Shown here: piece after piece, positions 1-64,000 of the stretch
How the letters are laid out: each line of letters begins with the position of its first letter
How positions within the stretch are numbered: position 1 is the stretch's first letter
Assembly: GCA_027064085.1 (NCBI GenBank)
Contig: JAMOQH010000182.1
Coordinates: 1 to 64,000, forward strand
Origin: a bacterium
GTDB lineage: Bacteria > UBP6 > JAFGXH01
DNA length: 64,000 bases
Direction of reading: 5' to 3'
Position numbers and translations under genes: made by a program
Notes under the pieces: generated by a model
Seen by the model: only the letters and a program-made list of their open reading frames with translations
Database searches by the model: none
Told to the model about the DNA's origin: nothing

Positions 1-2
1 AG

Positions 3-80
3 GATATGTGGGTAGATGTTTTTGGGTATATGCCTCATGTAGAAGAAAATGCAGAGAAATTATTTGATTTTAGGTATTAA
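3..80 (+). CDS. C-terminal tail of an unknown gene (partial)
   Basis: An open frame enters from the left edge and ends at a TAA at 78-80. It gives 25 residues ending in KLFDFRY. The composition is protein-like, with a mix of charged and aromatic residues, but the piece is too short to identify. It points toward the efflux operon at 2312-7819, so the region between the two would be convergent. That this is a real gene end is an inference. Confidence 0.35.
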   Translation, partial: DMWVDVFGYMPHVEENAEKLFDFRY

Positions 81-120
81 TTTGTGGGCATTCAACCACA
101 AAATTTGTGTTTTCATGCTT

Positions 121-151
121 AAAAAGTAACCAAACAAGTTTGTTTCTTTTT
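121..151. repeat. REP-like palindromic remnant
   Basis: The segment contains AAAAAGTAACC followed by the short palindrome AAACAAGTTTGTTT and a T-rich stretch. Its reverse complement resembles the element at 62285-62350, which shares the GAAACAA core, a short palindrome and GTTAC/ATTAC followed by TTTTTT. That copy lies directly downstream of a REP-associated tyrosine transposase, so this may be an old REP-type copy. The resemblance is partial. Confidence 0.35.
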
Positions 152-176
152 CTGTTTTAATATTAAATATAATATA

Positions 177-234
177 TTAAATAACTAAACTTCATTTTTA
201 CCAAATTGTTTAAATTTGGAGATAATTAATATAA
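177..234. repeat. Direct repeat copy 1: duplicated 3' end of the RND gene
   Basis: These 58 bp match 2304-2361 with 5 mismatches by direct comparison. Read on the minus strand, copy 1 still encodes ILIISKFKQFGKNEV and a stop. Copy 2 encodes ILIISKFKQIGKKNI and a stop, and is the present end of the RND pump gene. The two copies bracket 235-2303, which holds the higBA pair and a restriction-like scrap. This is the arrangement expected if a small element inserted at the 3' end of the pump gene. Confidence 0.75.
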
Positions 235-247
235 TTTATTTTGACCC

Positions 248-270
248 TAAAGACACAATTTATTTGACAC
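248..270. repeat. 23-bp sequence shared with 48906-48928
   Basis: A 23-bp string beginning TAAAGACACAATT and ending TTGACAC occurs here and, identically and in the same orientation, at 48906-48928. Both copies lie in non-coding DNA, and similarity downstream of the match is weak. It could be an insertion-sequence end left behind after loss of the transposase, but no transposase lies next to either copy. Confidence 0.6.
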
Positions 271-378
271 GACTGCCAAGGATGTCTTATATGGGGGAAT
301 CAACCAAGGGATTGTTTGATTTTTGAGGTAGTAAGTTACATATCACACTGTTTATTCCCCAAAAGGGAACTTTATTAC

Positions 379-407
379 TTGACAAATTGCTCTTAATAAA
401 GTATAGT
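379..407 (+). promoter_or_regulatory. Promoter of higBA
   Basis: TTGACA at 379-384 and TATAGT at 402-407 are separated by 17 bp. The expected transcription start is near 414, just ahead of an AGGAGG ribosome-binding site at 417-422 and an ATG at 426. The fit to a sigma70 promoter is very good. It also shows that the open frame extending upstream from 426 is not translated. Autorepression by the antitoxin would be usual, but I see no obvious operator palindrome. Confidence 0.75.
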
Positions 408-425
408 AAAAATGATAGGAGGCTG

Positions 426-719
426 ATGAATGTAATATCGAAAAAAGTAATAGAAGAGTTTATCAAAAAATATCGTGATACTGAAGCTTCTCTGCTGGCA
501 TGGTATCATGAGGCAAACACTAAAACTACTATTTGGAAAACAAGCAGTGATATAAAAAAAAGATATTCATCTGCAAGTTTCCTGAAAGAAAATTATGTTA
601 TTTTTAACATAAAAGGAAATAAATACAGGTTGGTAACTAAAGTTGCTTATAATTCAAGTACAGTACTTATAAAATGGATAGGTACGCATGCTGAATACAG
701 TAAAAAAAAGTTTCCATAA
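426..719 (+). CDS. higB: HigB-type mRNA interferase toxin
   Basis: The product is a 97-residue protein of the RelE/HigB superfamily, whose members cleave mRNA on the ribosome. Typical features are the N-terminal VIEEFIKKYRD helix, a central LKENYVIFNIKGNKYRLV strand block, and the C-terminal VLIKWIGTHAEYSKK, which matches the family ending (IGTHaeYdk). The length is normal. I chose the ATG at 426 because AGGAGG lies 3 nt upstream and the promoter overlaps the longer frame that opens at a TTG (387). The gene sits 11 bp ahead of its antitoxin, in the toxin-first order usual for higBA. The local direct repeats suggest it was acquired. Confidence 0.88.
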   Translation: MNVISKKVIEEFIKKYRDTEASLLAWYHEANTKTTIWKTSSDIKKRYSSASFLKENYVIFNIKGNKYRLVTKVAYNSSTVLIKWIGTHAEYSKKKFP

Positions 720-730
720 TAGGAGGATAT

Positions 731-1921
731 ATGAAAATTATCAGAACTGAAAGTGACTACAATAAAGCTCTTATTGAAATAGAAAAACTGATTGATTTAG
801 ACCCTGAAATTGGAACTGAAAATGCTAATAGCTTAGAAGTTTTATCTCTATTAATAGAAAAATACGAAAATGAATATTATCCTCTTAAAATGCCAACCCC
901 TATTGAAGCAATAAAGTTCAGAATGGAACAAGAAAATTTAAAAAATTCTGATTTAGTTAAATACATAGGTAGTAAATCTAAAGTTTCAGAAATTTTAAAT
1001 GGTAAAAGAACTTTATCTCTTTCTATGATTAGAAACTTACATAAAGGTTTAGGAATCCCAGTAGATGTATTAATTGCCGATTCAACTCGAAGTTTACCAG
1101 AAGAAGTATCAGATATTGATTGGAAACAATATCCTATTAATCAAATGCTTAAAGAAAAATGGATTAATTTTAAAGGTTCATTGCAAGATGCAAAAAATAA
1201 TGCAGAAGAAATCATTAGAAATTTCTATAAAAATGCCTCTTTAAAACTAGATTCTGAAATTCTTTTAAGACAAAACATAAGAATTGATTCTATTGCAGAT
1301 GAATATGCTCTTAAAGCATGGCAAGTACAAGTTGTTACTCAAGCAAATAAAGTAACTGTTTCAAGAAAGTATAATAATAACCTATTAGATGAAGATTTTT
1401 TTAAAGATTTAAGAAAACTAAGTGCATTTAAAAAAGGTCCATTATTGGCACAGGAATTTTTATTGAATATTGGAATAAAACTAGTTATTGTTAAGCACTT
1501 AAAAAAAACATACCTCGATGGTGCTGCTTTTATGAATAACGGTACTCCAATAATTGGCTTAACATTAAGGTATGATAGAATTGATTCATTTTGGTTTACT
1601 TTATTTCATGAGTTAGCTCATATTAAGTTACACTTTATTAATGAAGAGAATAAATACTTTTTTGATGACCTAAAATCAAAGAGTAATGATAAAAAAGAAG
1701 AAGAAGCTGATAACTTTGCAAGAAATAATTTAATTAATAAAGATTCTTGGAATGAATTTTATGACAACTTTTTAACTAAAAAAAATATTATTGATTTTGC
1801 CAATAAACTTAAAATATCTCCTGCAATTGTTGCAGGAAGAGTACAACATGAAAGAAATAATTATAGAATTTTCAGAAACTTAATACAAACAGAAAGTATT
1901 AGAGATATGTTTAAAATATAA
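731..1921 (+). CDS. higA: HigA-like antitoxin with C-terminal ImmA/IrrE metallopeptidase domain
   Basis: A 396-residue protein. Residues about 50-120 form a HigA-type helix-turn-helix (EAIKFRMEQENLKNSDL, then SKVSEILNGKRTLS). Residues about 190-350 form an ImmA/IrrE (COG2856) domain with the zinc motif HELAH near residues 292-296 and a downstream EEADNFARN. Ordinary HigA proteins are about 100 residues, so the protease domain is an addition of roughly 250 residues. The HTH should bind HigB and the promoter. ImmA/IrrE enzymes cleave repressors, so the fusion may allow self-cleavage or cleavage of a partner (inference). AGGAGG lies immediately upstream of the ATG. The gene is co-transcribed with higB. 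Confidence 0.85.
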   Translation: MKIIRTESDYNKALIEIEKLIDLDPEIGTENANSLEVLSLLIEKYENEYYPLKMPTPIEAIKFRMEQENLKNSDLVKYIGSKSKVSEILNGKRTLSLSMIRNLHKGLGIPVDVLIADSTRSLPEEVSDIDWKQYPINQMLKEKWINFKGSLQDAKNNAEEIIRNFYKNASLKLDSEILLRQNIRIDSIADEYALKAWQVQVVTQANKVTVSRKYNNNLLDEDFFKDLRKLSAFKKGPLLAQEFLLNIGIKLVIVKHLKKTYLDGAAFMNNGTPIIGLTLRYDRIDSFWFTLFHELAHIKLHFINEENKYFFDDLKSKSNDKKEEEADNFARNNLINKDSWNEFYDNFLTKKNIIDFANKLKISPAIVAGRVQHERNNYRIFRNLIQTESIRDMFKI

Positions 1922-2044
1922 GGTTCCCGTTCGGTAAATAAAAATAAAATTATTTTTTTAGGAACACTACTTGACTTTTTCGAAAGATGAACTATATTAC
2001 ATTATCTTTGCAATTATTTTGAGTTTTTAGATTTGTTTTGTTGT

Positions 2045-2195
2045 TTAGTAATTTCCCCTATAATTTACTTCTTTCCACCCCTCAGGCAATCCATCTTTAT
2101 TCATCATTCCCTCCAAGTTCAGCTTCAATTTCTTCCTCCACCATCAGATGCTTTGCATCTGAACAAGGGGTTGCAACCCCTTGTTGGTTAGCCAT
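2045..2195 (-). pseudogene. Remnant resembling an hsdM/hsdS junction
   Basis: Two tiny overlapping minus-strand frames are present. The first (2195-2097) encodes 32 residues ending EEEIEAELGGNDE. The second (2107-2045) begins MMNKDGLPEGWKEV behind a GGAGG site and stops after 20 residues. DGLPEGW is the characteristic opening of type I restriction specificity (HsdS) target-recognition domains, and the overlap is typical of hsdM-hsdS junctions. Nothing else of such a system is visible nearby, so I read it as a decayed fragment. The first frame also contains two hairpins (2145-2185). Confidence 0.4.
2145..2185. repeat. Two adjacent palindromes
   Basis: CAGATGC-TTT-GCATCTG (2145-2161) is followed directly by a perfect 24-bp palindrome with half-site AACAAGGGGTTG (2162-2185). 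The double-hairpin layout resembles REP-type elements. It lies inside the restriction-like remnant. No T-run follows on either strand, so a terminator role is unlikely. Confidence 0.55.
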
Positions 2196-2303
2196 ATATC
2201 TCTACCTAAATAATTAAAAACTTATATAAGTTCCTATATCAATATAAAAGCCCTAAATCCTCAAGCTTAGACATGATTCTAGATAGCTTATTTTAAAAAA
2301 AGG

Positions 2304-2361
2304 TTAAATAACTAAATATTCTTTTTACCAATTTGTTTAAATTTGGAGATAATTAATATAA
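2304..2361. repeat. Direct repeat copy 2: functional 3' end of the RND gene
   Basis: This is the partner of 177-234 (58 bp, 5 mismatches). It covers the last 16 codons and the stop of the RND pump gene plus 8 bp beyond the stop. Confidence 0.75.
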
Positions 2362-5300
2362 AAAAATACTTTATATCATCTAAAATTTTATAAATAACAG
2401 GAATTAAAAATAGTGTTAAAAGTGTTGCAAATCCTATTCCCCATATTATTGTTACTGCCATAGGTTGCCAAGTTTTACTTGCTCCTGTTGCAAAAAATGC
2501 CATAGGAATTAAACCTCCAATAGTTGTTACAGTTGTTAAAACAATTGGCCTTAGTCTTATTACCCCAGCCTCAATTAAAGTTTCTTTTTTGTCCTTATTT
2601 TTATCCTTTAAAATCATTTTATTTATTAAATCAACTAAAATAATACTGTCATTTACCACAATTCCAATTAAAGCTACTAGAGAAATCATTGCCATAAAAG
2701 AAAGTGGTAAGTTTGATAAATGCAAACCTATTGCTACTCCAATTAATGAAAACGGAATTGCTGTTAAAATTATCATTGGCTGTAAAAATGAATTAAATTG
2801 AATTCCTAAAATTGCATAAATAAGAATTAAAGCCATAAAAAAAGCAATTAAAACATCATGAATAGCGTGTTTTTGGTCTTCAGCTTCTCCCTTTAGTGTA
2901 ATATTATATCCAGGATATTTTTTTTCTAAATTAGGCCTTAGTTTGCCAGATATTTTTTTATTAACTTTATTTGATGTAGTTTTTAAAGGATTAATATTTG
3001 CTTTTATTCTTATTTCTCTTATGCCATCTCTTCTTTTGATTTTTGCTAGTTTTTGAACTTCTTTTAATTTTACCAAATCTCCAATTCTAATAAGTTGTCC
3101 TTTTGTTGTTCTTATTGGAAAATTTCTTATATCATCAAGAGAATATTGTTTTTTTCTGTCTAATCTAACCCAAATACTTAATTCTTTACCATCTTTATCT
3201 AGATATTTTCCTGCATATTTTCCTGCTGTAAATCCTCTTACTATAAAAGCGACTTTAGAAAGTGATAAATTAGCTTTATTTAAAGCATCCATATTTGGAA
3301 TTATTTCAATTTGATTGTTTCTTTCTATAATTGAAGACCTTAAATCGACAACACCATCTGTTTTTTTAAGAAATTTTATAATTTTTTCTCCAATTTCAAC
3401 TAATTTATTTAATTCTTCTCCTGTAACAGAAATATCAATTGCTCTTCCTTTTGGAGGCCCATTGGCATTTTCAAAGAATTCAAAACCTACTATTTTAGGC
3501 ATTGAATTTGCCTTTTTTCTCATTTCATTTTTAATTTTTTCCTGAATTTCTTTATCTTCTGTAGTTAAATCCATTCTAAGTTCTGCAACATGTTCTCTAA
3601 CTATCCATCTGTTATCTTCTATTACTCTGCCTGCAATAGAAACAATGGATTTTACATATTTAGGATGGAAATTTTTTAATGTAAATTCTTCTATTTCTTT
3701 TAGGTATTTTATTGTTTCTTTAATATTTGTACTTTCTGGGAGTTCTAATTTTGCATTTAATTTATCTGTTGTAGAAGATGAAAACATTACGATATTCAAA
3801 CTTTTTGCTAAATATATAGAGTATCCTAGTACAATAAAAGATAACACTATAGTTAAATATCTTAATTTTAAAGTCCAAAAGAGTAGTTTTTTGTATAAAT
3901 TAACAATAAGTTCCCACCATTTATTTTTATTATTCTTTTTTTTGTTTAATTTTTTCATTTCATATAAATGAACAGGTAAAACAGTTATTGCCTCTAAAAG
4001 AGATGCAAGTAAGGTAAAAGCAACGATAATAGGCATTTCTCTTAAAAACTTTCCCATTACACCACTAATGGTTAAAAGTGGTAAAAATGCAGCTATTGTC
4101 GTTAGTATTGATGATATAACAGGCCATATAATTTCAGTTGTACCTTTTAATGCTGCATCATAAGAGCTTGCTCCTTCTTCACGATATCTATATACATTTT
4201 CTATTACAACAATTGCATCATCAACAAGCATTCCAGAAACTAAAATCATTGCAAAGATTGATAATGAATTAATAGTATAACCAAAAAAGTACATCATTAA
4301 AAAAGTAGCTAAAAAAGAAAACGGAATGCCAATAACAGCTAAAAGGGCAGGACGCCACCCTAAAAATATTAACAGTAAAATAGCAACTAATACTATTCCT
4401 AGCATTGCATTATTTTTTAAAATAGAAATAGATTTATCAACTCTTTCACCTTGGTCATTTCTATATGAAATATCTATATTTTTTTTGTTATTAATATATT
4501 TTGAAGCAATTTTTTTTAGATTTTTTGTTATTTTAACAATATTTGAGCCATGTTTTCTCATAACATATAAAGAAACTGAGTTTTTGCTATTTAAAAATGC
4601 TTTTACTCCCCCTTTTAGGGCCTGTTTCTTTATTAACGCAATATCACTCAGTTTTAATTGCATTCCCGAATCATTAGTTCTTAATATTATATTTTTTATT
4701 TGCTTTATATTTTTAAAGTTTCCTACTGTTTTTACTATGAATTCTTTTGAATTTACATTTAGTTTTCCGCCGGGAATCCTAAAATTATTTTTATTAATTG
4801 CAAAAACTATATCATCAATAGTTAAGGAATACCTATTTAATTTATCTATGTCTACTTTTATAACTATTTCTTTGTCTTCAACTCCAGCTATTGAAATATC
4901 TTTAATATCCTTTATTTTATTCATTAGTTTTCTTTTGAGATTTTCTGCAATTAGTTTAAATTCTTTAGGAGTATAGTTATCACTTGAAAGCATAATGGAA
5001 ATAATGGGGTCTGTATCTCCTGTTGCTATTTTGTATATATAAGGACCAAACATTTCATTTTTACTTGGCATATTTGGAATTTTATTTATTACTGACTCCA
5101 TATCAGAGATTCTTTGTTCATAATTTTTTACATTTTCAACAAACTTAATCATAAAAACAGATTTTCCAGGTTCAGATTTAGAGGTTATTTCATCAATATC
5201 TTCAACTTTAGTTAAAGCATCTTCAATTGGAATAGTTATAATTCTTTCTATCTCTTCACTTGATGCTCCTGGATACGATGTTACTATTATTGCAAAATCT

Positions 5301-5425
5301 AAATTGACAGCAGGTAGTTCTTCAACGGGAAGTTTTTGTATAGCAATAAAGCCAAATAGTAATACTGATATAAAAATAAAGTGGCTTATAACTCTTTTTT
5401 TTAGGAATAACTTAATTAGATTCAT
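2312..5425 (-). CDS. RND-family inner-membrane efflux pump (HAE1/AcrB-like), system 1
   Basis: At 1037 residues this has the normal length for an AcrB/MdtB-type proton-driven pump. It has an N-terminal membrane helix, a large periplasmic loop, a block of helices containing LVSGMLVDDAIVVIENVY with the paired aspartates of the proton relay, a second periplasmic loop and a second helical block. It should export hydrophobic compounds or lipids through the adaptor at 5422 and the TolC protein at 6521. The start codon overlaps the adaptor's end by 4 nt, so the three genes form one operon. Its last 58 bp are duplicated at 177-234. The substrate cannot be read from sequence. Confidence 0.93.
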   Translation of the reverse strand: MNLIKLFLKKRVISHFIFISVLLFGFIAIQKLPVEELPAVNLDFAIIVTSYPGASSEEIERIITIPIEDALTKVEDIDEITSKSEPGKSVFMIKFVENVKNYEQRISDMESVINKIPNMPSKNEMFGPYIYKIATGDTDPIISIMLSSDNYTPKEFKLIAENLKRKLMNKIKDIKDISIAGVEDKEIVIKVDIDKLNRYSLTIDDIVFAINKNNFRIPGGKLNVNSKEFIVKTVGNFKNIKQIKNIILRTNDSGMQLKLSDIALIKKQALKGGVKAFLNSKNSVSLYVMRKHGSNIVKITKNLKKIASKYINNKKNIDISYRNDQGERVDKSISILKNNAMLGIVLVAILLLIFLGWRPALLAVIGIPFSFLATFLMMYFFGYTINSLSIFAMILVSGMLVDDAIVVIENVYRYREEGASSYDAALKGTTEIIWPVISSILTTIAAFLPLLTISGVMGKFLREMPIIVAFTLLASLLEAITVLPVHLYEMKKLNKKKNNKNKWWELIVNLYKKLLFWTLKLRYLTIVLSFIVLGYSIYLAKSLNIVMFSSSTTDKLNAKLELPESTNIKETIKYLKEIEEFTLKNFHPKYVKSIVSIAGRVIEDNRWIVREHVAELRMDLTTEDKEIQEKIKNEMRKKANSMPKIVGFEFFENANGPPKGRAIDISVTGEELNKLVEIGEKIIKFLKKTDGVVDLRSSIIERNNQIEIIPNMDALNKANLSLSKVAFIVRGFTAGKYAGKYLDKDGKELSIWVRLDRKKQYSLDDIRNFPIRTTKGQLIRIGDLVKLKEVQKLAKIKRRDGIREIRIKANINPLKTTSNKVNKKISGKLRPNLEKKYPGYNITLKGEAEDQKHAIHDVLIAFFMALILIYAILGIQFNSFLQPMIILTAIPFSLIGVAIGLHLSNLPLSFMAMISLVALIGIVVNDSIILVDLINKMILKDKNKDKKETLIEAGVIRLRPIVLTTVTTIGGLIPMAFFATGASKTWQPMAVTIIWGIGFATLLTLFLIPVIYKILDDIKYFFILIISKFKQIGKKNI

Positions 5426-6528
5426 TTGTTTTCCATTATTTTAACAGTTTGGTTATTTTTTAATCCTATATGGCCGTCTTTAATAATTTTATATTCTTTT
5501 TTATTGCTTTTAATTGAAATTATCATATTACCATTATTGTTATCATTTAATAATTTTACTTTAGTTTTAATTGCTTTATTATTTTCTAATAAAAACAAGT
5601 AATAATTATTATCTTCTAATTTTAAAATATCTCTCTTTATTTCAAAAGCATTTTTATATTCTTTTAAAGGTATTTTTATCTTTACTTGTGTTTCATTTAT
5701 TAAATCACAATTACTTATTGTTAATTTTATTGGATATAGTTTCGTAATAGGTTCGGTAGATTCAGAAATACCTATTATACTTGCATCACATTTTGTTTTA
5801 TCTGGAGAAATTACTTCAATTTTATTATTTTTATTATAGGATTTTATAACTAATAAGTCTTCCCAAGTAACTCCAATTATGGCTTCAAAATTTTTATTAT
5901 CTATAATTCTACCTATTGGTGTTCCTATGGTTACAATATCACCTTTTTGTTTATTTCTTGTTGTTATAATTCCATCAAAAGGAGCATATACAAATGATTT
6001 ATCATAATTATTTTTTGCAATATTATAAGCAATAGATGCTTTTTTAAAGGCAAATCCTGCTAAAATTACCCTGTTTTTACTTGCATCAAAGGTTTCTTGA
6101 TTAATAATATTCTTTTTTAACAGTATTTTATCCTTTTCTAATAATGATTTTACATATTTTAATTGATGTTGTGCCTCTTCTTTTATTACTTTTTTTAAGT
6201 CTAAGTCTATTTTTTTTAAACTAGTATCAATTACTGCTAATAATTGACCTTTTTTAACTGTTGTGCCCATATCAAAGCTTAGTGTAGTGATTATTCCACT
6301 TGATTGTGCTACCAAAAAGATATCTTTTTTGGGTTTTAGTATAGAATTATATGATCTTATTTTTATTATATTATGGGGAACTATAGTTTTTATTTTTATT
6401 ATTTTAATAGGAATATTCTTGTTTTTATTGTGCTTACCTTTTTTGGATGAATAAGATGAGGACTTATCTTTATTAACACAAGATAATATTAGCAGTGTTG
6501 ATAATAATATAATTAGTATTTTAGTCAT
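5422..6528 (-). CDS. Periplasmic adaptor (membrane-fusion) lipoprotein, system 1
   Basis: A 368-residue HlyD/AcrA-type adaptor. A lipoprotein signal ends in LLILSC near residue 16, so it should be lipid-anchored. The biotinyl-lipoyl-like motif GTTVKKGQLLAVIDT, an alpha-hairpin of about 60 residues, the mirrored lipoyl half (SFVYAPFDGIITTRNKQKGDIVTIGTPIG) and C-terminal beta-barrel strands follow in the usual order. It bridges the RND pump and the TolC channel. The start overlaps the upstream TolC gene by 8 nt and the stop overlaps the pump gene by 4 nt. Confidence 0.9.
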   Translation of the reverse strand: MTKILIILLSTLLILSCVNKDKSSSYSSKKGKHNKNKNIPIKIIKIKTIVPHNIIKIRSYNSILKPKKDIFLVAQSSGIITTLSFDMGTTVKKGQLLAVIDTSLKKIDLDLKKVIKEEAQHQLKYVKSLLEKDKILLKKNIINQETFDASKNRVILAGFAFKKASIAYNIAKNNYDKSFVYAPFDGIITTRNKQKGDIVTIGTPIGRIIDNKNFEAIIGVTWEDLLVIKSYNKNNKIEVISPDKTKCDASIIGISESTEPITKLYPIKLTISNCDLINETQVKIKIPLKEYKNAFEIKRDILKLEDNNYYLFLLENNKAIKTKVKLLNDNNNGNMIISIKSNKKEYKIIKDGHIGLKNNQTVKIMENK

Positions 6529-7819
6529 GGATATTACCTGAAAGTATTTTTAATTGATAATATGAATTATATATTTGTGTTTTTAAGTTTACTAAGTTAG
6601 TTTCTTTAGATAAACTGTCATTTTCTGCCTTTAATATATCTAATATATTATATTTTCCATGTTTATAGCCTATTTTTATTTGTTCTAGTTTTTCTTGGCT
6701 TAACTTTAAGGCTAATTTTAATGATTTTTTTTGTAATAGTGAATTTTTTAACATATTTATTGCTTTTTTAATAGCTGTTTTTTGATTTTTAATAGTTTCT
6801 TGTAATTGTAATTTGGTATTTGTTAAATCTAGTCTTTTTATTTTATTATCAGTTGAATCACTAAGGGAGTTAAAGATATTAAAACTTAATAATAAAGATA
6901 GTGAATGACCTTTTGTAATAGGAAATTCCCAAAAATTTTCAGTGTATGGGGAGTAATTATATCTTAAATTTATATTAGGCCAGTAATTTTTTTTAGATAA
7001 CTCTAAATTATATTTAGAAAGTTCTAGTATTTCTCTATTTTGTTTAACTATAGGTGAGTTGTTTTCTAGTTTTTTAATAAACAGTGTTATTAATTTGCCT
7101 TTTTCTGTTTTTATAATATTTTGAGGGATTTCGTTTTCTATTGATAATTCAGTAGGCAAAATTTCTTTGTTTATTAAAGATGACATTTCAATAAAAGTAT
7201 TATCTAGTTCCATTTGAGTATTTAGTATAGCTGATTTTCTTTCTTCACAGGATAGTTTAAATGTTAATAAATCAACTTTTACCAGTTTTCCAAGTGTGCT
7301 TAATAATTTTGCATTTTCATAGTTTTTTTGTGCTAAAGCTAGTGACTTTTGAAGTATTTTGAGTTTATTTTGTAGGTTATATGCTTTTATAAATAGTGAA
7401 ATAGCTTGAGACTTTAAATTTAAAATTATAATTTTTAGTTCATATTCGGATAATTTTTTATTGGATTTGTTAATTTTTAATAAGCTAAATCGTTTTTCGC
7501 CTAGAAAAATTGGTAAATTTATAGTTAAGTTTTTGGTCCAACTTGGATTTTGAGGAGCAGGTGAAGAGCTAGGGAGATATTTGCTAAAAGCTGAATTATT
7601 TCTTGAATTTACTGTTGCACCATAATTAAAATCGGCTGTTGGTAAAAAGTTGTTATAGCTTTGTTTTAAAGATAAAGATTTCTTTTTTATTATATTTTTT
7701 TTTATTTTTATGGACAAATTATTATTATTTAACAATTTTAAATAGCTTTTGAAACTCAAATTGTTATCATTTGAGGCATAAATTTGTATAGAAAGTAATA
7801 TGAATAATAAAGTCTTAAT
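6521..7819 (-). CDS. TolC-family outer-membrane efflux protein, system 1, with probable ATT start
   Basis: An outer-membrane channel of about 432 residues with two TolC repeats. The coiled-coil segments include KNYENAKLLSTLGKLVKVDLL and the C-terminal KIGYKHGKYNILDILKAEND, which are typical of the family. The first ATG/GTG/TTG in frame is TTG 7759, but that omits the signal peptide. Upstream, in frame, lies I-KTLLFILLSIQIYA-SNDNN, a textbook signal peptide. It follows GGAG and begins at ATT (7819-7817), with an in-frame stop just before it. So either ATT is used, as in infC, or this position is an ATG-to-ATT change or sequencing error. It is the first gene of efflux operon 1. Confidence 0.85.
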   Translation of the reverse strand: MKTLLFILLSIQIYASNDNNLSFKSYLKLLNNNNLSIKIKKNIIKKKSLSLKQSYNNFLPTADFNYGATVNSRNNSAFSKYLPSSSPAPQNPSWTKNLTINLPIFLGEKRFSLLKINKSNKKLSEYELKIIILNLKSQAISLFIKAYNLQNKLKILQKSLALAQKNYENAKLLSTLGKLVKVDLLTFKLSCEERKSAILNTQMELDNTFIEMSSLINKEILPTELSIENEIPQNIIKTEKGKLITLFIKKLENNSPIVKQNREILELSKYNLELSKKNYWPNINLRYNYSPYTENFWEFPITKGHSLSLLLSFNIFNSLSDSTDNKIKRLDLTNTKLQLQETIKNQKTAIKKAINMLKNSLLQKKSLKLALKLSQEKLEQIKIGYKHGKYNILDILKAENDSLSKETNLVNLKTQIYNSYYQLKILSGNIHD

Positions 7820-7845
7820 ACAACTCCATTAAAAAATCTGTTTTT

Positions 7846-7873
7846 AGTATAATCTATATAATGATTTTTGCAA
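7846..7873 (-). promoter_or_regulatory. Promoter of efflux operon 1
   Basis: On the minus strand TTGCAA (7873-7868) and TATACT (7851-7846) are 16 bp apart. The TATACT box lies about 27 bp ahead of the proposed ATT start. The same TTGCAA-16-TATA(A/C)T layout occurs ahead of ftsY and pth. I see no TetR-like operator here, unlike in operon 2. Confidence 0.6.
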
Positions 7874-7894
7874 GTATTTAAGTGATTTTTATGT

Positions 7895-7962
7895 AAAAAA
7901 GAGTCCTTTTCAGAAGTAGCCAGAGGGGTTAATTCTTGAAGCTTCTTACTCTGAAAAGGACT
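7895..7962 (-). terminator. Rho-independent terminator of the Cys-rich lipoprotein gene
   Basis: A 13-bp perfect stem (AGTCCTTTTCAGA at 7902-7914 with TCTGAAAAGGACT at 7950-7962) closes a loop of about 35 nt. On the minus strand it is followed by a short C/T stretch and TTTTTT. It lies directly after the stop of the lipoprotein gene at 7982 and separates it from efflux operon 1. Confidence 0.75.
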
Positions 7963-7981
7963 TTACTTGAATATGTATTAT

Positions 7982-8479
7982 TTATTTACAAACATCAATC
8001 CATCTATTCTGATTTTCATCAAATTCAGGCTCACATAATTCATATTGAGAGCAACTGTATTCTGTGCATGGATTTTTTTGGCAATCTAATACAGGATGTA
8101 TTCCTGAATAATCATGAATTGGTAAGTAACCAGGATTACATACACAATCTCCCATTGAGTCGCAATGAGTATTATATCCGGTACATGAGCAAGAATTCTG
8201 CTGAGGTCTTTTACATACAAGAACAGGAGTTGTTGCACCACTTGTATCTATATCACTTTCAAATCCAGCATCACAAACACAGTAAGGTTCTCTTTCCCCA
8301 ACAACGCAGTGCTGATTAGCATCACAGTTGTAATTTATACAGGTGTTTTCAACACATGTGTTTCCGCCTTCGGGAATAACCTGACCTGCAGGACATGATG
8401 TATGTGGCCCCGGAGCACAGCTAACTGCCAATAATGTTAATAAAGCGAACAATGATGTTATAAAAGAAGCTCTGTACAT
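7982..8479 (-). CDS. Cys-rich EGF-like lipoprotein
   Basis: A 165-residue secreted protein. The signal peptide ends in LLAVSC, so it should be lipidated at that Cys. The mature part has about 20 cysteines in EGF-like spacing (NTCINYNCDANQHCVV, PYCVCDAGFE, then CSCTGYNTHCDS, CVCNPGYLP, CTEYSCSQYELC). I chose the ATG at 8479 because GGAGG lies 7 nt upstream; the frame opens 12 nt earlier at a TTG that overlaps that site. It has its own strong promoter and terminator, so it is monocistronic. The gene looks clearly richer in G and C than its neighbours. The function is unknown; surface adhesion or protein binding is the usual guess. Confidence 0.8.
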   Translation of the reverse strand: MYRASFITSLFALLTLLAVSCAPGPHTSCPAGQVIPEGGNTCVENTCINYNCDANQHCVVGEREPYCVCDAGFESDIDTSGATTPVLVCKRPQQNSCSCTGYNTHCDSMGDCVCNPGYLPIHDYSGIHPVLDCQKNPCTEYSCSQYELCEPEFDENQNRWIDVCK

Positions 8480-8554
8480 AAATACCTCCAAAAGTATGAG
8501 CTAGTAGAAAACAGTCTGAAATGTAAAGTCTTTTCTTACACTCGCTGTACCTAT

Positions 8555-8583
8555 ACTATACAGTATCATTATGATATTGTCAA
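8555..8583 (-). promoter_or_regulatory. Consensus sigma70 promoter of the Cys-rich lipoprotein
   Basis: On the minus strand TTGACA (8583-8578), a 17-bp spacer and TATAGT (8560-8555) form a nearly perfect sigma70 promoter. Transcription should begin near 8548, leaving a 5' leader of about 70 nt before the ATG at 8479. Confidence 0.8.
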
Positions 8584-8710
8584 GTGCAAAATATAGGCCT
8601 TATGACTGATTTTTTTTGATTTTTTCTCAAATTACAATCAAAACTATACTAATCGTCAGCCAATTTCAAAAAGGTGAATGTTTAAAAAATGACTTTAAAA
8701 TCTAAATAAC

Positions 8711-8739
8711 TTGATATATCAATTGCTTTATGTTATGTT
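8711..8739 (+). promoter_or_regulatory. Possible promoter of the 8.7-18 kb gene run
   Basis: TTGATA (8711-8716) and TATGTT (8734-8739) are 17 bp apart. If used, the first gene would have to start downstream of the ATG at 8730, for example at TTG 8775. The match is only moderate. The rest of 8584-8729 shows no clear signal beyond T-rich stretches. Confidence 0.35.
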
Positions 8740-8774
8740 TTCTAGCTAGATTTATTAGTCTATGGGGGAACTAT

Positions 8775-9188
8775 TTGGAGTGGAATATTCATCCTTTTAA
8801 GGAAGAGCCTTTGAAATCATTATTCTTATCTGTTTTTTTATTGATGTTATTCATTATTTTGTTTTTAATCTTTCCTAATATTCCTTTTGTATTTGCTTCA
8901 ATAATTGTAATGATTTTATCATTAAGAGGTTATTTGTTTAAATCTAAGTATAAATTAGAGCCTGAAAATTTAACTGTTAAAATGCTAGTTTTTGAATATA
9001 AAAAAAAGTATATTGATTTTAAAAGAGTTTATATTGGTAAATCTGCTTTTTTAATGTCTCCTTTTACATATAAAACAAAATTAAATAGATATAGAGGTAT
9101 ATATATACCTTTTCCGGAAAATTTAAGAGAGAATGTTATTACATTTATTAGTGGGAAATTTGAAGATGTCGTTATCACAGAAGGATAA
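8775..9188 (+). CDS. Small membrane protein, PH-like C-terminus (hypothetical)
   Basis: Not recognised by name. Two hydrophobic helices (LKSLFLSVFLLMLFIILFLIF and IPFVFASIIVMILSL) are followed by a cytoplasmic strand-rich part (YIDFKRVYIGKSAFLMSP, RYRGIYIPFPENLRENVITFI). The shape recalls bacterial PH-domain membrane proteins. The frame is open from an ATG at 8730, but GGGGGAA lies just ahead of TTG 8775, which I prefer; the choice is uncertain. The 3' end overlaps the next gene by 23 nt, so it is probably the first gene of the long run of overlapping genes that follows. Confidence 0.6.
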   Translation: MEWNIHPFKEEPLKSLFLSVFLLMLFIILFLIFPNIPFVFASIIVMILSLRGYLFKSKYKLEPENLTVKMLVFEYKKKYIDFKRVYIGKSAFLMSPFTYKTKLNRYRGIYIPFPENLRENVITFISGKFEDVVITEG

Positions 9189-9507
9189 AAAACTTATTGA
9201 TACTTATGCAATAAAGTTAGTGAATAAAGGTTGGGGCACAATGGCAATAATGTTTTTTGATTCAACAAAATATTTAAGTAATATTGGAAGTCAGTTATTG
9301 CATGTTTTGAGTCCTACTTTAACAATGATTCCATATCTTAATAACTTTTTTAAAGATTCTGACCAAATTTCAGAAATTCTTGAAGATAGAGATAATGTAG
9401 AGTATTTTATTACTAGAATTGAATACTTTATGAATGAAGAGAGTAAAGCAAAAGAAAACAAGAGGAAATTATTAGATAAAAATAATGATGGAGCAAAACA
9501 TGAGTGA
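9166..9507 (+). CDS. Hypothetical protein of 113 residues
   Basis: Not recognised. It starts at the ATG at 9166, inside the previous gene (23-nt overlap), and ends 8 nt inside the next one. The middle part (NKGWGTMAIMFFDSTKYLSNIG, then LLHVLSPTLTMIPYLNNFF) is moderately hydrophobic and could be an amphipathic or membrane-associated helix pair. The C-terminal part (SEILEDRDNVEYFITRIE) is acidic and the tail is highly charged. Translational overlap on both sides suggests it is made together with the MutL-like ATPase. Confidence 0.65.
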   Translation: MSLSQKDKKLIDTYAIKLVNKGWGTMAIMFFDSTKYLSNIGSQLLHVLSPTLTMIPYLNNFFKDSDQISEILEDRDNVEYFITRIEYFMNEESKAKENKRKLLDKNNDGAKHE

Positions 9508-11353
9508 TGAAAACAAGAAAAATCTTGATATCAATGTAATTGTTGCGACTGATTGTGGAAGTACCACGACAAAAGCAATTCTTATTCAAAAAATTCAAGA
9601 TGAAACAGGAAAATGGGTTTATAGACAAACTTTTAGAGGAGAAGCTCCAACAACAGTTGAAGCTCCTTTTGAAGATGTTACCATGGGCGTTTTAAATGCA
9701 ATTAATGAATTAGAAGATTTGAGTGGCTTAAAAATTCTAGATGATGATAATAACATTATCAGACCAGCAAAAGGTAAAATTGGTACAGATGTTTACATTT
9801 CAACATCTAGTGCAGGTGGTGGTCTTCAAATGATGGTTACTGGTGTTGTTAGAAATATGTCAGCAGAGTCCGCAGAAAGAGCGGCTCTAGCTGCTGGTGC
9901 AATTGTTATGGATGTAATAAGTGCAAATGATAAAAGGCTTGCTCATGAACAAATAGAACGAATTAGGCAACTTAGGCCGGATATGATGTTGCTAGCTGGA
10001 GGGATTGATGGAGGAACGAAATCTCATGTTATGGAAATGACAGAACTTGTTTCTGCTGCTGCACCACAACCAAGGCTTGGTGGATTATTACCTATTATCT
10101 ATGCTGGAAACCAAGATGTTGTAGAGGCTGTTAAAGATAAACTTGGAGCAAAAACAGATTTATCAATTGTTGATAATGTTAGACCAACCCTTGATGATGA
10201 AAATATTGCCCCTGCAAGAGATAAAATACATGATTTATTTATGGAACATGTTATGGCTCAAGCTCCTGGATATAAAAAACTTATGAAGATGACTGATGTT
10301 CCTATTATGCCTACTCCTGGTGCAGTTGGTTTAATTATGGAAGAAATTGCCAAAAGAGATGGTATAAATGTTGTTGGTGTTGATATTGGAGGAGCTACAA
10401 CAGATGTATTTTCTGTTTTTGATACTAAATTTAACAGAACCGTTTCTGCAAACTTAGGTATGAGTTACTCTATATCAAATGTTTTTGCTGAAGCTGGACT
10501 TCCAAATGTTATGCGTTGGGTTCCATTTAATATGAATGAAAAACAACTAAGAAATTCAATTAAGAATAAAATGATTAGGCCTACTACTATTCCTCAAAAA
10601 CTTGAGGATTTAGTATTGGAACAAGCTGTTGCAAAAGAAGCATTAAGGCTTTCTTTTGTTCAACATAGAGAATTTGCAACAGAACTAAAAGGAACTCAGA
10701 AGAAAAGAACAATTTCTGATGCTTTTGCACAAGGAGGAGGAGATGGTTCTTTAATTAATATGATGCGTTTGGATATGCTTGTTGGTAGTGGTGGAGTTTT
10801 ATCACATGCTCCTAAAAGGGTTCAGACTGCTTTAATGCTTTTGGATTCATTTCAACCAGAAGGATTTACAACATTAACTGTTGATTCTATTTTTATGATG
10901 CCTCAACTTGGTGTTTTAACGGAAATATCTCCTGAAGCTGCTGTACAGGTTTTTGAAAGAGATTGTATTATTTATCTTGGTGAGTCTATTGCTCCAGTTG
11001 GGCATGCTAAAAAGAAAGATGATATAATTGCAGAATATAAAATAGAAATGCCAGATGGTAAAATAATTACTGAAAAATTAAAGTATGGCTCAATGAAAAA
11101 ATATCCTCTTGCTGTTGGAGAAAAAGCTAAATTAACAATTACTCCAAATGCTAAGTTTGATATGGGGGCAGGTAAAGGTAAATCGATGACTAAAGAAGTA
11201 AGTGGGGGTGTTGTTGGTCTGATTATTGATGGCCGAGGAAGACCCTTAAATTTACCGACTGAAGCCTCAGAAAGAGTTAGGAAATTAACCGAGTGGATGG
11301 AAGAGTTAGAGATTTATCCAACTAAAGTATTTAAAGATAATAAGGAGGTATAA
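9500..11353 (+). CDS. MutL/GlmL-type ASKHA ATPase
   Basis: A 617-residue protein of the glutamate mutase MutL family (unrelated to mismatch-repair MutL). The N-terminal ATDCGSTTTKAIL is the phosphate-1 motif. STSSAGGGLQMMVTGVVR and MSAESAERAALAAGA are family blocks, and GVDIGGATTDVFSVF is the phosphate-2 motif. The ATG at 9500 is preferred over 9485 because GGAG lies 6 nt upstream. Characterised relatives are encoded with B12-dependent aminomutases and are thought to act as reactivating chaperones. No mutase gene is present in this window, and the partners here are membrane proteins. I infer that this copy powers or assembles the membrane complex encoded downstream. Confidence 0.85.
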   Translation: MSDENKKNLDINVIVATDCGSTTTKAILIQKIQDETGKWVYRQTFRGEAPTTVEAPFEDVTMGVLNAINELEDLSGLKILDDDNNIIRPAKGKIGTDVYISTSSAGGGLQMMVTGVVRNMSAESAERAALAAGAIVMDVISANDKRLAHEQIERIRQLRPDMMLLAGGIDGGTKSHVMEMTELVSAAAPQPRLGGLLPIIYAGNQDVVEAVKDKLGAKTDLSIVDNVRPTLDDENIAPARDKIHDLFMEHVMAQAPGYKKLMKMTDVPIMPTPGAVGLIMEEIAKRDGINVVGVDIGGATTDVFSVFDTKFNRTVSANLGMSYSISNVFAEAGLPNVMRWVPFNMNEKQLRNSIKNKMIRPTTIPQKLEDLVLEQAVAKEALRLSFVQHREFATELKGTQKKRTISDAFAQGGGDGSLINMMRLDMLVGSGGVLSHAPKRVQTALMLLDSFQPEGFTTLTVDSIFMMPQLGVLTEISPEAAVQVFERDCIIYLGESIAPVGHAKKKDDIIAEYKIEMPDGKIITEKLKYGSMKKYPLAVGEKAKLTITPNAKFDMGAGKGKSMTKEVSGGVVGLIIDGRGRPLNLPTEASERVRKLTEWMEELEIYPTKVFKDNKEV

Positions 11354-12483
11354 TGGGGCATGCTTATACACCAGGCCTTAAGGTTACCAAAAGAGCTGTT
11401 GTAAGAAAACAAAGACTTCTACCTATTAAGGGTGATGTTTTAGTGAAAAAAGGTGACAAAGTGAAACCAAATGATATTGTTGCAAAAACAGAGTTGCCAG
11501 GTATAGTATTACCGGTTAATCTTGCAAATAGATTAGGTGTTTTACCTGCTGATGTACCATCTATTGTAACAATAAAAGAAGATCAAAGAGTAGAGGCTGA
11601 AACAACAATTGCAACAAGTAAGTCCTTTTTCGGACTTTTTACAAACGAGTATAAAACTCCAATTGCTTCTACCCTTGAATCAGTATCTAATATCACCGGG
11701 CAATTGATTTTGAGAGGAGATCCCATTCCTGTTGAAGTAAGGGCATATATTACTGGTACTGTAACAGAAATCTTTCCTGAAGAAGGAGTTATGATTGAAG
11801 AAGTTGCGGCTTATATTCAAGGTATTTTTGGAATAGGTGGTGAAGTTGATGGTACTCTTGAAGTGATTAGTGAAACTCTTGATGATGTTGTTGATGAACA
11901 CAAAATAAAGCCTGAACATAAAGGAAAGATTTTAGTTGCAGGTTCACTTGTTACTGGGGCTGCTCTAAATAAAGCTGTTGAGTATGGTGTAAGTGGCATT
12001 ATTACTGGCGGTTTTGAAGATCAAGATTTAAAAGCTTTTTTAGGTTATGATATTGGTGTTGCAATTACAGGAACTGAAGAAAAGGGTATCTCTTTGGTTG
12101 TAACAGAGGGATTTGGGCAAATTAAAATGGCTCCTAGAACTTTTAATTTATTAAAATCTCATAATGGACATTTGGTTTCAATAAATGGTTCAACTCAAAT
12201 TAGAGCTGGCGTTATCAGACCAGAAGTTATTATTCCTCTTGGTGAAGAACTTCAAGCAGATATTCCATCTGCTGAATCAGAAGGAGCTGCATTGAAAATT
12301 GGTGCATATTTAAGGATAATTAGAAGGCCTAATTTTGGTGAAATCGGAGTTGTAACTGAATTGCCACCAGATCCAACTAAATTAGATTCTGGAACTTATG
12401 CAAGAATTTTAAAGTTAAAATTAAATAAAAATGGTGAAGAGGTTATTGTTCCAAGAAGTAATGTTGAAATGATAGAGGAATAA
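11353..12483 (+). CDS. Barrel-sandwich-hybrid protein of the MutL-like cluster
   Basis: A 376-residue protein with no signal peptide or membrane helix. Residues about 20-50 (LLPIKGDVLVKKGDKVKPNDIVAKTELPG) look like a biotinyl-lipoyl-like barrel-sandwich motif, as in RnfC, NqrA or efflux adaptors. A second such piece (GTVTEIFPEEGVMIE) lies near residues 133-148. The middle has alternating strands and helices (KILVAGSLVTGAALNKAVEYGVSGIITGG). The C-terminus (NFGEIGVVTELPPDPTKLDSG, then EEVIVPRSNVEMIE) is KOW-like. I do not know a name for this family. The ATG overlaps the ATPase stop by 1 nt, behind AAGGAGG, so strict co-expression is expected. Confidence 0.8.
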   Translation: MGHAYTPGLKVTKRAVVRKQRLLPIKGDVLVKKGDKVKPNDIVAKTELPGIVLPVNLANRLGVLPADVPSIVTIKEDQRVEAETTIATSKSFFGLFTNEYKTPIASTLESVSNITGQLILRGDPIPVEVRAYITGTVTEIFPEEGVMIEEVAAYIQGIFGIGGEVDGTLEVISETLDDVVDEHKIKPEHKGKILVAGSLVTGAALNKAVEYGVSGIITGGFEDQDLKAFLGYDIGVAITGTEEKGISLVVTEGFGQIKMAPRTFNLLKSHNGHLVSINGSTQIRAGVIRPEVIIPLGEELQADIPSAESEGAALKIGAYLRIIRRPNFGEIGVVTELPPDPTKLDSGTYARILKLKLNKNGEEVIVPRSNVEMIEE

Positions 12484-12485
12484 TT

Positions 12486-13919
12486 ATGAGATATATATTA
12501 ATATTTTTGTTTTTGGTGAGTGCAAATATGTTATTTGCACAAAATTCCGATAAAAAAGAAGTAAATAAAACTTCTGATGTAACTATTAGTAAGGATAAGC
12601 CACAGGCTTCTCCTACGAAAAATACAATAGGAGATAAAAAAGAAGAAGCTGTACAAGAAGTTGCACAGGAAGAAAAGAAGTATGAATCATCTATTTTTAA
12701 ATTAGAGAATCACAAAGAAAATCTTAGTGGAGTAAAATATTTTATAAAAGATGAAAATCTAAAAATTCCTACAAATTTTACAGTGAAAGATATTGATAAT
12801 GATGGTGGGGGGATTGTTATATTGTCATGGAAATATCCACTAGAAGATAATGCTGAGTTTTTTGAAATATTAAGACGCTCTGAAAAAGAAAAAGAATTTA
12901 AAAAAATAGCAACAATAAAAGCTAATAAAAAGGAATTTGTTGTTAAAAAAGTAGTTAAAGCAACTAAAAAAACTTCTAAAAAAGTAAAAAAAGCAAAGGA
13001 CTTAAGTCTTTATGCTTTTAGAAATGCTGGATTAAATGATGACTTACATTATTTTTATAAAATAGTAGTAAAAAAAGATGGAAGATTTAATGAAACAAAA
13101 GAAGTAAAGGTTCAATCTTTAGTTGCTATTTTTGATGCAAACAAGACTTCTGTACTTATTGCTGCAATATTTTTGACTTTTGCTATTGTGTTCTTTATTA
13201 AAATGGCTAGGTCCGGTAAAAAACTTTATATCAGAAGAATTGCAGGTTTAGATGCTGTTGACGATGCTGTTGGGCGTGCTACTGAAATGGGTAGAGAAAT
13301 TATGTTTGTTCCTGGTATTGGAGATATAGATGACCCTCAAACAATCGCTGGTTTAACAATACTTGGAAGAGTTGCAAAATTAACTGCTCAGTATAAAACG
13401 CCATTATCTGTTCCTGTCTCTAAATCAATGGTAATGGTTACAGGAAGAGAAATTGTTAAAGAATCATATTTGAGTATGGGAAGGCCAGAAAATTTTCAAA
13501 GTGGAATGGTTTATTATTTAACTGATGACCAATTTGGCTTTGCTGCTGGTGTTGATGGTATTATGGTTAGAGAAAAACCTGCTACAATATTTTTACAAGG
13601 TAGTTTCTTTGCAGAATCATTAATTTTAGCAGAAACAGGTCATCATGTTGGAGCTATTCAGATTTCAGGAACAGCTGCACCATCTCAATTACCTTTCTTT
13701 ATCACGGCATGTGATTATACTCTTATGGGCGAAGAATTATATGCTGCAAGTGCATATCTTTCAAGAGAGCCGCAATTACTAGGTTCATTAAGAGGACAGG
13801 ATGCCGGTAAAGCAATTATCTTAGCTGCTATCATTATTGGGATAGTGTTAGAAACAATAGCTGCCGTTAATCCTGATTTGCAGTGGTTGAGTATTAAACA
13901 CTATTTTCATATTAAATAA
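12486..13919 (+). CDS. Fn3-containing membrane protein with DUF6754-like cytoplasmic domain
   Basis: A 477-residue protein. A signal peptide (ILIFLFLVSANMLFA) is followed by a Lys/Glu-rich linker (20-75) and a fibronectin type III-like domain (about 95-215, with ILSWKYPLEDNAEFFEILR and HYFYKIVVKKDG). A membrane helix at about 221-240 (SVLIAAIFLTFAIVFFIKMA) comes next, then a conserved domain (IRRIAGLDAVDDAVGRAT, EMGREIMFVPGIGDIDDPQT) and a last helix near 441-460. I associate the conserved part with the uncharacterised family DUF6754, from memory. It starts 2 nt after the previous stop. The Fn3 part should be outside the membrane and the conserved part inside. Confidence 0.8.
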   Translation: MRYILIFLFLVSANMLFAQNSDKKEVNKTSDVTISKDKPQASPTKNTIGDKKEEAVQEVAQEEKKYESSIFKLENHKENLSGVKYFIKDENLKIPTNFTVKDIDNDGGGIVILSWKYPLEDNAEFFEILRRSEKEKEFKKIATIKANKKEFVVKKVVKATKKTSKKVKKAKDLSLYAFRNAGLNDDLHYFYKIVVKKDGRFNETKEVKVQSLVAIFDANKTSVLIAAIFLTFAIVFFIKMARSGKKLYIRRIAGLDAVDDAVGRATEMGREIMFVPGIGDIDDPQTIAGLTILGRVAKLTAQYKTPLSVPVSKSMVMVTGREIVKESYLSMGRPENFQSGMVYYLTDDQFGFAAGVDGIMVREKPATIFLQGSFFAESLILAETGHHVGAIQISGTAAPSQLPFFITACDYTLMGEELYAASAYLSREPQLLGSLRGQDAGKAIILAAIIIGIVLETIAAVNPDLQWLSIKHYFHIK

Positions 13920-13931
13920 AAGGAGAGATTA

Positions 13932-15719
13932 ATGCGTAAGGAAATACCTTTATTTATTACTGGACTTGTTGGTATAGTCCTAATATTACAATATTTTAGT
14001 CCTAATAAATCAATTAATGGTTTAGAGGGAATCTTTACAAATTGGATGCAAATTATTGCTGCATTTAGTATGATTTTAGGAGTTTTAAACCTTATCAGGG
14101 TTAATGGTGATAAAATATATAAAAAAAGAAAAAATTGGGGATTTAGTATTGTAATTATTGTATCTTTGTTTGCTACGCTAATTATTGGTTTTGCCAATAT
14201 TGGTGGTAAGTCAATGTATAATAGAAAAATTTTAAGGACTAACGGAACAGTTGTTGGTAATATAACTAAAGATGTGATGTCTCATAATGGTTTTAAAGTT
14301 ACTGATGCTAGTTTTGGTATTATGTTTAAAGCTTTAGTTGATGCAACACAAAAAGAAAAGACAATTTCATCTATTCTTCCTAAAAGTTTAAAAACAGGAG
14401 ATTTGAGAGCTAAATTTGACAAAATGCTTCCTATAGTTAGAAAAAGAAGTCATAAATCAATAGAAATTGTTAATAATATTGGTAGGCAAGTAAATGTTGA
14501 ATTAGAGTCTTCTTTAAAAAAGATGAATTCACAAAGTTTTAATGAGTCAATTTTAAGAGTTTATGATAATTTAGAAAAAACTATATTAGAAGAGAATAAA
14601 AATTTTAAATTAGAAAATAAAAAATTAATTGATGAAAATATAAAAGCTCAATTAGCATTTTTATTTAAAAATATTGATACAGCTAATTCAAACTTAAAGT
14701 ATTATAAAGATATTAAAGTATTTATAACCGAATTTAATGATTTTTTATCTAAAGATAAAGATTTAATTGCAAAATTAGATGAAAATATTAAGAATTCTAA
14801 GAGCTATAATGATTTTTATAAAAAATCCTCTGTTTTATTTGCTTTAAAGCAAAATAATAAACTTAATGACTTTTTACTAAAAAACATACTAGATACATAT
14901 TTAAATAATATTTATGTTGCTAAAAGTTATAAAAATGCTAAGGTTAATATATTAAAATCATTATCAGGAAATAAAGATTTAATAAATGCTCTTACATTAA
15001 ACATTGAAAATAAATTAACTCAGCAATATATTAAAGACTTTAATAAATATGTAAGTAATACAGAGCAGTATATATCAGGTAATAAATATGTGAAAGGTGA
15101 TGCGATTATAAAAGCTACATATAAACCTATAATTGCTAAATTATATACTACTGAGAAAAAGAAAATTGCAAGTGTTATTTCAGCAGAGCTTAAATCTCCT
15201 GCTTTGTTAAAAAAATTAAAAGTTAATCAGCTTTTTTTGACAAGTTTAATAAAAAATTCAAAATCAGAAGTAACTGCTTTAGGTATATCTGAAAAAAGCA
15301 GTGAGTTTATTATGCAAAAATTATTGGAAGGTGGTGGAGAGTATAAATTATATACTCTTGAAGTTGGTTCTTCATTTATGGAAATATATAGATATATTTT
15401 TACTCCTCTTTCTTCAACAATGTTTGCGTTATTGGCCTTTTTTGTTGCATCTGCATCATACAGAGCATTTAGAGCTAGAAATAAGGAAGCTACTTTATTA
15501 TTGGTTGCAGGATTTTTAGTTATGCTAGGAGCTGTACCTATTGGTGAAATGTTATCAATTCCCGGAGTGTTTTCTGTAGCAGAAGTATCTGACTTTATTA
15601 TGAATGTTCCTGTTATGTCGGTTCAGAGTGGAATTATGATAGGGGTAGCACTTGGCGTTATTTCTACATCTCTTAGACTTATCTTAGGAATAGAACGAAG
15701 CCATTTAGGAGGTGATTAA
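13932..15719 (+). CDS. Large six-helix membrane protein with long helical insert
   Basis: A 595-residue protein. Three predicted helices lie near residues 5-22, 38-55 and 72-91, and three near 489-510, 518-540 and 558-585. Between them lies a Lys/Asn/Ile-rich, mostly helical segment of about 390 residues. The C-terminal block is the most conserved-looking part (SYRAFRARNKEATLLLVAGF, VSTSLRLILGIERSHLGGD-like ending) and is likely the functional core. AGGAGAG precedes the ATG. The stop overlaps the next start (TAATG). I do not recognise a named family. The insert may act as an extracytoplasmic or cytoplasmic stalk. Confidence 0.75.
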   Translation: MRKEIPLFITGLVGIVLILQYFSPNKSINGLEGIFTNWMQIIAAFSMILGVLNLIRVNGDKIYKKRKNWGFSIVIIVSLFATLIIGFANIGGKSMYNRKILRTNGTVVGNITKDVMSHNGFKVTDASFGIMFKALVDATQKEKTISSILPKSLKTGDLRAKFDKMLPIVRKRSHKSIEIVNNIGRQVNVELESSLKKMNSQSFNESILRVYDNLEKTILEENKNFKLENKKLIDENIKAQLAFLFKNIDTANSNLKYYKDIKVFITEFNDFLSKDKDLIAKLDENIKNSKSYNDFYKKSSVLFALKQNNKLNDFLLKNILDTYLNNIYVAKSYKNAKVNILKSLSGNKDLINALTLNIENKLTQQYIKDFNKYVSNTEQYISGNKYVKGDAIIKATYKPIIAKLYTTEKKKIASVISAELKSPALLKKLKVNQLFLTSLIKNSKSEVTALGISEKSSEFIMQKLLEGGGEYKLYTLEVGSSFMEIYRYIFTPLSSTMFALLAFFVASASYRAFRARNKEATLLLVAGFLVMLGAVPIGEMLSIPGVFSVAEVSDFIMNVPVMSVQSGIMIGVALGVISTSLRLILGIERSHLGGD

Positions 15720-16579
15720 TGGAAAAGTTTTTTGAAAAATTATTAAATATAGATAGAAAAATAATATTTTTACTTATTGCTTTGTCTACATCCGTACCTT
15801 TGTTTTATTTTTATCCTCAAAAGATTATTGCAAATAAAGCATCAAGAAAATATAATGATGCTATAAATAAATTAGAAGAAAAAACTAAAAAAGGGGAAGA
15901 AGTTGTTGTTCTTATCTCTGGTGAATATGATCCTGGTACAGTACCTGAGTTATCTCCAATGGCAAGAGCAACAATTAAAAAATTATTAGATATGAAAGTT
16001 AAAATTATTATTATGGGGCTTGTTCCTATGGGGCCGCCATTGTTAATGGAAGAATTTAATGAGTTATTAAAAGAACCTAAATATTCTGATGTTAAATATG
16101 GTATAGACTATGTTAATTTGGGATATACAGTCGGTAATGCTGTTGTTATTAAAGGTATGGTTAAAAATATAAAAGATAAATATCCTGTAGATGTTATGGG
16201 TACAGACTTAAATGAACTTCCACTTATGAGAAAAGTTAAAAACTTTGATAACATAGATATGATAGTTAATTTTTCCTCTATGGGTGGTGGAGTTAAAACA
16301 TGGATACAGTTTGCTAAAAAGACAACTGAAGAAAGTATGGACATCGTCTTTGGTTGTACTGGAGTTATGGTTCCTGAATCATATCCATATTTAAATTCAG
16401 GGCAAATTCAAGGTTTGTTAGGTGGATTAAAAGGTGCTGCTGATTATGAATCATTAATTAAAGAGCCTAAAAATGCAACAAAGTATATTTTTGCTCAGTC
16501 TATTGCACATGTTATCATTATGCTTTTTATTATTATTGGTAATATAGCATTTTTTGTAACAAGAAAGAAAAGAGTTTAG
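15719..16579 (+). CDS. Membrane-anchored alpha/beta-domain protein of the MutL-like cluster
   Basis: A 286-residue protein. There is one N-terminal helix (IIFLLIALSTSVPLFYFYP) and one C-terminal helix (SIAHVIIMLFIIIGNIAFFV), which frame a soluble domain of about 215 residues. That domain has Rossmann-like alternation (EEVVVLISGEYDPGT, VKIIIMGLVPMGPPL, YVNLGYTVGNAVVIKGM, MDIVFGCTGVMVPESYPY). No catalytic motif is recognisable. It begins at the 1-nt overlap with the previous gene. With both ends anchored, the domain lies on one face of the membrane, by topology most simply the outer face. The family is unknown to me. Confidence 0.75.
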   Translation: MEKFFEKLLNIDRKIIFLLIALSTSVPLFYFYPQKIIANKASRKYNDAINKLEEKTKKGEEVVVLISGEYDPGTVPELSPMARATIKKLLDMKVKIIIMGLVPMGPPLLMEEFNELLKEPKYSDVKYGIDYVNLGYTVGNAVVIKGMVKNIKDKYPVDVMGTDLNELPLMRKVKNFDNIDMIVNFSSMGGGVKTWIQFAKKTTEESMDIVFGCTGVMVPESYPYLNSGQIQGLLGGLKGAADYESLIKEPKNATKYIFAQSIAHVIIMLFIIIGNIAFFVTRKKRV

Positions 16580-16589
16580 GAGGATATAA

Positions 16590-17222
16590 ATGAGTACTGA
16601 AATAGGAATTTGGGTAGCAGGTTTTTTAACATTAGCAATAATGTCCTTCTTGTATAAAGATAATCCTGTTTACAAAGCAGCGGAGGCAATATTTTTAGGC
16701 GTTTCTGCTGGTTACTGGACAGTTTATATGTTTTTTAATGTAGTAAAGCCATTATTAATAGATAATTTAGTTAAGGGCAATTTTTGGTATTTAATACCAT
16801 TGGTATTAGGCCTTATGATGCTCGCAAGGCTTCTTCCTAATATTGGGTGGATTTCAAGATGGCCACTTGCCTTTGTTATTGGTATTACCGCAGGATTAAA
16901 CTTTTACGCTTTTCTTGCTTCTGATGTTATAGGGCAAATTGAAGGTGCAATTAAGCCGTTAAATAACTGGGGTGGTGAACATCTGCTTAAGAGTCAAGGG
17001 CTTTGGAATACTCTTGCATCAATTGGGGTTATATCAACTCTAGTTTATTTCTTTTTCTCAAAAGAACATAAGGGATTATTTGGTAAAACCGCTGGAATTG
17101 GTATTTTATTTATTATGGTCGGATTTGGTGGTTCATTTGGATATACCGTTATGGCAAGGATATCGTTATTAATTGGTAGAATGTATTTTATCTTTTCTAC
17201 ATGGTTAGGCCTAGCAAGTTAG
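16590..17222 (+). CDS. Polytopic membrane protein of the MutL-like cluster
   Basis: A 210-residue, very hydrophobic protein with about six helices (IGIWVAGFLTLAIMSFLY, AIFLGVSAGYWTVYMFF, FWYLIPLVLGLMMLARLLP, LAFVIGITAGLNFYAFL, TLASIGVISTLVYFFF, IGILFIMVGFGGSFGYTV). AGGAGG stands 6 nt ahead of the ATG. Conserved-looking charged positions are few. It is probably the membrane core partner of the 595- and 286-residue proteins. No named family is recognised. It ends 3 nt before the rhomboid gene. Confidence 0.75.
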   Translation: MSTEIGIWVAGFLTLAIMSFLYKDNPVYKAAEAIFLGVSAGYWTVYMFFNVVKPLLIDNLVKGNFWYLIPLVLGLMMLARLLPNIGWISRWPLAFVIGITAGLNFYAFLASDVIGQIEGAIKPLNNWGGEHLLKSQGLWNTLASIGVISTLVYFFFSKEHKGLFGKTAGIGILFIMVGFGGSFGYTVMARISLLIGRMYFIFSTWLGLAS

Positions 17223-17225
17223 TAA

Positions 17226-17891
17226 ATGTTTTCTTTTCCGAAATTAACTAAATTAGCTAAAATATTAATTATTCTGAATGTTATTTTATGGGTAATTGAA
17301 GTAATTTTACTTAGAACTTCGTATTCCGATATTATAACTTCTATGTTTTTGACTCCTAAAGATGTTATGGGGGGGAAGGTTTGGCAATTATTAACTTATA
17401 GCTTTTTTCATTCACCTAATAATATTTTTCATCTAGTTTTAAATATGCTTGTGTTGTATTTCTTTTCTTATGATTTAGAAATTAAATGGGGTAAAAGGCG
17501 CTTTGTATTTTTTTATTTAATATCAGCATTGGTTGGAGGTATTTTTGTTGTATTAGAATCACTTTTTTTTATTACCAGCCATTATACTATTCCAACTTTA
17601 GGAGCAAGTGCTTCAATTTTTGCCCTAACAACGGCCTATGCACTATCTTATTCTAACAGAGAGATTTATTTTTTTATCTTTCCAATAAAAGCGAAATATC
17701 TAATTCATATTGATTTGGCTATAATTATCTTAAGTTATTTGTCAATTTCTAGCTCAAATATTTCTAATGCTGCTCATTTAGGTGGTATGTTTTCTGCATT
17801 TATGCTTATTAAGTTGCCTTGGTATAAATTATTTAAAAGAAAGGTTCATAAAAAAGAAAAAGTTACTGAATATTTAAGAAGAGTTAAATAA
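17226..17891 (+). CDS. Rhomboid-family intramembrane serine protease
   Basis: A 221-residue protein with six or so helices. Rhomboid hallmarks are the WQLLTYSFFHSP stretch, HLVLNMLVLYFF (His and Asn of the oxyanion region), the nucleophile Ser128 in GASAS and the base His184 in AHLGG. The usual motif is GxSG; here the residue after Ser is Ala, a conservative change. Rhomboids cleave helices inside the membrane. It starts 3 nt after the preceding membrane-protein gene, so its substrate may be a member of this cluster (inference). Confidence 0.85.
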   Translation: MFSFPKLTKLAKILIILNVILWVIEVILLRTSYSDIITSMFLTPKDVMGGKVWQLLTYSFFHSPNNIFHLVLNMLVLYFFSYDLEIKWGKRRFVFFYLISALVGGIFVVLESLFFITSHYTIPTLGASASIFALTTAYALSYSNREIYFFIFPIKAKYLIHIDLAIIILSYLSISSSNISNAAHLGGMFSAFMLIKLPWYKLFKRKVHKKEKVTEYLRRVK

Positions 17892-18043
17892 TGGAAAGAA
17901 GGGAGTTTTTTAAAATTATATTTTTAATGTTTTTAGCTTTTTCTAATATTTTTAGTAAAAATATTAGAAAAAGAAATAATATAAAATCAAAAATAGATAA
18001 ATTAGCTCCTAATGCTAATGAAGACTATTATCTTTACCTATAA
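17891..18043 (+). CDS. 50-residue peptide with N-terminal RR motif
   Basis: The ATG overlaps the rhomboid stop (TAATG). The peptide begins MERREFFKIIFLMFLAFSN, which resembles the start of a Tat signal (RR followed by a hydrophobic run), and then has a basic stretch and an LAPNANEDYYLYL end. The stop lies inside a terminator hairpin. It could be a small membrane peptide made with the rhomboid or a truncated Tat-exported protein. The translational coupling is the main support. Confidence 0.5.
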   Translation: MERREFFKIIFLMFLAFSNIFSKNIRKRNNIKSKIDKLAPNANEDYYLYL

Positions 18044-18057
18044 AGCTAGTCTTTTTT
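18021..18057 (+). terminator. Terminator of the MutL-like/rhomboid run
   Basis: The outer stem is AAGACTA (18021-18027) with TAGTCTT (18047-18053), and the inner stem is CTTTA-CCTA-TAAAG (18032-18045). The outer arm runs into TTTTTT (18052-18057). It overlaps the end of the 50-residue frame. Confidence 0.65.
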
Positions 18058-18076
18058 AATCTTTTATCAATATTTG

Positions 18077-18104
18077 TTGACAGATAAAAATTTTATGTTA
18101 AAAT
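18077..18104 (+). promoter_or_regulatory. Promoter of the 18.1-22.9 kb gene group
   Basis: TTGACA (18077-18082) and TAAAAT (18099-18104) are separated by 16 bp. The ATG at 18128 follows an AAGGA site. Together with the terminator just upstream, this marks a new transcription unit. Confidence 0.6.
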
Positions 18105-18127
18105 ATAGCTTATGTATTAAGGATGCT

Positions 18128-18970
18128 ATGAAAAAAATATTTTTATCATTAATTTTACTTAATTCAATTGTGTTATATGCATTAACGCCAAAAGAGGAGT
18201 TTAATAAGGCTAAAAATTACTTTAATTTTGGTAACTATGATAGAACTATTTCAATTTTAAAAAAGAATATTGTGAAACTAGAAAATAAAGATGATAAAAT
18301 TGAAGGACTAAAACTTTTAGGAGCATCTTTATTTTTTAAAAATAAAAAAGAAGAATCAAAAAAACAATTCAGAGAACTACTTAGTATTTATGATAAAGTT
18401 GTTTTGGATTCTCTAATCTACCCTCCACCACTAATAACTTTTTTTAATAAAATAAAAAAAGAGTTTATTGTAAAAAATAACATGATGAAAGATATTATCA
18501 AGAAAGATAAAAAGAAAAAAGAAGATGCTAAAAAACAGATTGTAATAAAAGAAATAAAATTTAAAGAAATTCATGAGGTAAAAACGACTATAGAAAAAAA
18601 CTCATATTTTATGGCAATTGCTCCATTTGGTTATGCTCAGTACAGAAACAATCAAAAAGGAAAAGCATATATGTTTTTAACAGCAGAATCTATTCTTTTA
18701 GCAAGTAATATTGTTAGTTATTTGTTAACTTATAATTTAAAAGACAAAAATGGATATTACACAGGTAGTAATAAAACAAAAGCAGAGGTTTATAACACTA
18801 TTACAAAATATACATTTATTGCGTTTATTTCTTTTGTTGCCTATGGTGCAATTGATGGAACAATAAACTATAAGCCAATTTTTGAAACCAATATCATAAA
18901 GATAAAAAATAAACCTATAAGAATTAGTTTTTTAAATGGTAGTTTTATATCTTTTAAATACGATTTCTAG
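18128..18970 (+). CDS. Exported TPR-like protein with C-terminal membrane segments
   Basis: A 280-residue protein. The signal peptide ([16 protein letters not shown]) fixes the start at the ATG at 18128, behind AAGGA. Residues about 20-120 form TPR-like helices ([42 protein letters not shown]). A Lys-rich linker and two hydrophobic segments ([21 protein letters not shown] and [16 protein letters not shown]) follow, beginning with [22 protein letters not shown]. The APFGYAQ-KG arrangement recurs in myxobacterial secreted TPR proteins. The function is unknown. It lies 8 nt upstream of the FHA regulator, in the same operon. Confidence 0.7.
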
Positions 18971-18978
18971 GAGTAAAC

Positions 18979-20745
18979 ATGCCCTCTTTAAAGGTTAGTT
19001 TTAGTAATTCAGATCAAACATTAATCTTTCCTATTTTTAAAAAGTTAACAACAATAGGAAATGATATAGATAATGATATATATATACCAGATATAACAAT
19101 GTCTCCTTTACATGCTAATATTTTGTTTGATGGAGATAATTATTATCTTCACTCTATAAATAAGTCTCAAATATATTTTAATAAAAAGAAAACTAAAAAG
19201 CATAAGTTTTCAGAATATGATAAATTTATAATGGGAGCAACCATATTTGAGTTTATTCTACGAGACGAAGAGTTGGTTGAAGATTATGATAAAACAGTAG
19301 TAGACCAAAATATATATAAAAAGCTTTTAGAATTAAGTGATAGTATTCTTGAAATTAAAGAATTTGATATGTTACTTGAAAAATTACTTGATATGATAAT
19401 ATCTTTAGTGCAAGCAGAAAAGGGTTACATTTTAATATTTAAAGGAAAAGATATTGTTTCTGCTGCTGCAAGAAATATAAAAAAAGAAAATATTGGTAAT
19501 CCACTAAGAGAACTATCCGATTCTATAATTGCCAAAGTGATAGAATCAGGAAAACCCATTATTATTAGTGATGCGTTAAATGATACAATATTTGGAAGTT
19601 CAAAATCTATAATTAATTTAAAATTAAGCTCTGTTTTATCTGCTCCTTTAAAGTCAGGTAGTGATTTAATAGGTTTAATCTATCTAGGTAATAATAGTGT
19701 TACTCACCTTTTTGAACATGAATCACTAGAAGCTCTAACTATTTTTGCGGCTCTTACTTCTCTAATTGTTCAAAATGCTTTTCTATTAAATCAATTAGAT
19801 ATAAAAAATGATGATAAGTTTAAAATGAAATATGGGAATATTATTGGCTCAAGCCCTAAAATGAAAGCAGTTTTTGATAAAATTGATAAAGTGGCACCTA
19901 CTGATATATCTGTATTAATAACGGGAGAAACAGGTACAGGAAAAGAGTTGGTTGCTCAAGAAATTCATCATAACAGTGATAGAAGTGATAAGCCTTTTAT
20001 TATTGTCAACTGTGCTGCTATTCCTGAAAATTTAATGGAGTCTGAATTTTTTGGTCATAAAAAAGGTTCTTTTACCTCTGCTGTTTCAGATAGTAAGGGT
20101 AAATTCCTTTCTGCAAATACTGGTACAATTTTCTTAGATGAAATTGGAGAAATGCCTTTAAGTTTGCAAGCTAAACTTTTAAGAGTTTTACAAGAAAAGA
20201 TAGTGACACCGGTTGGCGATACAATAGAGCACTATGTTGATGTTAGGGTTATTGCGGCAACAAATAAAAACTTACCAGAAGAGGTGATAAAAGGTCGTTT
20301 TAGAGAAGATTTACTTTATAGATTAAATGTTATTCAGATTGAAATACCTCCATTGTCTCAAAGAGATGATGATATTGAAATTTTAGCTAAATACTTTTTA
20401 AATAAATTTTCTCAAAAATATAAAAAGAAAGTTGTTGGATTTTCTCCTAAAGCAATTGAAATAATGAAAAAATATTCATGGTTTGGAAATGTTAGAGAAT
20501 TAGAAAATAAAGTAAAAAAAGCTGTAGTTTTATCAGATAAGGTACATATTACTGAAGAATTACTTGGTATTACTGATAAGGCTATGGAAGGAATAAAACC
20601 ATTAAGTATTGCAAAACAAGAATTTCAAAAAGAATATATTATGAATGCCCTTAATAAAAACAATGGGAATAAGGCTAAAACAGCAAGAGAATTAGAGATT
20701 GATGTAAGAACTATTTTTAGATATTTGGAAAAAACAATGCCATAA
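18979..20745 (+). CDS. FHA-GAF-AAA+ sigma54-type activator with Fis-like HTH
   Basis: A 588-residue protein. An FHA domain (about 1-95; phosphothreonine binding) is followed by a GAF domain (about 115-275), an AAA+ domain and a C-terminal Fis-type helix-turn-helix (about 545-585, [23 protein letters not shown]). The AAA+ domain has Walker A GETGTGKE near 315, Walker [11 protein letters not shown] and the arginine-finger region [12 protein letters not shown]. The sigma54-contact loop, normally GAFTGA, reads GSFTSA near 363-368, with two of six positions changed. The FHA domain suggests control by a Ser/Thr kinase, as in myxobacteria. Two lipoprotein genes follow directly. Confidence 0.92.
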
Positions 20746-20766
20746 ATGTCTTGTATTAAGGTGAAA

Positions 20767-21342
20767 ATGCTTAAAATTGGCTTAAAAACTATGGAAAAAA
20801 TAATGCAACAAGTATTAATGTTGTTTTTATGGAGTATTCTCTTTATGAATATAAATTCTTGTATGCCTATTGATATTTCCACACCACCTTTTGAGCAAGA
20901 GAATTTTGCACCAATGATAGTGTCTGTAACGCCTGATCCCTTTGCTGGAGCTTATAACTTTTCAGAGTTAAGTTCTAATAAAATAATAGTTAAAGTGATA
21001 GACTTGAATATTAATGATACTTTAACTTTAGGTTGGTATGTTAAAGATGTAAATAATCAATTAGAAGTTCCATATAAGAATTCAATAATAAGAAAAGCAA
21101 CTGATGATGAAACAGATTCAGAGGCAATATTTAGTTTTGAATTAAAAGAAGATTATCTTGTTTGTGGAGTCAATAGAGTTATTTTGCTAGTTTCAGATAG
21201 AGGTTTAAAAGATGGTGGATTGTCAGGAGAGGACGATTATCCGTATCCTAGTAAATTTGAAATACTAAAAGATGAAATAAATGCAAATAAAGTAAAAATA
21301 GATTTAAGAGAATGGATTATTAGAAAAGAGTGTTCAGAATGA
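20767..21342 (+). CDS. Putative lipoprotein of 191 residues
   Basis: Not recognised. The N-terminus is hydrophobic (VLMLFLWSILFMNINSC), and a Cys at the end of INSC fits a weak lipobox. The mature part looks all-beta (FAPMIVSVTPDPFAGAYNF, IIVKVIDLNINDTLTLGWYVKD, DYLVCGVNRVILLVSDRG). AAGGTG stands ahead of the ATG at 20767; the ATG at 20791 would give a tighter signal peptide. Translation is coupled to the next lipoprotein (ATGA overlap). It is co-directional with the FHA regulator 22 nt upstream. Confidence 0.65.
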   Translation: MLKIGLKTMEKIMQQVLMLFLWSILFMNINSCMPIDISTPPFEQENFAPMIVSVTPDPFAGAYNFSELSSNKIIVKVIDLNINDTLTLGWYVKDVNNQLEVPYKNSIIRKATDDETDSEAIFSFELKEDYLVCGVNRVILLVSDRGLKDGGLSGEDDYPYPSKFEILKDEINANKVKIDLREWIIRKECSE

Positions 21343-22955
21343 GATTAATATATTTTTTTATAATTATAATAATAATGAGTTCATGCTCCCTTATTGAAAA
21401 GGATAGTTCAACTAAGATTGATTTAACTCATTGCGAAGAAAATAGCGATTGTTTAAAAGATGAAATTTGTGATGCGAGCTATTGTGTATCAAGTAAGATT
21501 GAAAATAGCAAAGCTTTTTTTGATTTAAAATTTATACCTCAAAATAATTTAAATAAAAGTAAATATTATCATTCATTTAGTACAAATGTTTTAAATGGAG
21601 AGGATTTAAAAGAAAGCAATAGATTTAATATAGAAGTGTCAAATTATGTCGAATTTTCTGGAGAAATAAGGAATAATAGACAAATGGATTTGTCCTACAA
21701 TTTAATACTTTATGATGAAGAAAATGATATTAGATTCTACGCTCATTCGTATAAAGATGGGGAAAAAACATATTTTCACTTTAAAATTCCAGATGGAGCT
21801 TATTCTTTAAGAGTTTATCCTAGTGATTTCTATCCTCCTTTTACTATAGATATTGATGAAATAAGTTCTAGTAATAAAGATAATTTAATAATTGTTGATA
21901 GGGAAATTGATTCTAAGAACTATTCAAATATTTTAGGTGCAATAAAAGTGAGTATTGATGATTCTATATATTTTCCTTATGATTATAAAGTATATGCTTT
22001 TGTTCAAAAAAATAATTCAGAAATTATTATCTCTAATAAATTCACTTGTAATGAAGATTGTGAGAATTTTAAATTAACTATTTTGAATACAGAAGAAGAT
22101 GTTTATTTAAAAGTAACTTTAGACTTATTAGAAAATATTGAATTTAAAATACCGATTAAAGATATTGACGATATGACTGATGGAGGAGTTGAAATTGATT
22201 TAGGAGATTTTTATCGTTCTAATTCAAATAAAATAATTTTATCAGGGGAGTGCGAGGAAATACTTAAGAATATTGAAATAGAAGTATCGGGTTCAATTGG
22301 TAAATATGCAAAATATAAAAATTCATTTAACTATAGTTGTGATTCAACTAGTTGTAATAATAAATTTAATTTATATGAAGGAAACTATAATATATTTATT
22401 AAACCAAGTCTTGATTCTTGTTATAAGTCAAAATTTCTAAATATTGATTTAAAAAGAGAAGCAAGTGATATTAGAATTAATTTGGATAAAAAGAAATTAA
22501 TTTCTGGTATTTTGATTTCTACAACTGGTTCATCAATAGAAGGGGTAGTTACTTTTACTAGGAAAGATAATTCATTAAGTGATTTTATAGTGGTAGTGAA
22601 TTCAAACGAAAAAGGTGAATTTAATGTATTATTAGAGCCTGGAGAGTATGATGTTTTTATAAAACCACAGAACTCTTCTATAAATAGTTCAAATTGGATT
22701 TATTTAAATCAAAGAATAACAGTAAATACTAATGATTTATTATATCTTATTCCAAGGTCTTATAAAATCCCCTTATATTTATATGCTCAAGGTAATAAAC
22801 CATTAGCACAAGCACAAGTAACAATGAATTTACATAATTTAGATGAAGTGTTTTCTGATGACAATGGATACTTATATCCAGAGTCATATCCCCTATATGA
22901 ATCAATTACTGATTCTGAAGGAAAATTTATACTTTCTGTTCCAATAATAGAATAA
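21339..22955 (+). CDS. Lipoprotein with carboxypeptidase-regulatory-like beta domains
   Basis: A 538-residue protein. The signal ends in IIIMSSC, a good lipobox. A short Cys cluster (CEENSDCLKDEICDASYCV) follows, of the type seen in myxobacterial lipoproteins. The remainder is beta-rich. Near residues 385-440 a carboxypeptidase-regulatory-like or Cna-B-like fold is suggested by ISGILISTTGSSIEGVVTF and GEFNVLLEPGEYDVFIKP, and a second similar unit lies at the C-terminus (AQVTMNLHNLDEVFSDDNG, SEGKFILSVPI). The start is the ATG that overlaps the previous stop. It is probably a surface protein; the ligand is unknown. Confidence 0.75.
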   Translation: MRLIYFFIIIIIMSSCSLIEKDSSTKIDLTHCEENSDCLKDEICDASYCVSSKIENSKAFFDLKFIPQNNLNKSKYYHSFSTNVLNGEDLKESNRFNIEVSNYVEFSGEIRNNRQMDLSYNLILYDEENDIRFYAHSYKDGEKTYFHFKIPDGAYSLRVYPSDFYPPFTIDIDEISSSNKDNLIIVDREIDSKNYSNILGAIKVSIDDSIYFPYDYKVYAFVQKNNSEIIISNKFTCNEDCENFKLTILNTEEDVYLKVTLDLLENIEFKIPIKDIDDMTDGGVEIDLGDFYRSNSNKIILSGECEEILKNIEIEVSGSIGKYAKYKNSFNYSCDSTSCNNKFNLYEGNYNIFIKPSLDSCYKSKFLNIDLKREASDIRINLDKKKLISGILISTTGSSIEGVVTFTRKDNSLSDFIVVVNSNEKGEFNVLLEPGEYDVFIKPQNSSINSSNWIYLNQRITVNTNDLLYLIPRSYKIPLYLYAQGNKPLAQAQVTMNLHNLDEVFSDDNGYLYPESYPLYESITDSEGKFILSVPIIE

Positions 22956-23079
22956 AACCAAATAAAAAAATATTTTGTGAACTAATTTCAAAATTAAAGA
23001 AAAAAATGAAATATTTTATTAATTTATAATAAAAATAATGACTTTAAAAAAAAATTATGTTATTACAAAAATACGGTTG

Positions 23080-23114
23080 AACCACTTTAGATATTCTTAT
23101 AATACAAAGTGGTT
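23080..23114 (+). promoter_or_regulatory. Hairpin in the gdhA leader
   Basis: AACCACTTT (23080-23088) and AAAGTGGTT (23106-23114) form a perfect 9-bp stem with a 17-nt loop. A U-rich stretch and then the AGGAGG of gdhA follow. It could be an attenuator, an mRNA-stabilising structure or the terminator of an earlier transcript; its place between -10-like AT-rich DNA and the gdhA start favours a leader role. Confidence 0.45.
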
Positions 23115-23142
23115 ACTTTATTATTTTTTATTAGGAGGCATA

Positions 23143-24483
23143 ATGAAAAGTTATGTTGAATCTGTTATCAATGGCTTAAAGAAGAGAAATTCTGAACAAC
23201 CAGAATTCCTTCAAGCTGTAAGTGAAGTTTTACCATCTTTAATTCCTGTTCTAGAAAGAAATCCTATTTATAAAGAACACAAGATATTAGAGAGACTTAC
23301 GGAGCCAGACAGAGTTATCATGTTTAAAGTACCTTGGATGGATGATAGAGGTGAATATCATGTAAATAGGGGCTTTAGAGTACAATTTAATAATGCGATT
23401 GGACCTTATAAAGGTGGTTTAAGATTTCATGATTCTGTTAATCTTGGAATTTTAAAATTCTTAGGTTTTGAACAAATTTTTAAGAACAGTCTTACTACTT
23501 TACCTATGGGTGGTGGAAAAGGTGGTTCTGATTTTACTATTAGAGGCAAATCTGATTCTGAAGTTATGCGTTTTGCACAAAGTTTTATGACTGAATTATA
23601 TAAATATATTGGGCCAAATATTGATGTTCCTGCTGGAGATATTGGTGTTGGAGGAAGAGAAATAGGATATTTATATGGTCAGTATAAAAGATTAACTAAT
23701 TCTTTTGAGGGCGTGTTAACTGGAAAAGGATTAAATTGGGGTGGAAGTTTGGTAAGACCTGAAGCTACTGGTTTTGGTAATGTTTACTTTGCTAAGGAAA
23801 TGCTTGCTACTAAAGGTGAAAGCTTTGATGGTAAAACTGTTTTAGTTTCTGGTTTTGGCAATGTTGCATGGGGAGCTGTTAGAAAAGCTACAGAACTTGG
23901 AGCAAAAGTTGTTACTTTATCTGGTCCTGATGGATTTATTTATGATAAAGATGGAATTAGTGGTGAAAAAATTGATTACATGCTTTATATGAGAGCAAGT
24001 GGTGTTGATAAAGTTCAACCTTTTGCTGATAAATTTGGCGTTGAATTTCATGCAGGTAAAAAACCTTGGGGAGTTAAAGCTGATATTGCCTTGCCTTGTG
24101 CTACTCAAAATGAAATTTACCTTAAAGATGCAAAAGAACTTGTTAAAAATGGCGTTATATGTGTTTCCGAGGGTGCAAATATGCCAACAACTATTGATGC
24201 AACTAATTATTTTCTTGAAAACAATATCCTTTTTGGCCCAGGAAAAGCATCTAATGCAGGTGGTGTTGCAACTAGTGGTTTAGAAATGTCTCAAAACAGT
24301 TTAAGATATGGTTGGGATGCAAAAACTGTAGATGAAAAATTACATAATATAATGAAAAATATTCATGCTACTGCAAAACAAACAGCTGAGGAATATGGTA
24401 CTCCAGGTAACTATGTAAATGGTGCAAATATTGCAGGATTTGTAAAAGTTGCTAATTCTATGATAGATCAAGGTTTGGTATAA
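23143..24483 (+). CDS. gdhA: NADP-type glutamate dehydrogenase
   Basis: A 446-residue hexameric-type glutamate dehydrogenase, which aminates 2-oxoglutarate to glutamate. The substrate-site block GPYKGGLRFH, LTTLPMGGGKGGSDF (catalytic-region Lys), PAGDIGVGGREIGYLYGQYK and the Rossmann motif VSGFGNVAWGAV are all present. The ATG at 23143 is chosen because AGGAGG lies 7 nt upstream and the N-terminus MKSYVESVINGLKKRN matches the family; the longer frame from 23038 crosses the leader hairpin. The gene is monocistronic. The cofactor preference is inferred from overall similarity to the NADP class. Confidence 0.95.
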   Translation: MKSYVESVINGLKKRNSEQPEFLQAVSEVLPSLIPVLERNPIYKEHKILERLTEPDRVIMFKVPWMDDRGEYHVNRGFRVQFNNAIGPYKGGLRFHDSVNLGILKFLGFEQIFKNSLTTLPMGGGKGGSDFTIRGKSDSEVMRFAQSFMTELYKYIGPNIDVPAGDIGVGGREIGYLYGQYKRLTNSFEGVLTGKGLNWGGSLVRPEATGFGNVYFAKEMLATKGESFDGKTVLVSGFGNVAWGAVRKATELGAKVVTLSGPDGFIYDKDGISGEKIDYMLYMRASGVDKVQPFADKFGVEFHAGKKPWGVKADIALPCATQNEIYLKDAKELVKNGVICVSEGANMPTTIDATNYFLENNILFGPGKASNAGGVATSGLEMSQNSLRYGWDAKTVDEKLHNIMKNIHATAKQTAEEYGTPGNYVNGANIAGFVKVANSMIDQGLV

Positions 24484-24484
24484 A

Positions 24485-24530
24485 CTTTTCATAACCAGTA
24501 AACTGTTTATTACAAGTATCGTTCAACTAA
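24485..24530. repeat. Dispersed REP-like sequence after gdhA
   Basis: CTTTTCATAACC followed within 20 nt by TGTTTATTACA directly follows the gdhA stop. Related pairs of words occur after hppA (48731-48795) and, on the opposite strand, after the transposase at 61497 (62320-62350). They may be members of one family of REP-like elements served by the local Y1 transposases. Confidence 0.4.
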
Positions 24531-24614
24531 TAGAAAATGTAAAATTTTATATTATTTTCACTCTTATAAATTAATCGAGGTTTAATTTATGATTTAGTAT
24601 GACAATGGATATAT

Positions 24615-25112
24615 ATGATTATTGTTCCTAAAAGTACAAAGAAATATAACAGAAAGTCAATTCGTTTAAATGGTTATGATTATGCCCAAGGTGGATTATA
24701 TTTTATTACAATAAATACATATCATAATCAATATTTATTTGGTGAAATCAAGAATGAAGTAATGATATTAAATGCGCCTGGAAAAATGATAAATGCAATG
24801 TTTAGTGAAATTGAAAATGAGTTTGAGTATGTTATTATTACAGAATCTGTTGTAATGCCTAATCATGTTCATTTTATTGTTAAAATAGCAGGAAAGCCTA
24901 ATAATATCGTATCATTAGGTGATGTAATTCAAATGTTCAAACGATATTCAACAGTTAAATATATTGAAAACGTAAAAAAGAATAATTGGGGTAGGTTTAT
25001 TGGTAAAGTTTGGCATAGAAATTATTATGAACACATAATCAGAAATGAAAAGGATTATGAAAGAATAGCCAAATATGTAAGAGAAAATCCAAAGAATTGG
25101 GGTAGAAAATAG
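24615..25112 (+). CDS. REP-associated tyrosine (Y1/IS200-like) transposase
   Basis: A 165-residue RAYT-class protein. The opening RKSIRLNGYDYAQGGLYFITINTYH is diagnostic of the group. The HUH metal motif is HVH in MPNHVHFIV, and the Tyr candidate lies in KDYERIAKYVRENPKNW. The length is normal and the frame intact. These enzymes nick single-stranded REP sequences. Hairpins of REP type lie just downstream (25134-25154). Confidence 0.88.
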   Translation: MIIVPKSTKKYNRKSIRLNGYDYAQGGLYFITINTYHNQYLFGEIKNEVMILNAPGKMINAMFSEIENEFEYVIITESVVMPNHVHFIVKIAGKPNNIVSLGDVIQMFKRYSTVKYIENVKKNNWGRFIGKVWHRNYYEHIIRNEKDYERIAKYVRENPKNWGRK

Positions 25113-25133
25113 ATTCCCAAAAAAATGTAGTAG

Positions 25134-25154
25134 GGGTAGATTCCATATCTACCC
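25134..25154. repeat. REP-like hairpin downstream of the transposase
   Basis: GGGTAGAT-TCCAT-ATCTACCC forms a perfect 8-bp stem with a 5-nt loop, 22 bp after the transposase stop. It is preceded by GTAGGG, as REP palindromes often are. The G/A-rich stretch up to 25283 holds no other gene. Confidence 0.6.
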
Positions 25155-25283
25155 AAAAGGATAGAAAAGGGAAAAAAGGGAATAAAAATATGATAATATA
25201 GGAAAAAGAAGGGATTAAAAATATGATAATTAGAAGGCCGATGGAATCATTGGGGCAGATATAGATATGGAATGGGGGGGGAT

Positions 25284-26027
25284 ATGTGTATTTTTGCGAT
25301 ATCTATAAACGAGCATACAGAATATAGAATTATTTTGGCCTCAAATAGAGATGAGTTTTTTAATAGAGAGAGCCAAAAGGCTCATTTTTGGAAAAAAGAA
25401 GGGATAATTGCAGGCAAAGATTTAAAAATGGGTGGAACATGGTTAGGTGTGAATAATCAAGATAAAAAGATTGCTATTTTGACTAATTATAGGAATCCTT
25501 TGCTTGTTAATGTGAATTATAAGTCTCGTGGTATGTTGATTTTAGACTATTTGACTCAGAAAATAGGTGTTGATAATTGGAGAATAAATATAAAAAAAGA
25601 AAAATATAACCCTTTTAATATCATTTTAGGAGATTTCAACAATTTATACTATTACACAAATATAAACAATGAATTAATAAAATTAGAAAATGGCATACAT
25701 GTATTAAGCAATGGATTTTTAAATGAGCCTTGGCCAAAAGTCAAAAAATTAAGAGAATTATTTACTCAAACAATAAAATCAGATTTTAATCGTCAAAATT
25801 TAATAGAAATTATGAAAGATGAAGAAAAATTTCCAACAAATACTCTTCCTGATACTAATATTTCAAAAGAAATGGAGTATTTTTTATCTTCTATTTTTAT
25901 AAATAGTAAAAAATACGGTACAAGGGCAACTACAATTGTAACTGTAGATTATGAAAATAAAGTTAAATTTACTGAAGTATCATATAATAGTAAAAAAGAA
26001 ATTATTTCTTATATTGATCTAAAGTAA
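25284..26027 (+). CDS. NRDE (TANGO2-like) family protein
   Basis: A 247-residue protein with the family's hallmark NRDEFFNR near residue 20 and the opening MCIFAI, whose Cys2 becomes N-terminal after Met removal and is proposed as the Ntn-like nucleophile. GTWLGVNNQDKKIAILTNYR and KSRGMLILDYL are further family blocks. The ATG at 25284 follows GGGGGGAT and gives the Met-Cys start. The biochemical role of NRDE/TANGO2 proteins is not settled; links to haem or acyl-CoA handling have been proposed. Its last 26 nt overlap the convergent lipoprotein gene. Confidence 0.85.
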   Translation: MCIFAISINEHTEYRIILASNRDEFFNRESQKAHFWKKEGIIAGKDLKMGGTWLGVNNQDKKIAILTNYRNPLLVNVNYKSRGMLILDYLTQKIGVDNWRINIKKEKYNPFNIILGDFNNLYYYTNINNELIKLENGIHVLSNGFLNEPWPKVKKLRELFTQTIKSDFNRQNLIEIMKDEEKFPTNTLPDTNISKEMEYFLSSIFINSKKYGTRATTIVTVDYENKVKFTEVSYNSKKEIISYIDLK

Positions 26028-28155
26028 AATATTTAACCTTACCTCCTTCTCTAATCCTTAAAACATAATTAGCTGGAACATCTGTTAAAATTGTTTCATC
26101 ATGAGTTTTGTTTGGCCATTTAATGGTAATTTTATCAGCTTTACAATTGTCATCAATACCGATAATTACAAATGGGTCTTTTTGAATACCAAATAAACCA
26201 TATCCTCCTTGAATTACTCTTGTATATTTTTTGCCATTTGCTTCTACTATTATTTTAGCTCCAATTGCATCACTATTTGATTTTCCTTCATAACCAGCTC
26301 CCTTAATGTCAATCATAATTTTATTGCTATTTTGGCCTGTTTTGTTTTTAAAAAGATGAACATAACTATCTGTTGGTTTATTAATTGCTTCATCTCCTGT
26401 ACTCCAACGCATTAAAGAACGCCCCATTAAAATATCATAATCTCCATCTCTATCATAATCTATTAATGCAATACCATGAGCTCTTATAAATTTTAAACCA
26501 CTATCTTCTGTTACATTAATAAATTTAACATTATCAGTTTGTTCATAAATCAAGCTTGATGTACCTGGATAATCAGAAGAAGTAATTACAATATCAATTT
26601 TGCCATCATTATTTAAATCTTCTGCAACTCCACCCAAGTCACCATCATTCCAAGAGCCTTCTCTAGTTCTTGTTATGCCACTTTGTGCTTCATTAATTCT
26701 TTCTAATGGAGTATTAGGAAAGCCATTATTTATTAATAATTGTGTTTTATCAGATGATGCCCCAATATGCCAATGAGCTAATTCTATAGAAAGCAAATCG
26801 TTATCACCATCATTATCAAAATCAGCACATAGCGAATTACTTGTATTCCCTCCAAGTCTAAAAGGTTTATCATCAAAACCTATATTCCAATTGTTTTCTA
26901 GGCCCGTACAATTAATAAGAGGTGCTTTTGCATTTGCACATTCTGAAACACCACTATGATTTGCACAATAACAAGCAAAAAATTGATTATCAATAAAGTT
27001 TTCAATATTATCATGAGCGAAATTACTCTCAATTGATTTATTTATATATTTCCCATTATTATACATAAATAATAAATTATTTTGACGCCCATAAGAAGAT
27101 ACTAAAATTTCTTCATATCCATCATTATTTAAATCGCATGCGTTTGCTCCCCAAGAAGGAGTATTGCTATTAGCATTCATCGCTTCTTCTATTGAAAACG
27201 GTTCCGTTTTAATGCCCATTTCTCCCGTTACATCAGTAAATATGCCATTCCCATCACCTTTATAAAGAGTGTCTGTTAAAGTTGAATCTAATACACCATA
27301 AGTTGAATAATGATGTGCAACAAAGAGATCTAGGTTTGAATCTTTATCATAATCAAGAAAAAGAGCTGAAGAAGCAGGGTTATACATAGTATCAGGAGAA
27401 AATTTTTGTTCTCTAGCAATAGTAAATATACCATTTCCATTATTAAGAAATATACTTGTTTTATCTAATCTAGTATTTGCCGCGCTATCTAAATATGCAA
27501 TATTAATTGCATCTGGATATTGGTCATTATTTATATCTCCAAAAATCACATAAGATGATATTCTACCACTATTTGTATCTTCTCTAGTTTTAAATAATCC
27601 AGATTGCCAAGTATAGTTTTCAAAAACTCCTTTATTATTTCTAAATAAGGCATATTGATATTTTGGATCTGATTTATCATATCTTGTTTTAGCTCCTTTA
27701 GTAACAACAAAGTCAGGCCAATGGTCTTGGTCTATGTCAGTAACGGTAATGTTAGTTCCAATTACTCTTTTATCTTTAAATTGTAAGCTACTTGTAATAT
27801 CTTCGAATTGAATTTTCTGACTTCCATTATTTAAGCATATTGTAGGAGGCTGTTCATTGCAATTTAATCTATCAACATAATAATTATCATAACAGTTACA
27901 TTTAGCTTTATCATTTTCAATAATACATTCTCCATGGTTGCTACAATTAATATTAGTACAGGGAGTATTTTCTTTACAACTAAGTCCTTCTTCATGAAAA
28001 TTTTCATTACAATTACACTTTGCTTTGTCACCTTCAATAACACATTCTCCGTGATTATTGCAATTTATATCACTACAAGCATTATTTTCACTGCTTCCAC
28101 AAGATATAATCATTAAAATTAATGTAAAAAATGTAAAGTTTAGTATTTTATTCAT
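26002..28155 (-). CDS. EGF-like and FG-GAP/UnbV lipoprotein
   Basis: A 717-residue secreted protein. The lipobox is LMIISC. Two EGF-like units follow (CSDINCNNHGECVIEGDKAKC and CTNINCSNHGECIIENDKAKC, about residues 25-105). A beta-propeller built from FG-GAP/VCBS repeats with calcium-binding cores (DIDQDHWPD, DINNDQYPD, DYDKDSNLD, DLNNDGYEE, DFDNDGDND, DLNNDGKID, DYDRDGDYD) covers about 125-600. The C-terminus is an ASPIC/UnbV domain (YTRVIQGGYGLFGIQKDPF, ITIKWPN). Its likely place is the cell surface, for adhesion or carbohydrate binding. AGGAGA precedes the ATG. Confidence 0.88.
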   Translation of the reverse strand: MNKILNFTFFTLILMIISCGSSENNACSDINCNNHGECVIEGDKAKCNCNENFHEEGLSCKENTPCTNINCSNHGECIIENDKAKCNCYDNYYVDRLNCNEQPPTICLNNGSQKIQFEDITSSLQFKDKRVIGTNITVTDIDQDHWPDFVVTKGAKTRYDKSDPKYQYALFRNNKGVFENYTWQSGLFKTREDTNSGRISSYVIFGDINNDQYPDAINIAYLDSAANTRLDKTSIFLNNGNGIFTIAREQKFSPDTMYNPASSALFLDYDKDSNLDLFVAHHYSTYGVLDSTLTDTLYKGDGNGIFTDVTGEMGIKTEPFSIEEAMNANSNTPSWGANACDLNNDGYEEILVSSYGRQNNLLFMYNNGKYINKSIESNFAHDNIENFIDNQFFACYCANHSGVSECANAKAPLINCTGLENNWNIGFDDKPFRLGGNTSNSLCADFDNDGDNDLLSIELAHWHIGASSDKTQLLINNGFPNTPLERINEAQSGITRTREGSWNDGDLGGVAEDLNNDGKIDIVITSSDYPGTSSLIYEQTDNVKFINVTEDSGLKFIRAHGIALIDYDRDGDYDILMGRSLMRWSTGDEAINKPTDSYVHLFKNKTGQNSNKIMIDIKGAGYEGKSNSDAIGAKIIVEANGKKYTRVIQGGYGLFGIQKDPFVIIGIDDNCKADKITIKWPNKTHDETILTDVPANYVLRIREGGKVKYFTLDQYKK

Positions 28156-28242
28156 ATTATCTCCTAAAATATTTTAAATATTACTACACTTATTAATAAA
28201 TTACAATTATGATATGATTAAAATCAGATATTCTCTTAAAAG

Positions 28243-29151
28243 TTATTTTTTTAGCTTTATAAAATCTGTAAAACTTGATGTTAATAATTGTCTTGCTAGC
28301 TTGTTTGCCTTTTTTATTTGTTCTTTTGATGATAGGCTAGTCCCAAAGGTAATTTGTATTTTACCTCCAGGGATTTCTTCATTGACAACAGGAATAGTAT
28401 TTATGATTCCATCAATTACTATTGCTAATCTATGTCCCGCAATTCTTTTTGTTAAATTTGCAAATAATTTTTTACCTTTGTTATTAAATATGAGTAGTAT
28501 AGTTGGAGAATTGATATATTTATCAAGACCAACATAAGAATCTTTTATTAAATAGCCTGAAATACTTAAATCATTTTTTAGCACAAATGTTTTATAGTAT
28601 AATTTTTTTTTATAACCTTCTTTTTTATAGTAAATTTTATATCCTTTTTTTAACTTTAGTGTTTTAATAAATTCTTTTAAATTATTCTCATCTTTTGCAG
28701 TATCACTTTTAGTTCTGAAAAATCGATATTCTACTCTACCACCTTTAGCTGTATCGTAACTATCTTCACCTGTTGTTATATTATTTGGTAAATTTTTAGT
28801 ATTTTTAACTAATTCAGATGAAAGATTAATAGATTCCAAGTCTTCTTCTAGAAAATAAACACTATGCTTTTTAGATAAATCATTTTTTATTTTGTTTATA
28901 TTTTCTTTAATTGTAGATATTTTTATTTCTTGATTAGTTCTATTATAATTTATACTTGTTTCTATTTTTGATAAATAATTTTTGATTTTATCATCAAGAT
29001 TTTTTAATTTTTCTTTGTTAATAATAGTTGCTTCAAAAGTAATAGATTTTAGTGGTTTAAAATTATTAAAAAATTCTTTGAAATTCTTTGCACTATAAAT
29101 GCTTTGAGTTATTGTTAGTATCAGTAAAATTATTATTATTTTCATTTTCAT
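28243..29151 (-). CDS. Secreted SecD P1-domain-like protein without membrane helices
   Basis: A 302-residue protein. The signal peptide (IIIILLILTITQSIYS) is followed by a soluble region whose C-terminal 120 residues match the head of the first periplasmic domain of SecD: LLIFNNKGKKLFANLTKRIAGHRLAIVIDGIINTIPVVNEEIPGGK, then KANKLARQLLTSS. True SecD continues into five or more membrane helices; here the protein stops. It may be a paralogue that acts on translocated proteins in the periplasm, or a derivative of SecDF. GGAGA stands ahead of the ATG. It lies between two large lipoprotein genes. Confidence 0.7.
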   Translation of the reverse strand: MKMKIIIILLILTITQSIYSAKNFKEFFNNFKPLKSITFEATIINKEKLKNLDDKIKNYLSKIETSINYNRTNQEIKISTIKENINKIKNDLSKKHSVYFLEEDLESINLSSELVKNTKNLPNNITTGEDSYDTAKGGRVEYRFFRTKSDTAKDENNLKEFIKTLKLKKGYKIYYKKEGYKKKLYYKTFVLKNDLSISGYLIKDSYVGLDKYINSPTILLIFNNKGKKLFANLTKRIAGHRLAIVIDGIINTIPVVNEEIPGGKIQITFGTSLSSKEQIKKANKLARQLLTSSFTDFIKLKK

Positions 29152-29323
29152 TTATTCTCCAATGAATAATATTTAACTTAGAAATATCATATCATATAAA
29201 AAAAGTAAAGATAATCTTACCCAAACTATGCAATTCAGGGATTAATGATTGAATATTTCTTATAAAATTGATTTTTATTTATTTTAAGTGTAAAATTACC
29301 TAGTTTTTGTTTATGGAGTAGCT

Positions 29324-30862
29324 ATGACATATCATATTAAAAAATTTTTATTTCTAATGAGTTTATCATTAATTGTAATTTCATGTGGTGGTGGTGGTGG
29401 TTCAATTACTGAAGCATGTAATTTAAATTCTGATTGTTCAAAAACACAGGAGTGTAGATTTTCTAGCAAAACTGATAATTCTGGTGAATGTGTAGAAAAA
29501 AAAGTTTGCCAAGAAGATTCGGAATGTTCTGACAAAAGAGCATGTGCGGCTTCTTTAATTGGAACAGAAAAATACTGTGGTGGTTTTTTATCAAATTTTA
29601 GCTTTAAAGATGGTCAAAACCTAAAATCAGGAACAGTTGATGAAGTATATAATGATACAATTCAATTAATAGGGCAAACAGGTGCGTTTCATATTATTGT
29701 AAAAACAGGTGATAAATTGCCTGATGGATTAATGATAAATTTAAATACTGGAGACATTTCTGGGACTCCAACAAAAGAAGGTGAGTTTAAATTTACTTTA
29801 ATTGCTTATAATGGTGCTAGTGATGCAAAAAACTATTACAATATTATAAAAGTAGAAAAAGAATTTATCATTAAAATAAATAAGGCAAATGTTTGTACTC
29901 CTGATTGTACAAATAAAGTATGTGGTGATGATGGCTGTGGTGGAAGTTGTGGAACTTGCACAGAAGGAACTTGTAATAACAGTGGTCAATGTGAAACAAC
30001 ATGTACTCCTGATTGTACAAATAAAGTGTGTGGTGATGATGGCTGTGGTGGAAGTTGTGGAACTTGCACAGAAGGAACTTGTAATAACAGTGGTCAATGT
30101 GAAACAACATGTACTCCTGATTGTACAAATAAAGTGTGTGGCGATGATGGCTGTGGTGGAAGTTGTGGAACTTGTACAGAAGGAACTTGTAATAATGATA
30201 GTGGCCAATGTGAAACAATATGTACTCCAAGTACTTGTGATGACTTAAGTGCTCAATGTGGTTCTATTGATGATGGCTGTGGAACAATGTTAGAATGTGG
30301 TGATTGCTATGTAGGAAGTGAATGTATTGATAATTTATGTGAAGTAATTGTTGTAATTAATGAAGGTGATATTATTTTTAGTGAAATAATGGCAAATCCT
30401 AGTGTTCCAGATGGTCAAGGAGGAGTAATTAATGATTCCAAAACTGAGTGGGTTGAGTTATATAACACTACAGACCACGCAATAGATTTAGATGGTCTAA
30501 AAATAGTAAAAGGAACAACAAATTATGATATTACATTAATTACAACAACAATAGAATCTCATTCTTATTATGTTATTGCAAGAAAAGAAGCAAGTGTTTC
30601 TAAACTACCAATAGTTGATGCAACGGGAGGGTTCTCTTTAACAAATGGAGGAGCGTCTTTACAACTTAAACTTGGAGATACACTACTTGATACAGTTACT
30701 TATCAAGCGGCAACAGAGGGAGCATCTTGGCAATTAGATAAAGATGTTATGGATTTTGAATTAAATGATGATAATGCAGCGTGGTGTTTAGGTACAACTG
30801 TTATTAGTACAGAAAATACTGATTTAGGAACTCCAGCGCTAGAAAATCTATCTTGCCATTAA
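29324..30862 (+). CDS. Lipoprotein with Cys-rich tandem repeats and lamin-tail domain
   Basis: A 512-residue protein. The lipobox is LIVISC followed by a Gly run. A DUSP-type Cys cluster (CNLNSDCSKTQECRF) and a putative Ig-like unit (about 85-185; LPDGLMINLNTGDISGTP) follow. Three 36-37-residue repeats begin CTPDCTNKVCGDDGCGG (about 191-299), and a fourth is degenerate. The C-terminal lamin-tail (LTD) domain (IIFSEIMANPSVPDGQGG, EWVELYNTTDHAIDLDGL) covers about 345-510. The architecture is common among myxobacterial and Bradymonas-like surface proteins. GGAG precedes the ATG by 7 nt. The function is unknown. Confidence 0.85.
   Translation: MTYHIKKFLFLMSLSLIVISCGGGGGSITEACNLNSDCSKTQECRFSSKTDNSGECVEKKVCQEDSECSDKRACAASLIGTEKYCGGFLSNFSFKDGQNLKSGTVDEVYNDTIQLIGQTGAFHIIVKTGDKLPDGLMINLNTGDISGTPTKEGEFKFTLIAYNGASDAKNYYNIIKVEKEFIIKINKANVCTPDCTNKVCGDDGCGGSCGTCTEGTCNNSGQCETTCTPDCTNKVCGDDGCGGSCGTCTEGTCNNSGQCETTCTPDCTNKVCGDDGCGGSCGTCTEGTCNNDSGQCETICTPSTCDDLSAQCGSIDDGCGTMLECGDCYVGSECIDNLCEVIVVINEGDIIFSEIMANPSVPDGQGGVINDSKTEWVELYNTTDHAIDLDGLKIVKGTTNYDITLITTTIESHSYYVIARKEASVSKLPIVDATGGFSLTNGGASLQLKLGDTLLDTVTYQAATEGASWQLDKDVMDFELNDDNAAWCLGTTVISTENTDLGTPALENLSCH
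29894..30220 (+). repeat. 108-bp coding tandem repeat, three copies
   Basis: Units begin at 29894, 30002 and 30110, with 108, 108 and 111 bp; the third has one extra codon. They are nearly identical at DNA level, which points to recent duplication or ongoing homogenisation. The variable copy number keeps the frame of the lipoprotein. Confidence 0.9.
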
Positions 30863-30950
30863 AAATTATTTTACAATCAATAAATCTATTTATTGGCTAC
30901 TTATTTTAATTTATAATCTTTACTCCTTGTGATATCATTTGATAAAAATA

Positions 30951-30969
30951 AAGTTTAAGAATTAAACTT
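30951..30969. terminator. Small AT-rich hairpin in the 30863-31071 gap
   Basis: AAGTTTAA-GAA-TTAAACTT is a perfect 8-bp stem about 90 bp after the lipoprotein stop. Weak G/C content and no T-run make a terminator role doubtful. The rest of the gap holds nothing else I can name. Confidence 0.25.
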
Positions 30970-31071
30970 ATATTCTAGTGAAGAGAAGAATAAAACACAT
31001 TTATTTTACTATATAACATTGAATTTTCCATATTTACTTGATATAGTAAGTTGAATTATGGAGAGCTAGAT

Positions 31072-31192
31072 ATGATTTATGAAGTAAATTCAAGTAAATC
31101 TAAGGTAGAGTTTTTTTGAAACTGGAGACAAATTAAATAATGGAGAAATGCAGAAATATATAAAAAGTATTTTTGATAATAAATGGAGATAA
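31072..31192 (+). pseudogene. Short frame with an apparent frameshift at a T7 run
   Basis: GGAG precedes an ATG that reads MIYEVNSSKSKVEFF and then stops at TGA within GAGTTTTTTTGAAAC. With one T fewer the frame would go on as ETGDKLNNGEMQKYIKSI to a TAA at 31190, giving about 39 residues. It could be a broken gene end, a sequencing error in the homopolymer, or slippage. No homologue is recognised. Confidence 0.3.
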
Positions 31193-31216
31193 AGACTACT
31201 TAATAGGAGAATAATA

Positions 31217-31960
31217 ATGAAGAAAATAGCAATAATAACAGGAGCATCATCTGGAATGGGCTGGGACTTTGCTAAAGAATTAGATAATAAAAATCTTGAT
31301 GAAATCTGGATAGTTGCAAGAAGAAAAGAGCTTTTAGAAAAGTTGGCATCTGAATTGAAAACTAGGTGTAAAATCTTTGATATTGACTTAACTGATAGTG
31401 AAAAAAATAAAAAAATAGAACTAGAATTAGAAAAAAAAGAATACGAAATAAAATATCTTATTAATAACGCAGGATTTGGTTTGATGGGAGAGTTTTCTAC
31501 ACTTAATTTGAATAAGCAATTAAATATGATAGATTTAAATATACGAGCATTGGTTCAAGTTACATACTTTTCCATTAAATTTATGTCTAAAAGTGGAGAA
31601 ATAATTCAAGTAGCATCAACAGCCGGTTTTTTACCTATGAAAAATTTTGCAGTGTATGCCGCAAGTAAAGCTTTTGTAGTTAATTTCACTAATGCTTTGG
31701 CCTTAGAGCTTAAACCTAAGGGGATACATGCTATTGCAGTTTGCCCTGGACCTGTTAAAACTGAGTTTTTCGATGTGGCAACAAATGGTAAAGAGCCCGT
31801 ATTTATTTATGAATCTATAAAAGTTGTAAAAAAGGCATTAAAGGATTCAAAAAAAGCTAAGTTAAATTCAATTTATGGTTTTTTAATGAATGTAGTGATG
31901 ACTCTTGCTCATTTTACTCCAAGAAGGATAAAAGTTAGTCTTTCAGCTAAAAGCTTGTAG
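31217..31960 (+). CDS. Short-chain dehydrogenase/reductase
   Basis: A 247-residue classical SDR. The cofactor motif TGASSGMG lies near residues 8-15, NNAG near 85, the catalytic Ser in QVASTAGF near 139 and YAASK near 150. The CPGPVKTEF block after it is typical. Arg/Lys residues after the first strand (ARRKE) favour NADPH. The substrate is unknown. AGGAGA stands ahead of the ATG. It converges with the Kelch lipoprotein gene with only 3 nt between them. Confidence 0.92.
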   Translation: MKKIAIITGASSGMGWDFAKELDNKNLDEIWIVARRKELLEKLASELKTRCKIFDIDLTDSEKNKKIELELEKKEYEIKYLINNAGFGLMGEFSTLNLNKQLNMIDLNIRALVQVTYFSIKFMSKSGEIIQVASTAGFLPMKNFAVYAASKAFVVNFTNALALELKPKGIHAIAVCPGPVKTEFFDVATNGKEPVFIYESIKVVKKALKDSKKAKLNSIYGFLMNVVMTLAHFTPRRIKVSLSAKSL

Positions 31961-31963
31961 ATT

Positions 31964-34867
31964 CTAATTTTCATCACAAGAAATATTTAATTTATTTGGT
32001 AAATAAAAGTAATCACTATTATTTTTACCACCCAAAACATATATAAAATGATCTTGGGAAGTATTTACCCAAAAAATATTTAGTCCATTTCTTTTATTGA
32101 AGGCATAATAATTAGAATTTGGTTTTATTTTTGTCCAATTTGTAGCTCCAATTTCAAGAGACCAAATATCATCTAAGTAATTATTGTCATCATCAATTCC
32201 ACCGAATAAATATATGGAATTATTTTTATAATCATATAAAAACTTAGAATTATCTCTTTTAGCAGGCTTAACTATTCCAATATAGTAGGTAAGCCACTTT
32301 TTAGTATTTATATCTAATACCCATAAATCATTTAATTTATCATCGTTTTTACCTCCAAATAAAAACAAATAATCGTTTCTAGGTGAATAAATAACAGAAT
32401 AGTTGTTTCTGTTATTTGGTATACTACTAGATGTATCATAAAGTACTTTATTCCACTTGTTTTCTAATTTATTTAGTTTATATAAATCAGTAAAAAATTC
32501 TGATTCTTTACCTCCAAATAAATAAATATCTCCATCTTTATAAAATAAATAGGCGTCAATTCTATAAGAAGGTCCATTGGTTGTATTTAAATTTTCCCAA
32601 TTATCTTTGTTTGCTAAGTCAAGTTTCCATAAATTGCCATAGTTATTAACTTCATCTCTTCCTCCATATAAATACAAGGAGTTGTCTATTTCACTATAAG
32701 TTAATGTAGCTCCTTCTCTTGCTTCAGGTTTAATTCCTAAATCTATTTTTTTCCAAGAGTTATCAACTGGAGAATATTCCCATAACTCATTAGAAAATCC
32801 TGCTTCAGTAAAACCACCAAATAAATAAGTTTTATTTTCTGTATAATCAAAAGTAAGTGATGCTTTATACATGCTAGCTATATCTTTTTTTATAGAGTAT
32901 TTTTCTGTATTTAAATTAAAAATTAAATCTTTGTTTACAACTAACTCTGAATTGTCATTTCCGCCCCAAATAGTAACAGAATTATTTAAGTTATCAATAA
33001 TAACAGAAGAAATAATATTTTCTTCTTGAGAATTTAGTATAGACCAAGTTTGAGTGTTTAAATCATATTTATATAATGTTAATTCACTGGTACTTTCTTT
33101 TTTTCCTCCCCAAAAGTATAATTTATTATCTTTAAACCAAGCAGATGATTCTGAAGTATTAGCAATAGTATTATCGTTGGATTCTAGCGTCCACTCAAAA
33201 GTAATTAAATTAAATTTCCATAGTTCATTAGTTAAGCTACTATCCTCTAAAACTCCTCCAAATATATAAAAAGAATTTGTAGATGGTATAAATAATTGAG
33301 ATTGACTATATCTTGCACTAGGATTAAGCGAACTATTAATATTACTCCACTTGTTTTGACTTATAGAATATCTATAAGTTATAGAATTTACAGTGTTTTC
33401 TGATTTTCCTCCAAATAAAAAGATATTATCAAAGCCATCATTAAAAACTGAAGCTCCATATAGTTTAATATTTATTGCGTTATTTATAAAAATTTGCTCC
33501 CATGTATTGTTTTCTATATCAAATTTCCAAAAATCATTTAAAATATTACCTAAAGCATCTATTCCTCCATATAAATAAACTTCTTTGCTTGAGTTTTTGT
33601 AGGTTATTGAAGAATAAATTCTTGGAATAGGCTTATTACCTTGGGTTACAAATTTTTTCCATATTTTAGTGGTTTCATTGTATTGCCATAAATCATTTGC
33701 TAGTTCTTGTGTTGGTAGTTCTCCTCCAAAAATAAAAACTTTGTTGTTATTAGAAATAGTTTTTGCAAAATAAGTTCTTCTCGCCGGAGTATTATTAATC
33801 CAATCTTCACTATGGGGACTCATAGCATCACAACCAAGCCAGTGTCCTTCAATACAGATTGTTTCACCATTTTCACAAACATTTGAACATGGTTTATATA
33901 AGTCTTCATCAATTAGATTATTACAATTGTCATCTAAATTATTGCAAATTTCTTCTTGAGGGGTAATTTCATTTTGTATAGTAATTAACTCAGAATTAAC
34001 ACATCTTTGTATTCCTTGTTGGCATTCACCAATATTACTTCCGGTAATAATATCTCCAATGTTATCATCTATTTGATTATTACAATCATTATCTTTTCCA
34101 TCACAAATTTCATCTGATGGAGGAATTTCTTCTTCTATTGTTACAAGCTGATGATTTATACACCTTTTTATACCTTGCTTACATTCTCCGGTGTTGGTTC
34201 CTGTAATAATATCTTCAATATTTTCATCTATTTGATCGTTGCAGTTATTATCAAGATTATCACAAACTTCAGCGGTGGGTTTAATTTCTTCTTGTACTGT
34301 TTTTAATTTTCCATCAACACAAGAAACTATACCCTTTTGGCATTCTCCAGTATCTGTTCCAACAATAACATCATTAATGCCTTCATCTATATTTTCATTG
34401 CAATTGTTATCTATACCATCACAGATTTCTATTGTTCCAGGATTTATATCTTTTAGATTTGCTGCACAATCATCTTCAATGAAGCCATCTCCATCAATGT
34501 CTGTGCTTGCTTTATAATTTACAATTTGTGAAAATTTCTCATTTGAAATAATGGTTATTGCTCTTACTTTATAATAATAAGTTTTATTTCCTGATATAGT
34601 AAAATCATCAATATACTTATAAAAGTTTAGATTTTCATCATAATTAATAGTTGATATTTTTATATAATTATCATTTTTGTTTATACTTTTATAAACTTCA
34701 TATTGTTTTATTTCTGAATTTAAACTTAAAGAGTTCCAAGTTAATTCTATTTTTAACTCACTGTTTAAAGAAGCTTTTAAATCATAGTTATCGTTAATCG
34801 GATTGTTCTTTGCTGGATTACACGATATAAACAAAAAAAATAATATAAATGTTAGTAAAAATTTCAT
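31964..34867 (-). CDS. Large Kelch-repeat lipoprotein with Fn3 and MopE-like motifs
   Basis: A 967-residue protein. The lipobox is LFISC. Residues about 30-125 form an Fn3-like domain. Four MopE-like metal-binding repeats follow (EICDGIDNNCNENIDEG, EVCDNLDNNCNDQIDEN, EICDGKDNDCNNQIDDN, EICNNLDDNCNNLIDED) with intervening TGECQ-GI units, about 150-320. From about 365 to the end there are roughly eleven or twelve Kelch units (YLFGG, DLWKFD-like, W..), enough for two propellers. It is probably anchored on the cell surface. GGAGG precedes the ATG. Confidence 0.88.
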   Translation of the reverse strand: MKFLLTFILFFLFISCNPAKNNPINDNYDLKASLNSELKIELTWNSLSLNSEIKQYEVYKSINKNDNYIKISTINYDENLNFYKYIDDFTISGNKTYYYKVRAITIISNEKFSQIVNYKASTDIDGDGFIEDDCAANLKDINPGTIEICDGIDNNCNENIDEGINDVIVGTDTGECQKGIVSCVDGKLKTVQEEIKPTAEVCDNLDNNCNDQIDENIEDIITGTNTGECKQGIKRCINHQLVTIEEEIPPSDEICDGKDNDCNNQIDDNIGDIITGSNIGECQQGIQRCVNSELITIQNEITPQEEICNNLDDNCNNLIDEDLYKPCSNVCENGETICIEGHWLGCDAMSPHSEDWINNTPARRTYFAKTISNNNKVFIFGGELPTQELANDLWQYNETTKIWKKFVTQGNKPIPRIYSSITYKNSSKEVYLYGGIDALGNILNDFWKFDIENNTWEQIFINNAINIKLYGASVFNDGFDNIFLFGGKSENTVNSITYRYSISQNKWSNINSSLNPSARYSQSQLFIPSTNSFYIFGGVLEDSSLTNELWKFNLITFEWTLESNDNTIANTSESSAWFKDNKLYFWGGKKESTSELTLYKYDLNTQTWSILNSQEENIISSVIIDNLNNSVTIWGGNDNSELVVNKDLIFNLNTEKYSIKKDIASMYKASLTFDYTENKTYLFGGFTEAGFSNELWEYSPVDNSWKKIDLGIKPEAREGATLTYSEIDNSLYLYGGRDEVNNYGNLWKLDLANKDNWENLNTTNGPSYRIDAYLFYKDGDIYLFGGKESEFFTDLYKLNKLENKWNKVLYDTSSSIPNNRNNYSVIYSPRNDYLFLFGGKNDDKLNDLWVLDINTKKWLTYYIGIVKPAKRDNSKFLYDYKNNSIYLFGGIDDDNNYLDDIWSLEIGATNWTKIKPNSNYYAFNKRNGLNIFWVNTSQDHFIYVLGGKNNSDYFYLPNKLNISCDEN

Positions 34868-35090
34868 AATTCCTCCAATAATATTAATTATATCGGATTT
34901 TTTATAAAAAAAAAAATTTTATGTTTACAAATGGAACATTTTTTATTTTTTTGTAACATTATAATAAAAAATAAATATTGTTATTAGGCTTTATTTAAGG
35001 CTTATTTTAGCTTTTTTTTATTTTTTTATAAAATTGGAAGTATAATTGATTAAGTTATAATGTTTATTAATTATTTTATAGGAGTTTATT

Positions 35091-35342
35091 ATGAATAAGC
35101 CACAAACCGTTTACCAAATGTTATTAGTTAAACCTTATCAAAGACAAGGAGAAAGGAAATACAGTTATACCAATATTGGTATAGCTTTTAGAAAAGATCA
35201 ATCTGATATTATTGACATGAAACTAGATTTATTTCCTATTTTAATTCCTGGAGCATTTATTCAACTAAAACCAGTTACGAAATCAAATAATAGCGAAAAA
35301 AATGAAACAGCTAATAAAAAAAGTAGTAAAAATAAAAAATAA
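35091..35342 (+). CDS. Small conserved-looking protein of 83 residues
   Basis: MNKPQTVYQMLLVKPYQRQG is followed by KYSYTNIGIAFRKDQSDIID and LDLFPILIPGAFIQLKPV. The YTNIGIAF-LDLFPI pattern resembles a group of short proteins of the form WTRIGxAF...LxLDALP, common in delta-like bacteria, whose role is unknown. A Lys/Asn/Ser tail closes it. AGGAG stands 7 nt ahead of the ATG. Confidence 0.6.
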   Translation: MNKPQTVYQMLLVKPYQRQGERKYSYTNIGIAFRKDQSDIIDMKLDLFPILIPGAFIQLKPVTKSNNSEKNETANKKSSKNKK

Positions 35343-35397
35343 AAAAATTATTTTTGAGTTATTTTTTACACAAAAAATATATATAGAGGAGTTATTT

Positions 35398-35556
35398 ATG
35401 ATTTTAAATAAAATTAATAAAAATTTTATCAATGCTCAAGTTGAAGAAAATATAATAGAATTAACTTTTGATAATGAAATTAATAAAGAATATTTGGTAG
35501 ATCTGATTTTAGATAGTATTGATAATATTTCTTGGATAGAATTAGAAGTTCTTTAG
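35398..35556 (+). CDS. Small acidic protein of 52 residues
   Basis: It starts at the ATG at 35398, behind AGAGGAG; the longer frame from 35302 lacks a site and overlaps the preceding gene. MILNKINKNFINAQVEENII and the acidic C-terminus (LVDLILDSIDNISWIELEVL) give a mixed alpha/beta small protein. It is in tandem with the 83-residue gene and probably co-transcribed. Its end overlaps rppH by 15 nt, convergently. No family is recognised. Confidence 0.5.
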   Translation: MILNKINKNFINAQVEENIIELTFDNEINKEYLVDLILDSIDNISWIELEVL

Positions 35557-36054
35557 CGATTTAATTGCCTCAAGAGTCATATCTAACTTCTCTTTTCTAC
35601 CTCGTTTTAGAAGTTCTATAAGCCTATCAAGATTTACCCATTCGTATGCATTTATTTCTTCTTCTTGAAGGGTTAAACTTAATGGTCCATCATATTTACA
35701 ATAATTAAAATAATATGCCTTTCCTTTTGTAAATCCTCGTTTGTCTTTTCTATCAAGAGGAGCGTCAACTATTTTATAAAAAAAGTTTTTAACTAGTATA
35801 GTTAAATCACTTTTTTTAATGCCAACTTCTTCTTCTATTTCTCTAAATAGAGCATCTTGAGGAATTTCACCAGCTTCTATACCTCCTTGAGGAAAACTCC
35901 ATGGTTTTATTCCTTTGATAGACTGAACAACTAAATACTTAGAATTTTTATTTTTTATTACTAATACAACAACAGGTCTATACTCTTTATTTATGTGATG
36001 TTCTGAAATTTCCTTTAATAGCTCCATATACTCCTCATATATAATGGGTTTCAT
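35542..36054 (-). CDS. rppH: RppH-like Nudix RNA pyrophosphohydrolase
   Basis: A 170-residue Nudix protein. The Nudix box GGIEAGEIPQDALFREIEEEVGI (GX5EX7REUXEEXGU) is complete, and WSFPQGGIE before it is the RppH/Ap4A hydrolase signature. ALFREIEEEVGI and NAYEWVNLDRL fit the same group. RppH removes pyrophosphate from the 5' end of mRNA and so starts decay. ATG 36054 has no clear site; the ATG at 36027 follows GAGGAG closely and is possible. Confidence 0.85.
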   Translation of the reverse strand: MKPIIYEEYMELLKEISEHHINKEYRPVVVLVIKNKNSKYLVVQSIKGIKPWSFPQGGIEAGEIPQDALFREIEEEVGIKKSDLTILVKNFFYKIVDAPLDRKDKRGFTKGKAYYFNYCKYDGPLSLTLQEEEINAYEWVNLDRLIELLKRGRKEKLDMTLEAIKSLKNF

Positions 36055-36110
36055 AGATTAACACATATTTTGAAAATAATTCAAATTTTTTGTGAAATTT
36101 ATAATTATAA

Positions 36111-36138
36111 TTGACATTTTAATAAAGCTATTTATGAT
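36111..36138 (+). promoter_or_regulatory. Promoter of lpdA
   Basis: TTGACA (36111-36116) and TATGAT (36133-36138) are 16 bp apart, about 27 nt before the lpdA ATG, which has GGAG upstream. Confidence 0.65.
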
Positions 36139-36164
36139 AATAATATATTATTTATGGAGTAATT

Positions 36165-37526
36165 ATGTATGATTTAACAATAATTGGTGCAGGGCCTGGT
36201 GGATATCACACTGCAATAAGAGCGGCACAAAAAGGATTAAGTGTTGCACTAATAGAAAAAAATAAAGTAGGTGGTGTATGCTTAAATGTAGGTTGTATTC
36301 CAACAAAAGCCTTGTATGGCACTGCTCATAGGCTTATACAAGTAAATCAAGAAAATGAAAAATTTGGTATAAAATCAGAAAATACAACATTTGATTTTGA
36401 TATTGCTCAACAAAGAAAGGATAAAGTTGTTAAACAAATGACATCTTCAGTTGAAGCATTGTTAAAAAAACATGGAGTTAATTTAATTTTTGGTGAAGCT
36501 GAATTTATCAATAAAAATAAAATAAAAGTAAATGATGAAGAAATAGATAGTAAAAATATTATTATTGCAACTGGATCAAGCCCTCTAATGTTGCCTTTTT
36601 TTAATATAGACCACAATGTGATTTTAGATTCTACTGATTTACTAAATATAAAAGAACTTCCTAAATCCTTAATTATACTTGGCGCAGGAGTAATGGGTAT
36701 TGAATTTGCGAATATTTTTAATGCCTTTGGTGTAAAAGTAACGATTTTAGAGCTTGAAAAACAGATTTTGCCTTCAGTAGATAAAATGATATCTTCACAA
36801 TTAGCAAAAATTCTAAAATCAAGAGGAATTGATATTTATTTAAAGAAGAAAACAACAGTAATCAAGAATGATAATGAAGAAGCATATTTTCAACTTGAAG
36901 ATGGAGCAGAATTTAGAGCAGAGAAAGCTTTAATTTCTATAGGGAGAAAGTTTAATTCTGATATTAAAGGTTTAGATAATTTGGGAATAAGCAAAACTCC
37001 AAATGGCGCTATAATTGTTGATAAATATTACAAAACAAATATAGATAATATCTATGCTATAGGAGATGTAAGCGGAGGCATGTTATTAGCTCATGTGGCA
37101 TCTTATGAAGGAGAAAAAGCATTAGCGAGTATTGTTAATGAAAATTATCCAAGTTCAACAATACCATCTGCAATATTCTCAATTCCAGAAATAGCAACAG
37201 TAGGTCTAACTGCTCAAAATAGTGATATTAAACTAAAAAAAGGAATGTTTTCGTATCAAGCAAGTGGAAAAGCAATGGCCATAGGCGAAGAACAAGGTCT
37301 TGCTATTTTTTATATTGCTGAAAATGATCTTATTGTAGGTTCTACAATTATGGGAGCAGATGCTTCAAATTTAATACAGTTAATAACTCTTGCAATAAAT
37401 AATAAAATGAAAGCAGAAGATTTTGTAAGAAATGTATTTCCTCATCCTACTTTAAGTGAAATAGTTTTAGAAGGTGTTGAAGATATTCATGGTATGGCAA
37501 TTCATAAGTTTGGTAAAAAGAAATAA
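36165..37526 (+). CDS. lpdA: Dihydrolipoyl dehydrogenase
   Basis: A 453-residue flavoprotein disulfide reductase, the E3 component of 2-oxo acid dehydrogenases or the L protein of glycine cleavage. The FAD motif is GAGPGGYHTA, the redox pair is GGVCLNVGCIPTKAL (Cys42 and Cys47), the NAD motif is GAGVMGIEF, and the C-terminal HPTLSE holds the catalytic His-Glu. It also has the AIGDVSGGMLLAHVASYEG block. No E1 or E2 genes are nearby, so its complex cannot be told. It is monocistronic. Confidence 0.95.
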   Translation: MYDLTIIGAGPGGYHTAIRAAQKGLSVALIEKNKVGGVCLNVGCIPTKALYGTAHRLIQVNQENEKFGIKSENTTFDFDIAQQRKDKVVKQMTSSVEALLKKHGVNLIFGEAEFINKNKIKVNDEEIDSKNIIIATGSSPLMLPFFNIDHNVILDSTDLLNIKELPKSLIILGAGVMGIEFANIFNAFGVKVTILELEKQILPSVDKMISSQLAKILKSRGIDIYLKKKTTVIKNDNEEAYFQLEDGAEFRAEKALISIGRKFNSDIKGLDNLGISKTPNGAIIVDKYYKTNIDNIYAIGDVSGGMLLAHVASYEGEKALASIVNENYPSSTIPSAIFSIPEIATVGLTAQNSDIKLKKGMFSYQASGKAMAIGEEQGLAIFYIAENDLIVGSTIMGADASNLIQLITLAINNKMKAEDFVRNVFPHPTLSEIVLEGVEDIHGMAIHKFGKKK

Positions 37527-37584
37527 AAAATACTGAATAGTTACCAAAAAATGGAAAATATTGAGCTTATAACTAAACAATAAT

Positions 37585-37612
37585 TTGTTTTTTTACTTAA
37601 ATATGGTATATA
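37585..37612 (+). promoter_or_regulatory. Promoter of the mla operon, probably leaderless
   Basis: TTGTTT (37585-37590) and TATATA (37607-37612) are 16 bp apart. The -10 ends only 6 nt before the ATG at 37619, and no ribosome-binding site is visible. Transcription would begin at or next to the ATG, so the first mRNA is likely leaderless. Confidence 0.5.
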
Positions 37613-37618
37613 AATCTT

Positions 37619-38155
37619 ATGAAAAGTTTTTTATTATTAATAATATCTTTATTTATATTTTCTTGTACCTCTGGTAAAACCACTAAGGGAGGGATATACA
37701 TTAATGGCGTATATAAAAATAGTGAGCTAAAGTATAACATAGGGAGGCTTCCTAAAGTTTGGAAGCGACTAGATGTTAATTACTTAAATCTAGTTTTTTA
37801 TAACACTAAAAATAATTCTGTTATTTATGTTAATGGAAAATGTAGTGGAAGTAGCGATGTGCCTTTAACAATTTTAAGAACTCATTTATTGCTTGGTTTT
37901 AAGCATAAAAAAATAATAAAATCAGAAAAATTAAAAATTGAAAACCGTGAAGGCTTGCATTCTATAGTTCTTGCATCATTAGACGGTGTAAAAAGGAAAA
38001 TAGATTATTATATTTTTAAAAAAGATGGTTGCTTGTATGATTTCGTTTTAATTTCAACAATAGCAACTTTTTATGAAAACCAAAAAAAGTTCAATAATGT
38101 TGTTAATAAATTCAAAATTATAAAAGGTAGTAACATTAAGGTATTTGTTAAATGA
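37619..38155 (+). CDS. Lipoprotein of the Mla-type operon
   Basis: A 178-residue protein with lipobox FIFSC. The mature part has LKYNIGRLPKVWKRLDVNYLNLVFYN and SSDVPLTILRTHLLLGF, a pattern seen in lipoproteins encoded ahead of mlaE in delta-like bacteria. A role in presenting or accepting lipid is a guess from its position. The stop overlaps the mlaE start (ATGATG). It lacks a ribosome-binding site, in keeping with a leaderless start. Confidence 0.7.
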   Translation: MKSFLLLIISLFIFSCTSGKTTKGGIYINGVYKNSELKYNIGRLPKVWKRLDVNYLNLVFYNTKNNSVIYVNGKCSGSSDVPLTILRTHLLLGFKHKKIIKSEKLKIENREGLHSIVLASLDGVKRKIDYYIFKKDGCLYDFVLISTIATFYENQKKFNNVVNKFKIIKGSNIKVFVK

Positions 38156-38955
38156 TGAAGTTTTTTAGTAACTTAGGCTTTAAATTTATAGATTTTATTA
38201 TACTCTCAGGTATAATAGTGAGATTTACCATTGAATTTTTTAGAGGTTTATTTACTAAAGGCGTAAATTTTTATTTAGTAGTTAGGCAAGTATATTTTGT
38301 TGGTGTTAAATCTTTGCCTTTAGCTACAATAATAGGTGTTTTCATTGGAATGGTTATAACAATTCAATTTGCTTATGGATTAAAATCTTATGGTGCACTT
38401 GATAAAGTTCCTAAATTGGTTGCATTAGCTATGGTTAGGGAGCTGGGACCTGGTTTTATTGCGTTGCTAGTCGGAGGAAAGATAGGTAGTGGTTTTGCTG
38501 CAGAAATAGGTTCTATGAAGGTTAGCGAACAAATTGATGCAATGAGGTCACTAGGTGATGATCCCATTAGACGATTGCTTGCTCCTAGAATTATTGCAGT
38601 GATGTTAATACTTCCTTTTTTGACAATTTGGGCAGATCTGGTATCATTTATTGGTGGTGCCTTTGTTTCCTCAATTGAATATAACTTAGACCCTGCAATA
38701 TTTTTAAAAGTCGTTAGAGGTTCTTTAAAAAATAGAGAAATTATTCATTCTATAATTAAATCTATGGTTTTTGGTTATCTTATCGCTATAATTGGAGTTG
38801 CAAATGGTTTCAGAACAGGTTATGGTACTGAATCAGTTGGAAAATCAACAACGGATACAGTGCAAACAACATTTATATTCATATTGATTACAAATTTTTT
38901 CTTGAGTAAATTTTTTATGGTTGTTAAATTTAAATGGTTTGATGTTTTATGGTAG
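38152..38955 (+). CDS. mlaE: MlaE-family phospholipid ABC transporter permease
   Basis: A 267-residue permease with about five helices. Family blocks are VGVKSLPLATIIGVFIGMVI, VRELGPGFIALLVGGKIGSGFAAEIGSMKVSEQIDAM and PRIIAVMLILPFLT. It forms the membrane core of MCE-type lipid importers or exporters together with MlaF and MlaD, both encoded next. Overlaps with neighbours on both sides indicate one operon. Confidence 0.94.
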   Translation: MMKFFSNLGFKFIDFIILSGIIVRFTIEFFRGLFTKGVNFYLVVRQVYFVGVKSLPLATIIGVFIGMVITIQFAYGLKSYGALDKVPKLVALAMVRELGPGFIALLVGGKIGSGFAAEIGSMKVSEQIDAMRSLGDDPIRRLLAPRIIAVMLILPFLTIWADLVSFIGGAFVSSIEYNLDPAIFLKVVRGSLKNREIIHSIIKSMVFGYLIAIIGVANGFRTGYGTESVGKSTTDTVQTTFIFILITNFFLSKFFMVVKFKWFDVLW

Positions 38956-39698
38956 AAAATAAAAATATTATTATTAGTTTTAAAGACATAAAGAAAAGAT
39001 TTTCTGATAATATTGTATACGAAACATTAAATTTAGATATTATTAAATCTCAAACGACTACAATTTTTGGTGGAAGCGGAACGGGTAAATCTGTTTTATT
39101 AAAAATACTAATAGGGTTATTAAAGGCAGATAGCGGTAGTATCCTTTTTAATAATCAGGATATTAGCAAGTTTTCAGAAAGAAGATATTTACCTATTAGA
39201 AAACAAATTGCAATGTTGTTTCAAGGTGGAGCATTGTTTGACTCTATAAATGTAGAGGAAAATATTGCTTATCCATTAAAATTGCACTTTAAAATGACTA
39301 ATAAAGAAATGAGAAGAGTTATTGCTAAAAATTTAGAAATGGTTGGGCTTCCTGGTACAGAAAAATTAATGCCTGCTGAATTAAGTGGTGGAATGCAAAA
39401 AAGAATTGGTTTAGCTAGAGCCCTAGCAACTAATCCAACCGTAATGTTATATGATGAACCAACAACAGGGCTTGACCCTATAAATGTTACACTAATTAAC
39501 AATCTTATTATTAGGCTAAAAGAAGAATTAAACTTAACATCAATTGTTGTAACTCATGATATGGAGTCTGCATTTACAATATCAGATAAAGTTGCGATGT
39601 TATGGGATAAAAAAATAATCTTTTATGGAAGTGTTAATGATATAAGGGATACTGGTAATCCTATTGTTCATCGTTTTATAAATGGAATATCGGAGTAG
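38949..39698 (+). CDS. mlaF: MlaF-family ABC transporter ATPase
   Basis: A 249-residue ABC ATPase. Walker A is GGSGTGKS, the Q-loop lies in MLFQGGALFDSI, the signature is LSGGMQKR, Walker B is VMLYDEPTTGLDP and the switch His lies in VVTHDME. LFQGGALFDS and LPAELSGGM-type blocks separate MlaF from other ABC ATPases. The start overlaps mlaE by 7 nt. Confidence 0.95.
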   Translation: MVENKNIIISFKDIKKRFSDNIVYETLNLDIIKSQTTTIFGGSGTGKSVLLKILIGLLKADSGSILFNNQDISKFSERRYLPIRKQIAMLFQGGALFDSINVEENIAYPLKLHFKMTNKEMRRVIAKNLEMVGLPGTEKLMPAELSGGMQKRIGLARALATNPTVMLYDEPTTGLDPINVTLINNLIIRLKEELNLTSIVVTHDMESAFTISDKVAMLWDKKIIFYGSVNDIRDTGNPIVHRFINGISE

Positions 39699-39699
39699 T

Positions 39700-40776
39700 A
39701 TGGAACAAAATAGAAAACTAGAAGCTATGGTTGGAATGTTTATGTTGATAATGTTTTTTATGTTGGGATGGGTGATTCTTACACTTGGTAAAAAAAAGGG
39801 ATATGTGGGGCAAAATTATACCGTTTATGCTTATTTTAGAAATATAAAGGGATTAAGTAAAGATAAATCAGTTTATTTATATGGAAAGTACATTGGAAGT
39901 GTTTCTAATATTGAGTTTCCTAAAACAACTAAAGATGAGCGAATTAAAGTTACTTTTTCTATTAGAAAACCATACTTAAGATTTATAAAAAAAGATGCTG
40001 TTGCTAAAATTACAACTAAAAGCCTTCTTGGAAGTAAAGCTGTTAATATTTCTCCTGGGCGAGATCATAAAAGCATAAAAGATGGAGATTTTATTATGGG
40101 ATATGTATCAGCTGATCCTATAAAAGCAGTTGAAACAGCGGGTGAAGTTTTAATAAAAACCAAAAACATTCTTAATACCATTGGAGATATGGTTGATAAT
40201 TATAAAAGTTCAGATTTATTAACATATTTAATTAAAGTTGGTCGCTTTGTTGAAAAAACACTTGATGCAGTAGAAAATCAAAGAGGTATGCTTGGAACTA
40301 TTGTTTTTGATAAAAGCAATAAAAAGAAACTAATTCAAACAATTGATAATCTAAATAAAACATCTAAAAACTTAAAGGAGCTATCTGAATCAGTGCTTAG
40401 AATCACAAAAGAAATAGAAAATAATGAAAATTCAGTTACTCATCAGTTGATATATGGTAAAAATGGGAAGAAAATTATGGCTAGTCTTGCTTTAGTTTCA
40501 TCTGATTCTGTTAAGATTACAAATGAAATAGTAGATGGTCATGGTTTAATTCATAATATAATTTTTGAGAAATCCGAGATAAAAGAGTTATTAACAGATT
40601 CAGCGATTAAGCTTAATAAAGTTATGACTAATATACATGAAGGAAGAGGTTCTTTAGGGGCTCTGATAAAGGACCCAACAATATATGAAGATTTAAAAGG
40701 AGTTTTTGGTAAAGTGAAATCTAATCAGGTATTAAAATCATTAATAAGATTTTCAATTCAAAGGGAGGAAAAATGA
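39700..40776 (+). CDS. mlaD: MCE-domain (MlaD-like) lipid-binding protein
   Basis: A 358-residue protein. One N-terminal helix (MVGMFMLIMFFMLGWVIL) is followed by an MCE domain (about 40-120; YTVYAYFRNIKGLSKDKSVYLYGKYIGSV, TKSLLGSKAVNISPG). A long helical C-terminal part then extends to the end, so it is longer than E. coli MlaD (about 180). That part could form a tunnel-like extension toward the outer membrane. The ATG at 39700 is used because GGAG lies 4 nt upstream. Its last 4 nt overlap the phosphorylase gene. No mlaC or mlaB follows. Confidence 0.9.
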   Translation: MEQNRKLEAMVGMFMLIMFFMLGWVILTLGKKKGYVGQNYTVYAYFRNIKGLSKDKSVYLYGKYIGSVSNIEFPKTTKDERIKVTFSIRKPYLRFIKKDAVAKITTKSLLGSKAVNISPGRDHKSIKDGDFIMGYVSADPIKAVETAGEVLIKTKNILNTIGDMVDNYKSSDLLTYLIKVGRFVEKTLDAVENQRGMLGTIVFDKSNKKKLIQTIDNLNKTSKNLKELSESVLRITKEIENNENSVTHQLIYGKNGKKIMASLALVSSDSVKITNEIVDGHGLIHNIIFEKSEIKELLTDSAIKLNKVMTNIHEGRGSLGALIKDPTIYEDLKGVFGKVKSNQVLKSLIRFSIQREEK

Positions 40777-41600
40777 ATAATGAACAATATTTAAAAGAAA
40801 TTAACGAAGCTGTTGGTTATCTTGCTCAAAAAGTAGAAAAATTTCCTGAAATTTTAGTTATTTTAGGTAGTGGTCTTGGAGATTATGCTGATACATTTAA
40901 AAATAAAATGGTTATCTCTTATAATGACATACCTAATTTTCCAAAATCAACAGTTGTTGGCCATAGTGGTAACCTTGTTATAGGTGAAGTTCATGGAAAA
41001 CTTGTTGTTGCAATGCAAGGAAGAGTTCATTTTTATGAAGGGTATTCTATGAGAGAAGTAACTTTTCCTGCAAGAGTATTTAGTGCATTGGGGGTTAAAA
41101 AGGCCGTTATAACAAATGCTGCTGGTGGAATTAATAGAGATTTTCTAACAGGTGCATTAATGATAATAACAGATCATATCAATTTTATGGGTGATAATGC
41201 CTTAAAGGGTCCTAACTTAGAAACATTTGGACCAAGATTTCCTGATATGAGTGAAGCCTATAATCTTAGCTTAAGAAATAAGATGAAATCAGTTGCAGAT
41301 AATTTAAACATTAATATAAAAGAAGGTGTTTACATTGCGATGAGTGGTCCTACCTATGAAACACCTGCTGAAATAAGAATGGCAAGTGCTTTAGGTGCAG
41401 ATGCCGTAGGAATGAGTACTGTTCCGGAAGTTGCAGTATTTAATCATTCTGGAGTTGAAGTTGTTGGAGTTTCTTGTATCACAAATTTAGCAGCAGGGAT
41501 ATCTGAAACAAAGTTATCTCATGATGAAGTTAAAGAAACAGCAGAAAGAGTAAAAGGAATCTTTACTGAATTAATTGATAATTTTTTAAGAGAATTATAA
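40773..41600 (+). CDS. punA: Purine-nucleoside phosphorylase (trimeric PNP-I type)
   Basis: A 275-residue protein. It has ILGSGLGDYAD (phosphate site), VVGHSGNLVIGEVHGKLVVAMQGRVHFYEGYS, ITNAAGGIN, AMSGPTYETPAEIRMASALGADAVGMSTVPE and GVSCITNLAAGI, all characteristic of PNP-I. It splits purine nucleosides with phosphate for salvage. It is translationally coupled (ATGA) to the MCE gene, an unusual operon partner with no obvious functional link. Confidence 0.94.
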   Translation: MNNEQYLKEINEAVGYLAQKVEKFPEILVILGSGLGDYADTFKNKMVISYNDIPNFPKSTVVGHSGNLVIGEVHGKLVVAMQGRVHFYEGYSMREVTFPARVFSALGVKKAVITNAAGGINRDFLTGALMIITDHINFMGDNALKGPNLETFGPRFPDMSEAYNLSLRNKMKSVADNLNINIKEGVYIAMSGPTYETPAEIRMASALGADAVGMSTVPEVAVFNHSGVEVVGVSCITNLAAGISETKLSHDEVKETAERVKGIFTELIDNFLREL

Positions 41601-41628
41601 ATTAATCTAAGTTTTAAGCAATATATTA

Positions 41629-41657
41629 TTGATAAAATAAAAAAATTATACTATAAT
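41629..41657 (+). promoter_or_regulatory. Promoter of the EGF-like lipoprotein at 41685
   Basis: TTGATA (41629-41634) and TATAAT (41652-41657) are 17 bp apart, 28 nt before the ATG. Confidence 0.65.
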
Positions 41658-41684
41658 AACATCTAAGTTTTTTTTGAGGGGTTT

Positions 41685-43553
41685 ATGAAACGATTACTAT
41701 TAATAATGGCAGTTTTTATAGCACTTGTATCCTCTTGTGCAGATACAGACAGTGCAGGCGAGTTAATTAGTTCATGTGCAGGTATAACATGTTCAGGGCA
41801 TGGTAAATGTGAATCTAATGATGGTATTCCTGCATGTTTATGTGATAGTGGATATATCAATACAGGAAGTGAGTGTTTGTTTGATTGTTCAAATATTGAG
41901 AATTCTAAGATAAATATTTATAATAATGGCTGTGAGTGTCTTGGTGATTTGCAAGCACAAAGAGATGAAAGTAATAACTTGATTTCTTGTTCTTGTGAAG
42001 AAGGAAAAGAGTTGGTTAATGGTCAATGTTTAACTAAATGTGATGATGCAAATGCTTACCCTACAAACGAAGGTACCTGTGTTTGTAATTATGGTTATTA
42101 TCTGGATATTTCAGGAATATGTACATTTAATTGTAAATACAACGACCATGCTTTTACAAATTCAGCAAATAATGCTTGCGAATGTGAAGAAGGTTACGAG
42201 CTTAAAAATGGTGAATGTCTTTATTCTTGTAATGAAGCAGGTAATATGATTACTAATGGTGGCAATAATGGTTGTAGCTGTAAAGAAGGATATTTTCAAA
42301 CCAAAGATGCTGATGTTTGTGCTAGTCCATGTGAAGGTGTTTCATGTGAAAATGATGCAGAATGTGTTGCAACAAGTTCTGAATCAAATATTTGTAGATG
42401 TATAGCTAATAAAAGTTTAAAATTAAATTATAATGATAATTTAATTATGCCTATGCCTTATAATACAGATATGAAAATTGCTACTAATGCTGGTAATACA
42501 TATGCTATTGTCTGGTCGGGCAATACAAGCGATACTGATAGTGTAAAAAGTATATTTTTAACTATTCTTAATTCAGATGGAACTATACTTAAAGAAACTT
42601 CAATTATTAATTTAAGAGATTTAAATGATGATAAAAATAAATTAAATCCAACCGTTATTTGGGGCGGAGATAAGTATTTAGTTGCATGGGAAGATAGCAG
42701 ATATACTACTGATACAATGACAACAAAAGACATATATTTTAGACTAGTTTCTGAAGACGGTACCTTAACTCCTGAAACTAGACTTACCTTTTCAACATCT
42801 AATAATACTTATGCTTGGGCACCTAAACTACTATGGAATGAAGTTGAAGCTCATTATGCTATTTTTTGGAAAGAAAAAAAGAGAGATATCGATGGTAATC
42901 TTGGTGTAACAACTGTTTATTATAGATTAATAAGGCCAACTGGAGATTATTTAATTGGTACAAAACCAACTACTGCTGCAAATATTCCTATTTATGATTT
43001 TGATATCACCTTAAATAAAGATAATAATTACTCTATGGTTTGGATAAAAGATGAATCTCCAAAAAGATTATATTATCAAATTCTTAGTTCAGATAGTACT
43101 GTAATAGAAAGTGATGGAGTAGTTCTTCTTTCTCCAATAAATTTACTATACAATACTTCAAGTGCAATTTCGCCTAAAATTATTTGGAATGGAAGTGAAT
43201 ATGCTATTTTCTTTAGAAATTCTAGTTATAGCAATAGATATGCACTTTTATTATTAAATGAAAATAATCAAAAACTAGGAAATGAAATTAATTTAAACTT
43301 AAGTGATACTCCAAGAGACTTCTTTTGGAATGGAAATGAATATGTTTTTACAACCAACAATAGCAATGAAGTATATCTAAGAAAAATATCTTGGGATGGT
43401 AGAATTATTGAAAATAATCTTTTGAGTGATGGTCTTCATCATATTTATAATCCAAGGGTTTCTTTTGTAGATAAAAATGATTATTCTTTCTTTTGGATTG
43501 ATAATAGAGATGGAAGTTATTCATTGTATTCAAGTGATATGAGTTGTAGATAA
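41685..43553 (+). CDS. EGF-like lipoprotein with C-terminal repeat propeller
   Basis: A 622-residue protein with lipobox ALVSSC. Residues about 25-250 carry six or more Cys-rich EGF-like or growth-factor-receptor-like units (CSGHGKCESNDGIPACLC, CECEEGYELKNGECL, CENDAECVATSSESNICRC). From about 260 on, seven or so beta units with a W-G/N-YAIVW pattern (GNTYAIVWSG, GDKYLVAWEDSRY, EAHYAIFWKE, NYSMVWIKDE, GSEYAIFFRN, DYSFFWIDNRDG) suggest a propeller. It is a member of the window's surface lipoprotein set; the function is unknown. Confidence 0.85.
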   Translation: MKRLLLIMAVFIALVSSCADTDSAGELISSCAGITCSGHGKCESNDGIPACLCDSGYINTGSECLFDCSNIENSKINIYNNGCECLGDLQAQRDESNNLISCSCEEGKELVNGQCLTKCDDANAYPTNEGTCVCNYGYYLDISGICTFNCKYNDHAFTNSANNACECEEGYELKNGECLYSCNEAGNMITNGGNNGCSCKEGYFQTKDADVCASPCEGVSCENDAECVATSSESNICRCIANKSLKLNYNDNLIMPMPYNTDMKIATNAGNTYAIVWSGNTSDTDSVKSIFLTILNSDGTILKETSIINLRDLNDDKNKLNPTVIWGGDKYLVAWEDSRYTTDTMTTKDIYFRLVSEDGTLTPETRLTFSTSNNTYAWAPKLLWNEVEAHYAIFWKEKKRDIDGNLGVTTVYYRLIRPTGDYLIGTKPTTAANIPIYDFDITLNKDNNYSMVWIKDESPKRLYYQILSSDSTVIESDGVVLLSPINLLYNTSSAISPKIIWNGSEYAIFFRNSSYSNRYALLLLNENNQKLGNEINLNLSDTPRDFFWNGNEYVFTTNNSNEVYLRKISWDGRIIENNLLSDGLHHIYNPRVSFVDKNDYSFFWIDNRDGSYSLYSSDMSCR

Positions 43554-43564
43554 AATAGTTTAGG

Positions 43565-43639
43565 CCGTTACAATCACCATGGTTGTCTAAGGGTTAAACA
43601 AAGGAGATATGTAATCTCTCTACATGGTGTTTTACACGG
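43565..43639. repeat. Imperfect long inverted repeat between convergent genes
   Basis: The 17-nt arms 43565-43581 (CCGTTACAATCACCATG) and 43623-43639 (CATGGTGTTTTACACGG) pair with four mismatches. Between them lies a smaller hairpin (GAGAT-ATGTA-ATCTC). The whole folds into a branched structure and could be a REP-like element or part of the terminator region. Confidence 0.5.
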
Positions 43640-43664
43640 ATTTTTTAGCTAAAATCTAAAAAAT
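43640..43664. terminator. Bidirectional terminator-like hairpin
   Basis: ATTTTTTAG (43640-43648) and CTAAAAAAT (43656-43664) form a 9-bp stem rich in T on both strands. It lies between the convergent lipoprotein and CPBP genes and overlaps the end of the latter. Confidence 0.5.
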
Positions 43665-44356
43665 TATAAAATATTTCCAATATTTAAAATAATAACATAC
43701 AAAACTGCATTACTTATCCCATGGAATAATACAGATGCTAATATGTTATTGGTTTGATTTCTAAGGATTCCAAAAACTATAGATGGCAAAAATGTTAAAG
43801 CTGAAAAAACTGTAAAATATGTTAAAAAATGTCCTAATCCAAATATTAATGACGTTATTATTATCCCTGTATCTAGTTTTATTTTAGGAATAATTTGAAA
43901 ATTAAATCTTTTTTGAATTAAAGGTTGTAAGTATCCTCTATAAAAAAATTCTTCACTAAATCCAACAACAATTATATTGTAAGCTAAATAATATAGTATA
44001 TCTTTAGGGAGTTTTATTGTAAATAAATGTTCTTTGAAATCACTACCAAATTTAAAAACAAAGATTAATATAAAATAAGCAGGAAAAATTGTTATTATCC
44101 AAATTAATAAATAGTAAGAACTCTTTTTTATATCTATATTTAATAAGCCATATTTTAAATAATCAATATGATTAATTTTTGCAGAAAACATTGGTATATA
44201 TACAAGTGTTATAAGTATTATATATGGCCGTATTGTTGGAGTTAGTTTTGCTAATGAAAATATTACTATAGATAAAATATAAGAAAAAAAAGCTTCTTTT
44301 GAGGATAAATCAAAGAATGATATAAATTTGCTTTTAATCATTTGAATATAATGCAT
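43664..44356 (-). CDS. CPBP-family intramembrane metalloprotease
   Basis: A 230-residue, very hydrophobic protein (about six to seven helices). The family motifs are EEFFYRGYLQPL (EExxxR), FGLGHFLTYF and LFHGISNAV. Members cut or modify membrane proteins or prenylated peptides, or serve in bacteriocin immunity. The 5' end overlaps ftsY; either ATG 44356 or ATG 44341 (the latter in an ATGATTAA overlap with the ftsY stop) may be the start. It is co-transcribed with ftsY. Confidence 0.85.
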   Translation of the reverse strand: MHYIQMIKSKFISFFDLSSKEAFFSYILSIVIFSLAKLTPTIRPYIILITLVYIPMFSAKINHIDYLKYGLLNIDIKKSSYYLLIWIITIFPAYFILIFVFKFGSDFKEHLFTIKLPKDILYYLAYNIIVVGFSEEFFYRGYLQPLIQKRFNFQIIPKIKLDTGIIITSLIFGLGHFLTYFTVFSALTFLPSIVFGILRNQTNNILASVLFHGISNAVLYVIILNIGNIL

Positions 44357-45818
44357 CTACAAATTCTTCTACATCCATCTTTTTCAAGTCATTAATGCCT
44401 TCACCAATACCTACATATCTAACAGGGATATTATAAGTATTAGAAATACCAATAATAACACCACCTTTAGCTGTACCATCCATTTTCGTTAAAACGATTC
44501 CTGTTATATCCATTGCTTCATTAAAATATTTAGTTTGATGTATAGCATTTTGTCCATTTGTTGAATCTAAAACTAAAAAAACATCATGAGGTGCATCTTT
44601 ATGTGCTTTTACTGCGGAGCGTTTAATTTTTTTTAGTTCTTCCATTAATTTTTTATCAGTATGTAACCTTCCTGATGTATCACCAATAATAATATCATAA
44701 TTTTCATCTAGGCCTTTTTTAATTCCATCATAGATAACACTAGAAGGATCTTGCTTATCTTTTCCAGAATGGAATCCTGCTCCACTTCTTTTTGCCCAAA
44801 CTTCTAATTGTTCAACAGCTGCAGCTCTAAATGTATCTCCTGCAATAAGTAAAACCTTTTTACCTTCTTTTATATATTGAGAGGCTAATTTTCCTATAGT
44901 TGTAGTTTTTCCACTACCATTAACTCCAATGAATAACATGATATATGGTTTTTTATTGATTTTTTCTTCGAATTTTATATTTAATATGTCAAAAGTTTCT
45001 TGTTTTAAAAAGCTTATTACCGAAGCACTGTCCTTAATAGATTTTTTATCCATTCCTTCTTTAATTTTTTCAAATAATACATCAGCTGTTTTAGGGCCAA
45101 TATCAGAAGTTAGCAATAATTCTTCTAAATCATCAAGAAAATCATCATTTAATTCTTTTACTTCATTAAATAAATTATTTAATTTACCCAGGAATCCGGA
45201 TCTTTTTGTTTTTGCAAGCCCCTCTTTAAATGTTTTACCCTTTTCTTCTATTTTTTTTAATTCTTCTTGTTTTCTCTTTTCGGATGCTTCTTTTTCTTTT
45301 TTTCTTTCTTTAGCAATTCTTTCTTGTTCTAATTCTGCTTTTTTCTTTACTTCTTCTTGTTTTCTTTTTGCTTCTTCTTCTATTTTTTTTTGTTCTAATA
45401 AAGCTTTTTTTTCTACTTCTTTTTTTAGTTTTATTTCTAATTCTTCTCTTTTTTTAATATCTAATTCTTCTTGTTGTAATTTTTCTAATTCCCTTTTCTT
45501 TTCTAGTTCAAGCTTTCTCATTGCTTCTATTTCAGCTTTTTTCTTTTCTCCTTTTATTCTTTTTTCTTCTTTTAATGCTAATCTTCTTGCTTCATCTCTT
45601 GCTTTTCTAGCTTCTTCTTCTATTCTTTTTTGTTCTAATAAGGCTTTTTGCTCTGTAGCTTCTTTCTCTTTTTCTAGTTTTTCCAATTCTAATCTATCAT
45701 TTTTTAATTTATCCTTTTTATTTTTACTTTCTATAATAATTATAAAAAATATAAACAAAACTAAGCCTGCGAGAGAACCTAATATATAGTAATTATTTAT
45801 AATTTCATTAATATTCAT
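44334..45818 (-). CDS. ftsY: Signal recognition particle receptor FtsY
   Basis: A 494-residue protein. An N-terminal membrane helix (LGSLAGLVLFIFFIIII) is followed by a very long, charged coiled-coil linker (about 25-185, Glu/Lys/Arg-rich). The NG domain has GVNGSGKTTTIGKLASQY (G1), DTFRAAAVEQLEVWA, DTSGRLHTDKKLMEEL and TKMDGTAKGG. FtsY docks SRP-ribosome complexes at the membrane. A true transmembrane anchor with so long a coil is unusual; E. coli FtsY binds by amphipathic helices instead. Confidence 0.95.
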   Translation of the reverse strand: MNINEIINNYYILGSLAGLVLFIFFIIIIESKNKKDKLKNDRLELEKLEKEKEATEQKALLEQKRIEEEARKARDEARRLALKEEKRIKGEKKKAEIEAMRKLELEKKRELEKLQQEELDIKKREELEIKLKKEVEKKALLEQKKIEEEAKRKQEEVKKKAELEQERIAKERKKEKEASEKRKQEELKKIEEKGKTFKEGLAKTKRSGFLGKLNNLFNEVKELNDDFLDDLEELLLTSDIGPKTADVLFEKIKEGMDKKSIKDSASVISFLKQETFDILNIKFEEKINKKPYIMLFIGVNGSGKTTTIGKLASQYIKEGKKVLLIAGDTFRAAAVEQLEVWAKRSGAGFHSGKDKQDPSSVIYDGIKKGLDENYDIIIGDTSGRLHTDKKLMEELKKIKRSAVKAHKDAPHDVFLVLDSTNGQNAIHQTKYFNEAMDITGIVLTKMDGTAKGGVIIGISNTYNIPVRYVGIGEGINDLKKMDVEEFVDALYSND

Positions 45819-45854
45819 TGTTACTCCTAAAACTAATCAAAATCAAAACTACTT

Positions 45855-45882
45855 ATTATAATAAAATATTGTTTTATTGCAA
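45855..45882 (-). promoter_or_regulatory. Promoter of ftsY
   Basis: On the minus strand TTGCAA (45882-45877) and TATAAT (45860-45855) are 16 bp apart. GGAG precedes the ATG. The -35 word is the same as for pth and efflux operon 1. Confidence 0.65.
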
Positions 45883-45952
45883 GCAAGATTTATTTTTAAT
45901 AATCAATTAAAAAGTAAAAATTAGAAAAAGGAATTTTTAATATTAAAAATAC

Positions 45953-45980
45953 TTGCAATTCTACTTTTTTTTGTTATAAT
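45953..45980 (+). promoter_or_regulatory. Promoter of pth-hppA
   Basis: TTGCAA (45953-45958) and TATAAT (45975-45980) are 16 bp apart, 41 nt before the pth ATG. Confidence 0.7.
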
Positions 45981-46021
45981 GCATTGCATTATTTTGAATA
46001 GTGATTCTTATTAGGATAGCA

Positions 46022-46585
46022 ATGAAACTAATAGTTGGCTTAGGAAATCCAGGTACTAAATATGAAATGACTAGGCACAACATAGGTTTTTTAATTGTTG
46101 ATAGAGTGGCTCAGAAGCTAAATACTGACATTTGTAAAGAAAAGTTTAAAGGTAAATTTAATAAGAAATCTTACAATGGAGAGGATATTATTTTATTAAA
46201 ACCGATGACTTATATGAATTTAAGTGGAGAATCTGTCTTACCTGCATCAAGATTTTTTAAAATAGAATCAAGGGACGTTTTAGTGATTCATGATGAATTG
46301 GATTTAGCGTTTGGAAAAATAAAGTTTAAAAAAGGTGGTGGATTTGCAGGCCATAATGGATTGAAATCCATAGGGGCAAGTTTATCAAAACAAGAGTTTA
46401 ATAGATTAAGGGTAGGAATAGGAAGGCCAATTGGTAGAATCCCTATTGCTGATTATGTTTTACAGAGGTTTTCATCTGAAGAAGAAGCAGAATTAGATGA
46501 TTTAATTGAGAAATCAGCTGATTCTGTAATTTTTTATTTAGAAAATGATATTTTAGAAACAATGAATCAATTTCATGGAGGGTAA
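46022..46585 (+). CDS. pth: Peptidyl-tRNA hydrolase
   Basis: A 187-residue protein starting at MKLIVGLGNPGTKYEMTRHNIGF (catalytic His in TRHN). LLKPMTYMNLSGESV, VIHDELDLAFGKIKFKKGGGFAGHNGLKSI and RLRVGIGRP are all family blocks. It recycles peptidyl-tRNA released from stalled ribosomes. The ATG at 46022 is preferred to 46001 because the family starts at MKLIVGLGNPG. It is followed at once by hppA, so the two are co-transcribed. Confidence 0.95.
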   Translation: MKLIVGLGNPGTKYEMTRHNIGFLIVDRVAQKLNTDICKEKFKGKFNKKSYNGEDIILLKPMTYMNLSGESVLPASRFFKIESRDVLVIHDELDLAFGKIKFKKGGGFAGHNGLKSIGASLSKQEFNRLRVGIGRPIGRIPIADYVLQRFSSEEEAELDDLIEKSADSVIFYLENDILETMNQFHGG

Positions 46586-48730
46586 ATGAACAAATTGATG
46601 TTTGTAGCACCAATTGCAGGAGCATTAGCTCTAATTTATGCATTTATTAAAGCATCTGCTGTAAGCAAGGCAGAGGTAGGTGATGAGAGAATGGCAACAA
46701 TTGCTAAAAATATTAGCGTTGGAGCTATGGCTTTTTTAAAGAGAGAATATACTGTTTTAGCTGGTTTTGTAGTAGTAGTAGCTATTGCATTAGGTCTTTC
46801 AAATGCAGGAAAAGAAAATAGTAGTTATTTGATAGCTTTGTCTTTTATTGTTGGAGCGGTTGCATCTGCATTAGCTGGTTATCTAGGGATGAAAGTTGCT
46901 ACTAAAGCTAATGTAAGAACAACAAATGCTGCAAGGACAGGGCTTTCTAAAGCTCTTGGCATTGCCTTTGGAGGTGGTGCCGTTATGGGAATGAGCGTTG
47001 TTGGTCTTGCAACTATTGGCTTAGGTGGATTATTTATACTATATTTTAATATATTTGATGGTAATATGCTTAAAATATTAAATGTTTTAACAGGTTTCTC
47101 ATTGGGAGCATCTTCAATTGCTTTATTTGCAAGAGTTGGTGGGGGTATTTATACTAAAGCTGCTGATGTTGGTGCTGACTTAGTTGGTAAAGTGGAAGCA
47201 GGTATTCCTGAGGATCATCCTTTGAATCCTGCAACTATTGCTGATAATGTTGGTGATAATGTTGGTGATGTTGCTGGAATGGGTGCTGATTTATTTGAAT
47301 CTTATGTTGGTTCAATTGTTGGCTCTATGGTTCTTGGAACTGCTTTTATGCATCATATTACTAATGCTGGTGGAAAGGGATTGAATGCTATTTTACTTCC
47401 ATTAGTATTAGCTGGTCTTGGTATTCTTGTTTCTATAATAGGAACATTTTTTGTTAGAACATCAGAAGGAAAAAATCCTCAAACAGCACTTAATTTAGGT
47501 ACATTTGGTGCAGCTGGAATGATGATTGTCGCATCTTACTTTGTAATAGGAATGTTAATACCCTCTGATGTTAAAGCAAGTGTAATGGGAGCAACAATGG
47601 ATGTTTCTGCTCCTTTAGGTATTTTTTTAGCTGTTATTTTTGGCTTGGTTGCGGGTACTTTAATTGGTATTGCAACAGAGTACTATTGTGCGACAGGTAA
47701 AGGTCCTGTTAATGCAATTGCTAAACAATCAGAAACAGGTGCCGCAACAAATATTATTGCGGGTCTTGGGACAGGGATGCAATCAACTGCTCTTCCAATT
47801 CTTTTAATTGCTGCTGCGATTTTAGGCTCTTATGCTTTTGCAGGGCTTTATGGTGTTGCTATTGCTGCGCTTGGAATGCTTTCAACAACAGGTATTCAGT
47901 TGGCAGTTGATGCTTATGGACCAATTGCAGATAATGCAGGTGGTATTGCTGAAATGGCAGGACTTCCTCATGAGGTAAGAGAAAGAACTGATAAACTTGA
48001 TGCCGTTGGTAATACAACAGCAGCTATTGGTAAAGGTTTTGCTATTGGTAGTGCTGCACTTACTGCACTAGCATTATTTTCAGCTTATATGCAACAAACA
48101 GGAGTTAAAACCATTAATCTTGCAGACCCTAAAGTTATGGCAGGTTTGTTTGTTGGTGGAATGATTCCTTTCTTATTTTCCTCAATGGCAATGAATGCTG
48201 TTGGTAGAGCAGCTATGGCAATGATTAGAGAAGTACAAAGACAATTTAAAGATATTCCTGAGTTAAAAGCAGCTCTTGAAGTTATGAAAAGAAATGATAA
48301 CGATGTTGATAAAATGAATGAAGCAGACCTTGCAGTTTTTAATGAAGCTGATGGTAAAGCAGAGTATTCAAAATGTGTTGATATTTCAACTGGTGCAGCA
48401 ATTAAAGAAATGGTTATGCCTGGTTTACTTGCCATAGTTATTCCAGTGTTAGTTGGTTTTTTTGGTGGAAAAGTTATGCTTGGAGGACTTCTTGCAGGGG
48501 TTACTGTAACAGGAGTTTTAATGGCTCTTTTTATGTCAAATGCTGGTGGAGCATGGGATAATGCTAAAAAATCAATTGAAGAAGCTGGTAAAAAAGGAAC
48601 AGAAGCTCATAAAGCATCAGTAGTTGGTGATACTGTTGGTGACCCTTTTAAAGATACAGCTGGTCCTGCACTTAATATCTTAGTTAAGTTAATGAGTGTT
48701 GTTGCTCTTACGATTGCTCCATTATTATAG
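46586..48730 (+). CDS. hppA: Membrane-bound ion-pumping pyrophosphatase (K+-dependent type)
   Basis: A 714-residue protein with about 16 helices. [45 protein letters not shown] is the pyrophosphate-binding site, and [17 protein letters not shown] is the C-terminal one. [10 protein letters not shown] near residues 474-483 has Ala and Gly where K+-independent enzymes have Lys and Thr, so K+-dependence is expected from known subfamily rules. K+-dependent enzymes include both Na+ and H+ pumps; I cannot decide between them. It is coupled to pth (gap of 0). Confidence 0.95.
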
Positions 48731-48795
48731 CCTTTCATAACCAATTTGGCATGGCCAAAGGGTGAACACAAGATTCGCCCCTACATTGTTTATTA
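48731..48795. repeat. REP-like sequence after hppA
   Basis: It contains CTTTCATAACC, the hairpin TTTGGC-ATG-GCCAAA (48747-48761 region), a GGGTGAACACAAGATTCGCC palindrome-like stretch followed by CCTAC, and TGTTTATTACAGG. The G/C-rich GGGCGAATC...CCTAC style is common for REP elements near RAYT genes. Its ends resemble those after gdhA and near 62320. Confidence 0.5.
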
Positions 48796-48905
48796 CAGGC
48801 AAAATTTCACTAAATTTATAAAAAATTCATTAAAATTTTAGCACTCAACCAATATAAATATTGTTTTCGCTTTGTTGAAAATATAATATTTTCTTGATTT
48901 ACACA

Positions 48906-48928
48906 TAAAGACACAATTTATTTGACAC
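48906..48928. repeat. Second copy of the 23-bp sequence of 248-270
   Basis: It is identical over 23 bp to 248-270. It is followed by short AT-rich DNA with a TATAAT at 49031-49036 that may be the -10 of rlmF. Nothing else is recognised in 48731-49061. Confidence 0.6.
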
Positions 48929-49061
48929 TACCACAAAAATGATGTGTACCCCTAAAAATAGATAGATTTTATTTATCTATATTCTAAGGCGATTTTTATA
49001 ATAATACTTATTTATTTAATATTTATATGATATAATCACTTTTTTAGCTTAAGGAAGCCAA

Positions 49062-50033
49062 ATGATAGAGAAAAAAACAAACTTACATCCAAGAAATAAG
49101 CATAATATGGGATATGACTTTAAAGAACTAATAAAAACAAGTCCAGAATTGTCTCCATTTGTGATTTTAAATAAATATAACAACCAATCTATTGATTTTG
49201 CTAATCCAGAAGCAGTATCAATGTTAAATAAATCATTATTAAAGCATCATTATAAAATTGAGTATTGGAATATACCAAAAGGTTATTTATCTCCTCCTAT
49301 CCCGGGGAGAGCTGATTATATTCATTATTTAGCTGATTTATTGGCAAGTAGTAATAATGATAAAATCCCAAAAGGAAAAAAAATAAAATGCCTTGATATA
49401 GGTGTTGGGGCAAATTGTATTTATCCCATTATTGGAAATAAAGAATATAATTGGTCATTTATTGGTTCAGATATAGAACCAATTGCAATCAAATCTGCAA
49501 AAAATATTATTGAAAACAATAAGTTAGAAAGAAATATAAAAATAAAATTACAAAAAAGCTCAAAGAATATATTTAAAGGAATAATTAATGATAATAAATT
49601 TGATTTAACTATTTGCAACCCTCCATTTCATACTTCTCTTAGAGAGGCAAACGCTGGAACTATTCGTAAATTAAATAATTTGAAAAATTTAAAGAAAAAA
49701 CAAAATAATAAAGTAATATCTAAACGTAACAACGCACCCATTTTAAACTTTGGTGGTAAAAGTAATGAATTATGGTGTGAAGGCGGAGAAAAAAAATTCA
49801 TAGAAAAGATGATAATACAAAGTAAAGAATTCTCTTTATCGTGTTTTTGGTTTACAACATTAGTTGCTAAAAAAACACATCTAAAACATATATATTATAC
49901 CTTAGATAAAGTAAAAGCTACAGAAGTAAAAATTATAGAAATGTCACAAGGTAACAAGATAAGTCGTGTTATTGCATGGACTTTTTTAACTAAAGAGCAA
50001 CAGGATAAATGGATAAATAAAAGGTGGAAGTAG
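49062..50033 (+). CDS. rlmF: 23S rRNA (adenine-1618-N6)-methyltransferase
   Basis: A 323-residue protein. The opening NLHPRNKHNMGYDFKELI and PGRADYIHYLADLL are specific for RlmF (YbiN). The SAM site is KCLDIGVGANCIYPIIG, and the catalytic N6-adenine motif is NPPFH. ELWCEGGEKKFIEKMI is another family block. An AAGGA site precedes the ATG. It is monocistronic. Confidence 0.93.
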   Translation: MIEKKTNLHPRNKHNMGYDFKELIKTSPELSPFVILNKYNNQSIDFANPEAVSMLNKSLLKHHYKIEYWNIPKGYLSPPIPGRADYIHYLADLLASSNNDKIPKGKKIKCLDIGVGANCIYPIIGNKEYNWSFIGSDIEPIAIKSAKNIIENNKLERNIKIKLQKSSKNIFKGIINDNKFDLTICNPPFHTSLREANAGTIRKLNNLKNLKKKQNNKVISKRNNAPILNFGGKSNELWCEGGEKKFIEKMIIQSKEFSLSCFWFTTLVAKKTHLKHIYYTLDKVKATEVKIIEMSQGNKISRVIAWTFLTKEQQDKWINKRWK

Positions 50034-50052
50034 TTTATTTAATATATTAATA

Positions 50053-50445
50053 TCATGCAGTTTTAGCACTTAAATATTCAGAAATAGCCACCCAACCACC
50101 TTTTAATGCTACAGCTTTAAATCCTAAGAGTCCTAAAAGTGTTGTAATTGCAATAGCTCTTGCTCCAGTATGACATAAAACAATGATTTCTTTATTTTTA
50201 TCTAATTTAGCAATATTTTCTTCTGTAAAAAGAGTATTCATGCTTATATTTAAAACATCTCCATAAGTAAATTTTGTAAAGTCTAGCTCTTCTTCTGTTC
50301 TAATATCTAATGTTAAAATGTTCTCTTTTCTTTTTAATCTTGCAATGAAATCACTTACTTCTATTCTGCAAGGTGCTACTTCTAAAACATCTTTAGTCAT
50401 TGGTGAAAACATTTGGTTAAAAATATTAATTAATTCTGTATTCAT
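50053..50445 (-). CDS. Single-domain rhodanese
   Basis: A 130-residue protein. Residues about 30-125 form a rhodanese fold with LTLDIRTEEEL, and the active-site loop is VLCHTGARA (Cys near 92). A short N-terminal helical extension (ELINIFNQMFSPMTKDVLE) is unusual. GGAGG precedes the ATG at 50445. Sulfur-transfer roles are typical; no sulfur genes are adjacent. Confidence 0.88.
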   Translation of the reverse strand: MNTELINIFNQMFSPMTKDVLEVAPCRIEVSDFIARLKRKENILTLDIRTEEELDFTKFTYGDVLNISMNTLFTEENIAKLDKNKEIIVLCHTGARAIAITTLLGLLGFKAVALKGGWVAISEYLSAKTA

Positions 50446-50503
50446 CTTTTCCTCCAAAATAATAGGTGATAGTACATCATAGAAAACATTATGTCAAAAT
50501 AGA

Positions 50504-50531
50504 TTGTAATATAGAAAAAATAATCTATAAT
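50504..50531 (+). promoter_or_regulatory. Promoter of apbE
   Basis: TTGTAA (50504-50509) and TATAAT (50526-50531) are 16 bp apart, ahead of AGGA and the ATG at 50554. Confidence 0.6.
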
Positions 50532-50553
50532 TATATTTTATGAATAGGACACC

Positions 50554-51471
50554 ATGAAACTCTGTATAACCTTTTTAATAATAATAATTTCTATTTCATG
50601 TAATAAGCAAGGCAAATTTGAAAAGTTTGATATTTTCAAATTAGAGTTTTTTAAAATGGGTACAGATTTATCTGTAAAATATGTAGCTAAAAAAAGAAAT
50701 ATAAAACTTGAAAAAGAAATAAAAGAATATATTGATCAATTTGATAAAGAAAATAGTTTTTATAAAAAAGAAAGTTATTTATCTAAACTTAATAATTTAA
50801 ATGATAATCAAAGTTTAAAAGTAGTTCATTCTTTTTGTAAATTGTTAGAAATATCTGTAAATTACCAAAAAAGTACTGAAAATAGGTTTAATATTGCTTA
50901 TAAATCACCTAAAAAGTTTAGAAATTTAGACAATTTACAAATTAATTGTAAAAAGGATATAATAAAAGTAATAAAAAAAGGGACAATTTTAGATACAGGA
51001 GGTATAGCTAAAGGGTATTCTATAGATAAAACAGCCTATATCTTGAAAAAATATAATTATAAAAATTTTATTATAAATTATGGTGGAGATATGCTTATTT
51101 GTGGTAAAAAACCAAATAATAAAAATTGGACTATAGGTATAAAAGATCCATTTAATACATCAAAATTATTAAAAATAATAAGTAAAAATACTAAAAGTTG
51201 CTATTCTGTTGCAACTTCAGGAGATTATAAAAGATATATAGTTAAAAATGGTAAAAAATATTCTCATATAATAAATCCTAAAACAGGTTTATCAGTAGAA
51301 GATGCACATTCCGTTACAGTTATTTCTGATAATGCGATAAAATCAGATGTTTTAGCAACAGCAATATCTGTAGGAAATAAAGATATAGCTTATATTAAAA
51401 GAATGAAAAGGAAGTTTAATATTAAAATATATATACTTATAGGCAACAATAGAAAATTGTTAGAGTATTGA
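50554..51471 (+). CDS. apbE: ApbE-family FAD:protein FMN transferase (lipoprotein)
   Basis: A 305-residue protein with lipobox ISISC. The family blocks are ILDTGGIAKGYSIDKTA, INYGGDMLICG, VATSGDYKRY, SHIINPKTG and SDVLATAIS. ApbE attaches FMN to Thr residues of membrane redox proteins such as NqrC or RnfG. No Rnf or Nqr genes are in the window, so the target lies elsewhere. The gene is unlinked to its neighbours and convergent with efflux operon 2. Confidence 0.92.
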   Translation: MKLCITFLIIIISISCNKQGKFEKFDIFKLEFFKMGTDLSVKYVAKKRNIKLEKEIKEYIDQFDKENSFYKKESYLSKLNNLNDNQSLKVVHSFCKLLEISVNYQKSTENRFNIAYKSPKKFRNLDNLQINCKKDIIKVIKKGTILDTGGIAKGYSIDKTAYILKKYNYKNFIINYGGDMLICGKKPNNKNWTIGIKDPFNTSKLLKIISKNTKSCYSVATSGDYKRYIVKNGKKYSHIINPKTGLSVEDAHSVTVISDNAIKSDVLATAISVGNKDIAYIKRMKRKFNIKIYILIGNNRKLLEY

Positions 51472-51543
51472 TTAATACATCAGTAAATTTAAAAATAAGA
51501 TATACTTTTATTTGTAAAAGTTAGCTTATTTTTGTGAAGAAAA

Positions 51544-51557
51544 CACTGCTGACAGTG
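51544..51557 (-). terminator. Hairpin at the end of efflux operon 2
   Basis: CACTG-CTGA-CAGTG forms a 5-bp stem. On the minus strand it is followed by TTTTCTT. It lies 23 nt past the RND stop and is modest in strength. Confidence 0.4.
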
Positions 51558-51579
51558 GTTGATGAACCTCTGTACCTGA

Positions 51580-54500
51580 TTAATTAAATTTAATTCTATA
51601 AAGTATTGAATACATCAAAGGAACAACAATTAAAGTTATTAATGTTGCAAATGAAAGTCCAAAAATTAATGAAACGGACATAGATTCCCATAAAGGACCT
51701 CCTCCTAACCATAATGGAATTAAACCTCCAACCGTTGTTAAAGTTGTTAAAAATATAGGTCTTAGTCTTGTTTGAGATGCCGAAATAATAGCTTTTTGAG
51801 GTTCTGACTTTAATTCCTCTATCTCTAGTCTTATTTTATCCATTAAAACATTAGCATTATTAATTACTATCCCAGAAAGTGATATTACCCCTAAAAGAGT
51901 CATAAATCCAAAAGATGCTCCTGTTAATCTTAAACCTAAAACTACCCCTATTATTGTAAGTGGCACTATCGTAAACAAGATTAACGGTTTTCTAAAAGAA
52001 TTAAACTGCAATACAAGTAACAGAATAATAATTAAACCTGCTATAGGCAATTTTTCCGAAATTGATTTATTTGCTATATCTGATTCGGCTGCTTCTCCTG
52101 CTAAACTTGCACTATACCCATATTCAAGCTTTGAATTTAATTTATTAAGGTATTTTCTTAATTTTTGATTAACAACACTAGCAACAACTCCATCTTTTAA
52201 ATCAGCTTGTACCGTAATAGTTCTATATCTGTTTCTACGAATAATCTTTGAATATCCATAATAAGGTTTTATATTTGCAATTTGATTTAATGGGATTGAT
52301 TTACCCCCTGATGTAGAAAATACATTAATTGTTCTAAGCTCATTAATATTAAGTTTTTTACCATTAATAGACTTTAAATCTATAGTTATAATATTTGATC
52401 CTTCTCTATATTCATCAATTTTTAATCCACTTAAGGCAGTTTGGAGTGAAATTGCTATATCAAAATTAGATATATTTGCATGATAAGCTTTTACTGGATT
52501 TATCTCTATTTTAAATCTAAGAGTTTTTTCTCCCCAATTATCTGTAATCATACTTATTTCATTCATTTTACTAAGTTTATTTTTAATCTTTTTAACAATT
52601 TTTTGTACTTCTTTTTCATTTTCTCCTGAAACTCTAATTTCGACAGGATAATTTACAGGAACACCAAGAGGAGTAGCTGCAACTCTAATATTTGCATCAG
52701 GATAAGTTTTTAAAGAATAATTATTTATGACTTTTTTAATATGTTTAAACTCTTTAATATCTGTTATATTTAAAAGCATAAAAGCAAAATCTGTAGATGG
52801 TGCTTTTGGGTTATGTGATAATATATATCTTGGACCACTTTCTCCAATATATGAAATCCAAGATACCACTCCATTTTTACGATTTTTATTAACTTTCAAT
52901 TCTTTTTTTATTAAACTTTCTATACCGCTAACAACTTTTTCTGTTTCATTTAATGAAGTTAATGCAGGCATATTTATTTTAACTGTTAGATTTTTTGCAT
53001 CAGAACTTGGAAAGAACTGTTTTTTTATAAATGTAGCATTGTATATTGCAACACCCATAAGTGAAAAAATTATTAATAGCGAAATTAATTTGTTTCTTAA
53101 TACCCATATTAATGTTTTTTTATAAGTTTTGTAAATAATATTATTATAATTTTCTTTATTTTCTTTATTTTTTTTGGGGTTAATTAATTTTATTGCTAAT
53201 AAAGGTATGATAGTTATAGATAATAACCAAGAACTTAAAAGTGTAATAGTTACAACTTTAAAAATAGCAGAAGTGTACTCTCCAACTTTAGAATCAGCTA
53301 AAAATATAGGTAAAAATGCAGAAGAAGTTATTAAAGATGATATTAAAAGAGGTTTATATAATTCTTTCGTTGAAGAAACTGCAGCTTTATAAGGGGACAT
53401 ACCATTTTTTATTTGTACCAAAATTGATTCTGATACCACAATTGAATTATCAACAAGCATTCCTAAAGCAATTAATAATGCGGCTAGTGATACTTGATTG
53501 ATTCCTAATTTAAAAAAATACATAGCCAAAAATGTCATTATTATAGTAATAGGTATCATACTTGCAACTAGTATTCCTGTTTTAATTCCTAATAAAATGA
53601 GTAATATTAATATAACAATTACTATACTCTGAATTAAATTAATTAAAAAATTATTAACAGAGTTACTTACTATATCTGGTTGAAAATACATTATATCCAT
53701 ATCCATTCCATAAGGAATATCTTTTTTTAATATTTTAAGAGTTTTTTTCACATCCTTACCAAGATTTATAATATTTCCACCCTTTCTCATAGAAATAGCA
53801 AGAATTAAAGAATCTTCTCCTGATGAATGAACTTTTTCTTTAGCTGGATTTACATATCCTCTTTTTATATCAACTAAGTCTTTTAAAAAGAATACATCTT
53901 TCTGATTAGGCAATCTAACTATAGTATTTTTTAATTCTTCTATATTTTTAAAATTACCTGATGGTTCAAGATAGATAATTTTTTTGTTATCTAGCTCTAT
54001 GCTTCCACCAGGAGTGATAATGTTTTGTTGATTGAGTAATTTTTTAATATATAAAGGTGGAATATTAAACTTAGCTAATTTTTCATTATTATATTCTATA
54101 AATATTTTTTCTTTTTGTTCTCCTATAATTTTTACTTTTGCAACATCTTTTATATTTAATAAATTATTTCTAACTTTATCTGAAATATCTTTTAATTCTT
54201 TATAACTAAAATCCTTTCCTTTGATAGAGATTAGTGTTCCAAAGACTTCACCAAATTCATCATTTATAAAAGGACCATAAATTCCTTTAGGTAAACTTGT
54301 TTTAACTGTGTTGACTTTTCTTCTTAAAGTATCCCATATTGGCCTCATGTTTTTATAATCTTCTTTAATATTAACATAAATAATTGATACCCCCGCCTTG
54401 GATTCACTTTTAATAAAATCTATTTCAGGCATTTCTTGTATTTTTTTTTCTAATTTATCTGTAACTAATTTTTCAATTTTTTCAGGTGTTGCACCTGGAA

Positions 54501-54651
54501 ACACAGTCATAACAGTTGCAACTCTAATGGTAAAAGCAGGAAACTCTGATTGTGAAATAGATTTGAAAGTCATTAATCCTGCAACTATCACTATTACTAA
54601 TGCAATAACAGTGACTCTATTATTTTTTATTGCTAATTTAGTAAGTTTCAT
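51580..54651 (-). CDS. RND-family inner-membrane efflux pump, system 2
   Basis: A 1023-residue RND pump with the usual two large periplasmic loops and twelve helices. The fourth-helix motif reads LGMLVDNSIVVSES, so Asn replaces the second Asp of the classical DD pair; one Asp is kept, as in many relatives. The C-terminal GVISLSGIVINNANVLMDKI and TRLRPIFLTTLTTVGGLIPL are family blocks. It starts 1 nt after the adaptor stop. It is controlled from the TetR operators near 58157-58203. Confidence 0.93.
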   Translation of the reverse strand: MKLTKLAIKNNRVTVIALVIVIVAGLMTFKSISQSEFPAFTIRVATVMTVFPGATPEKIEKLVTDKLEKKIQEMPEIDFIKSESKAGVSIIYVNIKEDYKNMRPIWDTLRRKVNTVKTSLPKGIYGPFINDEFGEVFGTLISIKGKDFSYKELKDISDKVRNNLLNIKDVAKVKIIGEQKEKIFIEYNNEKLAKFNIPPLYIKKLLNQQNIITPGGSIELDNKKIIYLEPSGNFKNIEELKNTIVRLPNQKDVFFLKDLVDIKRGYVNPAKEKVHSSGEDSLILAISMRKGGNIINLGKDVKKTLKILKKDIPYGMDMDIMYFQPDIVSNSVNNFLINLIQSIVIVILILLILLGIKTGILVASMIPITIIMTFLAMYFFKLGINQVSLAALLIALGMLVDNSIVVSESILVQIKNGMSPYKAAVSSTKELYKPLLISSLITSSAFLPIFLADSKVGEYTSAIFKVVTITLLSSWLLSITIIPLLAIKLINPKKNKENKENYNNIIYKTYKKTLIWVLRNKLISLLIIFSLMGVAIYNATFIKKQFFPSSDAKNLTVKINMPALTSLNETEKVVSGIESLIKKELKVNKNRKNGVVSWISYIGESGPRYILSHNPKAPSTDFAFMLLNITDIKEFKHIKKVINNYSLKTYPDANIRVAATPLGVPVNYPVEIRVSGENEKEVQKIVKKIKNKLSKMNEISMITDNWGEKTLRFKIEINPVKAYHANISNFDIAISLQTALSGLKIDEYREGSNIITIDLKSINGKKLNINELRTINVFSTSGGKSIPLNQIANIKPYYGYSKIIRRNRYRTITVQADLKDGVVASVVNQKLRKYLNKLNSKLEYGYSASLAGEAAESDIANKSISEKLPIAGLIIILLLVLQFNSFRKPLILFTIVPLTIIGVVLGLRLTGASFGFMTLLGVISLSGIVINNANVLMDKIRLEIEELKSEPQKAIISASQTRLRPIFLTTLTTVGGLIPLWLGGGPLWESMSVSLIFGLSFATLITLIVVPLMYSILYRIKFN

Positions 54652-54652
54652 A

Positions 54653-55765
54653 CTACTCTCCTAAAACTCTAACTTTTAAGCCATCTTTCATTTTATTAAC
54701 ACCAGCGATAACAATTTTATCTCCTAGTTTTACTCCAGAAAATACTTCAAACCCTTTATTTGTTAATTTACCTAGTTTTACATGAGTTTTTTTTACCACA
54801 CCAATATTATTTTTTATATTTTTTATTATATATACATATTTTGATTGACTATCTTCATTAACAGCAAGGGTAGGTATAGTTATTTTATTTTTATTTCTTC
54901 TTTTATTTAAATTAATTTTTACTTTAGCAACCATACCCGTAAGGATTTTATTATTTGTGTTTTCAAGTTCTATAGTTACAGGAAAAAGGGGAGTGTTTAA
55001 TTTAGGAGAAACTCCGATTTTAGTAATTTTACCATTAAATGTTTTGTTCTTTAAGCTATTAAATTTAACTATAGTTTTCATTCCTAATTTAATTTTATTC
55101 ATTACTGTTTCAGGTATCCCAACTTCTACTTCTGTTTTTTTACCATAGTTTAATACGACAACAGGCATTCCTGCTGCAATATTTTCATTTTCCTTTTGTA
55201 AGATGTAAGCAATAACTCCATTATCAGGAGCTTTAATTGTAGCATACTTTAGTTGTAATTTTGCTTGTTTTATTTTATTTAAAATTGCACTTATACCTGT
55301 TTTTGAAACTTCGTACATAGTTAAAGCCTTTTCATAATCATTTTTAGAAACATTCTGTTCTTCATACAAAGCTTTTATTCTTTTATATGTTGATTCTGCA
55401 TTTTTTGCCTTTGCTTTTATATTTTTTAATGCAATGTTTGCTTCTCTTAATTTTAATTTATAAACTTCAGGATCAAGTTCAGCAATAATTTGTCCTTTTT
55501 TTACTTTATCGCCAAGTTTTACATATATTTTTTTGATATTTCCAGATATTTTAAAACTTATTTTAGCTTGTTCTTGTGGCATGGATATCCCGGAAAATGA
55601 TAAATCTTGATTTTCAGAGGAGCTTTTAATTGTATGATATTTAACGGGTCTTATCACCTCTTTATAGATTTTTATATCTTTCTTATTAGAACAGGAAATA
55701 AAAACTAATGAAACTAATACTAATATTGATAACTTTTGTATTTTTCTTAATTTACTATTATACAT
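54653..55765 (-). CDS. Periplasmic adaptor lipoprotein, system 2
   Basis: A 370-residue HlyD/AcrA-type adaptor with lipobox LVFISC. The first lipoyl half is VKLGDKVKKGQIIAELDPEVY, the alpha-hairpin is at about 95-165, the second half is ATIKAPDNGVIAYILQKENENIAAGMPV, then come a beta-barrel and a C-terminal GFEVFSGVKLGDKIVIAGVNKMKDGLKV (membrane-proximal domain). GGAGG precedes the ATG. It is the middle gene of the operon. Confidence 0.92.
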   Translation of the reverse strand: MYNSKLRKIQKLSILVLVSLVFISCSNKKDIKIYKEVIRPVKYHTIKSSSENQDLSFSGISMPQEQAKISFKISGNIKKIYVKLGDKVKKGQIIAELDPEVYKLKLREANIALKNIKAKAKNAESTYKRIKALYEEQNVSKNDYEKALTMYEVSKTGISAILNKIKQAKLQLKYATIKAPDNGVIAYILQKENENIAAGMPVVVLNYGKKTEVEVGIPETVMNKIKLGMKTIVKFNSLKNKTFNGKITKIGVSPKLNTPLFPVTIELENTNNKILTGMVAKVKINLNKRRNKNKITIPTLAVNEDSQSKYVYIIKNIKNNIGVVKKTHVKLGKLTNKGFEVFSGVKLGDKIVIAGVNKMKDGLKVRVLGE

Positions 55766-55783
55766 TTTTCCTCCTTTGATAAA

Positions 55784-58126
55784 TTATTTATTTAAAAAAC
55801 TGTTTATAATATTTTCATCATTTTGATGATATAGCTTAAAACCAGCTACTCTCTTAGCCTTCATTAAATTGATTATAAATTCATATTTTGAGTTTAAAAC
55901 TAACTCTTTGGCGATTAAATTATTGTTTTGTACATCTATTAGTTCTGTAATTGGTATTATTCCTTTTATGTATGCACTTTCAACAAGCTTTAAGCCTTTA
56001 TTTACTGAATTACTTGCATCTTCTGATAAATTTATTGAGATGTAGGAAGTTGCTACTTCTTCTATCATTGTTCTTATTTTTTGTTCTAACTCAGACATTA
56101 TTAATTGTTTATTTAAGTATAATTTTGATATTTTAGATTTTGTGATATTTTTCTCCGAAACTCTGCTATAATTATCAAATATAGGTAATGAAATATTTAG
56201 GCCAAGTTGCCACTCTAAATCGTTCAATTTGGGAATATTTTCTTTAATAACTGGAGCAAATGCTTCATATCCTTGTGGCAATTTTATTTCACTTTCGGGT
56301 GAATCTTTCCAAAATTTATAAGAGAGCTTTCCTTGAATTGCAACTGTTGGAAGAAAATAACTTTTATTAATAGAGTTTATTTGATTTTTATAAATTTTAT
56401 CAACTTGGTTAATTTCTTTTAATTCTATTGCATTTTTTAAACCTATTTTTACAAAATAATCTTTAAATTTCTTTAAATCAGATGAGTTTTTTAAATAATT
56501 ATCTAATTTTTTATATTTTTTAATCACTAATTCAATATTTAAATTATTTTCATCTATTTTAAATTTTGTTTCCATGCTTCTGTGTAAAAGCTTCATTAAT
56601 GCCATTTTTGCTATTTTTTCATTTGCTCTAACTTTTATTAATTTTTTCTTGTTTAAAGATATTTGAGTTTCCCATCTATATATATCTGAAAGTTTTCCCA
56701 TATTAGCTTTTTGTTTTGATTTTGCTATTTCCAAATGCATTTTACTTAATTTTAGATTTTCTCTTTGTATCTTCTTAAAAGTTCTAATTTTCATTAAATT
56801 TAAATATGTAATAGCTGTATCTAAAGCAATATTTTCTTTAATTTCTTCTATTTTATATTTATTTAATTTATGAACTTGTTTTTTTACATTAATATTTAAA
56901 TTAGCTTTCTCAGAAAAAATTAATTGTTGCAAAGTAATAGTTCCTATTACTGATTTTTGAGGAAATATACCAAAACTTGCCTTTGCTCTATTCTCATCAA
57001 TAATTGCTCCAGTTAAAGAAGCTGTTAAATTTGGTAAATAATTATTCCATGCTTTGTTAATTTCTTTTTTTGATATTTTTGATTCTTCTATTTTTACTAA
57101 AATATTAAGATTTTTTTCTACGGACTCTTTAATTGCATCATAAAAAGAAATTATTTCTAAATTATTTTCATTATTTATGGATTCATAATCAATTAGTATA
57201 TTGTAATCAAGTTTTATATTAAAAAAGTTCACTGCTTTTAAATTAACCATCAATTCCTTTTTTAAATTGAGTTTTTTATCTAAGTTACTAATTTTTTTAT
57301 TATCAATTATTATTTCCTTTATATCTAAAGCAATTCTTCTTGCTATTTTTATATCATTCCTATTTCTTTTAAAAAAGGCAATAGAATCATTATTTTTATT
57401 AAAACCAGTAAAAAATGGAATTTTATTGTCTTTTAAATAGTTTGTTAATTCATCTAATTTAGCCTTATTTAAATTGTTTATATCTGTTAAATAAACAGCT
57501 AGTTTATCTTTAGGTTTTGAAACTCCTTTCATAAATTCTGATATACCAATAATTTCGAATTGATAATCTGGACTTTTATTAATTTCTTTAAAGAAAATCT
57601 TTATTTGAGGATTTAGACTTAGGTAATTATCATCAAGTAGTATATTAATTTTTTTGTAATGATAAATTTTAAAAAATAGTTCTAAATCATTGTATATATT
57701 ATATGAAAAATCTATATAAGTCATATTTTTTTTGTTTTCTATTTTTTGAATATTAGAACTAACTATTGATGATATAATAGTTGGTTTTAGGTATTCTTTT
57801 TTTTGTGATATTACAGTAGATGAAATAAAACCTAAACTTATTATTAAATCGATATTCTCATTTTTTGTAAATTCATCATATTTTTTATTAATTTCTTCTT
57901 TTTTATTTGAATAAAAAATATTTTTTCTATTAAAATTTATTTTTAAATTTTTATTATCTATTAAATCATTTGTTTCTTTTAATATCAATTTTAATAAATT
58001 CCTATTTTCTATATTTTTAGAATCAAGAATTACCGCAATATTGAAATTTTTAATATGTTGATCTCCTAATACACTTAAAGGAATCATCATTATTACTATG
58101 ATAGTAATTAAATTTTTCTTTAACAT
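55784..58126 (-). CDS. Fusion: periplasmic-binding-protein-like domain plus TolC channel, system 2
   Basis: A 780-residue protein, about 350 residues longer than a normal TolC. After the signal peptide (LITIIVIMMIPLSVLG), residues about 25-320 show a type-1 periplasmic-binding fold like that of ABC_sub_bind proteins (FNIAVILDSKNIENRNLLKL, NIDLIISLGFISSTVISQK, KPTIISSIVSSN, YKKINILLDDNYL, KLAVYLTDINN, IPFFTGFNKNND). Residues about 330-780 are a TolC-type outer-membrane protein (FYDAIKESVEKNLNI, LPNLTASLTG, LSKMHLEIAKSKQKANMGKLSDIYRWE, VESAYIKGIIPITELIDVQNN). The ATG at 58126 follows GGAGG. It is the first gene of operon 2. Confidence 0.85.
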   Translation of the reverse strand: MLKKNLITIIVIMMIPLSVLGDQHIKNFNIAVILDSKNIENRNLLKLILKETNDLIDNKNLKINFNRKNIFYSNKKEEINKKYDEFTKNENIDLIISLGFISSTVISQKKEYLKPTIISSIVSSNIQKIENKKNMTYIDFSYNIYNDLELFFKIYHYKKINILLDDNYLSLNPQIKIFFKEINKSPDYQFEIIGISEFMKGVSKPKDKLAVYLTDINNLNKAKLDELTNYLKDNKIPFFTGFNKNNDSIAFFKRNRNDIKIARRIALDIKEIIIDNKKISNLDKKLNLKKELMVNLKAVNFFNIKLDYNILIDYESINNENNLEIISFYDAIKESVEKNLNILVKIEESKISKKEINKAWNNYLPNLTASLTGAIIDENRAKASFGIFPQKSVIGTITLQQLIFSEKANLNINVKKQVHKLNKYKIEEIKENIALDTAITYLNLMKIRTFKKIQRENLKLSKMHLEIAKSKQKANMGKLSDIYRWETQISLNKKKLIKVRANEKIAKMALMKLLHRSMETKFKIDENNLNIELVIKKYKKLDNYLKNSSDLKKFKDYFVKIGLKNAIELKEINQVDKIYKNQINSINKSYFLPTVAIQGKLSYKFWKDSPESEIKLPQGYEAFAPVIKENIPKLNDLEWQLGLNISLPIFDNYSRVSEKNITKSKISKLYLNKQLIMSELEQKIRTMIEEVATSYISINLSEDASNSVNKGLKLVESAYIKGIIPITELIDVQNNNLIAKELVLNSKYEFIINLMKAKRVAGFKLYHQNDENIINSFLNK

Positions 58127-58156
58127 TTTAACCTCCATTTAAAAAATTTAAAGATT

Positions 58157-58173
58157 ATAGAATTATATTCTAT
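58157..58173. promoter_or_regulatory. TetR operator O1 of efflux operon 2
   Basis: ATAGAAT-TAT-ATTCTAT, a 17-bp palindrome. Together with O2 it forms a perfect 25-bp inverted repeat (58153-58177 and 58183-58207). O1 lies downstream of the -10 box. The same ATAGAAT-N3-ATTCTAT site occurs ahead of the TetR gene. Confidence 0.75.
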
Positions 58174-58186
58174 AGAATCTCGTTCT

Positions 58187-58203
58187 ATAGAATATAATTC
58201 TAT
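58187..58203. promoter_or_regulatory. TetR operator O2, over the -10 box
   Basis: ATAGAAT-ATA-ATTCTAT. Its centre is 30 bp from that of O1, about three helical turns, so two dimers could bind on one face. It covers the -10 of the minus-strand promoter. Confidence 0.75.
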
Positions 58204-58218
58204 AATCAAAAAAGTCAA
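58191..58218 (-). promoter_or_regulatory. Promoter of efflux operon 2
   Basis: On the minus strand TTGACT (58218-58213) and TATATT (58196-58191) are 16 bp apart. The -10 is inside operator O2, so repression by blocking polymerase is expected. Confidence 0.7.
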
Positions 58219-58303
58219 GCATTTTTTTTATATATTTAAAAGTTATACTCTGTTATCATAGATTTTAGGCTTTTATTTGTTTGTATAATTGATTAAATAA
58301 TAA

Positions 58304-58927
58304 TTACTCAGGAATTTTTATTGACTTTAAAAATACTAAGTTTTCTTCTATTTCTTCTTTGGTAATATTTAATGACATTAAAACCCATTTTACCATTACT
58401 TCAAGCATATTATCTACAGATCGATCAAATTCACCTAAATAGAATCCTTCGGCAAGGCCGATAAATATACTTTTATAAAGAGTAGGAAATATATCCACTA
58501 TCTCTATAAATTCATTATTAAAGATTCTTTTATGTGATTCATCTTTAAATTTATTTAATTCTATAATATGATTTTTTATTTTTTCAGATGTAATTTTTCT
58601 TATTGCAGGAAAAGATGCACCCATTAAATATAATTGAATTACATCTTTATTTGTTAAAATATCTAAAGAATGTACATAAATAATTGTTGAAATTCTTTTT
58701 ATTAAATTATTAATTTTATATTTTTTTATTAAATTGGCAACCTTTAAATCACCTTTTTCAGAATCTTTTTTTATAATCTCTGCTAAAATTGTTTCTTTAT
58801 TTTTATAATAAAAATAACAATTTCCAATAGAAGTATTTGCATCTTTAACTATATCTTTTAGCGTTGTTTTTGAGTATCCATTTTCTAAAAATAGTTTTCT
58901 TGCAGAAGAAAGTATATTTTCTTTCAT
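58304..58927 (-). CDS. TetR-family repressor of efflux operon 2
   Basis: A 207-residue protein. Residues 1-50 form the TetR HTH (ILSSARKLFLENGYSKTTLKDIV, then NTSIGNCYFYYKNKETILAEII). The remainder is the helical ligand domain. It lies upstream of the efflux genes in the same direction, with its own operator at 58946-58962, so it should repress both itself and the pump until a ligand, probably a pump substrate, binds. GGAG precedes the ATG. Confidence 0.92.
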   Translation of the reverse strand: MKENILSSARKLFLENGYSKTTLKDIVKDANTSIGNCYFYYKNKETILAEIIKKDSEKGDLKVANLIKKYKINNLIKRISTIIYVHSLDILTNKDVIQLYLMGASFPAIRKITSEKIKNHIIELNKFKDESHKRIFNNEFIEIVDIFPTLYKSIFIGLAEGFYLGEFDRSVDNMLEVMVKWVLMSLNITKEEIEENLVFLKSIKIPE

Positions 58928-58945
58928 AATAACTCCAAATAATAA

Positions 58946-58962
58946 ATAGAATCATATTCTAT
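58946..58962. promoter_or_regulatory. TetR operator O3 at the repressor gene
   Basis: ATAGAAT-CAT-ATTCTAT, with arms identical to those of O1 and O2. It lies just downstream of the TetR gene's -10 box and before its ATG. Confidence 0.75.
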
Positions 58963-58967
58963 TCATC

Positions 58968-58997
58968 ATAATATATATTTTAATTTAATTATGTCAA
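58968..58997 (-). promoter_or_regulatory. Promoter of the TetR gene
   Basis: On the minus strand TTGACA (58997-58992) and TATTAT (58973-58968) are 18 bp apart. O3 lies at the expected start site, which supports autoregulation. Confidence 0.6.
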
Positions 58998-59107
58998 GTT
59001 AAAATTAAAGATTGATTATAGTCAATGAAAGTTCTATAAAGAATTAGTAATATAAAATACAAACTTATAGTTTGTGTTTTATGGATAATTTTATTATAGT
59101 AGGAAAT

Positions 59108-59587
59108 ATGAATATAATTTTATGGATATTAACAACTGTTTTGCTTTTGCTATCTTTCTTTAAAGATAAAAAGAAAACTGTTATAGCATTAAAAAAAGCT
59201 AGTAAAAAGATGTTGAATATGAGTACATTATTCTTTTTTGTAATGGCATTGTTTTCTTTAGCAATAGCTTTTCTTCCTCCAGAGTTGTTACATAACTATA
59301 TAGGTAAAGACTCAGGATTAAAAGGAGTTTTTATTGCATTGGGTTTTGGTTCTATTTCTGTAATGCCAGGGTTTGTTGCCTTTCCACTAGCAGCAACATT
59401 AAAAATGCAAGGTATTCCTTATTATGTAATAGGAGCTTTCACTATATCTTTAATGACTGTTGGTTTTGTAACTTTCCCATTAGAAAAGAAATTTTTAGGG
59501 GCTAGAGTTGCAGTTATTAGAAATATTTTATCTTTAGTTGTAACTATTATTGCTGCAATAATTATAAAAATAGTATTTGGAGAATAA
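59108..59587 (+). CDS. Half-size permease (ArsP/DUF318-like), part A
   Basis: A 159-residue protein with four to five helices. KKASKKMLNMSTLFFFVMALFSLAIAFLPPELL and IGKDSGLKGVFIALGFGSISVMPGFVAFPLAATL resemble half of an ArsP-type permease (COG0701), which is normally one protein of about 320 residues. The ATG at 59108 follows AGGAAAT. The second half is encoded by the next gene. Relatives export organoarsenicals or other small metal-organic compounds; the substrate here is unknown. Confidence 0.8.
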   Translation: MNIILWILTTVLLLLSFFKDKKKTVIALKKASKKMLNMSTLFFFVMALFSLAIAFLPPELLHNYIGKDSGLKGVFIALGFGSISVMPGFVAFPLAATLKMQGIPYYVIGAFTISLMTVGFVTFPLEKKFLGARVAVIRNILSLVVTIIAAIIIKIVFGE

Positions 59588-59588
59588 C

Positions 59589-60170
59589 ATGAAGGAAGTT
59601 TCTCAAAATAGTAAGAATGAACAATCAATTTATTCCAGTTCTAAGAAAAAAAGAAAAAAGAAATATATATTAATATTATTTATTATCTTTTTTTTAGGAT
59701 TTATAATTTACTCTTATCTTAATAATTTTCAAGAAGGTCAAAAAACAGGAAAGATATTTTTTCATACCCTATATGAAATGCTTAAAATTTTACCATTTGC
59801 ATTTATTCTAATTGGATTATTTGAAGTTTGGGTAAAAAAAGAAACAGTAATTAAACATTTGGGAGATAATAGTGGCTTAAAAGGATATTTCTGGGTATTA
59901 ATCTTAGCGAGTTTCACTGTTGGAGGACTTTTTACAGCTTTTCCTCTTGCCGAATCCTTAAGGAAAAAGGGGGCTTCTCTAAAAGTAATATTTGCATATT
60001 TAGGTTTTGCAGGTATAGTTAGAATACCAATGACAATTTTTGAAATCAGTTTCTTAGGGCTTCCTTTTACAGTAACAAGACTTAGCATAACTATTCCATT
60101 GTTTTTATTAATTGGTGTTTTTATAGGCAGTATCTTAAACAAAAAGGATTTTCATTTTAATCAAGGGTAG
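59589..60170 (+). CDS. Half-size permease (ArsP/DUF318-like), part B
   Basis: A 193-residue protein. After a charged N-terminus come helices IILFIIFFLGFIIYSYL, IFFHTLYEMLKILPFAFILIGLFEVWV and others. LGDNSGLKGYFWVLILASFTVGGLFTAFPLAESL mirrors the DSGLKG...FPLA block of part A. The paired blocks suggest that the two proteins form a heterodimer equivalent to one full permease. The ATG at 59589 lies behind GGAG, and part A's stop lies 1 nt before it. Confidence 0.8.
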   Translation: MKEVSQNSKNEQSIYSSSKKKRKKKYILILFIIFFLGFIIYSYLNNFQEGQKTGKIFFHTLYEMLKILPFAFILIGLFEVWVKKETVIKHLGDNSGLKGYFWVLILASFTVGGLFTAFPLAESLRKKGASLKVIFAYLGFAGIVRIPMTIFEISFLGLPFTVTRLSITIPLFLLIGVFIGSILNKKDFHFNQG

Positions 60171-60172
60171 AT

Positions 60173-60370
60173 TTAATACAAATTTTTATCAATTTTTCCA
60201 TCGGGTAGCATATTATCAGGATGATAAATACCATGTTCTTCTTTATAATATCTAACACAATTATTCCAATTATTTTTACAATAATCATTAACCCAGTGTT
60301 TATCTAGTTTCCCTTCCTGAGTAAAATAATTAATAGGGCAAACATAAAACCACTTACATTCAGTTTTCAT
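60173..60370 (-). CDS. Small four-Cys protein (65 residues)
   Basis: Four cysteines (Cys5, Cys11, Cys31, Cys38) in CKWFYVC and CKNNWNNC suggest a metal site. FTQEGKLDKHWVNDYCKNNW, CVRYYKEEHG and the ending HPDNMLPDGKID look conserved. I have seen this kind of protein in anaerobes but know no function. It lies next to the split permease, on the other strand, and 14 bp downstream of the radical SAM gene, with which it may be co-transcribed. AGAGG precedes the ATG. Confidence 0.7.
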   Translation of the reverse strand: MKTECKWFYVCPINYFTQEGKLDKHWVNDYCKNNWNNCVRYYKEEHGIYHPDNMLPDGKIDKNLY

Positions 60371-60384
60371 TTTTATTACCTCTT

Positions 60385-61323
60385 TTACTTATTAACTAGC
60401 TGATAAAAAGTTCCTCTATCTTGCTTAATTGCTTCAATTTTATTATTTTTCTCCAATACTCCTAAATATTTATTTATTTCATTAATGTGTAATCCTAATA
60501 AATTATGTAAATCATTTAATGTTGCAGGTCTTCTTGAAATCATATTTAGTATTTTATTTTCTATATCATCATTATATGAAGAAATATTAACCCTCTCAGG
60601 AGGATTTGCAATTATTTCGATATTGGCTAAATTCCATAATTTAACAACTTCATGTAGTTCAGTTTTGGTTAATGCTTTTAAATTTGAAATAACTCCCGGT
60701 CTATCTAATGTATTTAATTGTATTTTATCAGGCTTTATTCTTAAAATCGCATCTTTAATTAATAAAAGCTCTTTCTTACTATCATTATAATCTTTTAATA
60801 AAAATATTTCTAACCAAATTTGCCCCTTATATTCATTTCTCAAACTAACTAATCCTTTGATATAAGTTTCTAAATTTAATTTTTTAATAGGTCTATCAAT
60901 TTTCCTAAAAATCTTATCACTTCCTGCATCTAAAGATGGCAATATTACATCAACATCTAATATTTCCTTTCTTAAGGCATCATCATATAGTAAGGTTCCA
61001 TTTGTTAATAAGGCTAATTTTACATTTCTATAATTATTTTTTATATATTTTATTATCTTTCCTATGTATATATTTAGAGTTGGTTCTCCACTTCCAGAAA
61101 ATGTAATATAATCTAATTTAGGAGAATTTTTCATAAAATCAGTTAATTCTTCAATAATTTCATCAAATTTAATATATTCTTCTCTTTGTATTGTTAAATT
61201 TGTAGTTTTACCTACTTCACAATATACACAATTTAAAGAACATACTTTTTTAGGAACTAAATCAATCCCTAAAGAAACCCCTAATCTTCTAGAAGGAACA
61301 GGACCAAAAAGATATTTATACAT
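60385..61323 (-). CDS. Radical SAM protein (COG0731-like) with C-terminal winged helix
   Basis: A 312-residue protein. MYKYLFGPVPSRRLGVSLGID is the family opening. The Fe-S motif is CSLNCVYC (CxxxCxxC). ITFSGSGEPTLN and LALLTNGTLLYD are the SAM-binding strands. The last 65 residues form a winged-helix-like unit (MISRRPATLNDLHNLLGLHINEINKYLGVLEKNNKIEAI). The ATG at 61323 follows GGAGGG and matches the family start. The reaction is unknown; distant relatives modify tRNA or other small molecules. Confidence 0.88.
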   Translation of the reverse strand: MYKYLFGPVPSRRLGVSLGIDLVPKKVCSLNCVYCEVGKTTNLTIQREEYIKFDEIIEELTDFMKNSPKLDYITFSGSGEPTLNIYIGKIIKYIKNNYRNVKLALLTNGTLLYDDALRKEILDVDVILPSLDAGSDKIFRKIDRPIKKLNLETYIKGLVSLRNEYKGQIWLEIFLLKDYNDSKKELLLIKDAILRIKPDKIQLNTLDRPGVISNLKALTKTELHEVVKLWNLANIEIIANPPERVNISSYNDDIENKILNMISRRPATLNDLHNLLGLHINEINKYLGVLEKNNKIEAIKQDRGTFYQLVNK

Positions 61324-61496
61324 AACACCCTCCAATAAGTTTTTAACGATACTACTAGAGCTTAATTTTTTCAAGGATTATTTTTATTATGAGAAATGGA
61401 AAATATATTGTTGTATATATTGTATGATAATAAAATTATAGATAAAAATTTATATTTTATTAAAATTTGTTTTAAATAAACACATGAGGTATCAAA

Positions 61497-62249
61497 ATGA
61501 ACAATAAATTATTATTTAGAAATAAATACAGAATTCCATCAACAAGATTAATTGGTTGGGATTATTCGTCAGAAGGAATTTATTTTATAACGATAAATAC
61601 CAAATATGGTATTAATTATTTTGGAAAAATAATTAATAAAAAAATGTATTTAAATGATATTGGTAAAATTATAAAAAAATATTGGTACGAAATCCCAAAT
61701 CATTTTTCAAATATAAAATTAGATGAATTCATAATAATGCCAGATCATATTCATGGAATTATAATAATCCGTAGAGACGATGGCACTGCCTCGTCTCTGA
61801 ATAATAAAAAGAATATCAATATCAAAGATAATATTGAGAATAAAAAGAATATCAATATCAAAGATAATATTGAGAATAAAAAGAATATCAATATCAAAGA
61901 TAATATTGAGAATAAAAAGAATATTAATAATAAAGATAATATTAATAATAAAGATATTAAAGATAATAAAGATATTAAAGATAATATCAATATCAAAGAG
62001 AATAATAATATTTATCAAAATATTAATATGAGACAAGGCAATGCCTTGTCTGTACGGGGGGTGGGTGGATCTATTTCTGCAATAATAGGATCATATAAAT
62101 CAATTTGTACCAAAAAAATAAATAAATTTTATCCTAAAATTTATTTTAAATGGCATTCTAGATTTTATGATAGAATTATAAGAAATGAAAAAGAGCTATA
62201 TAATGTAAGAAATTATATAATTAATAATCCCATTAATTATATAAAATAG
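61497..62249 (+). CDS. REP-associated tyrosine transposase with internal low-complexity insert
   Basis: A 250-residue RAYT. The opening RNKYRIPSTRLIGWDYSSEGIYFITINT and the HUH motif HIH in MPDHIHGIIII are typical, as are KWHSRFYDRIIRNEKELYNVRNYI (Tyr candidate) and the end IINNPINY. Between residues about 102 and 178 lies an Asn/Lys/Ile repeat (NKKNINIKDNIE, three full copies), bounded on both sides by REP-type palindromes inside the coding DNA. The insert keeps the frame, and the two functional halves are intact. GAGG precedes the ATG. Confidence 0.85.
   Translation: MNNKLLFRNKYRIPSTRLIGWDYSSEGIYFITINTKYGINYFGKIINKKMYLNDIGKIIKKYWYEIPNHFSNIKLDEFIIMPDHIHGIIIIRRDDGTASSLNNKKNINIKDNIENKKNINIKDNIENKKNINIKDNIENKKNINNKDNINNKDIKDNKDIKDNINIKENNNIYQNINMRQGNALSVRGVGGSISAIIGSYKSICTKKINKFYPKIYFKWHSRFYDRIIRNEKELYNVRNYIINNPINYIK
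61773..61798. repeat. REP-type palindrome inside the transposase gene, left
   Basis: AGAGACGA (61773-61780) and TCGTCTCT (61791-61798) are the arms, with GGCA-C-TGCC inside. It reads as a near copy of the common REP word GAGACRAGGCA. Confidence 0.7.
61803..61946 (+). repeat. 36-bp tandem repeat inside the transposase gene
   Basis: Units of 36 bp start at 61803, 61839 and 61875, with a diverged fourth at 61911, after which the pattern decays into shorter AT-rich repeats up to about 62025. The period is a multiple of 3, so copy-number change does not break the frame. Confidence 0.85.
62031..62051. repeat. REP-type palindrome inside the transposase gene, right
   Basis: AGACAAGGC-AAT-GCCTTGTCT: 9-bp arms with a 3-nt loop, followed by GTACGGGGGG. 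It is closely related in sequence to the left palindrome. Confidence 0.75.
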
Positions 62250-62284
62250 ATTTGATATTAATGATTATTTTAAATTAAAAAATC

Positions 62285-62350
62285 AAAAAAGAAACAAGCA
62301 AAGCTTGATTACTTTTTTCTCTGTAATAGACTTTTAAGGCTATGAAAGAG
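62285..62350. repeat. REP-like sequence downstream of the transposase
   Basis: GAAACAAGCAAAGCTTG with ATTACTTTTTTCTCTGTAATAGAC and GGCTATGAAAG. On the opposite strand it reads CTTTCATAGCC...TATTACAG, related to the elements after gdhA and hppA; its other half resembles 121-151. It may also serve as a terminator for the flanking genes. Confidence 0.45.
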
Positions 62351-62353
62351 TAA

Positions 62354-62800
62354 TTATAACTTAAATCCTAAAGATTTTAGCTTTTTAATTAAAAGTTCTT
62401 TATTTTTAAACTTTCCAACATGCCTGAAAATTTCATTTCCATCTTTATCATAAAAAATTTGAGTTGGAATAAGCCTCACATTTAACTCTTTAGAGGCATT
62501 TCTTTCTTTTCCTATATCTATAAAATAAGTTTTAAATTTAGGATAATCTTCTTTTATTTGCTGTAACATAAGAGCCATTTGCTTACAAGATTTACAACTA
62601 TCACTTCCAACTTCAAACATTACCGCTTGATTTTTTCCTAATTCTTTCATTGCAATATTAAATTTTGTTTGTTTTAATGCTTTTCCCGAATATTTTTTTA
62701 AGTTTTTAACTCCATTTTTCTTGTTTATTAATTTATTGTTATCAATTTTATTACAGCTAAAAATAATAAATAAACTTAATACTATAACTATAAACTTCAT
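62354..62800 (-). CDS. Thioredoxin-fold lipoprotein
   Basis: A 148-residue protein with lipobox IIFSC. The redox motif is CKSC in FEVGSDSCKSCKQM, and the cis-Pro is in VRLIPTQIFYD. The order of strands and the ending FRHVGKFKNKELLIKKL fit a TlpA/thioredoxin-like protein. It would receive electrons in the periplasm from the CcdA-like protein encoded 10 nt upstream. AGGAG precedes the ATG. Confidence 0.88.
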   Translation of the reverse strand: MKFIVIVLSLFIIFSCNKIDNNKLINKKNGVKNLKKYSGKALKQTKFNIAMKELGKNQAVMFEVGSDSCKSCKQMALMLQQIKEDYPKFKTYFIDIGKERNASKELNVRLIPTQIFYDKDGNEIFRHVGKFKNKELLIKKLKSLGFKL

Positions 62801-62810
62801 ATTACTCCTT

Positions 62811-63512
62811 TTAAAATTGTTTATATGCTTGCATAAAAAAGTATATTGCTATTAAAAATAATACAATACTAAACCCTTTATTAAGTATACTACTCAAAAT
62901 TCCTAATTTTTTATTCTTTATTATTTTTTCTGTAAATCCCATAGAAACACCTGCTAATAATAATAATAATCCATGACCTATGGCAAAAGCAATAATCATA
63001 ATATAGGAATAAGCATAATTTGACTCACTTGCAACCGCAATTATTGTTGCTAATGGAGCTGATGCACAAGGGGTACTAACTAAACCAAAAACTCCACCTA
63101 TTAATAATGCCCCAAAAAGTTTAAATTTTATTAGTTTTTGCACGATTCCATCTTTACTTACACTTGGAAATATACCTAAACCATATAAACCAACTAAAAT
63201 AGTTACTATTGATGCCATAATATAAACCCAAGCAGGAGCTATAGATAATAATCCTCCAAATTTTGCAACAATAAAAGCCAAAATAGAAAAGCTAATAACT
63301 AAACCAATAACAAATAAAATAGAGAACAGATAAGTAAATTTAACTTTTTCTTTTTTCTTCATTCCATCACTTAGTTTTACTATAGAACCTATAAGTAAGG
63401 GTAGAGTTAAAATTGAACAAGGTGCAAGTGAGCTTATTGCTCCTACTAAAAAAGAGGCTAAAATAGCAAGCAAACCATGAGCATTTATAATATTTATTAA
63501 AGTATCTTCCAT
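62811..63512 (-). CDS. CcdA/DsbD-type membrane electron carrier
   Basis: A 233-residue protein with about six helices. The two Cys sites are in ISSLAPCSILTLPLLIGS and LVSTPCASAPLATIIAVA, in helices 1 and 4, as in CcdA. It passes reducing power across the membrane. The ATG overlaps the upstream gene's stop (TAATG). Together with the CxxC mini-thioredoxin and the lipoprotein thioredoxin it forms one thiol relay. Confidence 0.88.
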   Translation of the reverse strand: MEDTLINIINAHGLLAILASFLVGAISSLAPCSILTLPLLIGSIVKLSDGMKKKEKVKFTYLFSILFVIGLVISFSILAFIVAKFGGLLSIAPAWVYIMASIVTILVGLYGLGIFPSVSKDGIVQKLIKFKLFGALLIGGVFGLVSTPCASAPLATIIAVASESNYAYSYIMIIAFAIGHGLLLLLAGVSMGFTEKIIKNKKLGILSSILNKGFSIVLFLIAIYFFMQAYKQF

Positions 63513-63760
63513 TACTTAATAACTCTCTGATTTATTATCTCTATAATTTGTGGAACTTTTAACAGTTTACCTGACGTAATAACTTCTCTATTTATAACAA
63601 AAGAAGGTGTTGAAGTTACACCATATTTCATGATTTCATCTAATTCTTCAACCTTTTCAATTTCTATACCCTTTAAACCAGATTTTTTAATAGCTTTTTC
63701 TGTATTTTTATACAAAGCCTTACAACTAGCACAGCCCATTCCCAAAATTTGAATTTTCAT
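63512..63760 (-). CDS. CxxC mini-thioredoxin (redox-active disulfide protein 2 family)
   Basis: An 82-residue protein: ILGMGCASCKALYKNTEKAI with CASC, then GVTSTPSFVINREVITSG with the cis-Pro. It is the short thioredoxin type (TM0996/MTH895) often encoded with ArsP-like permeases. AGGAG precedes the ATG. It is between the permease and the CcdA-like gene. Confidence 0.9.
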   Translation of the reverse strand: MKIQILGMGCASCKALYKNTEKAIKKSGLKGIEIEKVEELDEIMKYGVTSTPSFVINREVITSGKLLKVPQIIEIINQRVIK

Positions 63761-63768
63761 ATTTACTC

Positions 63769-64000
63769 CTAAATTAAAAAATTAAATAAATAGCCAATAG
63801 CAATTATTCCAATTCCTACTATTGCAAAAAATATCATTATTAATTTTATATGCATAACTCTTTTTAATATCATTGCTTCTGGAAGTGACAAGGCTGTTAC
63901 GGCCATCATAAAAGATAGAGCAGTGCCTAATTCCATTCCTTTTTGTGTTAAAACTTCAACTAAGGGCATAATTCCAGCAGCATTTGAATACATCGGAATA
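63769..64000 (-). CDS. ArsP/DUF318-like permease, C-terminal part (cut by the window end)
   Basis: The frame enters from the right edge (IPMYSNAAGIMPLVEVLTQKGMELGTALSFMMAVTALSLPEAMILKRV...). YSNAAGIMPLVE and the SLPE block match the C-terminal half of COG0701 permeases. It is the first visible gene of the operon with the mini-thioredoxin, the CcdA-like protein and the lipoprotein thioredoxin. The ATG at 63993 is only an internal Met. Confidence 0.85.
   Translation of the reverse strand, partial: IPMYSNAAGIMPLVEVLTQKGMELGTALSFMMAVTALSLPEAMILKRVMHIKLIMIFFAIVGIGIIAIGYLFNFLI

Follow-up and report, generated by a model that had tools for sequence, protein, structure and literature searches.

A packed gene set encoding a MutL-family ASKHA protein and four membrane proteins, one of them with a DUF6754 domain, recurs in many little-known bacterial phyla

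The gene run and its surroundings

The DNA analysed here, called the window below, is a bacterial stretch of 64,000 nucleotides (contig JAMOQH010000182.1, positions 1 to 64,000). It harbors eight genes, named A to H, that occupy positions 8730-17222, all on the plus strand and overlapping or at most 12 nt apart in the list of open reading frames (ORFs), followed by a gene for a rhomboid:

8730-9188, plus strand: ORF A; start possibly at TTG 8775
9133-9507, plus strand: ORF B; overlaps A
9485-11353, plus strand: ORF C; overlaps B
11353-12483, plus strand: ORF D; 1 nt in common with C
12486-13919, plus strand: ORF E; 2 nt gap after D
13932-15719, plus strand: ORF F; 12 nt gap after E
15719-16579, plus strand: ORF G; 1 nt in common with F
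16590-17222, plus strand: ORF H; 10 nt gap after G
17226-17891, plus strand: rhomboid (PF01694, E 1e-23); 3 nt gap after H

The tightly packed, same-strand run described in an earlier, sequence-only reading of the window was borne out, all the ORFs named there being found, overlapping or abutting and on the plus strand. The same gene order was found again in 79 loci, far above what chance would give. Homologues of A align only from about residue 16, which corresponds to an in-frame TTG at 8775 inside the ORF, and a start at this codon, as first read, is therefore plausible. The rhomboid had been counted as a member of the set, which the profile searches did not confirm: it is packed against H in the window alone, and none of 88 other loci has it next to the set, so that it was left out of the system. 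A rhombosortase as part of the system was likewise discarded, with a score of 30.6 bits for a cut-off of 84 and no conservation with the set.

Several other genes of the window lie close to the run. Upstream and divergent from it, an RND efflux operon (2312-7759, minus strand) encodes an AcrB-type pump (PF00873, E 2e-185) as well as, judged by eye, a membrane-fusion-like protein and a TolC-like outer-membrane factor. A cysteine-rich, EGF-like lipoprotein (7982-8491, minus strand) is encoded immediately upstream of the cluster, and a further EGF-like protein at 26002-28155 (minus strand). Two genes downstream of the rhomboid lies a regulator with FHA, GAF, sigma54 activator and HTH domains (18979-20745, plus strand), a candidate regulator of nearby genes; the gene before it encodes a 298-aa protein that matches nothing in Pfam. 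An IS200-like Y1 transposase (24615-25112, plus strand) is encoded about 7 kb past the cluster.

The window's phylum was represented by 27 other genomes, two of them from the same family, and neither E nor D was found in any. Since these relatives lack the system, a horizontal gain by this genome is likely and constitutes the simplest reading; repeated loss among the relatives is a possible alternative. The C protein of the window shares 67% identity with its counterpart in a Zixiibacteriota genome (L062). The GC content is 28-34% over the cluster versus 22-32% elsewhere in the window, and the gain may be old or the GC content ameliorated. No sign of a defence system, or of plasmid or viral cargo, was seen; the only match of the set in PADLOC-DB, of A to DarG (E 0.039), was at chance level.

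E, F, G and H as a jointly duplicated module

The reading of E as a membrane protein with Fn3 and DUF6754 domains proved correct. E is a full-length member of DUF6754 (PF20539; E 1e-119, 398.9 bits for a gathering score of 27), and its model matches Fn3 structures (VIA-align Z 12.8, rmsd 2.7, 106 residues aligned). The mean pLDDT of this model is middling (72.6), and a fold search with the whole model returned Fn3 matches only. From its N-terminus, E is predicted to comprise a signal or transmembrane (TM) segment, a periplasmic Fn3 domain, a TM helix (residues 223-241 by hydropathy), the alpha/beta domain DUF6754, probably cytosolic, and a last TM helix (residues 443-461). A crotonase- or ClpP-like fold of DUF6754, proposed on visual inspection of the motif ACDYTLIGEE, received no support among PDB sequences. 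Similarly, a fusion of DUF6754 to an S49 peptidase (L139:4324-6708, minus strand; loci L139 and L146) was dismissed as a real architecture: it was seen in a single genome and in one of the 20 S49-bearing ORFs read, and is probably an assembly chimera, because the others have a different N-terminus without DUF6754.

The remaining three proteins have no Pfam match above cut-off in the window, and no Pfam family recurs in the H family. According to family alignment, hydropathy and charge, F would consist of three TM helices, an extracytoplasmic loop and three further TM helices, and in the window an insert of about 390 aa, specific to the lineage, enlarges this loop and brings the protein to 595 aa versus the usual 205-230. 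G is predicted to hold a Rossmann-like alpha/beta domain between two TM helices, placed in the periplasm by the positive-inside rule. Its model is confident (mean pLDDT 94.1), and its best PDB match, the CODH epsilon subunit (VIA-align Z 8.6, rmsd 3.2, 142 aligned), is borderline, with many unrelated folds scoring Z 7-8. Both E and G could be seen as an alpha/beta domain framed by TM helices, and homology between them was discarded for lack of profile similarity (hhalign probability 4%). Family alignment and hydropathy suggest that H is polytopic, with five or six TM helices.

Loci with E were collected from whole genomes and named genome contigs, the latter yielding 577 confirmed relatives, and 79 loci were kept. 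They span about 20 phyla, the carriers including Zixiibacteriota, Cloacimonadota, Stahlbacteria/WOR-3, Fermentibacteria, Poribacteria, Latescibacterota, Eisenbacteria, Neomarinimicrobiota, Coatesbacteria, Edwardsbacteria, a record labelled Caldithrix abyssi (L048) and others. In nearly all loci the order E-F-G-H was recovered by profile searches, often as two to four tandem copies, for a total of 111 complete modules with median gaps of 12, 1 and 1 nt. A-B and C-D adjoin the module in part of the loci only. When the nearest E was sought in another locus with several modules, the same module was also the nearest by F (59/59), G (57/59) and H (54/59). E, F, G and H are thus kept together and duplicate as a unit. 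A test set beforehand, whether core genes recur without the flanking genes, was therefore positive: to the modules themselves can be added that D tracks E and that C is found fused to D, as detailed below.

Periplasmic parts vary on otherwise constant modules. Many E homologues have Fn3 and some lack it, and the loop of F may bear an FG-GAP beta-propeller-type insert, as in L051:19407-21179 (plus strand), at the place of the unrelated insert of the window's F. Variable domains of this kind would also be expected if E-F-G-H were an envelope receptor whose signal is passed to the cytoplasm by C-D as a nucleotide-switched relay. Such a sensing function would also suit two proteins encoded after the module in WOR-3, one with DUF4388 and a second, small and soluble, that looks roadblock-like by eye and has no Pfam match. 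However, the 25 neighbour families listed of 103 include no recurrent kinase, cyclase or DNA-binding partner, and a receptor would not need as many as four membrane proteins whose polytopic parts are large. We rank this explanation third and hold it to be quite improbable.

The soluble proteins and their relation to the modules

C matches the Pfam family MutL over the entire profile (PF13941, positions 1-450 of 450; E 5e-124, 414.8 bits for a cut-off of 27). The ASKHA motifs are conserved in its family, with phosphate-1 in 43 of 44 proteins and both phosphate-2 and the adenosine motif GSGG in all 44, which supports the prediction that C binds ATP. The initial description as a MutL/GlmL-type ASKHA ATPase hence stands for the MutL family and the ATP motifs; C scores below the curated cut-offs for GlmL (NF040745, 224.8 of 475 bits), for the GlmL subfamily (TIGR01319, 164.7 of 204.05) and for OR-4 (NCBIfam, 216 of 600 bits). 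GlmL is an accessory protein of methylaspartate mutase and OR-4 acts in ornithine degradation; no subunits of B12-dependent mutases were noticed among the 25 of 103 neighbour families listed. C also has an additional C-terminal region of about 130 residues, in which homology to the barrel-sandwich of D was sought and not found. A cross-match of the D profile to C was ascribed to a fused member (locus L084) or to profile drift.

D is a soluble protein that would be made of an N-terminal barrel-sandwich-like part, an RraA-like alpha/beta middle and a KOW-like C-terminus. It had been called a barrel-sandwich protein; the window's own D stays under the cut-off for the RnfC_N/NqrA_N barrel-sandwich (13.3 of 25.6 bits), and seven of 11 family members match it weakly (best E 2e-5). 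KOW matches in the family are weak too, as are those to RraA and SPT5 among PDB profiles. The flavin/NADH or Fe-S domains of RnfC had no Pfam match in D or its homologues.

C and D are fused in one Neomarinimicrobiota genome (L084), and L137:3465-6308 (minus strand) encodes a second, fused C-D-like paralogue of 947 aa with several barrel-sandwich-like segments. Five or more other genomes of the same phylum have long D-like ORFs akin to the latter. In ten loci from the phylum of genome G036, apparently Zixibacteria judging by gene content and the named loci, C and D are separated by the gene of a signal-peptide protein of about 260 aa that has no Pfam match and is PsbP-like by eye (L118:7210-8001, plus strand, and relatives).

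The two small proteins accompany the set in part of the loci. A, with two N-terminal TM helices by hydropathy and a small soluble tail, has homologues in 14 other loci, where they adjoin B and usually also C or E. B is soluble, and its homologues in 22 other loci are mostly found beside C or E.

Presence and absence tie D to E. Both occur in the same seven of 41 genomes of a first sample and in the same eight of 21 genomes of another phylum. Pooling the patchy lineages (61 genomes), 14 genomes have both and 47 have neither (Fisher p 4e-14, relatedness ignored), and the two co-occur even where they are on different contigs. C is present in six of the seven E-bearing genomes of the first sample; in G034, a genome listed with 100% completeness, D and three E-F-G-H modules were found and C was not detected. 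In the phylum of G036, E was present in all 118 genomes, mostly in four to six copies, and D in 111 of them, usually in one copy.

These data bear on the possibility that unrelated housekeeping genes are merely held together by slow genome rearrangement. The free variation of genes outside the module could be read in this way, but duplication as a unit, a distribution over about 20 phyla and the perfect co-occurrence of E and D in patchy lineages, including on different contigs, stand against it, and we strongly disfavour this explanation as very improbable. On the contrary, A to H very likely represent one functional system. This claim rests on inheritance, namely duplication as a unit, the joint presence or absence of E and D, and the fusion of C to D.

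The proposal that the genes form one complex is retained in part: the genes belong together, but C-D often lie elsewhere, on another contig than the E-F-G-H modules, these modules exist in several copies, and the rhomboid is out. As C-D are usually single and the modules several, we read them as one soluble pair common to several membrane modules.

The pair may alternatively be a chaperone, similar to GlmL/EutA-type reactivases, that loads or repairs E-F-G-H and spends ATP per repair and not per turnover, the work being done by E-F-G-H itself as a membrane enzyme or carrier. Membership of C in the family that holds GlmL (PF13941) speaks for this explanation, reactivase roles being a known theme of the GlmL branch. 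A single D per genome with several modules fits a common maturation service, and the fold of G is of a Rossmann-like cofactor type, with the borderline match to CODH epsilon mentioned above. Yet C remains under the cut-offs for GlmL, its subfamily and OR-4, and no cofactor motif was identified in E to H. We consider this main rival rather unlikely.

In some lineages, neighbouring genes weakly hint at a function alongside Tol/TonB-type machines. Several loci in families f20 and f23 have TolQ-TolR-TolA-TolB-Pal directly after C-D; E-H are followed by DUF4388 and ExbB-ExbD-TonB in WOR-3, and H by an outer-membrane receptor and ExbB-ExbD-TonB in Fermentibacteria. Of 18 genomes sampled, seven have TolQ no more than about 1.2 kb away from D, and all seven belong to f20 and f23, so that the Tol link may be a lineage-specific gene order. 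Adjacency to Tol-Pal, limited to few lineages, was thus rejected as proof of function, and a link of the system to Tol/TonB function seems unlikely. The other operonic neighbours present no common theme among the 25 of 103 families listed.

A possible mechanism and its likeness to known systems

In our best explanation, to which we give about an even chance, A to H would form a co-inherited inner-membrane system of diderm bacteria in which the C-D pair drives several modules. Omp85 was present in all 15 E-bearing genomes tested, which are thus diderm; this does not discriminate, because most genomes are diderm whether or not they have E. The ATP motifs and the predicted topology would fit an envelope machine, and arguments for and against an ATP-coupled membrane complex appear evenly balanced. 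C and D would work in the cytosol as an ATPase and its adaptor, docking as a pair on the DUF6754 domain that each E exposes there. Binding and hydrolysis of ATP by C could then alter the state of the F/H membrane bundle, which would pass the change to the periplasmic parts, i.e., the Fn3 of E, the loop of F and the Rossmann-like domain of G. One energising pair might in this manner serve several substrate modules, and, as the periplasmic domains differ between modules, each of them is probably dedicated to a separate client or cargo in the envelope. Known MutL/GlmL-type ASKHA ATPases are accessory or reactivating proteins and not transport motors, which counts against C as a motor. We propose only tentatively, at somewhat less than an even chance, a new class of ATP-driven envelope machines in which a soluble MutL-type ASKHA ATPase and the adaptor D power several interchangeable modules of four inner-membrane proteins, each module having recognition domains of its own in the periplasm; the machine would be essential or nearly so in at least one phylum.

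The retention of E in 118 of 118 genomes with several paralogous copies, and the spread over about 20 phyla, imply that the system should serve something basic in the envelope. A literature search that covered few subscription journals gave no mention of DUF6754, PF20539 or PF13941, and nothing relevant on envelope genes of Zixibacteria. The system, in which a soluble ATPase and its partner go with a constant set of four inner-membrane proteins and which is passed on as a unit in many little-known phyla, seems previously undescribed. The MutL branch of ASKHA ATPases would gain a membrane role, and unannotated genes of common uncultured phyla become one testable system. This system can probably also move as a unit, as the genome of the window seems to have gained it.

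Likeness to characterised systems is partial. With the GlmL/MutL family, C shares membership in PF13941 and the ASKHA ATP motifs, but it differs by its links to membrane proteins and D, its extra C-terminal region and its scores below the cut-offs. D is weakly similar to RnfC/NqrA in its N-terminal part, whereas its remainder is RraA-like and KOW-like. Tol-Pal and TonB-ExbBD are trans-envelope machines that adjoin C-D or E-H in some lineages without sequence relation to them, and they are powered by the proton gradient, in contrast to C with its ATP motifs. Group II ECF transporters offer an analogy only, as one soluble ATPase pair is shared by several paralogous membrane modules; there is no homology, the ATPase being of the ABC type in those transporters and ASKHA here. 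Finally, DUF6754, of which E is a full-length member, was a family without known function that is now given constant partners in F, G and H and shared partners in C and D.
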